Positions 1 to 64,000 of a stretch of 64,000 nt of DNA are shown here, one piece after another. Numbering within the stretch: position 1 is the first letter of the stretch; every line of letters starts with the position of its first letter. The translations under genes and the position numbers were made by a program. The DNA is taken from positions 5,892,501 through 5,956,500 of the forward strand of contig OX344755.2 of assembly GCA_947034885.2 (NCBI GenBank), written 5' to 3'. The notes under the pieces are model-generated. The model was given only the letters and a program-made list of their open reading frames with translations. It searched no databases and was not told where the DNA came from. The DNA is from Thuidium tamariscinum. Its lineage: Eukaryota > Streptophyta > Bryopsida > Hypnales > Thuidiaceae.

Positions 1-2590
1 TTCCCTGGGAACGTCCACACGGCAGGTTTCCATTTGTCTTCCGTGTCAAGCCTGGAATTCATTCCCTGGGAAAATCATTGTAGCTCTCTTCACCTCCGCG
101 GGTGCTTAATCGTTCCCTGGGAAAATTTGATCTTCAACTCGCAGTTTCACCCTATTGCGGTACTTTTCTTGTCCCTGCGCTGCAGTCAAGCGTGCAGACG
201 TTTTCAACCACGTCTGTAAGAGGTAAAGGATCCTCAGGGTTCATCTTTTGCCCTTGGGAAGGGGTGTCACGGCACCTCCGGCATCCAGCAATCCGATTGG
301 CTCACTTTTTCCTTCCATTCCTTGGGAAAATCTGGAACCTGGAGGTGCCGTGACAACCCCTACTGGAAAGAGGTGATGGTTTGTAAGATCCGCTGGAGAG
401 CGAGATTCTTGTGGAGCTGAGAATTGTGGCGAAGGCAGATGCTTCCACGACTGTGAGGGTGTTCATCTCGGCTGTTGATTTCCAAACCTCACCGAGACCG
501 ATTTGAAAAACATTCTTTAAAAAATAGTATTAAAAATTGACATTTGCAAATGACCAATTATTGTACCTCTTTGACATGCATAAATCTTTCTTAGTGTAGA
601 GTCCCAACCACCATCCATTAAGAAAGGTTCTACTTGTAGTCTTAAAATCTAACCCCTAATATTTTTCAAAATTAATTCCCTGCAAACTAAATAAAATAGT
701 CTTTACTTATGTAAGATTGAAATTAAAATTTTTAATCACATCCATGTGCAAAAGAATATCAAATGAGACAATTTGTAGACAATGTCCATTGTAAAAAAAA
801 TTGATGGACCTTGAGGGGGTTAACTCCTACTCAATGCATAGGCGGAACTTGTTTTTTAGGTTCTAAGGGAGGAGGCTCAGAAACCACTCATCTAATAGCT
901 GGTTTGCCTTTTTCATGTATCTCTTGAGATGAAAATATTTTTAGTTTATTTTTCAGTCAAAGACAAATAGATGAGGAATCTAAAACAAGTTGTTCCATAT
1001 TTTTTGAAGTATTATTGAATTAGTTATGAATTTTTGAACACAATCTAGTGTAGGACCCTATTTGTGATCATAGGCCCTTAGAAACTCATCCATGCATAGT
1101 TTGAAAAAAAATCAAGCCTTATTAAAAAAAACTACCATTGCAACATATATAAAGTAATTGAAATGGTTTCTAAAAGTGTTCCTTTCCAAATCTGAAATGA
1201 ATGCTTGATTTAATCATTATCTCAGATTTTTCAATACTTATAAGAAGGTAGTTGAACAACAAATTCTAGTTTTGAATTAAATTAGTAAACACCTAGCCAC
1301 TTAGTAAAGAATGAACCAAGTGTGGTTCTTAAACCATCCATTGAAGAAGTATAAACAAATCTCATCAAGCTCCATTGTAATCCATTGTAATTCAGAGTTC
1401 ATTTTTTCAAAGTTCACATGTTCATTTCATAGCCGGTACTGGATGGTTGAAAATGCCAGCTCACTTTTAGAGTCCTCTCCTATAAATCAGAAAACAAATT
1501 CTAGGTTTTTGGGATTAGAATTGATTTGGTTGAATTTCGTATGAAGAGGGAGAAACTACATTTTAGGAGTAGCTTTGTGTTGTTGTCAAACTAAAAGCAA
1601 CCCAAAGTTTAAGTCTAATGTTTTCTAGAAGTTGGAAATTTTCTCCCTTTACTTTTCGTGTACTTCTTTCTAAAATTATGCCAACAAACAATTCCAGTTT
1701 TAGTATCCCATATGAAGCTCCTCGAAATTTTTTAGTCTCATCTTTAGAGTTTGGCCAGATTAAATAGATGGAAATCCACTATAAGAAAAATCAAATACCT
1801 TGTCTATAGTAATCTATGGTAGCACTATATGAACATCATCAATGGCTCTACATATAATGGATAATGATGGTATTATTGCCATGTAGGTCTAGAGGCTAGA
1901 TACTTTTGATAAGGTCCTAATGACTATGGAACAACAGTAATTATTTTTCCACCTCAACATTTGAGCTTGCCTAGAAGGCATATTTTTAATAGTTGATGTA
2001 CCCTCTACTCCTTTTTTTGATATTGTCAAAGAATGCTAGGTGGCAATGACCAACTCAATTTTCACATGAAAGGAAAAAAATTGTATTATGAAGGAGCTTT
2101 GAAATAAAGAAAACACATTGTACAAGATTTGTAAAAGTGGCATTCTTTATATTCCATAAAAAAATTTAGGATTGCTTTAAAAGTGCAACCATTTGAGTAC
2201 TTAAAACGCCATAATCCATAGTAAAAATGGAAGGACTTTGTATGCAACAATAGAAGTCTTGTAAGAGATGATGCTCTAATACAAATATATTTATAATACA
2301 TTGACCTAGACCTATAGGAAATTTTCATTCAAGATTGTTGTGAGAAAAATAAGTGTAGAAAAAAAAGGTTATTGTAGCAACAACTAAAGAATGTTATATC
2401 TATCATAGTTACTTTTATTGAACATAAATCATTTTACTAAGTCTTATTGGCAACTATAAGAGGATTTCAACACACTTTAGCATGCATTGTTTGGACACCA
2501 CTTAAATAACTTATGAATTCTCAAAGTACACTCTTGAGGTGTACCAAAACCAAATACTCATTCACTAAACACTAATACACTTTGTTTTTA
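1..2590. other. AT-rich non-coding stretch with palindromes at its left end
   Basis: No gene is recognisable; the short open frames are not conserved and have no domain. The first 330 bases are GC-richer and contain the palindrome TTCCCTGGGAA near positions 1, 62 and 113, with decayed versions near 250 and 316. Positions 258-360 form an inverted repeat, with GTCACGGCACCTCC on the left and its complement on the right. From about 500 on the sequence is ordinary AT-rich DNA. A CACTA-like left end (CACTATAAGAAAA) stands at about 1778, but I found no partner. Confidence 0.5.
258..360. repeat. Inverted repeat / possible small MITE
   Basis: The left arm GGGGTGTCACGGCACCTCC is mirrored by a right arm whose complement is GGGGTTGTCACGGCACCTCC, with about 60 bases between them. 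No matching target duplication is visible outside the arms, so the superfamily cannot be assigned. It may equally be the stem of a larger element cut by the window edge. Confidence 0.45.
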
Positions 2591-3370
2591 CACTACAAAA
2601 AAGGGGTATAAATGACTGTAGAGGGATGACTCAGAAATGACTAAATGTTCGGTTTGACTAAATAGTGACTGGTACCTCTGTAATTGTAGCAACCCAGTTG
2701 AATTTACACAGTCCTAGTCATTTTTCAGTCATGAGTGCAACTAGCAGATGAAGACATGATAGACAACAAAATTCATCTACATTTTTTCATTCAAATTGCC
2801 ATAAAAAAGAGCACAAAAGGAAGGGAAAAATCAGCGTGGATGCTAGAGTCATTAATGAATATGACATAGTTATTGATTGTAACTTAATTTCACTACTTCA
2901 CGACTCAAAAATGACTAGAGGATTACAAAAAGGCTATACCTCCATATTTTAAGCCAAGGATGGGCAGGGCAGCTTATTGACGTGGATGGGAATTGTTCTA
3001 AGACTACTAGAATGCGACTGCACTTTACTATTGTGTGACTCTAAAATGACTGCAAGGTCTTTTGTAGGATCATGTTGTAATTTTTTGCTCTAAAGATAGG
3101 CATGATATGAAAAACATTGTAGAGCATGATATGAAAATACATTGTAGAGCTGAAAATAATTTCACACCCCTATTTTATACAAGAAAAAATGGTCTAATTT
3201 ATTTTTTAATTCTAAAAATAAATCTTTATTGAAAGTTCATTTTTCTTCATTATTGATGCAATGGTCATCTAAATGTATCCTCAAGAAATATTTGGATTGT
3301 TAATTGTGCCATTTTAGTTCATTTCTCAATTCATTCTAGAAATCATTTCATACATTATTTGAGTTGGGCA

Positions 3371-3405
3371 TATGGTGTATGGTGTATGGTATATTTTGGG
3401 AATAG
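3371..3405. repeat. TGTATGG-type minisatellite, copy 1
   Basis: Short tandem run of GGTGTATGGTGTATGGTATA type inside CACTA-1. The same unit recurs at 4697-4790 in this element and at 20184-20340 in the unrelated CACTA-2. Confidence 0.7.
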
Positions 3406-3637
3406 AAATCTATAGTCATTATTGGACAAAGCTTAAAATTATAGGTTGAAATTATAGTTTATTAAAAAATATATATTTAAAGAGTCTAAAAACGACTTGT
3501 TCGTACATGATTTATGATAGATACACTAAGTGACCTTTCCAAGGATGTAATTGTACTTCACTACTATGCAACTTAAGAATTACTACAAAGTCTTTTGTAG
3601 GGCCATGCTAAAAATTTTTGCTCTTAAGATGGAAAAG

Positions 3638-3784
3638 CACTATAAGAAAATGGGGGGATAAATGACTTATTCACAATGACTGCACCAACAATAATGATTG
3701 CAAAATAGTCATTTTGTGGTCATTGTTGCCAATGTAGTCATTGTAGACAAGTCATTTAATTTATCCCCCTATTTTCTTGTAGTA
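3638..3784. mobile_element. Nested CACTA-type MITE (147 bp)
   Basis: It begins CACTATAAGAAAATGGGGGG and ends in a near-complement (CCCCCTATTTTCTTGTAGTA), the last base having drifted from the expected G. A 3-bp target duplication AAG lies at 3635-3637 and 3785-3787. The interior repeats AATGACT-type motifs and folds back on itself. It sits inside CACTA-1 and is therefore younger than it. It has no coding capacity. Confidence 0.8.
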
Positions 3785-4696
3785 AAGACAAAATGCTAAC
3801 ATAGACAACAATCATTCTCAAATTACTAAGATGCAACTATATTCATGTGATTTATGATTTTTAACACTCATATCCTAATACCTTTCTTGAGCTAATAACT
3901 TTTCTTTTAGTCTTTCCAATAATTCTACTCTTTGTTTATCTTCTTCATTTTCTTTTAAAAAAAATTTCCAATAGAATACTTTTGTCTTTTTTTTTGGAAA
4001 TGATGCATTACAAGTGGCCTTTGTCTTTATTAGCATTAAAAAAATTTCTTCCTTAGGATCCATTTGTATAATTTGTTTAAACTCCTATCTATATGTCATT
4101 ATGCCAATAATGAGTTTTGAAAATTTGTGCCATTGTCAATGAACTACTTTTGAACACTTCATATGCTTTACACTTGAATTACTAAATGTCCCAATAAACA
4201 TATAGTAAGGTATTTAGATGAATTCAATGACATTTGTTAAGTTCCATTTTTTCCTTGTGCAAATACCACCACCACTACTTTAGTTTTACTACAAAATGAC
4301 TTCTTGCAACTGCCAAATGACTTCATGTAACTACCAAATGACTACTCAATACTTTTGAACTACTACACAGCTACTCTACTACTACTTTGGCACCTTGTGC
4401 CAATCCTTTTCAAACCTTTTAGCAAATTTTATTTATAACTTTTGATTAGAGGCTTAAAATCTAAAACAAATTTTTGGAGATGAAAGTAAGATTGATTCCC
4501 CAACTTTAATTAATTCAAAGTTTTTTGAAAAAAGTTAGTCTACTATGCCTCAATGAGGTTAAAAATATGATTTGTAATGCAATTCCTGCGTTTTACATAC
4601 CCCACAAGCTTTGTCTTGCCTACTACTATTCTTTCTCTATAAAAGACTTGTCATTTCATCTATTCATATCCACATATTAAGTGGATTTTGAAATGA

Positions 4697-4790
4697 TGTA
4701 TGGCATTTGGTGTATGGTGTATTCTAAATGATATATTGTATATTTTGTATTGTGTATTGCATGTATATGGCATATGGTGTATGGTGTATC
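4697..4790. repeat. TGTATGG-type minisatellite, copy 2
   Basis: Degenerate tandem units of the type (G)GTGTATGGT(A)TATTGTAT inside CACTA-1, related to the runs at 3371-3405 and 20184-20340. Confidence 0.7.
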
Positions 4791-5436
4791 ATTGTGAAAC
4801 TTTGAATGTATTCATATGTGATTATAGAATGACTACTTTAAAGAAAGAAGAGATAACTAGAATATGACTCACCCTAAAGTAAAAATGTCTCAAAAATGAT
4901 TAAGATGCAACTTTAGAAACCGGTTACTATTAAGTGCCACGTGTCAGAGACCCCGCCCTTAAACGTAACTATATCACAATTGGAATATGACTTCATTTTT
5001 ATTGACATCATTGTTCACGTCAGCATCAGTTAGACTGTCTGACAACTAAATATTGACTGCCTGACAACTGAACAATGACTACCTGACAACTAAACAATGA
5101 CGAACACGTCACCAAAACTTCAACTATGTCGCGATTGAGAAATGACTTATAAATTAACCTACGTGGACAGCCATGTAGGTGAAATCCCCTCTAAAATGGT
5201 CAGCTGTCCACCCTTTTCACAAAATTTTCAAGTAACATTTCTTTATCCCTTAGACAGATTCATCTATTAGTCCTCCAATTTTCAAATGGATGGTGATAAT
5301 ACACTCGCACTCATTTAAAGAATGACTTGTCCACAATGACTATAGGGGCTAAAGTCATTTTTCAGTCATCTCGGTCCGAAATGACTCATTTTCAGTCATT
5401 TTTTACAGTCATTTATACCCGTGTTTTTTTATAGTG

Positions 5437-6090
5437 TTAACCCCAAAATGCCCAAGGCACCAGAATCTAGTGTTGGCAAAACTTTGAAGTTAAATAAAAC
5501 CTAACCAAGCTGCTATTTTTAGTCGTTTATATTTTGAAAATTTCTTTTCGAAGTCTAGTTTTAGTTTCAAAAACCCGATTTGGAAAATGAATGATAGTGA
5601 TATTTCTATTCAAGATTTTGTGCAAGGATACTCATTGCAATTTGGACTTTCTATAGTGTTGAGAGCTCTTGAAAATGAGCCTCAAATGCACTAGATGTTG
5701 AAGGAAAAATCACATTCAAAATTCATTTATAAAAATTGTAGAGTGGATTTTGAGAAGCCTAAAATTGATTGAACTTATGCATATTAGGCCCTTTAACTTC
5801 ATATTTTTTTGGTCACCAACTTTTCAGATTTGACTTGCAAAAAGAAGATAAAAAGACTTCACATCATTTTTGGAGTTTTAACACCCTCATTATCAAACAT
5901 TATAATCTTTCATTCCATAAGTGATATTGTTGTATTTTCTTTTCCTATGCAATCTTTAACATGTCTAGTTTGAATTTGTGTAGTTACAATTCAAAAAAAA
6001 TTGATACAACTTATCAAAATATTGGCATTTTCTTCAATTTAGAGCAAATTTCAAGAAGTTCAAAACAAGCCTTGGGCATTTAGGGGTTAA
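5437..6090. mobile_element. piggyBac-type MITE (TTAA target site)
   Basis: TTAA at 5437-5440 is followed by CCCCAAAATGCCCAAGGC. TTAA at 6087-6090 is preceded by the exact-type complement, whose reverse reads CCCCTAAATGCCCAAGGC. Terminal repeats of 18 bp (one mismatch) starting with CCC and bounded by TTAA are the piggyBac signature. The 646-bp interior has no open frame of note, so any movement would need a transposase supplied from elsewhere. CACTA-1 is inserted exactly at its left TTAA. Confidence 0.78.
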
Positions 6091-6246
6091 TTGTGTAATC
6101 ACTACTTGTTAATTTGTGATGCATTTTACTTGTTCCAAATGTACATAGGTATTGTATTGTGGGCAATGTTGATTGTAGGTATATAATTATACATAAAAAA
6201 TTTTGACCTCATGTGGTAATATTTGTCATACATTGAAGGTAGCATG

Positions 6247-7059
6247 TTAACCTCTTAAGGAACAAGAAGACATAATGTGTCCATTGAAAATTTTCAATAG
6301 CACATACTCAATAGGGTGAAACAAATTTCAATATTTTGTAAACTAGGACCTTGTAGAATAACCATTTTTCCCAATGAAAGGAGTAGTGGAGATGGAAAAG
6401 AAAATGTTGGAGATTTTTAGTCTTTATTCTTTACAAACAAACAAGATTAAATTTTTTTTTCAGATTTTTATTTTTAGTAATTTTAAAAATGAAAGATTCA
6501 ATCCAATGTGATTAAGATTACAAAATAATTAGAATGCATCCAAAAAATTTCAAGATGTTCTAAACACCATGATAATAATAACAATTGTTAAATTTCAAAA
6601 GTTTGCACATATTTAAATTTTTGAAAATTTTGTAGGATTCAATTTGGTCAATTTTGACTTCCTACTCTTTTTATTTGAATGTGTATAAATTTGAAGGAGT
6701 TTATTATTTTTCAAATTTTTTAATAGTAAAATGCTATATTTGCCTTAGATTCTAAGACAATTTTGTTTTGGGGGATGGGGGAGGAGGAAAGCATCATTCA
6801 TCTTCTTAAAAATCTTTTTGTCCAAAATCTGTGTTTTTTGCCTATGAAGTTGATCATCCATAATTGTTATAATCTAAAAATCTAGTAGTCAAAATTTTCC
6901 ACAATTAGTTCTACGTTTACTACACAAAGTAGTCTTCACTTTTGTATGGTTGAAAGTAGAAATTTCAAGCACATCATTCTATGTGTAAAAAAATATCAAA
7001 GTAGCACATTTCATTACAAAACTTAATTGTCAAGAAATTGTTGGGCCTTAAGGAGTTAA
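6247..7059. mobile_element. Probable second piggyBac-type MITE
   Basis: TTAA at 6247-6250 is followed by CCTCTTAAGGAACAAG; TTAA at 7056-7059 is preceded by a sequence whose complement is CTCCTTAAGGCCCAAC. The ends match in about 12 of 16 positions and share the internal TTAAGG. The ends also resemble those of the 5437-6090 MITE in beginning with a C-rich run. No coding sequence is present. The terminal match is weaker than for its neighbour, so the call is tentative. Confidence 0.5.
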
Positions 7060-10030
7060 GAGACTTAAAATACATTACTTTTGAATTTTAATGTAAAACT
7101 TGTGATAGTATGAATTTAAATGATACACTACTTATACTTTAATGTTTATTGCTACCATCTCTAACTTTGCTAAAAATCTCATATTATTTTGAGTCATTTT
7201 ATAACTACTATGATTTACAAAGAAAATAAATTAAAAAATAATGTAAAAAACATTCTAATGTTTTTATTGTGAAAAAATTAAATTAAATTTTGGATGTATT
7301 TACTACTTGAAAAAGATATCAAATATTTGAAAGGTTCATTTCAATATAGAAAACTATTGAAGTTTGATTAAACAAGAATATAAAATGTCTTTAAAAAATT
7401 AAGTGGTAACTTTGCCTAATTGTAACATTTTTCAAGTATCAAACACTATTTAAATATTCATATATTTTTGCTAAAAAAAGAGTTTATAGTAGAAGCCCAG
7501 TGTAATAGACTTGTACATTGAGATGTAATGTGAATTACCACTCTCACCTCAATTCTTTTATTATGTATTCAAGGAAGACATTGCCATAAATGTACAACCT
7601 CCTATATTTGATATTGAATTTCAAAGTTAAGAATAATCTTGCCAAATGACATTGCCACTTGTTAGCAATATTAGGCAAGATATGAATGCACATTAGCACT
7701 AACTAAGGTAGAAGGCTCAAAAAGCATTCGTCTAAGGAAAAACAATCCTATATGGAGAAATTAGTTGATTAAATTTTTATTTCAATATTTTTTAATAGGA
7801 AGAGAAATAAAGAATGTTGTAGAAGGTAACTCATTCAAAAAAATTCATGTGAAAATGAAATAAATGAGATTTTTTGAAGTAGAAGATTTGTAGGTTGCTA
7901 TAATTGCTTATAGGCTACAACAATAATGATTGCCAACATGAGTAATTGAGTACCAATAAGTCAATGCTCAAAGTACTCAAAAAGATCAACTTAGAAATGT
8001 TGATAATAGTTCTTAATGCGCCCAATAAATAGCCAAAATAAGACCATTTGCATTTATATCCTCTACATTGAAAGAATTAATTAATTTTAACTTAAAAATT
8101 TTTGCTTTCGAGCTACCACAATCAATTTCACATGATTTTATTACACTCCATTAATTTGAGTTTAGTTTTAGCTTAAGGTTATAGAGAAGAACTCCAATTA
8201 CGCTAGTAGAAAATTGAATTTTTTTGTTGATTTGGTGGTGTTGATCCTTTCACTTTTCTATTGATTTTGACAAAATTTTGTTGATTTAATTAGCCCATTC
8301 AACTACTCAATATTCAAAAAGCATGCATGAAGGACCAATATTTATTAACATACATAGTTTGTTTCATTTCAATAACCTAGTGCATTGTTTTTGTTAGTTT
8401 TGTAGAAGTGGTTCTTAGTGCCTAAGGGGTTTTCGAGTCTCTTCCTATAGTGTAGGCTTTAGTTCTAGAAAATTTAGATTTGAAGACATTCTTAGTTTGA
8501 ACTTGAATGTTGCATTCTTGTAGATTTGTAACTCATGAATGGATTATTTTCCACGTCAAGATCTACAATAAGGTAGGAAGTCTACAAATGGACCATCCAA
8601 AGGCTAAAACTAAATTTTAGGGAGGTGAAACATCTTGAAACATTTCCAAACAATTTTCCTTCAAAGACAATTAGAATTGACTTCTAATCCAATCATTTCA
8701 TAAATTTTGGAGTTTTTTGGAGTTAGTTATAAAATTTTGAAGTTGAAATGGCATACGGCAATAAAATGGCCACTTCCTAAAATGCACATTGTTTGTACAT
8801 AGCTAAAGGCTGTGCAAAAACAACATTTACAAATAGTAAGGAGGTGGACTACTTTAGAGCTTGAGCACTTTTAGAACCTTAGGCTTTATTCAAATTCTAA
8901 GGTGTAGCAAGTCAAGAGCTACATTTACACGTATTTGGAGGTGATTCTTTTCAATTGGGCACCCAATTTTTTCTTGCCATCTTCAAATTTGCATTCCAAG
9001 CCTAAAATTAATACGTCGAAATCAAGTACACCTTCTCATTTCTATACTAATTATTAGAAGAAAATCGTATTGAAGTTAATATAATCCGTATGACATTTTC
9101 TACTTCCTATAAAAAAAACCCATCATGTAGATTATATTGACTTCAACAAGGTTTTCTTTTAATGAATGACATTCTTCATGAATTACCTCCACATCGTTAA
9201 AATCAATAATTAGTAATGCTAATATACACAACCTAAATTAGGGATGTTGTAGATACACTTTCGTGATGTTTAGATGACTTTAGAATAGCCTATTGAAGGA
9301 AGGTGACAAACTATTTTCCATCCATTCTTTTCTTAATTAGTAGTTGCTTTGAATGAAAATCACTTGGATGGAATGTTCATGACTTTTCATTAGAAGATAG
9401 ATCACAAAAAATTGCTTTCTTAATGCATTTTGGCATCTTGTAGCTCTTTGCTCTAGACCTTGATTAAATCAATAGAAATGATGATTTATATATTTGAACA
9501 AATTAAATGAAGGTCATCATCTTACTCAAATTCCTCCTCCAATTTGAAAATTTGAGAAATTTCTAAAGTTTAATAAATCATTGCAATTTGATCTAAATGT
9601 ATTGTCAAATTTTATTGACTTTCTATTTATAAAATGGCTAGACTAATCTATTAGTTTCTTCTAGTAATTTGAAATTACTTTGAATCTATATCTGAAAAAC
9701 AAATATAAATGTTTCAATTACATGTAGTTGCAAAATAGAAATTTTATAGGTCATAGGACTAACATTCTAGGATAGGTCCTTTCATGAAGGATACATATTT
9801 ATTAGTACTTTAATTTTTTTGAAATTCACACATTGGTCACTCCCCAAAAAGGATGCTAACAAACTTTGAAATCTCCTTTTCTCACCCAACAAAGACTTTG
9901 ACCATATGATAATACAATCCATCCTCAAATTCGTATGATATAATATCATATGGCTCGAATTGGAGAACACTCGAGGTTAGGATCTTAGTCTGGATTGGTT
10001 TTCAACCAAAATCCACACTATAGGAACATG
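7060..10030. other. AT-rich non-coding stretch with a CACTA end relic and a hairpin
   Basis: No gene is recognisable. At about 8199 a sequence GCTAGTAGAAAATTG followed by TTGTTGATTT motifs matches the left end and subterminal motif of CACTA-3 and CACTA-4, but no right end was found. A fold-back is described separately at 9055-9163. The rest is unremarkable AT-rich DNA. Confidence 0.5.
9055..9163. repeat. Imperfect hairpin of about 109 bp
   Basis: The left arm (9055-9093) and right arm (9123-9163) are complementary over about 38 bases with some eight mismatches, around a loop of roughly 30 bases that includes a run of A. The core arms are TTGAAGTTAATATAATC and the complement of GATTATATTGACTTCAA. 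This could be a short MITE or a miRNA-like foldback; nothing in the sequence decides between them. Confidence 0.45.
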
Positions 10031-13000
10031 CCAGCGTCAACCTTTGATGTTCGCGTGAAGTAGATTTTGGAGATACCAGTCCCAACCTACGCCCTCAGCA
10101 ATAAGTCCAGTCGGAAGAGTCGGTCGGCAAGGGTTTGAGCCATTTCCTGTGTGCCCCTGTCGCTGGCTCCCTTGTTGAGCTTTTGATCGACGCGCGCTCC
10201 TCGTGCACCCGGTGCTGCTTGCTGCTGAGGAGTGGCAGTGAAGCTCCATTGCTGGAGGATTGAATCCCCTACACGGACGAAGTTGAAAGGATTCTTTTGC
10301 TTTTGCTTCCTTCTGTCGGTAGCGTTTGTTAAGGAGAGGACGAGACGCAGGCCATCAGTGCCCGCTTGCAAGAGTACTTCATTGTATTTGTATTCTTTGG
10401 TGTGAGCCGTGACTTCTTCTTCGTGGCACTCGATCTTTGGGCTGGAGAATATCTTACTGCTCGAATTGGTGAACTCTCCATCTCTCCCTCTTCGTGTCTT
10501 TGTTCTCGCATTTCGTTGCGCTATTTTTATGAACCTGAACCTCACTTCATTTGTTGTGAAAGCTCCCCCCAAATCTGTAACTTAATTGGAATCGTGGGAC
10601 ACCATTTTTTAACGTCGCATTTTGTGACCATCTCCTTGTTTCTTTGTTCTTCACCTTCTCATAAGCCTGCCTACCCTTCTTTTCGGCGCTCCATGTACAT
10701 CCTTTGAATTCCCCCCCCCCTAAAGTTATCATTTTTTTCTAATTCGAAGTCAGTTCGTTTCGCTGTGAATTCGATCATGACAATTTGTGCGGAATTTGTG
10801 GATGATCTCGATCTATGTGGGGCTCAGATGTGACGTGGAGTTTTGCGTTCTCAGGCTGGGGTTCTGTTTTTTAACGAGGGGATTTTAGCGGTAAATTGTC
10901 GGTATTGGTGGTTTGATGGGCATTTGGAGGTACGGTGCTGAAAGGGTTTGCTTGCAGTGAGGAGTACAGGGTTTCTGAATTGTTAAGGTTTCGGTGGGGT
11001 TTTGCGCAGGTGAGATAGCGAGAGGACGATCAGGGACGGGGCTCCTGTGTAAAGTGGCGAACGAGTGGTTTGATTATTTTTGGTGCTGAGTAGATTGGAA
11101 GTTGGGTGGTCATCGTTGAGGTTATCGTTCTCTGTGGCGCCTGTGAAGAAGTGTTATAATCAAAGGACGTGGTGAACATACCTGTCGGAAGAGGAGAGTG
11201 GGAAAGAGATCTGGACGGTGTGCGTGAGATTTGCGAGAACGTTCAAGTATGATCTTGAATCCCTAATGGACGCAAGCATAACTCCGGTGTGGCGATTTGT
11301 TTTACAGTTTGGAGTGGGTCATGGGGAACTTTGCTTTGTCTTCTCTTCTTTAGTTTTTCTATCAACGAATACGGTGTTTTGCACTAACTTCGGTGATATG
11401 GACTTTGTCTCCATTCAAATTCTATTCTTTTAACTGTAAGTCGGACGGACTCGGCCATTCTAAAAGCATGAATCCTCAGTCTTTTAGGGGTTAATGATGT
11501 TGTTTCGTGCTGTGGGAGCAGACTGGTCATACCCTGTTTGGCAGATGGTGCTAGGGTCTGGCTATACCTGATGGAAGAGCCGTCTTGTTCATTCTTTTTG
11601 GAACCATTCAGTCCTGTAATTGTTTTGCACATAACTCGGTAGACTTTGTCAGGGTTCGTGTTATAACAAATCGAATCCTCTGGCTTTGTTTCATTTTGAA
11701 ATGGCGGTTTGGATTGCTTGGACTGCGTTTGTGTAGTCTGTTTTCAAAACTCTGTTCTTTAGCTGTACTTTCACACTCAATACAAAGATTATCAAAGTGG
11801 TCAAGTCATTACTTCACTAGGTTTCGGGAATGGACAGAATGGGGAATGAAACGGGTGCATTTCGTTTTCTTTTACACATGGTCAAGATGAACCACTATGA
11901 GTAATCGTGTGTCTAACTATTCACAGCTTTAGCCCAGCTTTGTTGCTGCATTAATGCAGTGCTTGATATCTTCAGTTCCCGGGACACAAGCGTTCTACAA
12001 ATCGTCTAACCTTGATTGTAAGATAACTTACAGATATATAGAGGGTTCAATATAAGGTAATGGAAGTGAACCGTGATTCCCCTCTGTTTTAAGGGGGTAA
12101 TTCCTCAAATCATACAACATAGGGGCTAACTACATTACGACATGCCAATTTGGTCATTTTTCAAAATTTCAAATAGGTTAAGACTTGTATTCTAGTAAGA
12201 ACTAGATTTTGTTTGACTATTTATCAACCACTTTTTGATTATTCCATGTGAACTTGGTAGACTTTTCAGTGTAGAGTCAAGTTTGGTCCAATTGGTCTAG
12301 GATCACTTTGGCTCACTCTACCAAAAACCGGTGCAAATTTTTACGTTTACCCGCCTTAATATCTTTACTTTGCTGCAGTCTTTGGGTTTATTCAAAGACA
12401 TTTATCCGCCTTAATATACTGGCGTTTTCTGTTTGATTTAGTGCGACTACTCCAAGGATGCCTGATCCTCCCATACAGAGAATTAGTGATTGTGGCCAGG
12501 TTTTCTGCCTAGTCTTGTGTAGCTGTTGGACCAATTGTACGGAGAGCCATTAGAATCTCTTGGGAATTTGGTTTCGCGTATAGGTTGCGTTTGTTTGGCT
12601 AAAACGAGGCGCACACCATCACTGCCCACTTGCAGGCGCGCCTTCATTGTTGTTATCTTGTTTTGGAGTGTAGTGACTTAGTCTTCGTGGGGTTGGATTC
12701 GAAGTTTGGGAAAATTTTCAATTCCAGAACTAGTTGACCTTGGTGATCGTTCTGTCTCTTCGTCTTCGTTTTCTTTTGTTGTTGAAGCTTGTTGCCCTTA
12801 TTTTCTGAACTTGAATGGCTCGGTTGTCGCAGTCAGAGCTATTCAAGAAATGTGTGCAACTTCAGGTTTCTTCTTGCAACTTAAAGAAGAATCTCATGTG
12901 TGTCTTGGTGTGAATCTTAGGCGTCTGCTAGTTAGAGAAGGACGGAGACGGTTCATTGAAGAGAATGATTTGAATCTCAAAGGAAATTGTTCGTGTTAAC

Positions 13001-13203
13001 TAAGAGGTGTTGTCAATCTCCAATTGGTTTTCATCGATCTTGTTCAATTTTGTTGTATCATCCTTAGAATTTGTCACTATGCCTTATAGCATTGGGTATT
13101 CTGGATGATTATTCTCCACCTCATTTGCCCTCAATTGAAAGTCCTAGAGGAGATAGCTTTGATTGAATCTTCTGTAGTCTAATGCCATGGTGATGTTTTT
13201 CAG
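10031..13203 (+). promoter_or_regulatory. TNL-A upstream/leader region (promoter, 5' UTR and leader intron)
   Basis: This stretch is GC- and CG-richer than its surroundings, as plant promoters and first exons often are. From about 10735 it matches the region starting near 45215 upstream of TNL-B, so it belongs to the duplicated gene block. The polypyrimidine-AG at 13192-13203 (TTTTTCAG) is a good splice acceptor, and TNL-B has a matching TTTTGTAG, which indicates a leader intron ending just before the coding exon. A segment near 10330-10560 recurs in diverged form at about 12600-12830 and 47885-48115. No conserved protein is encoded here; open frames on either strand are not kept between the copies. 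The transcription start cannot be placed from sequence alone. Confidence 0.5.
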
Positions 13204-13210
13204 ACACAGA

Positions 13211-13219
13211 ATGACTTGA
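13211..13219 (+). promoter_or_regulatory. Minimal upstream ORF ending 3 nt before the TNL start
   Basis: ATG-ACT-TGA lies immediately upstream of the TNL-A start ATG, separated from it by AGC. TNL-B preserves the identical arrangement at 48547-48555, before its ATG at 48559. A two-codon uORF this close could lower initiation at the main start; that role is inferred. Confidence 0.5.
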
Positions 13220-13222
13220 AGC

Positions 13223-16200
13223 ATGGAACACGGGAGTACAAGCCTACCTGTTGGTACTTTTATTTGCATGGATAGGAATTGTACTTTACTACCAAAGCAC
13301 AAGGTGTTTCTGAGTCATAGTGGTGCTCAAAAAGATTTTGTAGAACAATTGTGTGTGGACTTGGAAAGATGTGACCGCCATCCTTTTCTTGACAAGCGTC
13401 GGGATTGCTTGCCCATTGGAGAGGACTTCCCAAGTCTCATCTTTGAAGCTATTGAGCAATGTGAAGTTGGGGTGGTGGTCCTATCAGAGGAGTTTTTTGC
13501 TTCAAAATGGCCCATGTTGGAATTGGTGGCCATGGCCAATATAAAGAAGAGGAAGCCCAACTTTACAATAATGCCAATTTTCCTTGGCATTACGTTTCCT
13601 CAATGTCGAGATCTGGATAATCATAAGAGATGGTTATCAATGTGGCATGCTTGGGCTGAACATGATAATAGGATTATTGTGCAAGATTGGGAAAATGCCT
13701 TGGGGTTGTTTGGCCCAACTAATGGCTTGAAGTACAACTTTGAATTGGGGGAAGTGAAATTTCGAGAAGAGATAGTTGAAGCCATTTGTAAATTGGTCTC
13801 CCCTCAAACAAGGTTTGAAGATTCCCATATTCAAGGGAGGTCTCGTTTGTGCAAGGTTTGTATGGAAAACCATTACTTTGGTGCTTCTAAGACCTTTTTG
13901 TCTTCATTCATGGGGAAGACTTACAAGGATGTTTGAATGCCTAGAAGTATCTTCTTACATTAATAGTGATGGTTTGCCTTGTGTGTCTAATTTCTTTGAT
14001 TTTGATTTTTTTCCCACCCCTCTTGGTTAATGTGTAGGTGATCTATAAAGCAATTGAAGAATCCAGAATGTCCTTGTTGCATGGAGTACATGTTGTAGGC
14101 TTATATGGAGTTGGAGGTATTGGAAAAACCACCATTTGCAAAGCTATGTGTAATGAATTATCCAAAGAGTATCATGACAAAGTATGTCACGTTGAGTTGG
14201 GAAGTCCAAGTGAACAAGAAGTGTTCAAAGAAGTGCTTAGAAAGCTTTCAAACAAAAATCTTCAACATTTAGAGGCAATGCATGTAGACCAGGTTTGTTG
14301 AACTATCCACTTTTAGAAAAGTATAGATACACTTTGTATATTCCATGTATTTCTTGTTGTGATAGAGTATATTGGAATAGCCTTTTGTATTTCTTTAGTT
14401 GATTGAAATTTGTTTTTCTTCAACTTGTTGGTTTTGCACTAACCTTGGGATGTTATTGACTTGTAGTATCGAGACCATCTCATGAGAGATATGATGGATG
14501 CCAAAGTGTTTTTGACAATTGACAATGTGTCAAGTGCAACTTCAAAGCAAGCTTTCACTCTTCTACAAGCCAAGTATGGTCCCGGTAGTGTGGTGCTTGT
14601 GACGGCACGTTCTTTGAGTGAATTAACATCTTTGCAAATTAATGCAAGTGAATGCATGGAAATGCCGGAGTTGGAGTTGGAAGAAGCAAGGTCTTTATTC
14701 CTTCATCGTGTTGCCTGTGTGCCTCCTTCATACTCGAGCAACAAGGATGACCTTGCTTTGATCTCATCTTGCATTGAGCGATGTCATTTCAAGAAAGGTC
14801 ATGGCATTAGTTATCATTATCACCCACTTGCATTGCAAGTGTTGGGTGAGCAATTGAGGTGTATTGGATATGTACCATCACGATGGTTGCTTCTCTTGCA
14901 TGAAATTGACTTTTTGAATCCTTTTGGAGAGATCAACCACCCTGTATTTTCCATCTTGAGAGTTAGCTTTGATGCATTGAATCCCCAAGATCAACTTCTA
15001 TTCATGGATGTGGCCCTATTTGGGCCTTACAACATAATTCGAAACATTTCATTGAAGTGGAACTTTTTTGAGTGGTTGGGTATGGTTCATGGAATCCCTA
15101 TGAGTAATGTGATGGAACGGGTGAGTATTCTTTGTTTGCTTAATGAGAGGTGCAATAAGTGTGACTACTTAATCACATAGCCTTTGAATATTTGACTTTT
15201 GAGATTTTCGTGGTTGAAACTTCATTTGTGTCATTTTGTTTATTTTCAATTGGGATTGAAGGATTGGTGTCTATGGTTGTTATAGTTTTTGGAGCTAGAT
15301 GAAGTCATTGGAAGATGTGCTACTTTTGACAAGTATTGTTTTTGTTCCCTTGTAGTTGGAGAACTTGAAGAGGAAATCGGTATTGGAAAATATTGGCGAT
15401 GGATTTGGAAGAATTGGCATACACGACTTGTGGCGTGAATTTGCAAGATTGGAAACTAAAGTTGGCAGGATTGAGAATAGACGATGGATTTATGAGTGGG
15501 GCGAGTACAATGTGCTTGGAGAATCCACTTTGCCTTTGGGTGGTGGTTTTGTAAACTTGAAGCGGATGTTTTTCTTGGACAAGGGATTTATGAAGTTGAA
15601 GGATGTAAATTTTGCATGTTTTTCCAATGTGACAGTTTTGAAGCTGTATTCGAACTTTGCAAGTGGATACAACTTGGATTTGAGAGGCTTCAACAATTTG
15701 AAGAGCTTGGAATTGGTAGGTAGCTCGTTAAAATCAATTGTTGGTCTAGATTCATTGCGGAACTTGGGCTACCTACGATGGTGGAACATGCCATCAAATT
15801 CAGCTTGTATCAATGAGATCAATTCTCTAACAAACCTTCGAGTATTGTATTTAAATGGATGCGGGCGAGCACCTAATTTGAGCAAACTTGTTGCACTGCA
15901 AGTGGCTCATTTCTGTAGTAGTGAGCCAATGGCAACCATTGAGGGATTGAGCTCAATGCACACCAACTTGCAATGCTTGGATTTGAGCAAATGCCGAACT
16001 TTGCGAAGTTGTTGGGGTGTAGGTGAATTAGTTGCATTGGAGGAACTTTGTCTTAGCTGGTGTTCTAAGCTAAAAGAGTTGCCCAACTTACAAAAGTTGA
16101 AACAACTACGAAAATTGGATGTTAGTTTGTGCGTCTTACTACGAGCTTTGCCGGGTTTGGGTGACCTTGTGAATTTGTTGGAGTTGAAGGCTGATGGTTG

Positions 16201-17428
16201 CTATCGTCTTGAGAAATTGCTAAACATGCACAAGCTCAAAAACTTGAAGATTTTGAATCTATGGAATTGCAGACTCATCAAATCTCTACCAGGTTTAGAT
16301 GAATTGGTTTGTTTGCAAACCCTAAAAATGACACATTGTAAGAATCTTATGAAGTTGCCAGATATGCAAAAGTTGACGAATCTACAAATTTTGGAGTTGG
16401 ATCGATACACCCCTCTACAATCTTTTGAAGGATGGAGCAATTTGATTTCTCTTGAGAGTTTAGAAGTTGGAATTGAGGATCTACATGATGGGCCTGATTT
16501 AAACAAGTTTACAAAACTCAAACATCTCTCCATTTCTAGGTGGCAATGCCATGAGTTTTTAAGCCTAATGAAGTTGGTATTATTGGAAACTCTTACTTTA
16601 GACATGTGTAAGGGTGTACATGTGTTGCTTGATTTCAAGAAATCATCAAGGCTACGAAGTTTACAAATTCATAGGTGTGAGTTTGAGGATTGGTCTAGTT
16701 TGTGCAATTTGGCTAATTTGACATATTTAAGGATTGAATACTGTAACAAGTTGGAGGCATTACCAAATCTAGGAGAGCTTGTCAAACTTCAAGATATAGG
16801 AGTCAGGGATTGTGCCTTGTTGAGAGACCTCCGTGGCATTTTTGGATTACCAAACTTAAATTGATTGTACGTGAATGGCAATCCATGCCTTTATGAGAAC
16901 TTGGGGTCAAACCTTCACCAGTTAACAAATTTGCACCACTTGGATTTGTCAAATGGTGCATTTACAAATTTGCAATGGTTGGCTTCTTGTTCAAAGCTGA
17001 ATTATTTGGATTGCAGTGGATGTCCCATCCGCGAGTTCCCAGACTTGGCCAACTTCCCTAAATTGTGCAAACTTATCTTGAGGAATTGTATAAATTTAAC
17101 AAACTTGACTTGCTCGATGCCCTTGACTTCCAATTTTAAATATTTGGACATTAGTGGATGCAAGGGGTTGGAAGCTCTTCCAAATTTGACCAACTCAACA
17201 CATATAGATTACTTGAACGTGGCCAACAGTGGAGTGGTATTGAATGCCCAACTCATTAAAGATATGAAAGCACGTTGGCCTTCCATCTATTTGGTCACTA
17301 ACCAAACTTCATATTCGATGCAAAGTCAAGGGAATTCTCAAGGGGTTTGGCATCGTACCATTGGAATGATCACATCACTTCATTGTGGATGCACTACAGC
17401 TTCCTTGGCAGATACTCATCTTAATTAA
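13223..17428 (+). CDS. TNL-A: TIR-NB-LRR immune receptor gene, four exons, with an in-frame UGA
   Basis: Predicted intracellular immune receptor of the TIR-NB-LRR class. Exons, all joined in phase 0, are 13223-13855, 14038-14292, 14467-15120 and 15356 onward; every intron has GT-AG borders and is 150-240 bp. Residues about 24-190 form the TIR domain, with KVFLSHSGAQKDFVEQL and the Glu of WPMLEL (E100) at the position of the catalytic NADase Glu. The NB-ARC has the P-loop GVGGIGKTT (235-243), a kinase-2 strand VFLTIDN (Asn replaces the usual second Asp), GSVVLVTAR (336-344), HPLALQVLG (415-423) and IHDL (536-539) at the MHD position. Exon 4 encodes leucine-rich repeats. An in-frame UGA at 16862-16864 ends the frame after 1016 codons, and 187 further open codons follow to 17428. 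The start has a uORF beside it. The sequence resembles conifer TNLs. Apart from the UGA no break is seen, so the gene may be functional as a shortened protein. Confidence 0.88.
16865..17428 (+). other. Post-UGA LRR tail of TNL-A, still open
   Basis: The 187 codons directly after the UGA continue the same reading frame and the same LRR pattern (LHHLDLSNGAFTNLQWLAS, FPKLCKLILRNCINLTNL and so on), ending in a short non-LRR tail. The matching 187 codons in TNL-B (52373-52936) differ by about 30 residues yet have no frameshift or stop. Either the UGA is a recent loss shared through the duplication or gene conversion, or it is sometimes read through. No splice site that would remove the UGA was seen; the GTACGT beside it lies just downstream of it. 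Confidence 0.7.
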
Positions 17429-17465
17429 TGGTGTTAGCATCAAGAGCCTTGAGACTTTAAAGTCT
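17429..17465 (+). other. Start of TNL-A 3' UTR
   Basis: These 37 bases match TNL-B at 52937-52973 and end in the TCT that was duplicated when CACTA-2 inserted. The TNL-A transcript end therefore lies within or beyond the transposon. Confidence 0.7.
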
Positions 17466-20400
17466 CACTAGAAGAAAACCGGGTTTTTTTTTATGTCTAG
17501 CCCTGACATACTCATGTCCAAAGGTGAACATCTATATATCTAGACAGATGTCTGTATGTCACAATGTGCATTCGGATGTCTATAGTAGATTTTTTTTGTA
17601 TGCTGGAGACGAAGGTGTAAAATTCTAGTGAAAAACAAGATGTGCTTCCATTAACATCGACTTTTTGCTAGCGTTGGTTGAAGACAGGGTAATGTTGGAA
17701 TTGATGTCTGTAGAAACGTTCATTGCTACGTTAGCTTCATTGACCCATTTTGACTTTGGATAATTTTGTAAGAGTTATTTTGGTTCAAAATAAAAATGCT
17801 GCCCAAGTAAAAAACAGGAAATGGGCAGTGACAAGAAAAATTCCGGGGGAAAAAATGATGACGTGGCTGTTGACATCACATCTGACATCAAATATTCGTG
17901 ACATGGCAGACACTATAATCTGACGTGGCAGACTGCCACGTCACTGCTTTCAAGTATTATACAAATTTCATGTTCTCTTAGACGTCGGAAGAGACTTAAT
18001 TAAGTCATAGTAGATCATAACATTTTATAAAGTGGTCAAGAGACACTAATGTTCTATCTAGCATTTAGGAGTTTGGAGAAACTCTTTCATTGCAACGAGG
18101 ATTGGATCAAGATGTTCATAGTTTGAAGTCTTCTATTTTCTATGACAACAATGAAGTTTTTATAGGGTTCAAACATGTCACATGATGTACAACAAGTGAA
18201 GCGGATGAAGTAAGATAACACAAGATGTTTCAAAAGCATTGCAATAGAGAAGTAATATAATAAGAAAACTTGTTTCTATAGAGTATTTTCAAAGGTATTT
18301 TATGTGTGGCTATTTACCTTAATTCTTGTATTTAAGATGATTGTATTTTTACATAAAAAGTTAAAAAGGGCATATTTTCAGTACCCTATAATTTTTGTAA
18401 ATTCATTCTTGTAGGTTTTTAAATAGGGCTATGTTACATTTAAAATTGAATTTTTTTTTCTTCTACTACATATATGTACAAGATTTATACCATGAAACCA
18501 ACTACAATCAATTCAATTTAAGTGCTATTGACAAAGTAGTAGTTTTCAACTTTTAAAGCTCAATTGTTCATTGAACAAACAATTGAAAATTCAGGTAGGT
18601 TCCTATGAAGTGAATTTGATTGGATGTTCATAAAATTTTAACATAAGATAGGAATATGTCTTTAAGTGAAAATGTATATTTTTTCCAACTAGGGATCCAA
18701 ATCAAAGTTATGCTTCCCTAAATTTTTTTAGTAGGTTGGAAAATTTGGATATCTTTGGCACATCTTTTGAAAAAACACTCATTGACTTTTGAAATTTGAA
18801 AAATATACAAAAAATAAAATATGGTATTTAAGTGTCTAAAAAAATTTTGAAACCCTAAATCCTAAACCCTCAAATTCATAATTTCACACTAACTATGTAG
18901 CTTTTTGAACCCTTGTCATAGAAATTACATAAACATTCACAAAAACAAACAAAATAAAAAGTCATTGTACAACACAATAGACCAAAATCCTAAATCCTAA
19001 CTATTGAAAATAGAAGTGCAAGAAGATGAAGTCAAATGAGCGTCATCTACAATGACTTTGAACCAATAAAAAAAATCATTTCAATTTTTTTTAATCTAAA
19101 ATGCACACAATTGCAATATAATAATGAAATTTTCCTAAATTAAACAATTTTACACTTTTGGTATTATAATTGTATAATTATTTGACAATATTTTTTTTAA
19201 ATTTGTATGTTTTAGTATAAAAAATTCATTGCTTCTATACACCAATTTTACAAATGTGCATTTTCATTATCCAAGTTGTGGTATTGTTTACTAAGCCATT
19301 GGACAATATTCAATTATGGTAGCTACAATATTTCATTTATGTTTGTCTTCTTCTATATTGATTCAGTATTGTATTAGTACTATACTCTTAAATATTTGCA
19401 TTAATATTGAAAGTTACCCACATCAATACCATTTCACTTGAAAGAAGAATTTTTTTCCAATCAGTAGATTACTTGTCACTTGTCATTAACTATCACTAAA
19501 ATTGGTAGCTTGACTTCTCTCTACAACTTAGGAAATCCAACCCAACTCATAGAATCTAGCCCCTTAGTTTCTTAAATCCAAATTTATTATAGTTCATAAA
19601 ACTTCAAATTTTGGGAGACCTTTTGGCAATCCTATTTTAGAAAAAAAAAATAGGTAAAGCTATCTATTATCACCTACCCTTCATTACAAATAACTTGAAA
19701 TATTCCATTTTAATGATGCTAGTTTACTTTTTTAAATTATCTAAATTTAAGAGAAGTTAATTAATACCACCTTGCATTTAATTGCACAATATAGTTTAAG
19801 AAAAATGTAGAATTCTCCCCCCAAGATTTCATTACATTCATTAGAAGTTCTAACATGTAATAGACAATGCAAGATGTTATCTTATATGTTTTGCACCCTA
19901 TGTGTGCCACATTAGCACACTTTGTCGCCATGTGAGGCTCTTAAAATTGTTTTTAAGGTGTTAGCTGAGATGTCAATTAAAACATCAATTAAGACATGAA
20001 GATATTTTTTGCAATATCAATTTAGACGTCATTTGAGATGTCCAAATAGACAAGGTTCACAATCTGTTGCACTAGGCAAATCCCATATGGTTTGTCTTTC
20101 CTCCTAGCACCCCATTAGTATAAATATCTTGCCTTCTCAGGTCAAAATATTCATATAATAAATGGTTTTTCAAGCCATGCAACATAGTTGCCATATATGG
20201 TGTATTATATATGGATTACAATGTATACCATATTATATATGATGTATTTATATGGTGTACAATGTATGGTGTATTTTGTATGGTGTATGGTATATTATAT
20301 ACAATGTATTGTGTATGGCATATTGTGTTGGACATTATATTTGCATTGGTACATATGTTGTAGTAGACATTATAACATATATACATGTGCATTATGTAGA

Positions 20401-21171
20401 ATATGTGTGACTAGTAGATATATTAGTGTCATTCTAAATTGTGCATTTAATTATACAAATGTTCAATGTGACATTATTTTGTTTGTTTGATTTGTACTAA
20501 ATATTTTAATAGACGTTCATGATGCCATCAAAGTTGACATTGCAAGATATTTCAATGTCCATATTGATGTCTCCGTAAATGTGTATATCTCAAATATTAT
20601 ATATGTTACTACAATGTTGAAGTTTTACAGGACATTATATGTCAATATATTTGTATCCTTGCCTGCACCACATGCACGGAGATGAACATCATATGAAACA
20701 CATAGATGTCTGTAAATCTGTAATGATGTCTTTTGAGACATAAAGATGTCTTTGTAGACATCATAGAAAACACCCTCCAAAAGCTCAAAAGACAGTAAAT
20801 GTACTTTTTAAAATCTGCCACATGACCATTTGAACATGCCATGTCACCCCATTTGGACCCCCAAATGAGCTGACGTGGCAGATGCCACATCAACAAAATC
20901 TGGATGCATGAAAAAAAATCCTAGCTGGCTACCCGCGCCTACGTGGCGCTAAATTTCCAGCCACATGGCACTCTTTCAGAACCCCGTTGACCGGTGTTTT
21001 TTTGGATGTCTAGCCCTTGACATGTTCATGTCTGGGTGTTTTTTTGGATGTCTTGCCGATGTTTTTTGTAACGTGATCTACTTGAATGTCTAAGTTGACA
21101 TAGAGGATGTCTAACCCAACATCAACATGCATGAATGGACGTGTTCGCGAAAAGACTATTTTCTTCTAGTG
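17466..21171. mobile_element. CACTA-2: non-autonomous CACTA element in the TNL-A 3' flank
   Basis: The ends are CACTAGAAGAAAAC and, on the complement, CACTAGAAGAAAATAGTC (13 identical bases). The target duplication TCT lies at 17463-17465 and 21172-21174. The TNL-B copy reads straight through this point with a single TCT (52971-52973), giving a proven empty site. Subterminal regions repeat GATGTCT / GACATC-type motifs in both orientations. The 3.7-kb interior is AT-rich with no recognisable transposase and includes a TGTATGG minisatellite at 20184-20340. The element begins 38 bp after the last TNL-A stop codon. Confidence 0.93.
20184..20340. repeat. TGTATGG-type minisatellite, copy 3
   Basis: Degenerate tandem run of ATATGGTGTATTATA / CAATGTATGGTGTAT units inside CACTA-2. 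It is related to the two runs inside CACTA-1, although the termini of the two elements differ. Confidence 0.7.
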
Positions 21172-21892
21172 TCTTGTCAACTCATCTCAAGCCATCCTAG
21201 GATTTGACTCAAGGATGCTTCAACCAAGTAGTGGTCCTATGAAATGAAATGGTTGCAAGAGCTTTCTACTTGTGAAACATGCAAATCACATCTCAATTAG
21301 TTAGGTGGAGTTGCAGCATGCTTGCAAAGCATTTTTTGTCCAATGCTTACTAGCTAGGTCCATATATATTGAAACCTTGTAGGAAACCAAATCATATACC
21401 AATTTCTTGCATTCTAAAGTTGTAAAGGGAACAATATCATAGCAGAGCTACAACCTTTGTTCTAATGGAAGCTAGCAAGAGGTATGATGTGTAGGGCTTC
21501 ATGTTCTTGTAAGATTATTTGGTTCTTTATAGGAGGTGGAATAATTGAAATGGTTGCAACGTTCTTTAGTCTTTACTAGTTTTAGTAGGGTGAGTTGCAA
21601 TATGGGGAACTTGAGTTCAACAAGTTTGTTGATTTCTACAATACAACATTGTTTTGGACCTTGTATTCGAATCTTGGAACCCTAAACCTCTAAACCCTAC
21701 ATCAAAAAAAGGATTGGTTTTGGCTAAGATTAGGTTTTTAGGCTTAGTAGTAGATTCAAGCTATCATGCATTGATTGCAAATTGATGTGGTTACAAATCT
21801 TAGAACATTTAAGTTTCTGCTTACAATGATTCTTGAAGAAGTATTTCTAGAAAAGGTTTATGTTTTGTAACAAGCAAGATTCTTGCTTCCAT
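21172..21892 (+). repeat. TNL 3'-flank segment, copy A part 1
   Basis: It is closely similar to 52971-53686 downstream of TNL-B, and its last ~400 bases also match segment C from about 32511. It holds no recognisable gene. It ends at the CAT target site where CACTA-3 inserted and resumes at 28857. Confidence 0.8.
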
Positions 21893-22227
21893 CACTAGTA
21901 GAAAATTCAGCATCCAAAATTACAAGAAAGTGTTGATTTTTTGTTGTTAATTAGGACGTGTTGATTTGGACAAAGATGAACAAAAAAGTGTTGGTTTGGA
22001 CGATCAAATTGACACTTTTTTGTTCTCTGTGAATATAGAAGTGTTCTTTTTTTTGTCCAATTTGACACGTTTGTGTTGATGATTGACATAAAAATGTTGA
22101 TTTAGATGCCCATTCATATAACAACTTCTTGCAACTCATAAATTTGAATACAATGTAGCAAATTATATATATTTGTCATATCATGGGAATATGGTGTCAT
22201 ATCATATAATACCTGAAGAAGGCTAGC

Positions 22228-22365
22228 TACAAAACATTTTGGCCTATAACCTCCAGAGCAGCTTCAAACACATTCTAGAGACTAGTGTCACCATTTTCAT
22301 CATCGCATTCTACCTCAAAATTACTCACGGCCCCAACCCCAATGAGGGACACTACATTGTACCAA
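22228..22365 (-). pseudogene. Unidentified captured exon in CACTA-3
   Basis: A good acceptor (ATATTGCAG) precedes a frame reading YNVVSLIGVGAVSNFEVEC and on to EAALEVIGQNV, interrupted by one in-frame TAG. The composition looks coding and it lies in the same orientation as the other captured pieces. I do not recognise the family. It could be a chance frame, since it is only about 45 codons long. Confidence 0.35.
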
Positions 22366-22729
22366 CTGCAATATAAGTGATGTAAATTATAGTAATTGCT
22401 TTGGCTCTTCATATGCTACATGGAATGAATCTGCAATAGCACGCAATCCTAGAGACTTATGGTTGAAAACAAGTGTGCAATCCAATGCTACTCACACCAC
22501 TGTCCTCAAAAAGCAACAGTCCCTATCCAACTAGAAAAGCAAAATATCAAAAAGTACCAGAAAAAAAAAGGCAACTGCAGCAGCCCTTCAAATCCACAAG
22601 CTCATTAAGAGTGTCTGCTTTGTTGTCTTTCGCTTACACCTTGAGATCCTTCTTGCTATATTGCAGAAATCCATCATCAAGAGGTGATATCTTTTACTTA
22701 AGAAAAAAATTACGGCTAGTTAGTAGATA

Positions 22730-23175
22730 GGTCATTTCGCTTAGGTTTGAATAAAAAATTTACAAAACAAACAATCCTTAGGGTTTGATCTTCGATTTTG
22801 GTAAATGCAATAAGTTTCGACAATCTCAAAGCCCCCCTTATTAATACAACAACCAGATTCTCAGCGGATACTAAAAAACATTGCGAAGAAGCCCAGAATT
22901 CTAAAAAACATTCTATCAACAAACGTGAATGTCATATGCGGGGAGCAGAGCACGAATAACAAGGCTATTTTGTATATTGGCCGTTCTGCTTAGGATTAAA
23001 TCAAATTCAAACGGTCTTTAAGGTTCGATCATTGATTTTGGTAAAAGCACTGAGGTCCGCTAATCTTCTAGCCCCCTAATAAACACTACAACCACATCCA
23101 CTGCAAATACTGAAAAACATCGCAAATAGCCAGAATTCTCCACAATATTTGATGTACACACTTGAATGAGATACG
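22730..23175. repeat. Diverged tandem duplication inside CACTA-3
   Basis: About 200 bases at 22730-22930 recur, diverged, at about 22985-23175. Shared landmarks in order are CGCTTAGG / TGCTTAGG, TTCGATTTTGGTAAA / TTGATTTTGGTAAA, AAAAACATTGCGAA / AAAAACATCGCAAA and GAGCAGAGCACGA / GAGCAGAGCACAA. The unit may be exon plus 3' UTR of the captured gene fragment beside it. Confidence 0.6.
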
Positions 23176-23459
23176 CCAAGAGCAGAGCACAAGAGTCTTC
23201 TCCTTGTTTCGGAATGCCACAGGAACAACAAGAGCAATTTCCAAGGTCTCGTTGGTTCCATTGGCGATTGCTTCAGGGGTATGAGCAACTTGTGATTTGA
23301 GCCCAGCAAGGTGCGCTTCCGAGGAGGCTCCGCTTCTACTACAACAGGCCTGTTCTTTTCAAGCTCTATGTCTACCTTAGCTTCATGCATGCCAATCACC
23401 AAACGTTTTGAATGCACAAATTTAAATGTTAAACCATTGCTAGCATTATACTTTGCCAA
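23076..23459 (-). pseudogene. Open captured frame downstream of the PRP31 exon
   Basis: A 127-codon minus-strand frame begins AKYNASNGLTFKFV and continues through LEKNRPVVVEAEPPRKRTLL. It follows the PRP31-like C-terminal exon with almost no gap. The YNASNGLT stretch recalls the PRP31 tail (YASNGLTS type) but the rest does not match what I know of PRP31, so the identity stays open. The distal part overlaps the duplicated 200-bp unit and is unlikely to be native coding sequence. Confidence 0.35.
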
Positions 23460-23485
23460 AAATGAGGCAATCGCAGCACACTTAC

Positions 23486-24199
23486 TTCTTCTTTAACTTT
23501 GCAGCAAGCTTGCTCTGACAAATAGAGACTCGCAGTTTACCACTGCTCGCCTGTCCAAGCATACCGTAGCCTTCTCCCAAACCATCCCCTACGCACAATA
23601 CAACCACAGCTTAGTCATCAGTCACCAAAGAGCATCGCACTTGTAGAAAGAAGGATTCATGCCTATATTGAAAATCGATAAAAAAATGTTTAAAAAGTTA
23701 CAAAGAGTATTGACTTTCAAAATAATTTGTGTATTCACCTTGGGTAGTCAGGTATTAAAGAAAGATCAAATGGTCACTCTTAGGCAAAATAGAATCAAAA
23801 AATGCTAAAAGAACCTAATCTGGACACAACTTTTTGGAAAAGCCCTGCTAGACCTTTGTGACAAGAAAGGAAGCAGAGCTTTTAAGTAGAATATACGCAA
23901 AAACCTTTGTTCAGTTACTGAAATACCCAAAACTCAGAAACATATGACAAAGAAAAGGCATAGTCGAGAAACAATCTGCCAATTCAGCGCTCGTTGCCGA
24001 TACTGACGTTCACAATTATCGATTTACAGTATCCACAAAAGAAAGACAAAACTCTTTTATATAGATTCAACATAGAAAAACTTACAATAAAGAAAAGGTA
24101 ACAAGGCATGAGAGGAAGAAGCGAAAAGCATACCTCATCGTGATTTTCATTGTCAGACAAGTCCTCTAAATCTGCCAAGAAGGAGTCTGCTAATGTCAC
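23486..24199 (-). pseudogene. PRP31: Captured PRP31 fragment: first and a late exon, middle deleted
   Basis: PRP31 is a U4/U6 snRNP protein needed for spliceosome assembly. Positions 24199-24134 encode VTLADSFLADLEDLSDNE, matching the plant PRP31 N-terminus (MATLxDSFLADLDELSDNE), and end in a GTATGC donor. Positions 23588-23486 encode DGLGEGYGMLGQASSGKLRV and SKLAAKLKK, matching the region after the NOP domain, with a GTAG-type acceptor (GTGCGTAG) and a GTAAGT donor. Only about 545 bases separate them and no NOP-domain sequence is present, so several hundred codons are gone. The position of the start codon reads GTG. It lies inside CACTA-3 and is a relic, not a working gene; a full PRP31 must exist elsewhere. 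Confidence 0.75.
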
Positions 24200-24520
24200 C
24201 TACGCACAAAAATGCCAAGACGTATTAATATTCCTCCATACCCAGACGAAATTGCACAAGTACAACTGAAAACCCCAAACCCTAATCATCCACCAAAACA
24301 CAATCCGCATCGTAATTCACGTTGTGAGACAAAGAGAAAAAAATCGTAATCAATAAACAAAAAATCAGTGAACTTCCGAGTGCTATTAATTTTGTTTTAT
24401 GGGAGGGAAAAAACCACAAATCCTTCAAACAACAACCCATCACGCAACATTACAAAAACCCAAAACCCAGAACTAAAATAAGTGTGATCAACAATTTCTG
24501 AAGGGAAAAGCAAAGCGTAC

Positions 24521-24765
24521 CATGATTCCGAATGCAACAAACGATGGTGGCAACAACTGTTCAACAAATTTGGCAATCACACTTCGAGACCTTTCAGATC
24601 GTCAACTGAGACTCCTTCCCTCGTAAGAAGCCTCTTGATGGAGGAATGAATAAAGATAGGGCACTCTTCAAAATCAGCGTTCAACTCATCCTCGCTAGGG
24701 AACAATTTCGAATCCAAAATGAGGCAGCGCAGCTTCTTTTGGTCGACACCACGCTGAGGATACAA
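24521..24765 (-). pseudogene. Unidentified captured exon upstream of the PRP31 piece
   Basis: A minus-strand frame reads KKLRCLILDSKLFPSEDEL, then ECPIFIHSSIKRLLTREG and VDDLKGLEV, and looks strongly coding. In a shifted frame the next bases read RSVIAKFVEQLLPPSFVAFG and end ATG|GTACGC, a usable donor at 24520. The following PRP31 exon starts in the matching phase, so splicing could fuse the two. I do not recognise the protein family. The apparent frame change near 24580 suggests decay. It belongs to the cargo of CACTA-3. Confidence 0.5.
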
Positions 24766-25288
24766 GCCTTAAGGTCGAGTGTAGTGCTCATCAATATTCG
24801 CGCACCGTCGAGTAATTATGTTCCCATGGCTTGTTATGGGACCTCCAAAGGAAAACAAGCAGCGTTCCCAATGTAGGGAACGATGGCGTCCTTGGGGACC
24901 CGTAACAAGACGTGTGGGCCCTAGACTCTAAACCCTAAATACACTTGAAGCGTAAATCTGACAGATAATCCATGACAGATAATCCATGCCTGCATAATGT
25001 AGTACTTTCAACGGATATAGTCCAGATCGTCCAAATCGTTCTGCCTCAAAAGAATGACAGTAAACCTTCGATAAATTAACCCTTAATATGACTTACTCAT
25101 ATCTGTTTGTCAATAAACATATAGGCAATATAAGAAATAAACAGATTCGGGAATCTTCCGTCCATATTCAGTCCAAGAAGTGGAACATACTTTTTTGTGG
25201 TCAGTAACAAGCATAAACGCTCAAACTTTGCATCAAAATCCTTACCCAGCTAACGTTTCGAACTTGCATGCCAAAATTTCACCCCGCT

Positions 25289-28200
25289 CTAACATGTCAT
25301 GATAATCGTTTGCTCCGGAATATCCCTCGAATCTGAATTTTCCAAACCAGTACCATCTGCTCGATTAACAGCAGTAGGATGATCTTCAATAACTCCAAAA
25401 ATGTAAGATTCAATTGCAAGGTCTTTAGCACCCTCGCTATTTTCAACAGTGTGCAATGCCATGCCCGCTTCGACTTGCCATGATTCTCCAGCGACATGTT
25501 GTATGACAGCTGCACTTGAAGTGGTTTCTAAATCGCTCAGTATCTCTACGTTGCTCTGTAATGCATCGCCTACAGGACTGTCTCTCATTTTAAGACCCTC
25601 ATTAGTCTTTAAACAATTATCACTCTACTTTCCATCATCAGAGTCACAACCAGCATCTTGCTTTCCCGCATGCTCTACACTCATCGCCTCAGATTCAACA
25701 TCCTTCGATTGACCACTTTCAACGAAGTCTACCACATCTCTTTCTTCGGAGACCGTATTATTCTTCGCCTCTTGCTGTACAGTAGTATTTACCATAGAAA
25801 CAGCCTCCTAAGACAAGACCTCGTGAGTTGGATCACTCTTTGAATGTGGATCCTTAAGTGGACGCTTGCTGTCCATTTCAAGTCCATCTTAAAGATTACT
25901 CCCTTTTAAGACTTCACTCTCATAAAATGCATAAGCTGCAGGCTTCTCCCATGTTGTTTCACCGGTAACCTTGTTCCAGTAGTAATACTCAGAAGTCTCT
26001 TTAAGCAAAACTGATTCCCACTCGCATAATATTTCCATCTCTTTCGTATCCACCTCTACAAAAGGTACCCAATCCAACGAAGACACGAAAATCAGTAATT
26101 AGTTCAGGAGCACTAACATGCAACTATGTTAACAAACAGAGAAGGAAAGGTATTCTTACAAACGTACAACTAGGGACTACGTGATCCAACCATGATATGT
26201 CACTCCGAGACCTCAAATCCACCCTTCTGTGTTACAGAAAACTTTGTACCTTGTGCAAGGTTGGCTTGTTTGGCACCTTCAGACCCCGTAGGCCCGTATC
26301 ATCTTTATGATGAATACTCTCATCCTTCAAAAGACCGCTCGTTTCTAGGTCAGCAAGAAAATCGGCCACCTTCAAAACAAAAACACAAAATGTCAAACTA
26401 AGTCGGAAGTCAATTTAATTTGGTTTAGACTCCAACTACAGAAAAAGATATCGACTGCGTTGCGCCATAAGTCCTAGCTTTAATAAAACCTATTTAACAG
26501 TAGGCAGCACATTAACTCTGAAGCGCGCCGACGTCCATATTCTGGACGATGAACAGAGGGCTTCAAGGCCCTAATTCATCCAATTAACTTCTCATTTATC
26601 AAATGTAATACTTGAATTTAGAAAAGACAACCTTCTTTAATGACCAAATTCATTAAATTCTGGAAAATGACATATATGTACAAAGCTATAAGCGAAAATG
26701 TGCAAAAATTCAAAAAAGAATTGAGATGCTTAAGGATTAAATGCTAGCATAGGGTACCTGCTCATCCACTCGACCCACAACAGCGACAGCAGGAAAACCT
26801 CCACTCGAGCCATTTGCGAGCGCTTTCTCTTGTTCTTCGTCTTCATCACTGTATTGACCCAAAAGTGACAGTGGATTTACCTGCACAGGGCCTGCACATT
26901 TGAAAGAGAATTGAGTAAGTAGACGCAACATCCAGGAAAAGTTGTTCCCCGAGTCTCTTCCGCCTCTACTTGGGGAACCTCAACTCACCACCAACCTTAG
27001 ATTTAAGTTAGCACAAAGGAGAGAGGCTCTGAAGAGACCCCTAACCTTTGGTTGCATAACACCACAATAGAGATGATAGGAAAAGGGGGAGGATATGACA
27101 AACCAAATAAGCTAGAAACATACAAACCGAGTGCTGCCGATCTGCAAATCTCCACCCGCGCAATCCAGCTGGCACCACAAATGACAAAGAAGAAGAGGCT
27201 CAACAATATCTGATTCAAAGTCCCTCCAGAGCGAGGAAGGCCCGCTTCCAACAAAAGCACTCGGAGCCAGCTAGAGGCCTCATATTCACTCTCAAGTTTC
27301 CAGACCATTTTCGGCTGAACCAAGTTTGTACAAAGTAGAATGCCTCGAGAAAAAAATGCCCTAGCAGAAAAACTATCGATTGCAGGACCACCATGAAGGT
27401 TGGCCCGGTGAACCCACCTGGTAGCGCATGCGGAGAAAGTCTTTCATCGCTTTCAACACTAGTCTTTTCACCTCCTTCCTTCGTCGTCGAACTGACATTC
27501 ATATTCATCTCTGCAAGACTGTCCGATCTCCAAATATAAGAAAATATACGCAAACCCTAGTACATAAGGAGAAGGTGTTGGGAACAGACTCGAACCTAGC
27601 AGAGATCCAATCAGGAACATAGAAAATGCTAGAATGCAAATAATTATTGCGATAACAAACATTGAGCCAATCGAGATCACCTGTTCCTTTCAACCTCGAT
27701 AATCTACCACCACCAGCTAGCACGACGTGAAAATTCAGGTAAACTATATCAAAGAGATGCATGATTCCAGCAACGACTCTGCAAAGTCGCGACCTCTCAA
27801 TAATCACTTATATACTCTAAAATCCAATAAGAATAATATAAGATCAAACACATAATCGTGAAGCAAAAATATTCTGAGATGAAGAAACTAGACTTCAACA
27901 AAGAAAGAGACTTTACACACTTTTGTCCGAAAAGAAAATAGTAACTACAACATCTAACTAATCTGGGCTAAAATCCAACAACATCAAATTTTGAATGCAT
28001 TTTAGCCGAGCACACTAATATAAAATTGCATACACTAGAAAATGCAGCAGCGTACTGAGATTCAACAAACACAGAAAACCCTAACCAAAACAATAACAAA
28101 TGATACATTGTAAAATTCGCGAAATTGCACAAATTCGCAGCAAAAGAACACGAATCAAAACATAGCGAAAGTGAAAATGAAAACAACAACAAAGCAAGTA

Positions 28201-28476
28201 ATTCAGCACAATTCCCTCGGAAAAAAATTTACGTAACTCAAGCGTTTCAAGAGCTAAGATCCAACAACATCCAAAAAACGGAAAAACTAATCAAATTCAG
28301 CAAGCAACTACCGGGCAAAAACAAAAGCAGAAAAATAACCCAAAACTCATTCTAATTACGAGCGGAGCAAGATCCAACACTAAAATTCAGACCATTCAAC
28401 CTCCAAGGAACAGAATTGAAGCCAAGTCCGAGCAGAAAGCTTAAGGGAAAGACGACGGATACGAACCTTCAACCAT
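25289..28476 (-). pseudogene. Captured 5' part of a WW-domain FNBP4-like gene
   Basis: Plant formin-binding-protein-4-like proteins are nuclear WW-domain proteins of poorly known function. Exons can be placed with GT-AG borders and matching phase: 28476-28467 (start ATG in a GCCATGG context, MVEG), 26891-26758 (NPLSLLGQYSDEDEE), 26369-26250 (VADFLADLETSGLLKDES) and 26053 onward. The last contains a WW domain, from CEWESVLL through EYYYWNKVTGETTWEKP. The final exon continues in one frame to 25289 but has three in-frame stops, at about 25889 (TAA), 25799 (TAG) and 25631 (TAG). The large first intron (28466-26892) is retained. The C-terminal half of the gene is missing. The four upstream exons are clean, so a short WW protein could still be made; as cargo of CACTA-3 it is best called a pseudogene. 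Confidence 0.72.
26892..28466 (-). other. Retained first intron of the captured FNBP4-like fragment
   Basis: It is bounded by GAAG|GTTCGT and AATGTGCAG|GCC on the minus strand. The open frames inside it, on both strands, show no family resemblance and are ordinary intron sequence. Confidence 0.6.
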
Positions 28477-28856
28477 GGCGACCTCGTCGTGGCAGCCCTC
28501 AACCCTTCGTTCTCAAGCTGCGCTTGACGACTTGCGCGAGATGATGGACACCCGTCAGCCTCCTCCTCCACTTCCTCCGCTCATTTGAGAGCCTTACCGG
28601 GCCAGTACAGCTTCGTCTGGGCAATCTTCAGAGAGCAAACACAAAAACCCTAAACCAGCCCATTCTCGAAGTTTCCGGTTCAAGGTCTGCGCCGCAATTC
28701 GAGTCATTGGAGTGTAAGCGTCTAGCAAGGGCCCATAAAAATATGTTGCGAACATTGACAGAGTTCACAACTAAATGTGTATATGGACATTGCAGTATAC
28801 AAATCAACAAAAAAGTGTTAAGTTTTTGTTGATTTAGACACCATTTTCTAGTAGTG

Positions 28857-29561
28857 CATCAAAGTACAAGGATCTTGTCAATTGCAACAAGTACATGGAG
28901 CTCATAAACTTCAAATTCCATGGCATTTGACAATTGACATGAAAACAATAGAATGCCTTTTTGAAGCAAAGAAGATTGCTTGTTGCTTGCATGAATTAAG
29001 GCAATCATTGAAGAGCCTTCTCTTTGTTTTGTGTGCCCAAATCTTGAAAGCTCTATTGCTTGCTATAGCATCTCAATTTTGATTTTGCTTGTAGTTGTTG
29101 TTTCACATGACTATATTTGTCATTTTTTTAATATTTTAGAGAATTTGGATGTTTCGTTTTGCATCCATCGTTCATTAATTTGCACTCATATTTACAAAGA
29201 TGTAGAAGTTGTAGATCTTTCTATTTGAAGAACCAAATGTTGTTGGATAGTATATTTGCGAATTTTGATGGGTGTGCAAATAAAATTTGATCTTCTTTGA
29301 ATCCTTTGGTATTTTGAAAAGACTCATAGCTTTGAAACATGATATGAGTTTTTGTATAGTTTTTTAGTGAATATTTCATGATTTTGAGTGAAGTATGAGA
29401 AGACTTTTTTGGGCCAAGGATGAAAGAGTGAAGGCTATGTTGCAATATTTTTTGCTTCTTCGTAGAATATGGATTGTTTTTGCAACATGTGATCTTATTT
29501 TTATCTTATTGATTAAGTAGCTCTTGTATTCCAATTGTAAGACATTCTACTTTTGTTAATA
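28857..29561 (+). repeat. TNL 3'-flank segment, copy A part 2
   Basis: It is the continuation of 21172-21892 and matches 53687-54385 in copy B and 32904-33600 in segment C. A frame at about 29031-29228 (ILENLDVSFCIH) is similar in copies A and B but broken in C and has no known domain. The segment stops where CACTA-4 begins and does not resume after it. Confidence 0.8.
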
Positions 29562-30959
29562 CACTAGTAGAAAATCCTGTCCAGATCAACAGAAAACCAA
29601 CTGATTTTTGTTGTTTTTTGTTGTTTTTTGTTGAATGGAGCACTGCACGGACTATTTGTAAACATCAACAGAACAAGCTGTCATTTTCTGTTGATTCGAG
29701 TAATGCGATGACCAAATCAACAAAATTTTGTTGTTTTTGACTCTTTTAAGAATCTTTTAGGAATCTTTTAGGAATCTTCTAGGAATCTTTAAAAATCTTT
29801 AGGAATCTTTAGGAATTTTTAGAAAATAGGAATTTTTAGGAATTTTTAAGAATCTTTAGGAATCTTTTGAATTGTGATGGAATCTAGTGGAATGTGATGG
29901 AATCTAATAGAATGTAATGAATGTGATGAAATGAAAGTTTATATCTTCTTCTAAAATCTTGTATATTCTGTAGGAATTTTTAAATTCTACTTGTCACATC
30001 AACAATAAGTTTAGAATAATTTGGAATGTTTAGAGAATGTAGCAAAAGGGAAGGTTAGCACATTGATGTTGATAAACTAATGAACTTCACAATATTTAAA
30101 TATGCTTTGAAGCTATTTTCAAGTTTAAAATAGGCCCTTTCTGGTGCAATCTTTGTCGCATATATCTTTTGTGAAATTCTTACCAAAGTTGTATGCACTT
30201 CAAATACAAAATGCATAAAATTTCAATCCAATTGATTCAATTTGTAATTAAAAATTTTGTTTTAAAAACTCTATATATTCTTTTGAGTTATAAATAGTTT
30301 GGATAATTGTAGCAAGTAGATTCAATTAAGTGGTCAAAAATTCTTCATACTACATACTTTGAACTATATTATTAACATAAGCCCAAAATTTGAATTACAT
30401 ACAAGTATAAAATTTTATCTTACTATCATTTTGAGAAATATTCAAATTAAAACAACAAAATTGAAATTCTATGCAATGAAAGTATTTTTTTTCAACTTAA
30501 TCATTTACAATTCAATGTTTTTCTTAACTCAGCAGACTTTGGACGTCATTTACACATAGAAAATCATCTTTTTCTAAAAAAGTTTGCACTAAGAAAAGTT
30601 GGGCAATGAAGTTAACTTTCACCTCCAAAAATCCGTTTCAGATTTTGAGCCTTCAATCAAAAGTTATGCACAAAGTTCAGAGAGAGGTTGGAAGGAAATG
30701 TTTTTTGACATTTTCAAACATCCACTCTGAATTTTGTTCAGCTGCCCGAATATTTTGGGCAGGGTTTGAAAAAATTTCAGTTGCTCGGATGTTTCAGGCA
30801 GCTGAAAAAAATTTGAAAATTTTTGGGAAAAAAAAGTGTCCAAAACAACAAAAGGAATAACAATTTTCTGTTGGTTTCTATTGATGATCAACTTGACCAA
30901 ATCAACAAAAAATGATCAACAGTTTTCAGTTGATTTTAATCCTGAATTTTCTACTAGTG
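29562..30959. mobile_element. CACTA-4: small CACTA element of the CACTA-3 family
   Basis: The left end is CACTAGTAGAAAATCC and the complement of the right end is CACTAGTAGAAAATTC. Subterminal regions repeat ATCAACA(A)AAA and TTGTTGATTT motifs shared with CACTA-3, so both probably used one transposase. The flanking triplets are ATA and ACA, not a perfect duplication. The interior has an AGGAATCTTT minisatellite and no recognisable gene. Confidence 0.82.
29741..29872. repeat. AGGAATCTTT minisatellite
   Basis: About a dozen degenerate units of 9-12 bases of type TTTTAGGAATC / TTTAGGAATCT run in tandem just inside the left end of CACTA-4. Confidence 0.8.
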
Positions 30960-32160
30960 ACAATTACAGTCAAATGAGACGGAGTTCAACCAATTTTCCA
31001 TCATGCATGGTAGGAAGAGTTTTTGCTGATCATCTCTGATCAAGCTCCATGAATTTAGATTATTTCTTTGATGATGGCTTTGCATGACTATTTGAACTAC
31101 AAATGCGATTTAGAAATTGAGAACCATTGCACATGTTCAATTGACGAACAGATTGATCTGCACCTGGAGCTTCACAAGAACTAACTTAGCTGAAGTTTCC
31201 GGAAAGTTGGTTTCATTTTTGTCAAAAAAAAAATTTCCAAAAGTTATCTGGAATGATGAGAATGTGATCAAAACAAACAGAATATAAACCACAGTGATGC
31301 ATCACCTGAGCTTCTTTGTTTAACCCTCAAAGAATGGAAAGCATGCATTCTAATATTGTGTGACATGATCTATTTTGAATAAGCCAAATATACTCATTGG
31401 AAGTCGCAGTACTTGAGAAGATCTCCCCTTTCTACTCCTAATGCTAAAGATAAATAGTTACACTTCTACCCTATTTGAGATTAATCCTTAAATGTTGATA
31501 AGGATGTTTTGTGTCAAGTGAATGATGAAGAATTGTTCCTTATAGGACATTATAATGTTCTAAGTGTTGAAGGCTATGTAGAGGGTTCCAAGCTATGTGT
31601 TTTCACCTTGGAGGGCACACTCAATGTATCTACAATAGATCACATGCAAACAAGTGATTTTTTGATCCCTTATATACTTTCTAATAAACTATAATTTCAA
31701 CCTATAGTCCTATAATTTTGAGCTTGGTCCAAAAATGACTATAAATTTCTATTGCCAAAAATACCCAATTCAAAGAACATACAAAATGATATCTAGAATA
31801 GGTTGAAAAATGAACTGAAATGACACAGTTTTCAACTCAAATATTCATTGAGAATACATAGAGATGACCATAGCATCAATAATCAAGAAAAATAAACTTT
31901 CAATAGAGAGTTTTAAAAAAAAAATTTGTAACTAATTATATTTGATAGATAAAATATTAATAATTCCAAACCTAAACTTTCAAAGTAGCAAAATCTATTC
32001 ATATTTTTTTTATTTCCTTTTATTTGAACTTGAAGACATAAAATAGGAGGTTTAAAATTTGTTTGCATGTGATCTATTGTAGATACATTAAGTGAACTCC
32101 TCAAGGTCTTTACAAGAAGTTCAAGAGTTTTGGGAATAAAGTAGATTATCCCATTATGGT
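30960..32160. other. Non-coding stretch containing an inverted copy of a CACTA-1 interior sequence
   Basis: The first ~40 bases match 35240-35280 at the end of segment C. Positions about 31640-31930 are, in reverse complement, similar to 3180-3500 inside CACTA-1 (shared landmarks TTATTGATGC, ATGGTCATCT, AAATTATAGTTTATTA). No gene is recognisable. Confidence 0.6.
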
Positions 32161-32510
32161 GGAGGGTACCCATAACCAATCAAATAAGCACATCTACACA
32201 TAATTTGGATTATGCAAAGCAAAGCAAATATTATCACAATTGTATTGATAAAAATGATAAGAATTGCAAAAAATTATGGTAGTTCTATCTTTTGAATTGA
32301 AATTACTATGAACTCTAGAAGTCCAAAGTTGGACTTGATCCATGACCAACATCTAGAGTCATCTAATTTCAACCATTCAAGACCTATTTTCCCACTCATT
32401 GTTTCCTATTGTCTAGCTCTCTTATGTATCATTAACATATTGGTCCAAACCTTAAGAAAGTATAAAGACATGTATTCCAAAGAGAAAATGGAAATTTAAT
32501 TTAAATTGGT
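32160..32510 (+). repeat. Dispersed repeat R1, copy a
   Basis: About 350 bases with landmarks TACCCATAACCAAT, AAGCAAATATTATCACAATT, AAATTACTATGAA, ACCAACATCTAGAGTCA and ATTCCAAAGAGAAAATG. They match R1b (35280-35640) in the same orientation and R1c (42790-43135) in reverse. No terminal repeats or target duplications were found; the short frame it holds is not a known protein. Confidence 0.75.
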
Positions 32511-35280
32511 CCATGTTCTTGTCATATTATTTGGTTCTTTGTAGGAAGTGGAATAATTGAAATAGTTGCAATGCTCTTTAGTCTTTATTAGTTTTATTAG
32601 GGTGAATTGCAATAGACGGAACTTGAGTTCAACAAGTTTGTCGATCTCTACAAGGCAACATTGTTTTGGACCTTGTATTTAAATTCTAAAATCCTAAACC
32701 ATTGAATTGTACATCAAATAAGGATTGGTTTTGGCTAAAATTAGGTTTGAAGCCTTAGTAGTAGATTCAAGTTAATTATCATGCTTGAGTACAAACCGAT
32801 GTGGTTACAAATCTTAGAACATTTAAGTTTGTGCTTACAATCACTCTACAAAAACTATTTTTAGAAAAAGTATATGCTTTGGCACAAGCAAGATTCTTGC
32901 TTCCATCTAAGTACAAGGAGCTTGTCAATTGCAACAAGTTCATGGAATTCATAAACTTCAAATCCCATGGCATTTGGCAATTGACATGAAAACAATAGAA
33001 TGCCTTTTCAAAGCAAAGTAGACTATTTGGTGCTTGCATAAACAAGGCAATCATTGGAGAGCCTTCTCTTTGTTTGATGTGCCCAAATCTTGAAATTAAA
33101 GCACTATTGCTTGTTGTAGCATCTCAATTTTGATTTTGTTTGTAGTTGCTGTTTTGCATCACTATGCTTGTCATTGCTTCAACAATTTAGAGAATTTGGG
33201 TGCTTCTTTTTGAGTCCGTCTTTCATTAATTTGCTCTCATATTTACAAAGATGTAGAACTTGCAAATCTTTCTATTTCAAGAATTACACATTGTTGGATA
33301 GTATATTTGCAAGTTTTGATGGGCTTGCAAATAAAATTTGATCCACTTTGAATTCTTTGGCATTTTAAAAGGATCCATAGCTTTGAAACATGATTTGAGA
33401 TTTTGTATAGTTTTTTGGTGAGTATTTAATGATTTTGAGTGAAGTATGACGAGACTTTTGTGGGACAAGAATGAAAGAGTGAAGGCTAAATTGCAATATC
33501 TTTTGGTTCTTCATAAAATATGGATTGTTTTTGCAACATGTGATCTTATTTTTATCTTATTCATCAAGTAGCTCTTCTTTACTAATAGTAAGGCATTCCA
33601 CTTTGGTTGAAAAAAGTGGATTTGAAATGGAATTTTGGCATGAATCCTTTTGTTGAGATTTTCTGTCATTTAATAAGAATTTGTAGATTGATTCGTATTT
33701 TAAACTTTTCCAAACTAGAGTACAAACTAAATTTGACAAGCTTCATTTCATTAGTTGTACTCAGCTTTGGAAATATTAGAAAAGAAATAAGGCTTCAAAA
33801 GGGTTGCAAGTTATTTACAAGTTCTCAAACTTGGAAGCTCAAACTAAAAATATGTGGTATACGCCTTGGCAGCTTAGGTGGCTAGGACACTACTTTGATG
33901 TATTGAAGAATAAAAATCTATTTTTGTAAATTAAAAGTATGAAAATAAAAAAATAGCCAGGCTTGGCCGCCTGGCCTCCTGGCCTGTGAAGGTAGGTTGT
34001 CTGCCTATCTGGCTTGTCAAGATGGGCTGCCTCCTTCACCACCTAATGAATTTTTATTTTTATTTATTTTTTGTTTTAATTTCTTACATATTATTTGGTA
34101 TTCCCAGTATAGGGAACAAAGTTGAAGCCCCTCTTGAAGCTTCATTTTGCCTCTAATGGAACATTTTCACAGCTAAAACCACACTATACCTAGGGTAGGA
34201 CACTTTCCATTTTTTAATAACCTACGTGCGGCGGAATATAGGGTACATTTAAATAATCTTAGGTAAAATTTATAATAAATTTACATATAAAATAGGGGAC
34301 ATTAAAAAGGCAAAGTGTTTTTAAAAATAAAATAGGGATGATAATATGGCTGATTTTTCCGCTTTATGGTAAAATAGGGACTCTTTTAATGTTGCCACTT
34401 GCCAAGTAATGATTACAAGTAATTGATAGCCCCCCTAAAAATACCCCACCGCCGAACATGGGTCCCCCAAATATACAAGAAGTGTCCTTCTCGGGCACTA
34501 TACATATAGTGTAGCTATATCTTAAATATAGCATTTGCAATAATATATTTCATAGGCTTCACTTTTCACTTTCAACCAAGATGTTAGTTTATGTTGTCTC
34601 CAAGATGAGGTTTGCGCATGCAAAACTTCACTGGCAAAAGGAAGTTCTCTATGTTGGCCATCTTAGGTGTTGCCAAGCACAAATTTAAAGTTTGGATATT
34701 TGTGTAAAAATTGTTGTCACCCAAAGCCTTCAAAGTTGAAAATGGAATCCCAAAGCTTTCAATTAATGGGTCTCATAAGTCATAAGTAGTGTGGAGAGCA
34801 ACAAGACCTTAGTTTTTGAACTTTCATTACAAGCCCCTACTCATTTTTTTTTGTTAGTCCTTTTTCCTCAATCAGTGTGTGGTTGTTTTAAGAACATATA
34901 TTTGCATCTCTAGCAATATTAGAAAATTATAGATGAATCCATAATTCAATTTCTTTTCATAAATTTGTTAATTTATTCATAAAAATATTGAAATTTCTCA
35001 TTCTAAGGAGTCTCCAAAGTCCAGACCCTTCAGTCACTTGTCATTGCTGATACATTTTTTATTCTTATTTATTCTCAAGAAAGTGATGAACATATTTTAA
35101 GTTTGACAAATTACAAACCCATTTTAATTGACACCTCAACTGAATTCGCAACCCTCAGAAACTCAATTTGGGCTAAGAATGTTAAGCTTTGAAGCCCACA
35201 TTCTTCTCAGGAGACAGTGTGGCACTACATATCACAAAATCCTGAACACAATCACAGTCAAATGAGATGGAGTTCAGGGC
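32511..35280 (+). repeat. Segment C: third copy of the TNL 3' flank without a TNL gene
   Basis: From about 32511 it matches copy B from about 53297 to 55265, with the same order of small landmarks (CATCAAAGAAGGATTGG type, TTGCTTCCATC, AACCAAGATGTTAGTTTATG). It contains the CACTA-3 empty site at 32904-32906. Relative to copy B it has an insertion at about 33770-34150 that includes a GC-rich GGCCTGGC-like patch, and a small element at 34189-34496. It lies between two direct copies of R1. Confidence 0.75.
34189..34496. mobile_element. Small inverted-repeat DNA element (308 bp) in segment C
   Basis: It starts CCTAGGGTAGGACACTT and the complement of its right end starts GCCCGAGAAGGACACTT. It is flanked by ACTATA at 34183-34188 and 34497-34502. 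Copy B has a single GTACTATATGG at this place and lacks the element. Superfamily is uncertain from such short ends; a Mutator-like or unclassified MITE is possible. Confidence 0.55.
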
Positions 35281-35640
35281 TCCTACTATGATGGAAGTAC
35301 CCATAACCAATATAATAAGCAGATCTAGACATGATCTAGGGTAGTGCAAGGCAAAGCAAATATTATCACAATTGCATTGACAAAAATGATGGGGATTGCA
35401 AAAAATTTGGTAATTTTATCTCTTAAATTGAAATTACTATGAATTTTGAAAGGCAAAAGTTGGACTTGACCCATGACCAACATCTAGAGTCACCCAATTC
35501 TAATCATTCAAAAACTACTTTCCCACTCATTGCTTTCTACTTTCTTGCTCTCTTATATGTCATTAATGTATTGGTTCAAACCTTGAAAGAGTACAAAGAC
35601 ATGCATTCCAAGGAGAAAATGAAAATTTGTTTTAATTTTG
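35280..35640 (+). repeat. Dispersed repeat R1, copy b
   Basis: Direct copy of R1a, with the same landmarks and similar length, directly after segment C. R1a and R1b thus bracket segment C in the same orientation. Confidence 0.75.
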
Positions 35641-36420
35641 GTTGGAAATAGGGTATTGTATTGATTGTTGATGGAGTATTCATTAGTAATGTGTATCTCT
35701 ACCATACCATACGAATAAGCTATCTTGGTACTTCAAAGAAGTTATTTGTCAACTTCCTTATCTTTCAGAGATAAAAAGTTTGGAAAATCTAAGAGAAGTG
35801 AATTTTCTATGATTTTTCAAAGTTCAAATGTTCAAATGCAAATAGACCCTTGTTGAAGCATGGATAGATTCTTACTGAAGCATGGGTTGACATGTGTCCC
35901 AAGTACATTGCCATTATGATAAAGGTTGCTCAAATTGTGGTACTGAGTGGGAAATTGAAAGAAATGGGAGGATATTGTAGGTGATGGAATTGGGTGGATG
36001 GTAGTATTGGGCAGTTCTACCTTACCTTACCATTAGTAGGCAGAACATGAGTCATTGTTGCAACTTTGGACTTGGTACACAGTGAGCTTCTTCTTTACTT
36101 TCCCTTGACTACACAGCCATGATTCAATATCTCCTAATTATTCATGGAAAGAGAAAAGAAGGATTCTCATATGCAAAAAAACTAATTGGCTTAATTAAAA
36201 TTCATTGATGTTTACATGGAAGGAATCATAGTCCAGGCTGTGCACTCCTCTTTTCTCTCACATACATGCTTCTGAGCAAATGAGATAACTATCTGGGGCG
36301 ATTTTCCTGTCACCCCCAGGTTTTCAATTTGTGGTCCCCCCTCCTCCCCAAAAATCAAGAGCCATTGGATTGGGGAAAAGAAATTCCCCCCCCTCTCAAC
36401 GAAAAATCAAGAGCTGGTGG
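35641..36420. other. Non-coding stretch ending in a short C-rich tandem duplication
   Basis: No gene is seen. At 36340-36420 the words CCCC...AAAAATCAAGAGC...TGGAT(T)GGGG occur twice in tandem, a duplication of roughly 60 bases. Confidence 0.45.
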
Positions 36421-36423
36421 ATG

Positions 36424-36585
36424 GGGATACGTACATGAATATAGATACATATTTATATGTATATAGAATACATATACATATATAGATACATATACAGATA
36501 CAAATACAGAATATGTAAACAAAATACGAATACAAAATATGAATATGGAATATAGATACATATATGATTACAGATACACATTTAT
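36424..36585. repeat. ATAC/ATAG-rich microsatellite
   Basis: Degenerate run of ATAGATACATAT and ATACAGATACAAA units. The long minus-strand frames across it are repeat artefacts of tyrosine, isoleucine and valine codons. Confidence 0.8.
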
Positions 36586-36940
36586 TCCATAATGTTTGCA
36601 ACTCCCCACCAACCCTTTTTTTTAGGCGATATGGTGCTAGATGGCACCATTCCAAAATAAGTTTCTACTTTTCGCCAAATAAAAATAATCTTTTTTAGCT
36701 AGAATTTTTTCATTCATATTCAAAATATAGATGATACTGCCAAATTTGGATGAAAAAGTACATGGATATGATTGAAAAGTGTTTTTTGGTCAAAAAGATG
36801 GATGGATGGAGATATACAATGCTTCACCAAATTTTAAGTTGTCGCCATCTTGGCACTTTCTTAAAAACCCAAAAAAAGGCTATTCCCTACACCCCCTAAA
36901 AATTACAAGAGGGGGGTGGGTGGGTGGGTAGGTAAAAATA

Positions 36941-37067
36941 ATAATTTTAAAATTTTTAGTTTTTAATTCACCCCCCCCCCCCTCCCCCCAAAAATTAAAA
37001 CTTTAAAATTTTTTGGGAGGGGGGAGAAGGGGTGAATTAAAAATAAAAAAATTTAAAATTAATCATG
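36941..37067. repeat. Long C/G-tract hairpin
   Basis: Left arm runs TAATTTTAAAATTTTT, then TTTTTAATTCACCCC, a C-run and CCCCAAAAATT; the right arm is its near-complement, with only about seven unpaired bases at the centre. Each arm is about 60 bases and the C-tract pairs with a G-tract interrupted by AGAA. It could form a cruciform, with the C/G-tract inside the stem. Confidence 0.7.
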
Positions 37068-37095
37068 GTGCATAGTTTCTCACTATGCACCATGA
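37063..37095. repeat. Perfect 14-bp stem-loop
   Basis: TCATGGTGCATAGT and its exact complement flank a 5-base loop TTCTC. It follows directly on the larger hairpin. It is not followed by a T-run and is not a recognisable terminator. Confidence 0.75.
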
Positions 37096-37343
37096 AGTGG
37101 CTGTAACAGCCAGCCTCACAATCACCAAATGAAAGAAAAAAAACTTTCTAATTTTGATAGTTGGTTAGAAAATGGCATAATGATAAAGTCAGCATTTACA
37201 AAATTTTAGCCAAGTCCTCACTAAAATCAATACAGTTTATTGTGGCCTTTACCCCAAATTGGAAAATTCTTGCTTCACAAACATAGATCACGACATTGCA
37301 TTGAGTAAAGACTCAAAATTGTAGTAATATATGTATTAATCCC

Positions 37344-38296
37344 TTAACACCCAAACCACGTTTTATGGCAACACAGTAATTTTGGGCAATTCATTACGAA
37401 TGGAGATTGTTTGTTTTTCTTTGAAATTTTTCCACAACATGTGCCTAAGGAGTAGCTCAAAGGCCCAACAATTTTCATAACTTTTGACTACATGGTTAAA
37501 AAGGTATTGTAAGATATGTAGTTTTCATTTTTGGACAAGTACTCTAGGCAAAAAAAAACTTCTTTAAAAATGATTTCTTCAAGAAGTAAAAAATTGAAAT
37601 TGATTTATTAAATTTTTATCTAAGTAGAAACCTTTGAAGCATTCTTTTATGATCAATGAGTCAAAAGTTATGAGGAGCTTTAGTTTGGGGGAGTTTGCGG
37701 CTAGTTGTATAATCTCTATATTACAAAAAAAGTTTGAAATTCTTTATTTAATTCAATTTTTCATATTTCTGGGATAAAAAATTTAAGAAAAGTAGGTGTG
37801 CATTGTTTATCTCAACATTTTAACCATTGGAATTGGGCTTTCTTCAATTCCATAAATAAATTATTTACAATTTAGTATTTTGACTCACTTTTCTACTTCT
37901 TTTTAATTACTTCTTTTTCTTAAATGTTGTACAATTCCATTTGATTTGAAGTTTTTTGAACATATAGCTAACTTTCCTTCAAGAACAAATCCAAAGAGTA
38001 ACCACTAATTTGAATTTTTTTTCCATACTAATGTGACCTTGTAAAGTGTAGTTGCCTGTTTTTGTGCAGGGCCAAAAAAATGATTTTCATCAATTCAAAT
38101 GCTATTATCTTGCAATCTACATGGTAGAAAATTCTGAAATTTTTTCTACATCTTTGCAAAAAAGCATACTACAAAATCTTATGGTTTTATGTGTCAAAAA
38201 ATGTTTTTTTTTCTAAATTTTGGTACACATGTTAGATTGAATGGCAATTTTGGAGCAATTTTGATGAAAACATAGTCAAAACCATTTAGGGGTTAA
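37344..38296. mobile_element. Possible piggyBac-type MITE (diverged)
   Basis: TTAA at 37344-37347 is followed by CACCCAAACCACGTTTTA; TTAA at 38293-38296 is preceded by a sequence whose complement is CCCCTAAATGGTTTTGAC. The ends agree only partly. The right end is nearly identical for nine bases to the terminal repeat of the 5437-6090 MITE (CCCCTAAATG). The interior is AT-rich and non-coding. Confidence 0.42.
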
Positions 38297-39714
38297 CAAA
38301 TAGCAAATCACTAATTAGACAAAACTAGTTATCAAAGAGATTGCAACAACATCTTAGAATTTCAAGTGCAATTGCAATGGTATCACCCACACATGGATAC
38401 AAAGCAATTTACAAGAGATTTGAGGGGGGTGACTAAGCTAGTGGATCTATACTATAAATTTTGTGTCTTTGTAAACCATTCCTAGGAACTCTCATGGTGA
38501 ATTTTTGCACAAGTTTTGTTGCACAATCATCCCAAATCTTCATTTGCTCTGTCAATTTGTTGGCAATAGTTTACATCATGCAATGTCCTTGTCATCAATG
38601 GTTGCAAGAAAAAAAAAACCTCCTTGTCAAATTCTACCTTCCTTGTTGATGGATTTTTTTTCCCCACAATCCCCTCCTCTTCAAGCATTATCCTATACCA
38701 AATCCCCATCAAGTATTGTTCATCTATGATAGTAGGTGCTCAATTTGAAATTAGTAGACTATCTTAGAGATTATTATAGATTTCCTCAATGAAACTTTCA
38801 TGGTTCTACCAAACTGATTTAATTTTGTGACGATTCGATGATTAAATAAATTGAAGCTCTAAAAGTAACTCTCAATAAGATAATTTTTTGTCAAAGTTAT
38901 TGTATTGGTAGAATTTTCTTAAAGGTTTGAGTCCTATATAAAAATTTCAAAGCTTTGGGTGGATGACAGTCACAAGTTTTGGGGCCCATAATCAAGCAAG
39001 CTTAATCAAGCCCCAAATCAAGCTGATGATGATGAACATCATTGGAAGGATTGTTTAGATAAAATTTATGCATCAATGTGAAATCTAAGACTATAAAAGC
39101 ATTCCTAGTGCTACACGACTAGAGCCTCAAACTCAGTATTTGGCCATGTGGAGTCAAAGAAACTTTTCCACAATACGCAAGACAAGGTTCAAAATATGCC
39201 TAGGCCTAGCCAAAATTGAAGAGGAGACGACCAAATGGTGAACACTACCTGTGACACTCTATGTGATTTGACACAATTTTCAAGCTATAGTTCCATAAAT
39301 TCAACACAATTTTCCAAAAAAGGCACACTTTTATATTCAAAAAGTGAATGGGGCCTGGACTTCATTGATGGGAGAATACTTAAATTTAAGGGAGATTCCT
39401 TGTGTTTCAATAAAATAAGAAAAAGTGACCGGGCCGTGTCTTCCCATTCTATGTTACCATGGGGTGCATGAAATAGACACGGTCCAGGGTCTCTGGATGA
39501 GCACAACAAATCCGCATTGGCCATACCTGTTTGGTGTATCAGTTGTGGAGATGCTCTAAGTATGTGAAACTTACATAAGTGCAATGGGGTCAATTTCTTA
39601 TCAATGTGTCACCAGTAATAAAAAAATTACTTGCACTGCAACCTTAACTCTACTTGGGATAGACCCGGTCAGTGTAAGTCCACAAATAAGTAAATATATT
39701 ACAACTTACAACAG
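38297..39714. other. Non-coding stretch with a solo Tourist-like end
   Basis: No gene is recognised. At about 39548-39561 GTGGAGATGCTCTAA matches the right end of the Tourist MITE at 39718-40069, and the sequence before it shares GGGCCGTGTC / GGCCCGGTCTTG type words, so a truncated sister copy is likely here. Confidence 0.45.
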
Positions 39715-39717
39715 TTA

Positions 39718-40069
39718 GAGCATCTCCTGCAGCCCTATCGATCACCCCTCCCCTCTAGAATTTTGGATGAAGAGCAATTAATTCTAGTATTTGAGAGGCC
39801 CGGTCTTGGCCCGCCCCGCTAGGAAAGCCAATTCTACAGGGACACAAGCCGGCCCCTTCTACTTCCCATTGTCTTGGAATTAGCAAGTTGTCATAACAAG
39901 TGACTTGTGATTGGTTGGGAGCATATTTTGGGGAGTTGTGTGACTTGTAATTGGTTGGACGCATGTTTTATGGAGTTGCACCGATGGGGATATAAGCGAC
40001 CTTCTCCTCTTCGTTGGATGGATCTGACATCCGGGAGTGGAGAAAGGTGAAGGGCTGCAGGAGATGCTC
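39718..40069. mobile_element. Tourist-like (PIF/Harbinger) MITE, 352 bp
   Basis: Perfect 19-bp terminal repeats GAGCATCTCCTGCAGCCCT are flanked by TTA at 39715-39717 and 40070-40072. TTA is the usual PIF/Harbinger target. The interior is GC-richer than the surroundings and has a duplicated GACTTGTxATTGGTTGG word, with no coding potential. Confidence 0.85.
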
Positions 40070-40072
40070 TTA

Positions 40073-42490
40073 CAAGAGTGCTACTGCCGAGTTTAAGAAT
40101 TTAGCATTGACTAACTAACATAGAAAGAATTGAATGTGTTAATCGGAAGTCAATAGAGCTGTAATCATTTGTAAGTAGAAATTTCCACATTACTCTAGAC
40201 ATGTACATGCGCATATGGGCTCTCCCCTAAAGTTGTTGAATTTGAAGCTTAAATCTTGACTTTCATTCCACAAGTTAATCAACTGCTTGTTTGTCATCAA
40301 TTCTTGTTGGAGTACATAATTCTGCTTAACGCATACTTAAAACATTTTGACATGTTAGGATTCGATAAATATTTATGAACAAAGGCATACAATACTCTTC
40401 ATATACTAATATATGGCACAAACTATACATAGAGTCATTCAATACAAGCTCAAAGTTTCTTTTTTATAAGAGCAATTCATTGTGCAAGAATTACCACAAT
40501 CATCTACACAGAGCCTAAGACTAGAACTGAAAATTGCTAGTATTTTGAAGTTAACCAATAAGCTAGCCAACTATATTGGTTTGGGGTATTTTTACTATCC
40601 TAGACCTAAATCCAAGTCCTCAATGAAGTTCAAAACTAAATTTGAACAAAGACTCAATCTTGGGCATGAATGTAGAATAAGATTCCTTACTTCATTGGCT
40701 TCTATTACGTTATGGTGTATTAGGATCAAATTGTTTGGAAGTAGAAGACTAGAAGTAGGTGATTGCAAAAAGCAAATTTATGTTTTTATTCAAAAATGCA
40801 ATTTTGGGCCATATGATTGGTAGTACTATGTTTCAACCACATTAATGTAGATCTTAAATGTCAATTTTGCACTTGTGCAAATCTGAACCATTGATTCAAA
40901 TATATACAATACAACATAGTACTGTAGAGTGTTGTGAAGTACTACTACGGTGAATGGGAGTAGAAAATAGCAAGAAAGGGGGTTGTGGACCTTTTCATTA
41001 TTAGTACTTTAAAATAAATCCATTTTGCTAAAGAAGATTGCATTCACATTCATTTGCACCAAGAAATTCATATAGGAAGCTTTTCCCTCTTTGTAGCCTT
41101 CACGTAGAGGAAGGTTACTTTGATCCCATATGCATAGTTGACATGTTGCTATTTTCATAAAAACTCAGCATTGGTCTTAATAATGTTAATAAACCTCCAA
41201 CATGTCGAGTTTAAGGCTTTAAATTTTCATTTTTGGGTGAAAGTCAACTACGCCCCCCTAAATAGTACGTCAGAAAAGTACTTTTTGAGGATGTATTTAA
41301 ATATAAAGTACTTTTTTATAGATAAAATGTACATTATTTTTGTTTTCAAATTGATACCAATTGTAGGTACTTATGTAGAGAAGGTACTCTACCACATTCT
41401 AATCCAATTTAGTGTTTCATCCATCTTCTATAAAGTACTTTATCGACAAAAAATGTACGTCAAATTTGCAAAATAATTACAAAGTACTTTGTAGAGGCCA
41501 ATTGAATAATCAAAAAGGCACAATAGTTTGCACAATGGTAGAATATTTACCATGCAAGGGATTCTTGGTGATAGTAAGACTATATTTGTAATATCTATTG
41601 GAATTTGGAAGTTAGATGATCATTATCTTTTGCAGAGGAAAAAAGACCAAAATAGCATTATTTTGGTTGATATTTTGATGAGTAAAGCACTACATACGCA
41701 TATTGTAGGATGGTTAGTCCTTAAATCTCCAAAATTTTGAGTATTTTTATGACTTTTTTTTTGCCTTTATTTATAAAAAAGTACTTATGGTACATTTAGT
41801 TTTACCCTTTCAACATTATCTCCATAGTCTATTTTCATATTCCATTAATCTTGGTTTGTAAGTATGTTACTTTATAAAGGCAAGAATCTACAACCATCCA
41901 TTTAAAGTTTCTTTATATTCTAATGGTATTTCCACCAAAGTATTCTGTGTACTTCAAGTAGTTAATGTACACTCAAAAGTATTCCTGATTTTTGCCGAAA
42001 GTGTACCTAGTGTAGTGTGCTTTCACCCTTTTTGGTAAAAAATAGGACAAAAACATCCTAAATGGCCTACATAGATTTTCAATAGAGGGAAATTTAAAAA
42101 TAGTAAACTAATTTTTAAAAACATGAAAAAAAATTCTCAATGTTTGAAACTATTGTATGTACCTTCAATCCAAATTTCACCCCAATAATAGGAGATGCAA
42201 AAGTTATGAACAAAAAACCACCTATCTAAGGTGAAGGGGACAAAAGAAAAGACAAGTGTTTCTTGCAATCACCCAAGCATTTGTTGAATTCTGGTACAAG
42301 TTGAGATTTAGAATAGTAACTACTCCACACTAATTTTTGTATGAGTTAAGTAGCTTGGAATAATTCAACTTTTGAATGACAACTATGCTTGGATCATGTT
42401 GAATTGAAGTTAATAAGCTTAGTATGCAACGACACCCTTGCTAGGCATTGTTTCCTCTTCCTAGATTACATAGCTGGGATTCAACATTTG
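40073..42490. other. Non-coding stretch with repeated GTAC palindromes
   Basis: No gene is recognised. Between about 41270 and 42030 the palindrome AAAGTACTTT or close variants occur at least four times along with other GTAC words. They may mark an unrecognised repeat or be an AT-rich coincidence. Confidence 0.4.
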
Positions 42491-42492
42491 TA

Positions 42493-42730
42493 GTTAATCC
42501 CTAAATGACACTGGAGTTGTTTCGTGGTCAATGAATAGGCGAGCCTTTTGCTGTATACAGTAGGATGGAATTCCAAGCATTCATCTTTGGAATTAGGGAT
42601 GGAAAACAAAGATTTTCTACAGTTCTTTGACTTCATATGCACACTTTGGGATTTTTTAATACCAACAATTTCCACAGTTTTACAATAGTTGATTTCTCGG
42701 GTGACCCCCTACATCGTTTAAGGGTTAAGG
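42493..42730. mobile_element. Weak candidate for a short TTAA-flanked MITE
   Basis: TTAATCCCTAAATGACAC stands at the left and, in complement, TTAACCCTTAAACGATG at the right. The ends share a TTAA and a CCCT-AAA core only, so this may be coincidence. Confidence 0.25.
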
Positions 42731-42789
42731 TAGATGTACCTATTACTAACCAACGCCCCATCAATAATAAATAGGGTTCTATATTTCCA

Positions 42790-43135
42790 ACCAAGATTGG
42801 AATGGATTTCCATTTTCACTTTAAAATGCATGTCTTTGTATTTTTCAAGGTTTGGGCCAATAAATAAATGCCACATAAGTGAACACAAAAGTAGAAAGCA
42901 ATGAGTGGGATAGTAGTTTTTGAATGATTAAAATTGGATGACTCTAGATGTTGGTTGAGGGTATGGCCTAACTTTTGCCTTTCAAAATTCATAATAATTT
43001 CAATTCAAGAGAGAAAATTATGATTTTTTTGCAATCTCCATCATATCTATCAATGCACCTTTGAAAATATTTGCTTTGCCTTACACTATCCTATATCATA
43101 TCCAGATGTGCTTATTTTATTGCTTATGGGTACAT
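42790..43135 (-). repeat. Dispersed repeat R1, copy c (inverted)
   Basis: In reverse complement it shows the same landmarks as R1a and R1b: GGTACCCATAA-type start, ACCAACATCTAGAGTCA and CCCACTCATTGCTTTCTAC. Confidence 0.75.
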
Positions 43136-43139
43136 CTAC

Positions 43140-45214
43140 CTTAATTGTACTTTTTTGGTTTAATTTGAAAACAAGTTATCTACAGTCAAAAGGTTCTCAT
43201 AAGAAAAATAGGTGATTCGAGTATTCTCAACTTTGGAATTTTGCTATTTGGAGAGAGTGTTCAATGTATTACATTCACTATACGATGAGACTTCTCTTTT
43301 TTTCAAATTAATTGGAATTGCAATGCTGACAAGTCATACAAACTTCTAGTCGTTGATTAGCAATTCTTGATTACAATTGAAAAAAAAAGGTCAAGTTGAT
43401 TCATATTACCCTTTCCAAAATGCTGGCATAACAACTTCCTTTCTAATCTGGCCTTTCCAGTTGTTGTGTCACCTTACTGCCATGTAGACAGTGAGACCTG
43501 TCAGTAGCAAATTCATGCACAGTAAATATGGCGAAACCTGCATCTCAGTCCACTACAATAGCTATAATCTGATGAAATCTTAATTCTCCTGCTGATTGAA
43601 AGGTTCGGTTAAGTAGCTTGCTGTCCACTTTTGCAGCAAGAATTGCTAATCGACAACTTTAAAAGCGAACATACACAACAGTGACATATTTAAGTAGGGC
43701 TAAAAGTCCCATAACGATTTGTTTGAATTCGAAAAAAAGCACCGACTCCAGAGAATGATGCCGAAATACCAGACGCAGAGAATCGAACAGTGGAATTTTG
43801 TATGCAGCTAAGCAGCAAGAGACCTCTCACGATTGAGCTCAGACAAGCTAGTGAGATAATGAAGCCCAACTTCAACAGTATTACCCCACATAAACCTCTC
43901 TAGATCGTTCACATATACGATATAATGCATCGCTCATAGTTTAATTAAGCTTACACGGTAGCCTCCAACACTATCGTTTCGGCAACGCTAATTGCCTCCA
44001 AGTCTCCTAAAACAAAGACAGTGATTAATGATCTCTCTTCAGTACAAAGCCAGTTCTCTTTAGTTTGCAGTTGATTGGAACTGTTGAACTGAGATCAAAT
44101 TTACTGCCTCAACCATTGCATCTCGAAAAACGCAAAATTGTATCGGTCAGTGCATCCCTGGACCGTAACACTTCAATTCATCGAGCGATTGCTCTGGTGA
44201 CCCGACGATCAACTTAACTTGCAAATAATGTCCTAGCGAGCTCTTCTCGACACACTCCCGTCACTCGATCGATCCTTGCCGCAAAGAAGATGCTCAATGT
44301 GAACAAGCACTCGGAAGTAATTGCAATTAATCAGTTTCCGACACAAACCGAACATTTAAGTTTGAATGTCTTCCAGCACAATCAATCATGGGGGACACAG
44401 TACGTTGATATTCGAGGCGCCGAGGTTACTGAGTCGCCAAGCTGAAGTGAGTCGATTGCTCACAAGGAATTAAAAGTACAAGTCCGAGAGATGCAAATGC
44501 ACAGCAACCAATACTGCCAATGAATGGCACAAATTGAAATCGTCACGCGCAAAAATCTGTGTCTCCAGTTCTTGAGGGCGACAGTCCGTAGCTCGAAAGC
44601 CAAAAGATGTCATCCCACCTATAACTTAAATGATATTACACATGCATTGACTATGTGCAGATATGACGCACTCTCTCATGACCAGTGCCCTTCGAAATTG
44701 GCGAATTATTGCTAAAATGAATGGGAGTGCGGTAGTTAATCCACGCTCTTCATCGACGCGACTAAGTTAGCTGGAGCAACTTCCGTTTCTCTTGCAACTC
44801 GCAAGTCGCAACCCAAGTGCGAGAGCGAGGAGATTATCTCAACGAATATGCAGCCCGAGCCCCCATCCACAGCGCTCCTGCTGCGTCCACCTGGCAACGA
44901 GGCAGTAGCCGAAGCTAACTGTGAACTAATGAAGTCACGACAGCTGGCACGCACTCCGGCAGGGGCGGAGTGGACTAAGGACGTCCTCTCCAAAAGTATC
45001 TTCCCGTTTCAATTTACCTCCAGTACGTTACCTCGCTCTCCGACTCTTCAGTTGACGTTGCTCTGCTGCCCCTTTTACTCGGGTAAGCTCCATCTCCAGC
45101 CACCAGCTTTCTCTTAGTTTCTCTGTCCTCCACCTTGTAACCCTGCCTGCGGCACCCTTCCTTCCTTTCTTCCAATTACACCCTGCAAATCTCGCCCCCT
45201 ACAGTTCTCACGTT
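43140..45214. other. Non-coding stretch, GC-richer to the right
   Basis: No gene is recognised. From about 43900 the base composition rises and CG dinucleotides become common (TCGATCGATCC, GGCGCCGAGG), as in plant promoter surroundings. It does not match the DNA left of TNL-A, so the duplicated block appears to begin near 45215. Confidence 0.45.
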
Positions 45215-48200
45215 TTCTAGTCTCAAGTCGGTTTGATTCGCTGTGGAATTCGATTTCGACGATTTGTGCGAAATTTGTGAGAATCCGATCCGTGCGGCGC
45301 TCCGTATGTGATGTGGAGGTTTGTGTTCCGATGCGGCGGTTCTGTTTCTTAACGAGGAGGTTTCAGCGGTAAGTTGTCGGTACCGTTGCTTTGCTGGAAG
45401 TTTGGAGGTACTGTGCTGGAGGGTTTGCTTGTGGTGAGGAGAACGGGGGTTTCGGAATTCTCACGGTGTCGGTGGGGTTTTGTGCAGGTGAGACAGCGAG
45501 AGCACGAACAGAGACAGGGCTCGTGTGGAAAGCGGCGAACGAGCAGTTTGATTGTTTTGGTTGCTGAGCAGATTGGAGAGTTCTGATGGTAACCGTTGTG
45601 GTTGCTGTTCTCTGTGGCGCCTGTGAAGAAGTGTTACAGTCGGAGGACGTGGTGACCCTGTCGGTAGAGGAGAGTGGGAAAGAGACCTGACTAAACGGTG
45701 GGCGTGAGATTTGCGAGTACGTTCAGGTATGTTCTTGAAACCCTAATGGACGCAAGTAAGTAGGGGTTACGGTTCGTTTTACCAGGTTGGAGTGGGTCGT
45801 GGGGAGCTTTGCTTTGTCTCTTCTTCTTTAGTTTTTCTATCAACGAATACGGTGTTTGTCACTGACTTTGTTGATATGGACTTTGTCTCCATCCAAATTC
45901 TATGCTTTTCACTCTACAATCCACGGACTCGGCCATTCTAAAAGTATGAATCCTCAGTCTTTTAGGGGTTAATGATGTTGTTTCGTGTTGTGGGAGCAGA
46001 CTGGTCATGTCCTCTTTCGCAGATGATGCCAGGGTCTGGCCATCCCTGATGGAAGAGCCTTCTTGTTCAACCTTTTTGGAACCATTCAGTATAGTGCTGT
46101 AATTGTTTTGCACATAACTCGGTAGACTTTGTCAGGATCCGTGTCATAACAACTCGAATCCTCTGGCTCTGTTTCGTTTCGAAATGGTGGTTTGGATTGC
46201 TTGGATTGTGTTTGTGTTTGTCTAGGCTCTTTTCCAAACTTAGTTTTTTAGCCGTGATTTCACACTCAATACGAAGATGACCAAAGTGGCCAAATCATTA
46301 CTTCACTAGGTATCGGGAATGGAAAGAAACGGGTGCATTTTGTTCTCTTACACATGGTCAAGATGAACTACTATGAGCAACCATGTGTCTGTAATTATTC
46401 ATAGCTTTAGCCCAACTTTGTTGTTGCATTAATCCAATGTTTGCGATCTTCAGTTCACGGACACAAGCGTTCTCCGAATCATGTAGCCTTGATTGTAAGA
46501 TTAACTTACATATATAAGCTAATGGAAGCGAACCTTGATTCCCCAAATCTATTTTGAGGGGGTAATTCCTCAACTCTTATAACATAAGGGCTAACTAAAT
46601 TATGACAATGCAATATATGGTCATTTTCCAAAATTCCAAACAGGTTTAGAAACTAGACTTTGCAAACTTAATTTCATTTTGGGTGTAGTTGTAAATCATT
46701 TTGATGGCTAAAATTCAAATGTAGAGTAAGGAGGTAAGAAATCGTTGTATGCAGTTAGTTGGCATGTTTTGTCATTGGTGGATTGAGTTGTTCAATGAAC
46801 AGAATTCACCAATGGATTCACTCGAGGAACTCTCTCCAAATTCAAATTGCCAAATTCACCCATATTCTAGTAGGATGTAAGTTTTATTCAACTATTTATC
46901 AGGTAGTTTTTGACCATTCCATGTGAAGTTGGTACTTACCATTGCAAAATCAAGTTTGGTCGAATTGATTTGGATCTACTTTGGCTCATCCCAGTATGCA
47001 TTTATCTAACATTGGTACTACAAAATGAGAAAGTTGACAACTTTTGTTGCCTTGTTGAAAATGAAGGAATTATTATTCTTTGTTGTCCAATGATTAGATT
47101 TGGAAAATTGGAATTCATATTTAGGGCTTCTTCTCACTATGGCCAAAGGTTGAGAGGTTGTCAGTTTCCACCAATAGGAAGCCAAGAAGCCTTGAGTTTG
47201 GCCTCTCAACCTTCATACTATGTGTGAAAATTCAAAGTCCATTTTTTATGTGGTTCCCTATATGGCATAAAATTTGACAGATTCTTGATTAGAGTCTGGG
47301 CTTGCCACATGTCAAGATCCAAATTCTAAACAATAGTTCGATGATTTTGAAAATCCAAAAATTAAATACCAACAAGATCTGAGCCATTAGATTTGAAGAA
47401 CCGTTTTGAAGAAGACAAAAAGGTAGATGCACCTTCTTCTTTCGACTTGGCCTTTGGAGGCTTCATATTATAGCCATCCAAATTGAAAGGTCGTAGGAGT
47501 TTGTTGCCAAGGGTTTGGACTTTGGACTTAGCTTTTTACGGCTTTACATTACGATCGGCCAAAGGCTTCAAATCCTATGTTTTTTGTTTTTTTATTAGCC
47601 TTCTTCTTTGTCTAGAATTAAGAAGCAAAGGTTACAAATCGACAAAGCTAGTTGCTTCAAAAATGGTATAGATATTTATGTTCATCAATAGTAATATTTT
47701 TGCATTTGCTATTTGATTGAGTGCGACTACTCTAGGGATACTTGACCCTCCCATGTTGAGTCTAAGTCATTGATTATGGTGAGCTTTTTTGTCTAATCTT
47801 GTGTAGATGTTGGATCAATTCCACGAAGAATTGGTAGAATTTATAAGGAATTTGGTTTCACGTATAGGTGGTGTTTGTGGAGGCCAAATTGAGAAGCCCA
47901 CCATCATTATTTGTTAGCATGGGCACCTTTACTATTGTTGTCTTGTTTCTAAGAACTATGACTTCCTTCTTGTAGGGCTAGATTCAAAGTTCAGAGAATT
48001 TTTCGAGGACCAATGAATCTAGGTAAATGGTTTGTCCTTGCGTCTTTCCTTTCTTTTGTTGTTGAAGTTTATTGCCTTTATTTTTTGAACTTGCACCGCT
48101 TGCTTGTCGCTTTCAGAGTTGTTTGAGAAATCTAGCTTATATGGAATCATGGGACACTATGTTGTTACAACATCATATGCATGTGCAAGTACAAGTTTCT

Positions 48201-48558
48201 CCTTGCAATTTAAAGAACAATCTCATGTATGTCTTGGTTTAATATTTAGACATCCATTACTAAGAGAAGGTTAAAAATGGGTCATTAAAGAGAATGATTT
48301 GAAACTTAAAGGAAATTGGATGTGTTAAAAGATGTCGTATTAGGTGGTCAATCTCCAATTGGTTTTCATCAACTTCATTGTATTTTGTTGTATCGTACCT
48401 TAGACGTAGTCACCATACTATAAAAGCATTGAGTATTCCGCATGCTCACTTCCACCTCATTTGTCTTCAATTGAAAATCTTAGAAAAGACAACTTCAAAT
48501 TAATTTTCTATAGGGTAATGACATAGTGTTGTTTTGTAGAAATGGAATGACTTGAAGC
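45215..48558 (+). promoter_or_regulatory. TNL-B upstream/leader region
   Basis: It matches 10735-13222 in order. Shared landmarks include CGCTGTGGAATTCGAT type sequence, GTGAAGAAGTGTTA, TTTAGGGGTTAATGATG and GCACATAACTCGGTAGACT. It has about 1 kb more than copy A, mostly at 46650-46865 and 47010-47690. It ends in an acceptor TTTTGTAG and the conserved two-codon uORF before the ATG at 48559. No protein is conserved between the copies here. Confidence 0.6.
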
Positions 48559-51500
48559 ATGGAGCAAGGGAGCACAAATTTGTCTACAAGCAAGGGTGAC
48601 AATGCTCGGTTAGTAGTACTTATGAAATGAGATTCCTTGCATCATTCTTCACCAATCAAGCATATATTATAATTGCAATTGTTCCAAAATAGCGGCTCAA
48701 CCTCAATTATAATACAATAATTAGTTTTGCATTCACTATTGATTGATTGGGTGGTACTTTTGTTTGCATAAACAGGAATTGTACTTTATTACCAAAGCAC
48801 AAGGTAATTTTGAGCCATAGTGGTGTACAGAAAGATTTTGTAGAACAATTGTGTGTGGACTTGGAGAGATGTGACTGCCATCCTTTTCTTGACAAGCGTC
48901 GAGATTGCTTGCCCATTGGAAAGGACTTCCCAAGTCTCATCTTTGAAACTATTGAGCAATGTGAAGTTGGAGTGGTGGTCCTATCGGAGGAGTTCTTTGC
49001 TTCAAAATGGCCCATGTTGGAGTTGGTGGCCATGGCCAATGTCAAGAAGAGGAAGCCTAACTTTACAATAATGCCAATTTTCCTTGGCATTACGTTTCGT
49101 CAATGTCGTGATGTGGATAACCATAAGAGATGGATATCATTGTGGCATGCTTGGGCGGAATGTGATAATAGGATTATTGTGCAAGATTGGGAAAATGCCT
49201 TGCAATTGTTTGGCCCAACCAACGGCTTGAGGTACAACTTTGAATTGGGGGAAGTGAAATTTCGAGAGGAGATAGTTGAAGCCATTTGTAAGTTGGTCCC
49301 CCCTCAAACAAGGTTTGAAGATTCTCATGTTCAAGGGAGGTCTCGTTTGTGCAAGGTTTGTATGAAAAACCATTACTTTGGTGCTTCTAAGTCCTTTTTG
49401 TCTTTGTGAGAACGACTTATAAGGATATTGTTTGAATGCCTAGAAGTATCCTCTTACATTGGTAGTGATGGTTTGCCTTGTCAGTGTAACTTCTTTGATT
49501 TTGATTTTTTTCCCACCTTTCTCGGTTAATATGTAGGTGATCTATAAAGCAATACAGGAATCAAGAATGTCTTTGTTGCATGGAATACATATAGTAGGCT
49601 TATATGGAGTTGGAGGTATTGGAAAAACCACCATTTGTAAAGCTATGTGTAATGAATTATCCAAAGAGTATCTTGACAAAGTATGTCATGCGGAGTTGGG
49701 AAGTCGAAGTGAACAAGAAGTGTTCAAAGAAGTGCTTCGAAAGCTTTCAAACAAAAATCTTCAACATTTAGAGGCAATGCATGTAGACCAGGTTTGTTGA
49801 ACTAACCACTTTTAGAAAAACATAGATGCACATTGTATATTCCATGTATTTGTTGTTGTGGAGTACACTGGAACAACCTTAAATTTTAACTTTTTAGTTG
49901 ATTTTAAATTGTTTTTCTTCAACTTGTTGGTTTTGCACTAACCTTGGGATGTTATTGACTTGTAGTATCGAGACCATTTCATGAGAGATATGATGGATGT
50001 CAAAGTGTTTTTGACAATTGACAATGTGTCAAATGCAACTTCAAAGCAAGCTTTGACTCTTCTACAAGCCAATTATGGTCCCAGTAGTGTGGTGCTTGTG
50101 ACAGCACGTTCTTTGAGTGAATTAACATCTTTACAAATTGAAGCAAGTGAATGCATGGAAATGCCAGAGCTGGAGTTGGAAGAAGCAAGGTCGTTATTCC
50201 TTCATCATGTTGCATGTGTCCCTCCTTCATACTCGAACAACAAGGATGACCTTGCTTTGATCTCATCTTGCATTGAGCGATGTCATTTCATGAAAGGTGA
50301 TGGCATTAGTTACCATTATCACCCACTTGCATTGCAAGTGTTAGGTGAGCAATTGAGGTGTATTGGATATGTGCCATCACGATGGTTGATTCTCTTGCAT
50401 GAAATTGACTTTTTGAATCCTTTTGGAGAGATCCAACACCCTGTATTCTCCATCTTGAGAATTAGCTTTGATGCATTGAGTCCCCAAGATCAACTTCTAT
50501 TCATGGATGTGGTCATATTTAGGCCTTACAAGAGAAGTCAACACAGGTCATCCAAGTGGAAGTTTTTTGAATTTTTTGAATGGTTGAGTATGGTTCATGG
50601 AATCCCTATGAATAATGTTTTGGAACGGGTGAGTATTCTTTGTTTGCTTAATGAGAGGTGCAATAAGTGTGACTACTTATTCACATAGCCTTTGAATTTT
50701 TGACTTTTGAGATTTTCATGGTTGAAACTTCATTTGAGTCATTTTGTCTACTTTCAATTGGGATTGAAGGACTGGTGATTATGGTTGCAATAGTTTTTGG
50801 AGGTAGATGAGGTCATTGCAAGATGTGCTACTATTGACAAGTATTGTTTTTGTTCCCTTGTAGTTGGAGAACCTTAAGAGGAAATCGGTATTGGAGAATA
50901 TTGGTGATGGATTTGGAATAATTGGCATACATGACTTGTGGCATGAGTTTGCAAGATTGGAAACTAAAGCTGGCATGATTGAAAATAGACGATGGATTTT
51001 TGAGTGGGACGAGTACAATGTGCTTGGAGAATCCAGTTTGCCTTGGGGTGGTGGTTTTGTAAACTCGAGGCGCATGTTTTTCTTAGACAAGGGATTTATG
51101 AAGTTGAAGGATGTAGATTTTGCATGTTTCCCCAATGTGACAGTTTTGAAGCTTTATACAAACTTTGCAATTGGATACAACTTGGATTTGAGAGGTCTCA
51201 ACAATTTGAAGAGTTTGGAATTGAAATGTAGCTTGTTGAAATCAATTGTTGGTCTAGGTTCGTTGCGGAACTTGGGCTTTCTACGATAGTTGAACATGCC
51301 ATCAAATTCACCTTGCATCAATGAGATTAATTCTTTAACAAACCTTCAAGTGTTGGATTTGTATGGATGTGGGCGAGCACCTAATTTGAGTAAACTTGTT
51401 GCACTACAAGTGGCTTGTTTTCGTAATAGTGAGCCAATGGCAACCATTGAGGGATTGAGCTCAATGCACACCAACTTGCAATGGTTGGATTTGAGTGACT

Positions 51501-52936
51501 CCAGAACTTTGCAAAGTTGTTTGGATTTAGGTGAATTAGTTGCATTGGAGGAACTGTGTCTTAGCTGGTGATCTAAGCTAAAAGAGGTGCCCAACTTACA
51601 GAAGTTGAAACAACTACGAAAATTGGATGTCAGTTGGTGCAACTTACTGCAAGCTTTGCCGGGTTTGGGTGACCTTGTTAACTTGTTGGAGTTGAAGGCT
51701 TATTTTTGCTATCGTCTTGAAAAATTACCAGACATGCACAACTTCAAAAACTTGAAGATTTTGAATCTAAGCTATTGCGGACTCATCAAATCTCTACCAA
51801 GTTTAGATGAATTGGTTTGTTTGCAAACCCTAAAAATGAAAGGTTGTAAGAATCTTACCAAGTTGCTAGATATGCAGAAGTTGTCAAATCTACAAATTTT
51901 GGAGTTGGATCGAAACACCCCTCTACACTCTTTTGAAGGATGGAGCAACTTGATTTTGTTTGAGAGTCTAGAAGTTGGAATTGAGGATATACATGATGGG
52001 CCTAATTTAAGCAAGTTTACAAAACTCAAATATCTCTCTATTTCTAGGTGGCAAAGCCATGAGTTTTCAAGCCTAATGAAGTTGGTATTACTAGAAACTC
52101 TTAGTTTGGACATGTGCAAGGATGTACGTGCGTTGTCTAATTTTAAGAAATTATCAAGGCTACGGTGCTTGGATATTTGTAGGTGCGAGTTTGAGGATTG
52201 GTCTAGTTTGTGCAATTTGGCTAATTTAACAGATTTAAGCATTGAAGATTGTAACAAGTTGGAGGCATTACCAAATCTAGGAGAGCTTGTCAAACTTCGA
52301 GATATACGCGTCAGGGATTGTGCCTTGTTGAGAGACCTTCATGGCATTCTTGGACTGCAAAACTTAAATTGATTGTACGTGAATGGCAATCCATGCCTTC
52401 ATGAGAACTTGGGGTCAAACCTCCACCAATTATCAAGTTTACGCCACTTGGATTTGTCAAATGGTGCATTTACAAATTTGCAATGGTTGGCTTCTTGTTC
52501 AAAGCTGGATTATTTGAATTGCAGTGGATGTCCCATCCGCAAGTTCCCAGACTTAGCCAACTTCCCTAAATTGAGCAAACTAAACTTGCAGAATTGTGTA
52601 AACTTAACAAACTTGACTTGCTCGATGCCCTTGACTTCCAATTTTGAATATTTAAACATTAGTGGATGTAAGGGGTTGCAAGCTCTTCCAGATTTGACAA
52701 AGTCAGAGAATATGAAATTCTTGAATGTGGCCAACAGTGAGGTGGTATTGAGTGCCCAACTCATCAAAGATATGAAAGCACATTGGCCTTCCATTGAGTT
52801 GGTCGCCAACCAAACTTCATATTCGATGCAAAATCAAGGGAATTCTCAAGGGGTTTGGCATCGTACTATTGGAATGATCACATCACTTCGTTGTGGATGC
52901 ACTACAACTTCCTTCGCAGATACTCATCTTAATTAA
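48559..52936 (+). pseudogene. TNL-B: duplicated TIR-NB-LRR gene, decayed
   Basis: Same exon plan as TNL-A: TIR exon to 49355, 49537-49791 (P-loop GVGGIGKTT), 49966-50628 and 50864-52936, with conserved splice borders. The start ATG (48559) is kept, but about 150 bases are inserted after roughly ten codons, at 48590-48740, and the frame closes soon after; the TIR frame then resumes at 48747 without an ATG. In the LRR exon there are private stops at 51287-51289 (TAG where TNL-A has TGG) and 51569-51571 (TGA where TNL-A has TGT), plus the UGA shared with TNL-A at 52370-52372. The remaining TIR, NB-ARC and LRR motifs are well preserved, so decay is recent. Confidence 0.88.
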
Positions 52937-55270
52937 TGGTGTTAGCATCAAGAGCCTTGAGACTTTAAAGTCTTGTCAACTCATCCCAAGCCATCATAGG
53001 ATTGGATTGAATGATGCTTCAACCAAGTAGTGGTCCTATCAAATCAAATGGTTGCAAAAACTTTCTACTTGTGAGACATGCAAATCATATCTCAATTAGT
53101 TAGGTAGAGTTGCAACATGCTTGCAAAGCACTTTTTGCCCAATGCTTACTGGCTAGGTCCATATTGAAACCTTGAAAGAGAGCAGATTATATACCAATTT
53201 CCTACATTCCAAAGAAGTGAAGGGAACAATATCATGGTAGAGCTACAACCTTTGTTCTAATGGAAGCTAGCAAGAGGTATGATGTGTAGGGCTTCATGTT
53301 CTTGTAACATTATTTGGTTCTTTATAGGAAGTGGAATAATTGAAATGGTTGCAATGCTCTTTAGTCTTTACTAGTTTTAGTAGGGTGAGTTGCAATAGGG
53401 GGAACTTGAGTTCAACAAGTTTGTTGATCTCTACAAGGCAACATTGTTTTGGACCTTGTATTCAAATCTTGGAACCCTAAACCTCTAAACCCTACATCAA
53501 AGAAGGATTGGTTTTGGCTAAGATTAGGTTTTTAGCCTTAGTAGTAGATTCAAGCTATCATGCATTGATTTCAAATTGATGTGGTTACAAGTCTTAGAAC
53601 ATTTAAGTTTGTGCTTATAGTGATTTTTCAAGAAGGATTTCTAGAAAAGGTTTATGCTTTGTTACAAGCAAGATTCTTGCTTCCATCGAAGCACAAGGAG
53701 CTTGTCAATTGCAACAAGTACATGGAGCTCATAAACTTCAAATCCCATGGCATTTGGCAATTGACATGAAAACAATGCAATGCCTTTTTGAAGCAAAGAA
53801 GATTGCTTGTTGCTTGCATGAATAAGGCAATCATTGAAGAGACTTCTCTTTGTTTTGTGTGCCCAAATCTTGTAAGCACTATTGCTTACTATAGCATCTC
53901 AATTTTGATTTTGCTTGGAGTTGTTGTTTTACATGACTATGTTTGTCATTTCTTCAATATTTTAGAGAATTTGGATGTTTCCTTTTGCATCCATCTTTCA
54001 TTGATTTGCACTCATATTCACAAAGATGTAGAAGTTGTAGATCTTTCTATTTGAAGAACCAAATGTTGTTAGATAGTATATTTGCAAGTTTTGATGGGTG
54101 TGTAAATAAAATTTGATCTTCTTTGAATTCTTTGGTATTTTGAAAAGACTCATAGCTTTGAAACATGATTTGAGATTTTGTATACTTTTTTAGTGAATAT
54201 TTCATGATTTTGAGTGAAGTATGACAAGACTTTTTGGGGACAAGGATGAAAGAGTGAAGGCTAAGTTGCAATATTTTTTTGGTTCTTCATAGAATGTGGA
54301 TTGTTTTTGCAACATGTGATCTTATTTTTATCTTATTGATTAAGTAGCTCTTGTATTTCATTAGTAAGACATTCTACTTTTGTTGATGAAAGTAGATTCA
54401 AAGTGGAATGTTGGCATGAATCCATGTGTTGAGATTTTTTGGCATTTAATCAAAATTGGTAGATGAAATTACATTCAAAACTTCTCCAAACTAGAGTAGA
54501 ATGACAAGCCTCATTTCATTAGCTATACTCCACTTTCAAAAAAACATTTTCACAACTAAAATTGTACTATATGGATAGTGTAGCTCTATTCTAAATATAA
54601 CATTTGTAATAGAGTATATTCTATAGATTTCACTTTTCAGTTTCAACCAAGATGTTAGTTTATGTTGTCTCCAGTATGAGGTTTGCACATGCAAAACTTC
54701 ATTGACCAAAGAATGTTCTCACTATAGGCCACCATCGATGTTGCCAACTATACATTCAAGGTTTAGATATTTGTATAAATATTGTTGTCACCTAAAGCCT
54801 TTAAAGTTGAAATGGAGTTCTAAAGCTTTCAATTAATGGGTCTCATAAGTAGTGTGGAGAACAACAAGACCTTAGTTTTTGAACTTTCATTGCAAGCTCC
54901 TACTCATTTTCCTTTGTTAAGTCCTTTTTTTAAATCAATGCAAAGTTGTTCCAAGAACATATATTTATATCTTTCACAATATTAGAGAATTGTAGATGCT
55001 TATCTTTTATAGTACCATAAGTCCATAATTCAGATTTTTTTAATGTAAATTTATCATAAATATATTCGAATTTTCATTCTGAGGAGTCTTCAAAGTCTAA
55101 ACCCTTCAGTCACTCATCATTGGTAAGACATTTTTCCATCATATTTATTCTTAAAATGATGATGAACATATTTTGAATTTCACAAATTATAAACCCATTC
55201 CAAAATACCATTTTAAATTAACACCTCAACTGAATTTCTAGACCTCAGGAACTCAATTTGGGCTAAAAAT
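52937..55270 (+). repeat. TNL-B 3' flank, uninterrupted reference copy
   Basis: It contains the empty sites for CACTA-2 (TCT, 52971-52973) and CACTA-3 (CAT, 53684-53686). It matches copy A parts 1 and 2 and segment C. No gene is recognisable. Confidence 0.8.
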
Positions 55271-56056
55271 GTTAACCTCTAAAGGTTTGAGGTGCGGTTT
55301 GGAAGAAAGTAGTAAAAAATGGAGTGTTTTTGGAATGTGAGGTATAGGCACTAAATGACAAATTCTTTTTGGTTTCCAACTGTAAGATCTTGAACTTATC
55401 TTCACTACTTAGGTACCCACCAATTTTCACTGGTGAATTCTTTGAATTAAGTGAGATCTTATCGTTCAAAGTTTGCATTTATTTTTTTTCCACTGCAAAA
55501 AATCCGGGCAGCTGCACTTAGAAGGCTGAATTCTACATACAAATGATCATTTTTTGATGGTTACTCTTTGGATTTGGGTTGTTTTATAATTTAGTAATAT
55601 GCCCTAGAAATTTGGAAGTTACTGCACTTGTAGAACATATAGAAAATGGCATAATTCTAGACGTAGGTTTGTCAAAACTAGATAACACTAGCTTTTTTTT
55701 CATTGATGAAATCTTCCTTCTAAACACCTTAGATCTAAAATCTGAACGGTGGGTATATTTATATATTCTTACTTCACACAAAATGAAAAAATTCATACAA
55801 AAAAATGAAAATCTGAAAATGGGGTAAAAAAAATGGAGCCCCAGTGTTCTGTGCACACTACAGAGTTGGGGGCAGCCCTCCAATGCTGGGCCTGCTTCCT
55901 CCGCCCGCTCATTTCACTCTGACCAATTCTGTGAACTTCCCAAAATTTCTGACAAAGGAATACAGTACTGAATATTTTGCATCTAGGAAGATGCGCTGCC
56001 AAGTAACCTCAAGTGGCAGGGCTCTGACATTATCTCTTGTAAGCATGTCAGTGCAT
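55271..56056. other. Non-coding stretch between the TNL-B flank and the hAT MITE
   Basis: A CACTA-like word CACTGCAAAAAATCCGGG at about 55490 has no partner. Nothing else is recognised. Confidence 0.4.
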
Positions 56057-56064
56057 GGCTGGAC

Positions 56065-56195
56065 CAGTGATCTCAAAACTGGCTAAATTTCGCTCATTTT
56101 CTACTTAATCTTTTCATGCCCTTTATATAAATTTTAAAAAATCTTCCCAAAATGAACATTTGGCTAAAAACCCTGAATCTGTTCTGAGATCACTG
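56065..56195. mobile_element. hAT-type MITE, 131 bp
   Basis: Ends CAGTGATCTCA and its exact complement TGAGATCACTG (11 bp), flanked by the perfect 8-bp target duplication GGCTGGAC at 56057-56064 and 56196-56203. Eight-base duplications with CA-G ends are typical of hAT elements. The interior is AT-rich and non-coding. Confidence 0.9.
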
Positions 56196-56451
56196 GGCTG
56201 GACCTATCCCGTGGTGGATGATGAATCTCTGTACTTGTGACAATCAGAAGGTGAAGTTCAGCAAAGCAGCAGAAGGAAGGTCAAATGCGATTTGAATTTT
56301 TTTGTAATTAGTTTTAGTGTCTGAAAATTTCAGAAATGGACCCTCCTCCTAAATCCTTCGAAAGGCAGGCAAGGTGGTCGAGAAGACCTGTGCCCTGGAG
56401 CTCCTGCACTCCTTTGCAAACAATTTCAATTATTATTTCGTTTGACTAACA

Positions 56452-56495
56452 ATCATCATCATCATCATGATAATAATAATAATAATAATTTTATT

Positions 56496-56558
<63 letters not shown>

Positions 56559-56570
56559 TATGTGATGATG
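56452..56570. repeat. Compound ATC / ATA / ATG microsatellite
   Basis: (ATC)n passes into (ATA)n and then into a long (ATG)n run; the ATC and ATG parts are complementary, so the tract can fold back. A 10-base TTTTATTAT joins the parts. Confidence 0.9.
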
Positions 56571-56689
56571 TATGTGATCATTGAAGAAATTATAATTATA
56601 ACAATTGCAAAGGTGGATTAGCCAAGAAATTAGATGGCTTGCAACAAGTTAGGAAAATCTTTTGTCCATGTTCAAAAAGAAGTTTGAAA

Positions 56690-57530
56690 AAATGTACCTC
56701 TTGTATTTAGGCATATAAAAAATAATAACATATACATAACAATTACTAAGAGCTACTTGATTGGTCAAATTCCATATTTTGAGGTTTTAGTCCTTCTTAT
56801 AGGTCAATATTTTAAAAATAAAAAAGGAGAACATATGTAGGCTTTGCCTTCAAGAAAGAATTAGTTAGCACTTTTTGAGTGGTGAAATTCTCAAATTCTC
56901 ACTCCATGGACTTCTATAGGTGTATGTTATAAAAAAAAGGAAAACATGTGTAGGCTTTGCATTTAGGAGGGAAATAATTTAGTTACTCCTACTAAAATAC
57001 ATAAATTCTCACATGTTGGAGTTTAAGACTTTCATAGTTGAATGTTATCCAAAAAAGTAGGGAACATTGCATTGCCTTCCTGTTTAGGAATGGAAAAAAA
57101 AACTCTTTGTGACTCATAGAGTGAAGAAATTCTTATGTCTTTGCACTAGGGACTTCTATAAGTAGAGGTGCTAAAAACAAAGGGGAATATAGAGAGGCTT
57201 TGTATTTAGGAATGAAAGTATTACTTAGCTCTCATCTAGTGGTGAAATTCTCAAATTTTTGCTCTAAAGAATTCAAAAGGTGATTGTTATTAAAAAAAAT
57301 TGGAAACACATGTATGCTTTGCATTTACAAAAAAAAATAGTTAGTACTATAAGAGTGGAGAAAGTTTCTTTTTCTTCCTTTAAGGTTTTTTGATAGGTGA
57401 ACGTGATAAAAAAATAGTGAATATGTGTAGGGGTTGGTTTGAGGATTGAAATAATACCTTAGTGCTACTAGAGGTGGAAGTTCTCAAGGTCTTTAGTGTA
57501 GGATTTTGATTCATGAAATGGTATATTAAA
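56690..57530 (+). repeat. Left ~120-bp tandem array beside the piggyBac gene
   Basis: Six or more diverged units. The landmark GGAAAACATGTGTAGGCTTT or a variant recurs at about 56827, 56938, 57060, 57182, 57302 and 57417, a spacing of 111-122 bases. Each unit also has a GTGAAATTCTCAAATT word and a CTTCTATAGGTG word. It is the inverted counterpart of the array at 60100-61210. Confidence 0.8.
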
Positions 57531-58034
57531 TTCAAGAAGGTTTGCAAGGGCAAATTATAGGATTATAACACAATTATATAGGAATACAAAAATAATTAGT
57601 TACAACTACAAAATGTCAAAAATAAAAGGATAAATTCTATAAGATGATGAAAAATAGATCTAGACATAGTCATAAGAAAATGTGCTTTAGAAAATTGAGT
57701 CCATCATGAAGTTCAAAATAAATATTTTAGAAAGTATATATAGGTGAATTTTAAGATTAGAAACAATTTTGTACGTAGGCCCAAAAAATTCTACATCCAC
57801 ATAAAGTTCGACAATAATATTGTAGAAGTTTGGAAAAAAATTATAAATTGCAAGAAAAGCTAGCCCTAATTGAGGAAATAATTTATGAAGATTTAGCTCT
57901 AAGTATAAAAGGTTCTATAGAACATGTATAAGTGGTTTACAACATATATTACAAAGTGTAAGGCACCATTTATTTGGATGTTCAAATAACTTGAAAATGT
58001 GAGGAATATGTACCTTTATAACATCAAATTCATG

Positions 58035-59819
58035 TCATGTTCTTCGATTGTAATTCCGCCGATTGCGATTACGCGGCCCGTAGTGATATTCCTCAAAACA
58101 TCCTCGATTTAGGCACAAAAACACCCGATTGCAACTACGACAATAATAGCTACACTTTGGGTCCCCACATACTATGCATGGACGCCTCAATCGACTCGAA
58201 GTTGGTATGTGCGGACGTGCATCTTCTTCTTCATCCACATCACCTCCTTGGCCACGCCAATTTTGCAAGATAGCTTCACATAAGTCGGCCTTGAATTGTA
58301 GGTGAGTAATTTTTTTCCTTTGAAATTGGTGTTGACGTATGAGGCCTAAATAGATTATGTACATATTGACCACCGTCATGTCCAAGAGAAAATAAAAAAC
58401 TCGGTGCCACCACTTGTGTGACCTTGTTTGACTAGAGTATGATGCTCTAAGTTGGTCCGCAACATCCATCCCCCTCATATGGGTGGTATACTCCAAATTT
58501 ATAGGAGAAGTTTGAATTTGGTCCCTTCTTGCCCCATTCCTCTGAGGAACTATGGGTACCGGCATGCATGGAAAATTAATAGGTAACGCATGAGTAGAAA
58601 TGAGAAGGACCGGGCGTTTGTCCTTCCACAATACACAAGCAATTGTACGGGACTCATGCATTTTCCACTCTAGTGTACCTTGCAATGCATTTGTCCAATT
58701 CCGAACCGCCTTGAATTCCATTGGTAGACCAATCCGATTTGCCCTCATAGTACCGGTGGCATAAATTTCCATAGCTGCCAACTCCATAAACAACCCAATG
58801 CTAGAGAAGTAGTTGTCCGTAACAACAACATGTCCCTTGCCCTCTTGGCCATGCAATAATCTCATCACCACATTGTGGGCCACATTTGCCTCTACACGAA
58901 CTATGGGTGGTATTTCTTCTAGCCCATGATGATTGGCCCCACAATAGATTTCAAAGTTGAATACATATTTTGATGATGAGTTTGCTAAACACCAAACCTT
59001 GATGCCCCATTTTTGTGGTTTCTTAGGCATATATTGCCTAGCTGGACAATAAGAACCTTTGTATCGTATCATCATTTCATCAATAGTAAGATATTTGCCC
59101 AATGCCCACTCATGCTTGAAACTATCTCTAATGTCATTCACAAGCCAACGTACTTGACCCATCTTATCATAACCAACCATATCTTGATTGGTAATATAAG
59201 TAGCTGGATTAGTCACATGTAAACATCTTGTTATTGCTTCGAACCTCTTCCTTGATAATATTTTTGAAATTTGAGGGCAATGAAAAAAAGACCCTTTTTT
59301 GCTCCAATATGTCTTCATATTGGGTTGTTTCTTCAATCCCATATAAATGCGAGTTGTTAAATAGGCCTTTAAAGTTGCAATTGTCAAAGGCCTCCAACCT
59401 TGTCCCCCTCTTGTTCTTCCATTTTCATCTGGTGCGGTGGCATACCAATTACTCTCTACTACTATTTTACGAAGTAGAGTCCATGGCCAGAATAATGAAA
59501 ACAATTGCATAAAAGTTGGCATTCTATGAAAATGTCCTCTAGGCATCCCTGCACCCATAAAAGTTTTTGGTGCTGGAAAATAAGTGAAATTGCTTTGTGA
59601 CCATGTAGAGTCACGAAACCTATGTTTCACACTATCTGGATTGTCTGGATCTCCTCCATCATTTCTTGCATCTGCATCACTACTTGCATCTCCATCATAT
59701 GCATCATCACTTCCTGACATATTATCTAACATTGGAGCAATATATTCCACCCTTCTCCTTGGAACCCTTCTTCTCTCATGTAGTGCACCAGGGTGAAAAT
59801 GCACCTCATTGGCTGGCAT
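58035..59819 (-). CDS. piggyBac-family transposase (PGBD-like), apparently intact
   Basis: The protein of 594 residues belongs to the piggyBac DDE transposase family (PF13843, DDE_Tnp_1_7). These nuclear enzymes cut and paste DNA at TTAA. The core spans about residues 100-500. The three catalytic Asp are at D247 (LTIDEMMIRYKG), D335 (VVVTDNYFSSIGLF) and D452 (RGMDVADQ), with the family RQYMPKKPQKWGIKVW block at 261-276. The C-terminal Cys-rich domain has C548, C551, C556, C560, C563, C569, C574 and H579. The N-terminus is acidic (residues 38-62). No stop or frameshift is seen. The same frame stays open about 45 codons upstream of the chosen ATG, without another ATG, up to a possible acceptor TTGTAG near 59939, so an upstream exon is possible. 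It may be a live transposon or a domesticated gene. Confidence 0.92.
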   Translation of the reverse strand: MPANEVHFHPGALHERRRVPRRRVEYIAPMLDNMSGSDDAYDGDASSDADARNDGGDPDNPDSVKHRFRDSTWSQSNFTYFPAPKTFMGAGMPRGHFHRMPTFMQLFSLFWPWTLLRKIVVESNWYATAPDENGRTRGGQGWRPLTIATLKAYLTTRIYMGLKKQPNMKTYWSKKGSFFHCPQISKILSRKRFEAITRCLHVTNPATYITNQDMVGYDKMGQVRWLVNDIRDSFKHEWALGKYLTIDEMMIRYKGSYCPARQYMPKKPQKWGIKVWCLANSSSKYVFNFEIYCGANHHGLEEIPPIVRVEANVAHNVVMRLLHGQEGKGHVVVTDNYFSSIGLFMELAAMEIYATGTMRANRIGLPMEFKAVRNWTNALQGTLEWKMHESRTIACVLWKDKRPVLLISTHALPINFPCMPVPIVPQRNGARRDQIQTSPINLEYTTHMRGMDVADQLRASYSSQTRSHKWWHRVFYFLLDMTVVNMYIIYLGLIRQHQFQRKKITHLQFKADLCEAILQNWRGQGGDVDEEEDARPHIPTSSRLRRPCIVCGDPKCSYYCRSCNRVFLCLNRGCFEEYHYGPRNRNRRNYNRRT

Positions 59820-60099
59820 ATTGTTGTCATGTAATTCATGGATTGGAGAAAAATGTCCATACTCATTGATGCCATCTTCACTCCCTGATCCAAGTTGGAA
59901 AGTTGGTGCAGCAAATTCTTCATTATGCCTACAACTCCAATTGTTATTTGATGTTCATGTCTTGTACCAAAAAAGGACAAAGGAAAGCCACATTACATAC
60001 TATATATCTCTAAATCAGATTCCTATATATCTTTACCATTCTTTTGGAACTATACACCTAGAAAAATCCTTAGTGGAAAAAAAATGAGAATATCTCCAC

Positions 60100-61210
60100 T
60101 CAAACAACGATAAGAATTATTTCATTCTAAAATATAGAGTGTTCTTGAGAAGTTCAGATTTGTGTACACCCCATGCACCTATAGAAGTTTTACACCCAAA
60201 GATTTGAGAATTTCATCACTACAATAGGTCCTAGTAATTATTTCCCTAATATACACAAAGTTTCACTATGTTCCCCATTTTTTTTATCATATGCTCCTAT
60301 AGAAGTTTTACACCCAAAGATTTGAGAATTTCATCACTACAATAGGCCCAAGTAATTATTTCCCTAATATACACAAAGTTTCACTATGTTCCCCATTTTT
60401 TTTATCACATGCTCCTATAGAAGTTTTACACCCAAAGATTTGAGAATTTCATCACTACAATAGGCCCAAGTAATTATTTCCCTAATAAACACAAAGTTTT
60501 CACTATGTTCCCTATTTTTTTTTACCACATGCACCTTCAAAATTCCTAAACCTCGCCTAATTTTTTATCCCTCAAATGCAAGCTAGCCTACATATATCTA
60601 ACACTTTATCTAACTACATTCAAGTATAGAAGTTTTTGGAGTAGAAATGTGAGAGTTCCCCTACTCTAAAAGCACTAAGAAAATATTGTATTACTAAATA
60701 AAGAACCTACATGTGTTTCCTATTGTTTTTGACTACATGCACCACTAGAAGTCCTTAGAGTCAAGATGCCAAAAAAATTCTCCAATCTAATAGCACTAAA
60801 TATATATTTCTTTCCTATTCACAAAGCCTACATGTATTCCCCATTATCTTTTTTTTGACACTTATAACTTCACTTATGCAATCCCTAAATCCCAAATATA
60901 TGAAAATTCAAGCACACTAATAGGCATAAGTCTATCTATCTACCTATCTATCTTGGTGTATGTTTATGAAATGAAGAACAAATGTCTTCATTTATTTGTC
61001 TATTTTACTTATTGTTTTCACTAAAAGAAGTCCACCACATGGGAAATTGACCACTCTTGTAGGCAAAAGTATATATTGTCAACACATGCCTATAAAAGAA
61101 AAGATAAAAAATTTCCTATTTTTTTAATTTCATGTTACACTAGTGAAATCTAAAGACCTAGAAATATAAGAAATTGACCCTTCTAATAAGCCTATGTATA
61201 CCTTTGTTTT
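60100..61210 (-). repeat. Right ~120-bp tandem array, inverted relative to the left array
   Basis: At least six units of about 120 bases. Near-identical copies run at about 60170-60500 (ACACCCAAAGATTTGAGAA, TTCCCTAATATACACAAAG) and more diverged ones on to about 61210. In reverse complement they align to the units at 56690-57530, including GGGAAATAATT, GAAATTCTCAAA and CTTCTATAGG words. Confidence 0.8.
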
Positions 61211-61458
61211 TGTACATAGTGAATCCAGAAATGTATGAAGGCAAGCCAAAATTTTATTACAATGGTCTTGAGTACAAGGTTTTATTCTAAATATATTGAG
61301 CACATAGTAATAAACTCACACCTTTTTTCATATGAAAACCACTATCCTATATCTCCTCAAATACATTTTGGTTATGGCACTAAAACTGAGCCCAACAGTA
61401 AAAATTTGAGGGGGGTGGGGTGGGGTACGCACATGCGAAGAACACCCTGTTCTGTTGT

Positions 61459-62141
61459 TTATTCTTCAGTTGGACTATCTCTTTGAGATTGAAACGGCCA
61501 GTTTGAGGGATCAAACGGATCGTGAAGATCTGACGGCTCCCAATCACCTTCAGACGTCAAGCTCCGTAGTTTGCTACGTGGCATCTCCATGCTTGTTTCA
61601 TGGCTGCCTTCTGTTACTGTTACTGCGGTGTATCGTGTTGAAACTGGTGCATGGCCTCGGATGCCCTGGATTGCCGCGCTTCCGTCCCCCTCGGAATTTC
61701 GAACGAGCAGCGCACCTTGACCGCCATCTGACCCCTCCCGCCGCGGTCTCCTTGTCCTCCTCGTTGGTGAGGCAAAATAATGTTGGGAGTGCATCAACTC
61801 AGGTGGCCAGAGGAAGTTTTCCAATACATCTCTATCTTCATCGTCGTCTGTTGAGTCTTCTGAGTCTTCACACCCCTCGCAAGATGAATCTTACGGGTTT
61901 GCAAGATCTTCCTCATCAGGCTCTTGGCTTTCGAAGAAGTCATCATTGGGTTCACCGATCTCCCTTTCAGTGGAGGTATCGGGAGGAGGGCAATCTTCGG
62001 TGGGATCGATGTCATTTTCGGAAGAAGAGTCAGTCTCACTGATTTTTTGAGCTTGTACCCCTTTGATCGGTCCTTCATCGTCGTGTTGACTTTGAAGACG
62101 CTCACTTCGGCGAGGAGGGACATCATCCGAGGCGACCTAGC
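61459..62141 (-). other. Unidentified minus-strand coding-like exon
   Basis: A good acceptor (GATGTTGCTAG) at 62142 precedes a frame reading SDDVPPRRSERLQSQHDDEG, then acidic Ser/Glu/Asp-rich sequence, and the frame at 61459-61824 reads FLWPPELMHSQHYFASPTRR. Composition looks coding but several frames are open on both strands because the DNA is GC-rich. I do not recognise a family. It might be the 3' exon of the frame at 63072-63824. Confidence 0.35.
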
Positions 62142-63071
62142 AACATCAAAACATGTTAGTGAAGGTGAGGAACTGTAGCTATAACTGATTTGTAGGATTA
62201 TTTAAGGTTTGCAGAAGTTTTTGTGAGAAACACTTGAGGTCTGGATGCGTACTTATTGAAGACCATGTACATCTCTTCCATCGATGAATTTAGAGTGTCC
62301 GTGTTTTCTCACTCATTAGTATTTTGGAGTACTAAGTTTCCAAATAACCTTGAAATGGTTATGTAGGTACAATGTTCCCTGCATTGCAATTCTATCATGG
62401 TGATGCATGAATCTAGGAACTAGTCCCCACTACAAAAGATGCTACAGTTGATGCTCTCAATGCATGCGAGGTCTGAAGAAGAGGTACGCAGTAATTTCAT
62501 TTCCTTATCTGGTATGCCAGTTCTGTCCTGAATCCAATGTGGCCTGGTCAACAGAGTTGAAGCGCCAAGAAGAAGAGAATTCTTGCATCATCTGTACTGA
62601 AGGTTTCTTGAGAGGTTTACCTGAAAGGATGCAACTTTGTATCTCACATAATCCTTCTGTGATTTAACTTCCCAGGTTAATCTTGACAATTAGGGAGCAA
62701 TGAACGTTGCACATAGGAACATCGCATGATCTTGCAGTAGTAAGAATTTCAAGTTGCACACTACGTTGATATTGTTGGTGCTACCTATTACATGACTAGC
62801 AATTCAGCCATAATTGAATGTATGTGTAGTCTAAGGTGCTTTGATTTACAAAACGAGGCTATAGAATTGCTACTTGCTTCTCATTCTATGTCCTAAAGTT
62901 TGCATGTAAGAATAGTTTATGACTCTGTAAGTAGGATTAGCACAATTTTTCTAAATCGGTAGGGTATCATTTTATGTTCACAGTAGAGGTAGGTGGAGGT
63001 TACCAAAGCTTGAAAGAAAGTTGTTCACAACTAGGCAAGAATATGCAACAAGCTAGAGAGAGAAGTGAATG
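62142..63071. other. Probable intron or spacer
   Basis: AT-richer sequence between the donor at 63078 and the acceptor at 62142. A short plus-strand frame at 62464-62667 with a CIICTEGF word is probably chance. Confidence 0.4.
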
Positions 63072-63078
63072 TCATAAC

Positions 63079-63824
63079 TTACCCATTTTCCTTTCTGAAA
63101 GTGGGGAATCCTCAGCATTTCTTTTGAGGGTATCCTTTGCAGGTGACTTTGTGAAATCTGGCCACACCTTCTCCTTCACAAGTAAAGGAATTAGAGGATG
63201 GAATTGTCGACGTTGGCACCACCCCAAGCACCGCGTAGCTTGGTGGTAGAAGTGATGGCGATAGCTTCTTGGTAGAAGATTCGCAGGCCACTTTTGAGTT
63301 CCTCTTGGCACTGGTAGGGATCGCAAGTGTGTCATGTTCAACAAGGCTACCACCTTTGTAGCTTGCAGTGAAGATGTTCCTTCCTTATCAATCAGTAGTT
63401 GAAATAGCTGTGCTTCTACACTGTTTGTATGCTCAGGTCCGGCGTTGTGAAGATCTTGCGAGAATATCGATTGCACGCCTTCTTGACAACAAGTCTCTTC
63501 TACGAACGATGAGGTTGCTGTCGTGATGTGGGGTGTTGAAGTTGCGGCAGGGGTGTCGTCTCTTCCGTGAACTTGCTGCTCCAACTGCTCCCTTCCGCCT
63601 GTCGCTGAAGCTGCTGTGCCCACCGTTGAAGCTACTTCAACAATTGGAAGCGTGGAGCCCCCTCCGGCAAGTTGGTTCAATCCTCCTTTGCTACAATTAA
63701 AATCCCTTTGTGATTGCTCTGTTGATTCTAAATGTCCATGCACTTCACTTGTAAACTTACATTTCACACTCACTATATCGCTCATACTAGACATGTTTGA
63801 TTCTGGTTGCATTTCTCTCTTCAA
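63079..63824 (-). CDS. Hypothetical minus-strand exon with a strong splice donor
   Basis: The frame opens at an ATG (MKREMQPESNMSSMSDIVSV), is 250 codons long, rich in Ser, Thr and Gln, and runs into a near-consensus donor ATGG|GTAAGT at 63078. No domain is recognised; the last third has an alternative open frame, so the true reading frame is not certain. A simple join to the acceptor at 62142 does not keep the frame, so an intermediate exon or another structure would be needed. Confidence 0.35.
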
Positions 63825-64000
63825 TAGGTTGCTTAGTTCTTTATATGCTCAATAGACTTGTCTTGCCATTGGTGTGATGAATGCAGCCGACAATTGGAAG
63901 AGTGGGTGTTGGCTGATTTTATGAGTGCTTGTTTTTTGACGGCTGATTTATTAGTATTGCATGGAGTTAGATGGATTACAAGGATCATGGAGATTAATTT

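Follow-up and report, generated by a model that had tools for sequence, protein, structure and literature searches.

The window, a stretch of 64,000 nucleotides from the moss Thuidium tamariscinum (C7:5892501-5956500, in a genome of 363 Mb and 19 contigs), contains a CACTA element of 6,964 bp at positions 21893-28856. We consider it likely (probability roughly 0.85) that this element is a non-autonomous, multi-gene Pack-CACTA that acquired its cargo by stepwise capture, was mobilized in trans and is now decaying. The original prediction, that a CACTA element had captured fragments from two or more host genes, is borne out, and the two-gene cargo is replaced by pieces from four donor loci. Multi-gene Pack-CACTAs are already known in flowering plants, and the moss case extends them.

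The terminal inverted repeats of the element start with CACTA. The left end at 21893 is CACTAGTAGAAAAT, and the right end, which finishes at 28856, is ATTTTCTAGTAGTG; after inversion, 13 of 14 terminal bases agree between them. The element is flanked by a CAT target duplication, and its joined 600-bp flank runs unbroken at two other places in the window, each with a single CAT: 53388-53985 (94%; CAT at 53684-53686) and 32607-33210 (85%; CAT at 32904-32906). Ends, duplication and both empty sites had been predicted from the letters alone, and all proved real on recomputation. Inverted CACTA ends and a 3-bp duplication place the element in the CACTA superfamily.

The paralogous empty sites are explained by the flanking repeat, a TIR-NBS-LRR gene locus present in duplicate. 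Two gene copies with TIR and LRR domains lie at 13220-17428 and 48747-52936 and are 91% alike over 4.2 kb. These gene copies were duplicated together with their 3' flanks, and an extra flank copy is present at 32512-33768. The element sits in the 3' flanking DNA of one gene copy. Within the left end of the element, the subterminal DNA contains a 48-bp inverted match (79%), and similar motifs are apparent by eye. Outside the element, 73 bp at 30887-30959 are 75% like its left end, in inverted orientation, and perhaps represent another CACTA end.

As predicted, no transposase is visible: 10 of the 38 ORFs of at least 60 aa in the element were scanned, and none of these 10 contains a transposase domain. 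A transposase made elsewhere would have cut and pasted the element by way of its CACTA ends, with the 3' flank of the TIR-NBS-LRR gene copy as its target; the insertion itself is demonstrated by the duplication and the empty sites. At least 150 places in the genome exceed the cut-off for Transposase_21 (150 of 627 candidates scored) and could supply such an enzyme, though no autonomous partner bearing the ends of this family was identified.

Table 1. Features of the CACTA element and its target duplication, in window coordinates
Feature	Position	Strand	Remark
CAT target duplication, left copy	21890..21892	.	recomputed
Left terminus of CACTA family	21893..22291	+	first 346 bp common to at least 38 other places
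Brix-domain gene piece, first exon and next intron	22419..23355	-	donor C7:13922737-13923695
PRP31 piece, 5' region and C-terminal exon	23389..24653	-	donor C7:20229482-20232668; 1.9 kb of middle exons absent
First exon of DA2-like RING E3 gene	24654..24835	-	donor C4:20768509-20768700
Block common to family copy at C1:27352151	24836..25050	.	source unplaced; part 24903-25000 dispersed
FNBP4-like piece, WW domain included, from within exon 1 to intron	25084..28490	-	donor in C2:17945976-17951230
Dispersed 225-bp insert within FNBP4 piece	26516..26740	.	absent from donor; TTAA-like duplication by eye
Right terminus of CACTA family	28708..28856	+	recurs in other copies
CAT target duplication, right copy	28857..28859	.	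recomputed

With the 225-bp insert excluded, the four host-gene pieces account for 5,566 of the 6,964 bases. About 80% of the element interior matches the four host loci, and ~1.2 kb has no assigned source. All four pieces are in sense on the minus strand, and donors for all of them were found elsewhere in the genome. The FNBP4-like and PRP31 pieces, whose possible status as sole genomic copies would have counted against the original prediction, have donors on C2 and C7.

The FNBP4-like piece is collinear with its donor, and the sole break is the dispersed insert (a query containing this insert gave 1614 candidates). The donor frame, which starts with exon MGKRRERRHAV, is open in the captured exons. 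For the part of the piece at 25084-26505, the two candidate places obtained in the genome are the window and the C2 donor. The right edge of the piece lies within exon 1 and the left edge in an intron; breakpoints, which had been expected within introns, are thus seen both in an intron and in exons.

The PRP31 donor occupies C7:20229482-20233156, where exons for residues 23-482 were located piecewise; residues 2-23 are in L049. A single TAA in the donor falls in the splice donor past the exon. Window positions 23637-24653 (87%) and 23389-23639 (93%) match two separate parts of this donor, and the 1.9 kb between these parts is missing from the element. Two ORFs from the PRP31 region had no match in PDB. 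The ORF at 24577-24768 was considered as a PRP31 leader and dropped, being the DA2-like exon fused to PRP31 upstream DNA.

The DA2-like piece matches its donor at 89%. In this donor the first exon, MGNKITRR...EECPICFL, is open and YPSLNRSKCC is encoded farther along; a motif suggests that the gene encodes a DA2-like RING E3. The remaining piece matches its donor at 88% and is assigned to a Brix-domain gene because Brix-domain exons (C7:13922123-13922484) neighbor the donor match on the same strand; judging from its N-terminal motif, this gene is presumably BRX1. Searches of Pfam, PDB and NCBIfam with the Brix and DA2-like first exons returned nothing useful.

The FNBP4-like and PRP31 pieces retain introns, as was predicted. 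Retained introns in the cargo rule out a retrocopy source and thus indicate capture at the DNA level. Separately, intron-free PRP31 copies with stops are present at C4:11924883-11926301 (67%) and C6:14779791-14781131 (58%, both relative to Sphagnum PRP31), and these are probable retrocopies.

The left end of the element occurs from its first base at no fewer than 39 places when the window is counted; of 287 candidates, 40 were scored. A sample of 20 copies, with sizes of 2.8-8.0 kb, was fetched. In this sample the two ends occur as a pair that encloses other cargos, and exact 3-bp target duplications are found in 15 of the 20 copies. An identical duplication is lacking in L010, L020, L021, L023 and L027, some of which have altered end bases. 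Other copies with different or fewer cargos, which had been named as a check on the prediction, exist. Whole interiors are common to L009, L011 and L019, to L013, L016 and L023, and to L015 and L025, and nine of 21 copies, window included, carry more than 1.2 kb that is absent from the rest of the set. With no transposase domain in the ORFs scanned, host donors elsewhere and a multi-copy mobile family, the element has the testable properties of a Pack-CACTA.

The cargo of the other copies was scanned against Pfam by using 40 entries that represent 39 different ORFs (32 minus, 7 plus). Four of the 39 passed the cut-off, corresponding to a CRAL-TRIO piece (L021, 2.2e-7), an importin-alpha IBB domain (L019, profile 1-54, 5.5e-8) and a P450 start detected twice over the same shared stretch (L012 and L013, profile 1-72, E 7e-13). 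The other 35 fell under the cut-off, including weak matches to PTP-SAK, RST (in L010), MucB_RseB_C and DUF6126. A PDB search revealed an LSF2-like phosphatase piece in L028 (4e-6) and no match for an ORF of L024. One family copy has an open frame of 457 aa (L026:4425-5795, minus strand) with no Pfam match.

Capture order was marked as inference in the original prediction, and some evidence for it now comes from the divergence and distribution of the pieces. When C>T and G>A changes are left out, divergence from the donor is 1.1% for FNBP4, 3.3-3.7% for PRP31, 4.6% for Brix and, as a weak estimate (2 changes in 182 bases), 1.1% for the DA2-like piece, values that are to be read as ranks and not as dates, as donor genes may differ in rate. 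A PRP31 exon is found in at least 18 elements, window included, all of them among the left ends listed; of the 20 fetched copies, 10 carry it. A sister copy at C9:7898364-7902555 has the Brix, PRP31 and DA2-like pieces and no FNBP4 piece.

These data suggest that the pieces were captured at different times. Distribution and divergence both support an order in which the PRP31 and Brix pieces, common to relatives, are older and the FNBP4 piece is the latest. Either FNBP4 was added last or it was lost from the C9 sister, and its low divergence favors addition. Because the DA2-like piece is common to that sister, it probably precedes FNBP4. The element line would thus have gained genomic pieces serially, PRP31 and Brix early and FNBP4 last, in this copy alone.

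From donor to copy, 310 substitutions are observed over 5,534 aligned bases. C>T or G>A changes number 184, versus 40 T>C or A>G changes (p 3e-23 in a binomial test of an even split, sites being treated as independent), whereas the same comparison of the element flanks with their paralogue gives 30 versus 23. Among FNBP4 cytosines, 10.9% have changed in CHG, 7.5% in CG and 3.3% in CHH contexts, and three Gln codons of the FNBP4 donor are in-frame stops in the copy. The excess of C>T and G>A from donor to copy, together with the Gln-to-stop changes, marks the transposon copy as derived. The substitution pattern also suggests that the element copy was probably methylated and that it is decaying, probably by deamination of methylated cytosines. 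A new chimeric gene under selection, instead of decaying cargo, would be in keeping with the several splice-site-like junctions and open stretches that the FNBP4 piece keeps. However, we regard such a gene as very improbable in view of the three in-frame stops, the C>T excess throughout the pieces, and the DA2-like piece, which has a frameshift past its start codon and a further stop. The least probable reading, in which two unrelated elements supplied the ends and the interior came together by accident as a patchwork, is refuted by the matching duplication and empty sites and by the recurrence of the same end pair in the fetched sample, with exact duplications in 15 of the 20 copies.

A tandem-insertion model of capture has been proposed for Arabidopsis Pack-CACTAs, according to the available parts of two reports (PMC13317346, PMC8903248). 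Capture in the moss family most likely took this course: two members lying close together beside a host gene would have lost their facing ends and been remobilized by their outer ends. The sequence at 24830-24892 resembles the right subterminal DNA of L015 and L025 (74-75% over ~62 bp), and its C1 counterpart continues into other DNA. This resemblance is only suggestive of a relic inner end, as the model predicts. It is also possible, as a tentative second choice, that pieces of the same element were captured by gap repair with template switching after excision or a nick, so that several donors were joined in few events. The DA2-like and PRP31 pieces directly abut at 24653/24654, and the PRP31 deletion point has a 3-bp overlap, both of which fit microhomology repair. 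However, the pieces differ in divergence and in how they are distributed among copies, which speaks against one repair event, and stepwise capture by a CACTA element mobilized in trans remains our preferred reading.

The family might also capture directionally, with 5' gene ends added in sense on the minus strand, such that a polar ratchet stacks first exons and promoters. Each of the four pieces in the window holds a gene start region, and the P450, importin-alpha, LSF2-like and CRAL-TRIO pieces of other copies have the same orientation as the window pieces. We nevertheless consider this proposal doubtful, and the strand ratio among the scanned ORFs of other copies means that the sample cannot prove polarity.

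The host had been thought a probable gymnosperm, which was wrong. Among organism-named matches to the FNBP4-like cargo (21 matches in all, named or not), similarity is 50% over 97% for Ceratodon purpureus and 43-45% over 98% for Physcomitrium, weaker for Sphagnum and weak for flowering plants. The flanking LRR ORF has 83 matches, and Ceratodon supplies the two best of those that carry an organism name; the 27 matches ranked above them carry none. The nearest organism-named relatives of both sequences are thus mosses, and these rule out a gymnosperm host.

Pack-MULEs have Mutator-like ends and duplications of ~9 bp, capture host genes serially and reportedly favor the 5' ends of genes. The moss element is like them in serial capture of host gene pieces, but its CACTA ends and 3-bp duplication exclude it from that group. 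A closer parallel is Tgm-Express1 of soybean, described in the available part of PMC1947982 as a CACTA element of 5.7 kb with five host gene fragments. Both are non-autonomous, of similar size, and carry several unrelated host pieces that keep exons and introns (PMC1947982). However, Tgm-Express1 resides within a gene intron of a flowering plant and is transcribed and spliced (PMC1947982), whereas the moss element lies downstream of a TIR-NBS-LRR gene and is known from genome sequence alone.

Pack-CACTAs of maize often hold several loci, as stated in the accessible portion of PMC8903248. Those of Arabidopsis and maize share with the moss element CACTA ends, no transposase found and coding DNA from several loci (PMC8903248, PMC13317346). 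Both studies concern flowering plants, and the word moss does not occur in the available text of either; in the moss element, the cargo pieces have a relative age ranking. CACTA elements are reported to be the largest TIR class of another moss, Ptychostomum knowltonii. Searches of a collection of open-access papers listed no report of gene capture by CACTA elements in mosses or other bryophytes.

In the moss case, one genome contains the donors, the empty sites and also family copies with fewer cargos, and this unusually complete record makes capture order, polarity and mechanism testable. It might be speculated that the PRP31 piece, given its presence in many elements, feeds small RNAs against a splicing gene.

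Across the whole window, neither an Rfam family nor, in a search under the bacterial code, a tRNA was detected. The window also contains, in this moss genome, an uninterrupted 639-aa frame for a piggyBac-type transposase at 58035-59954 on the minus strand (PF13843, E 2.4e-73), and a tandem array at 60172-60536 with a 118-bp unit repeated 3.1 times (95% matches).
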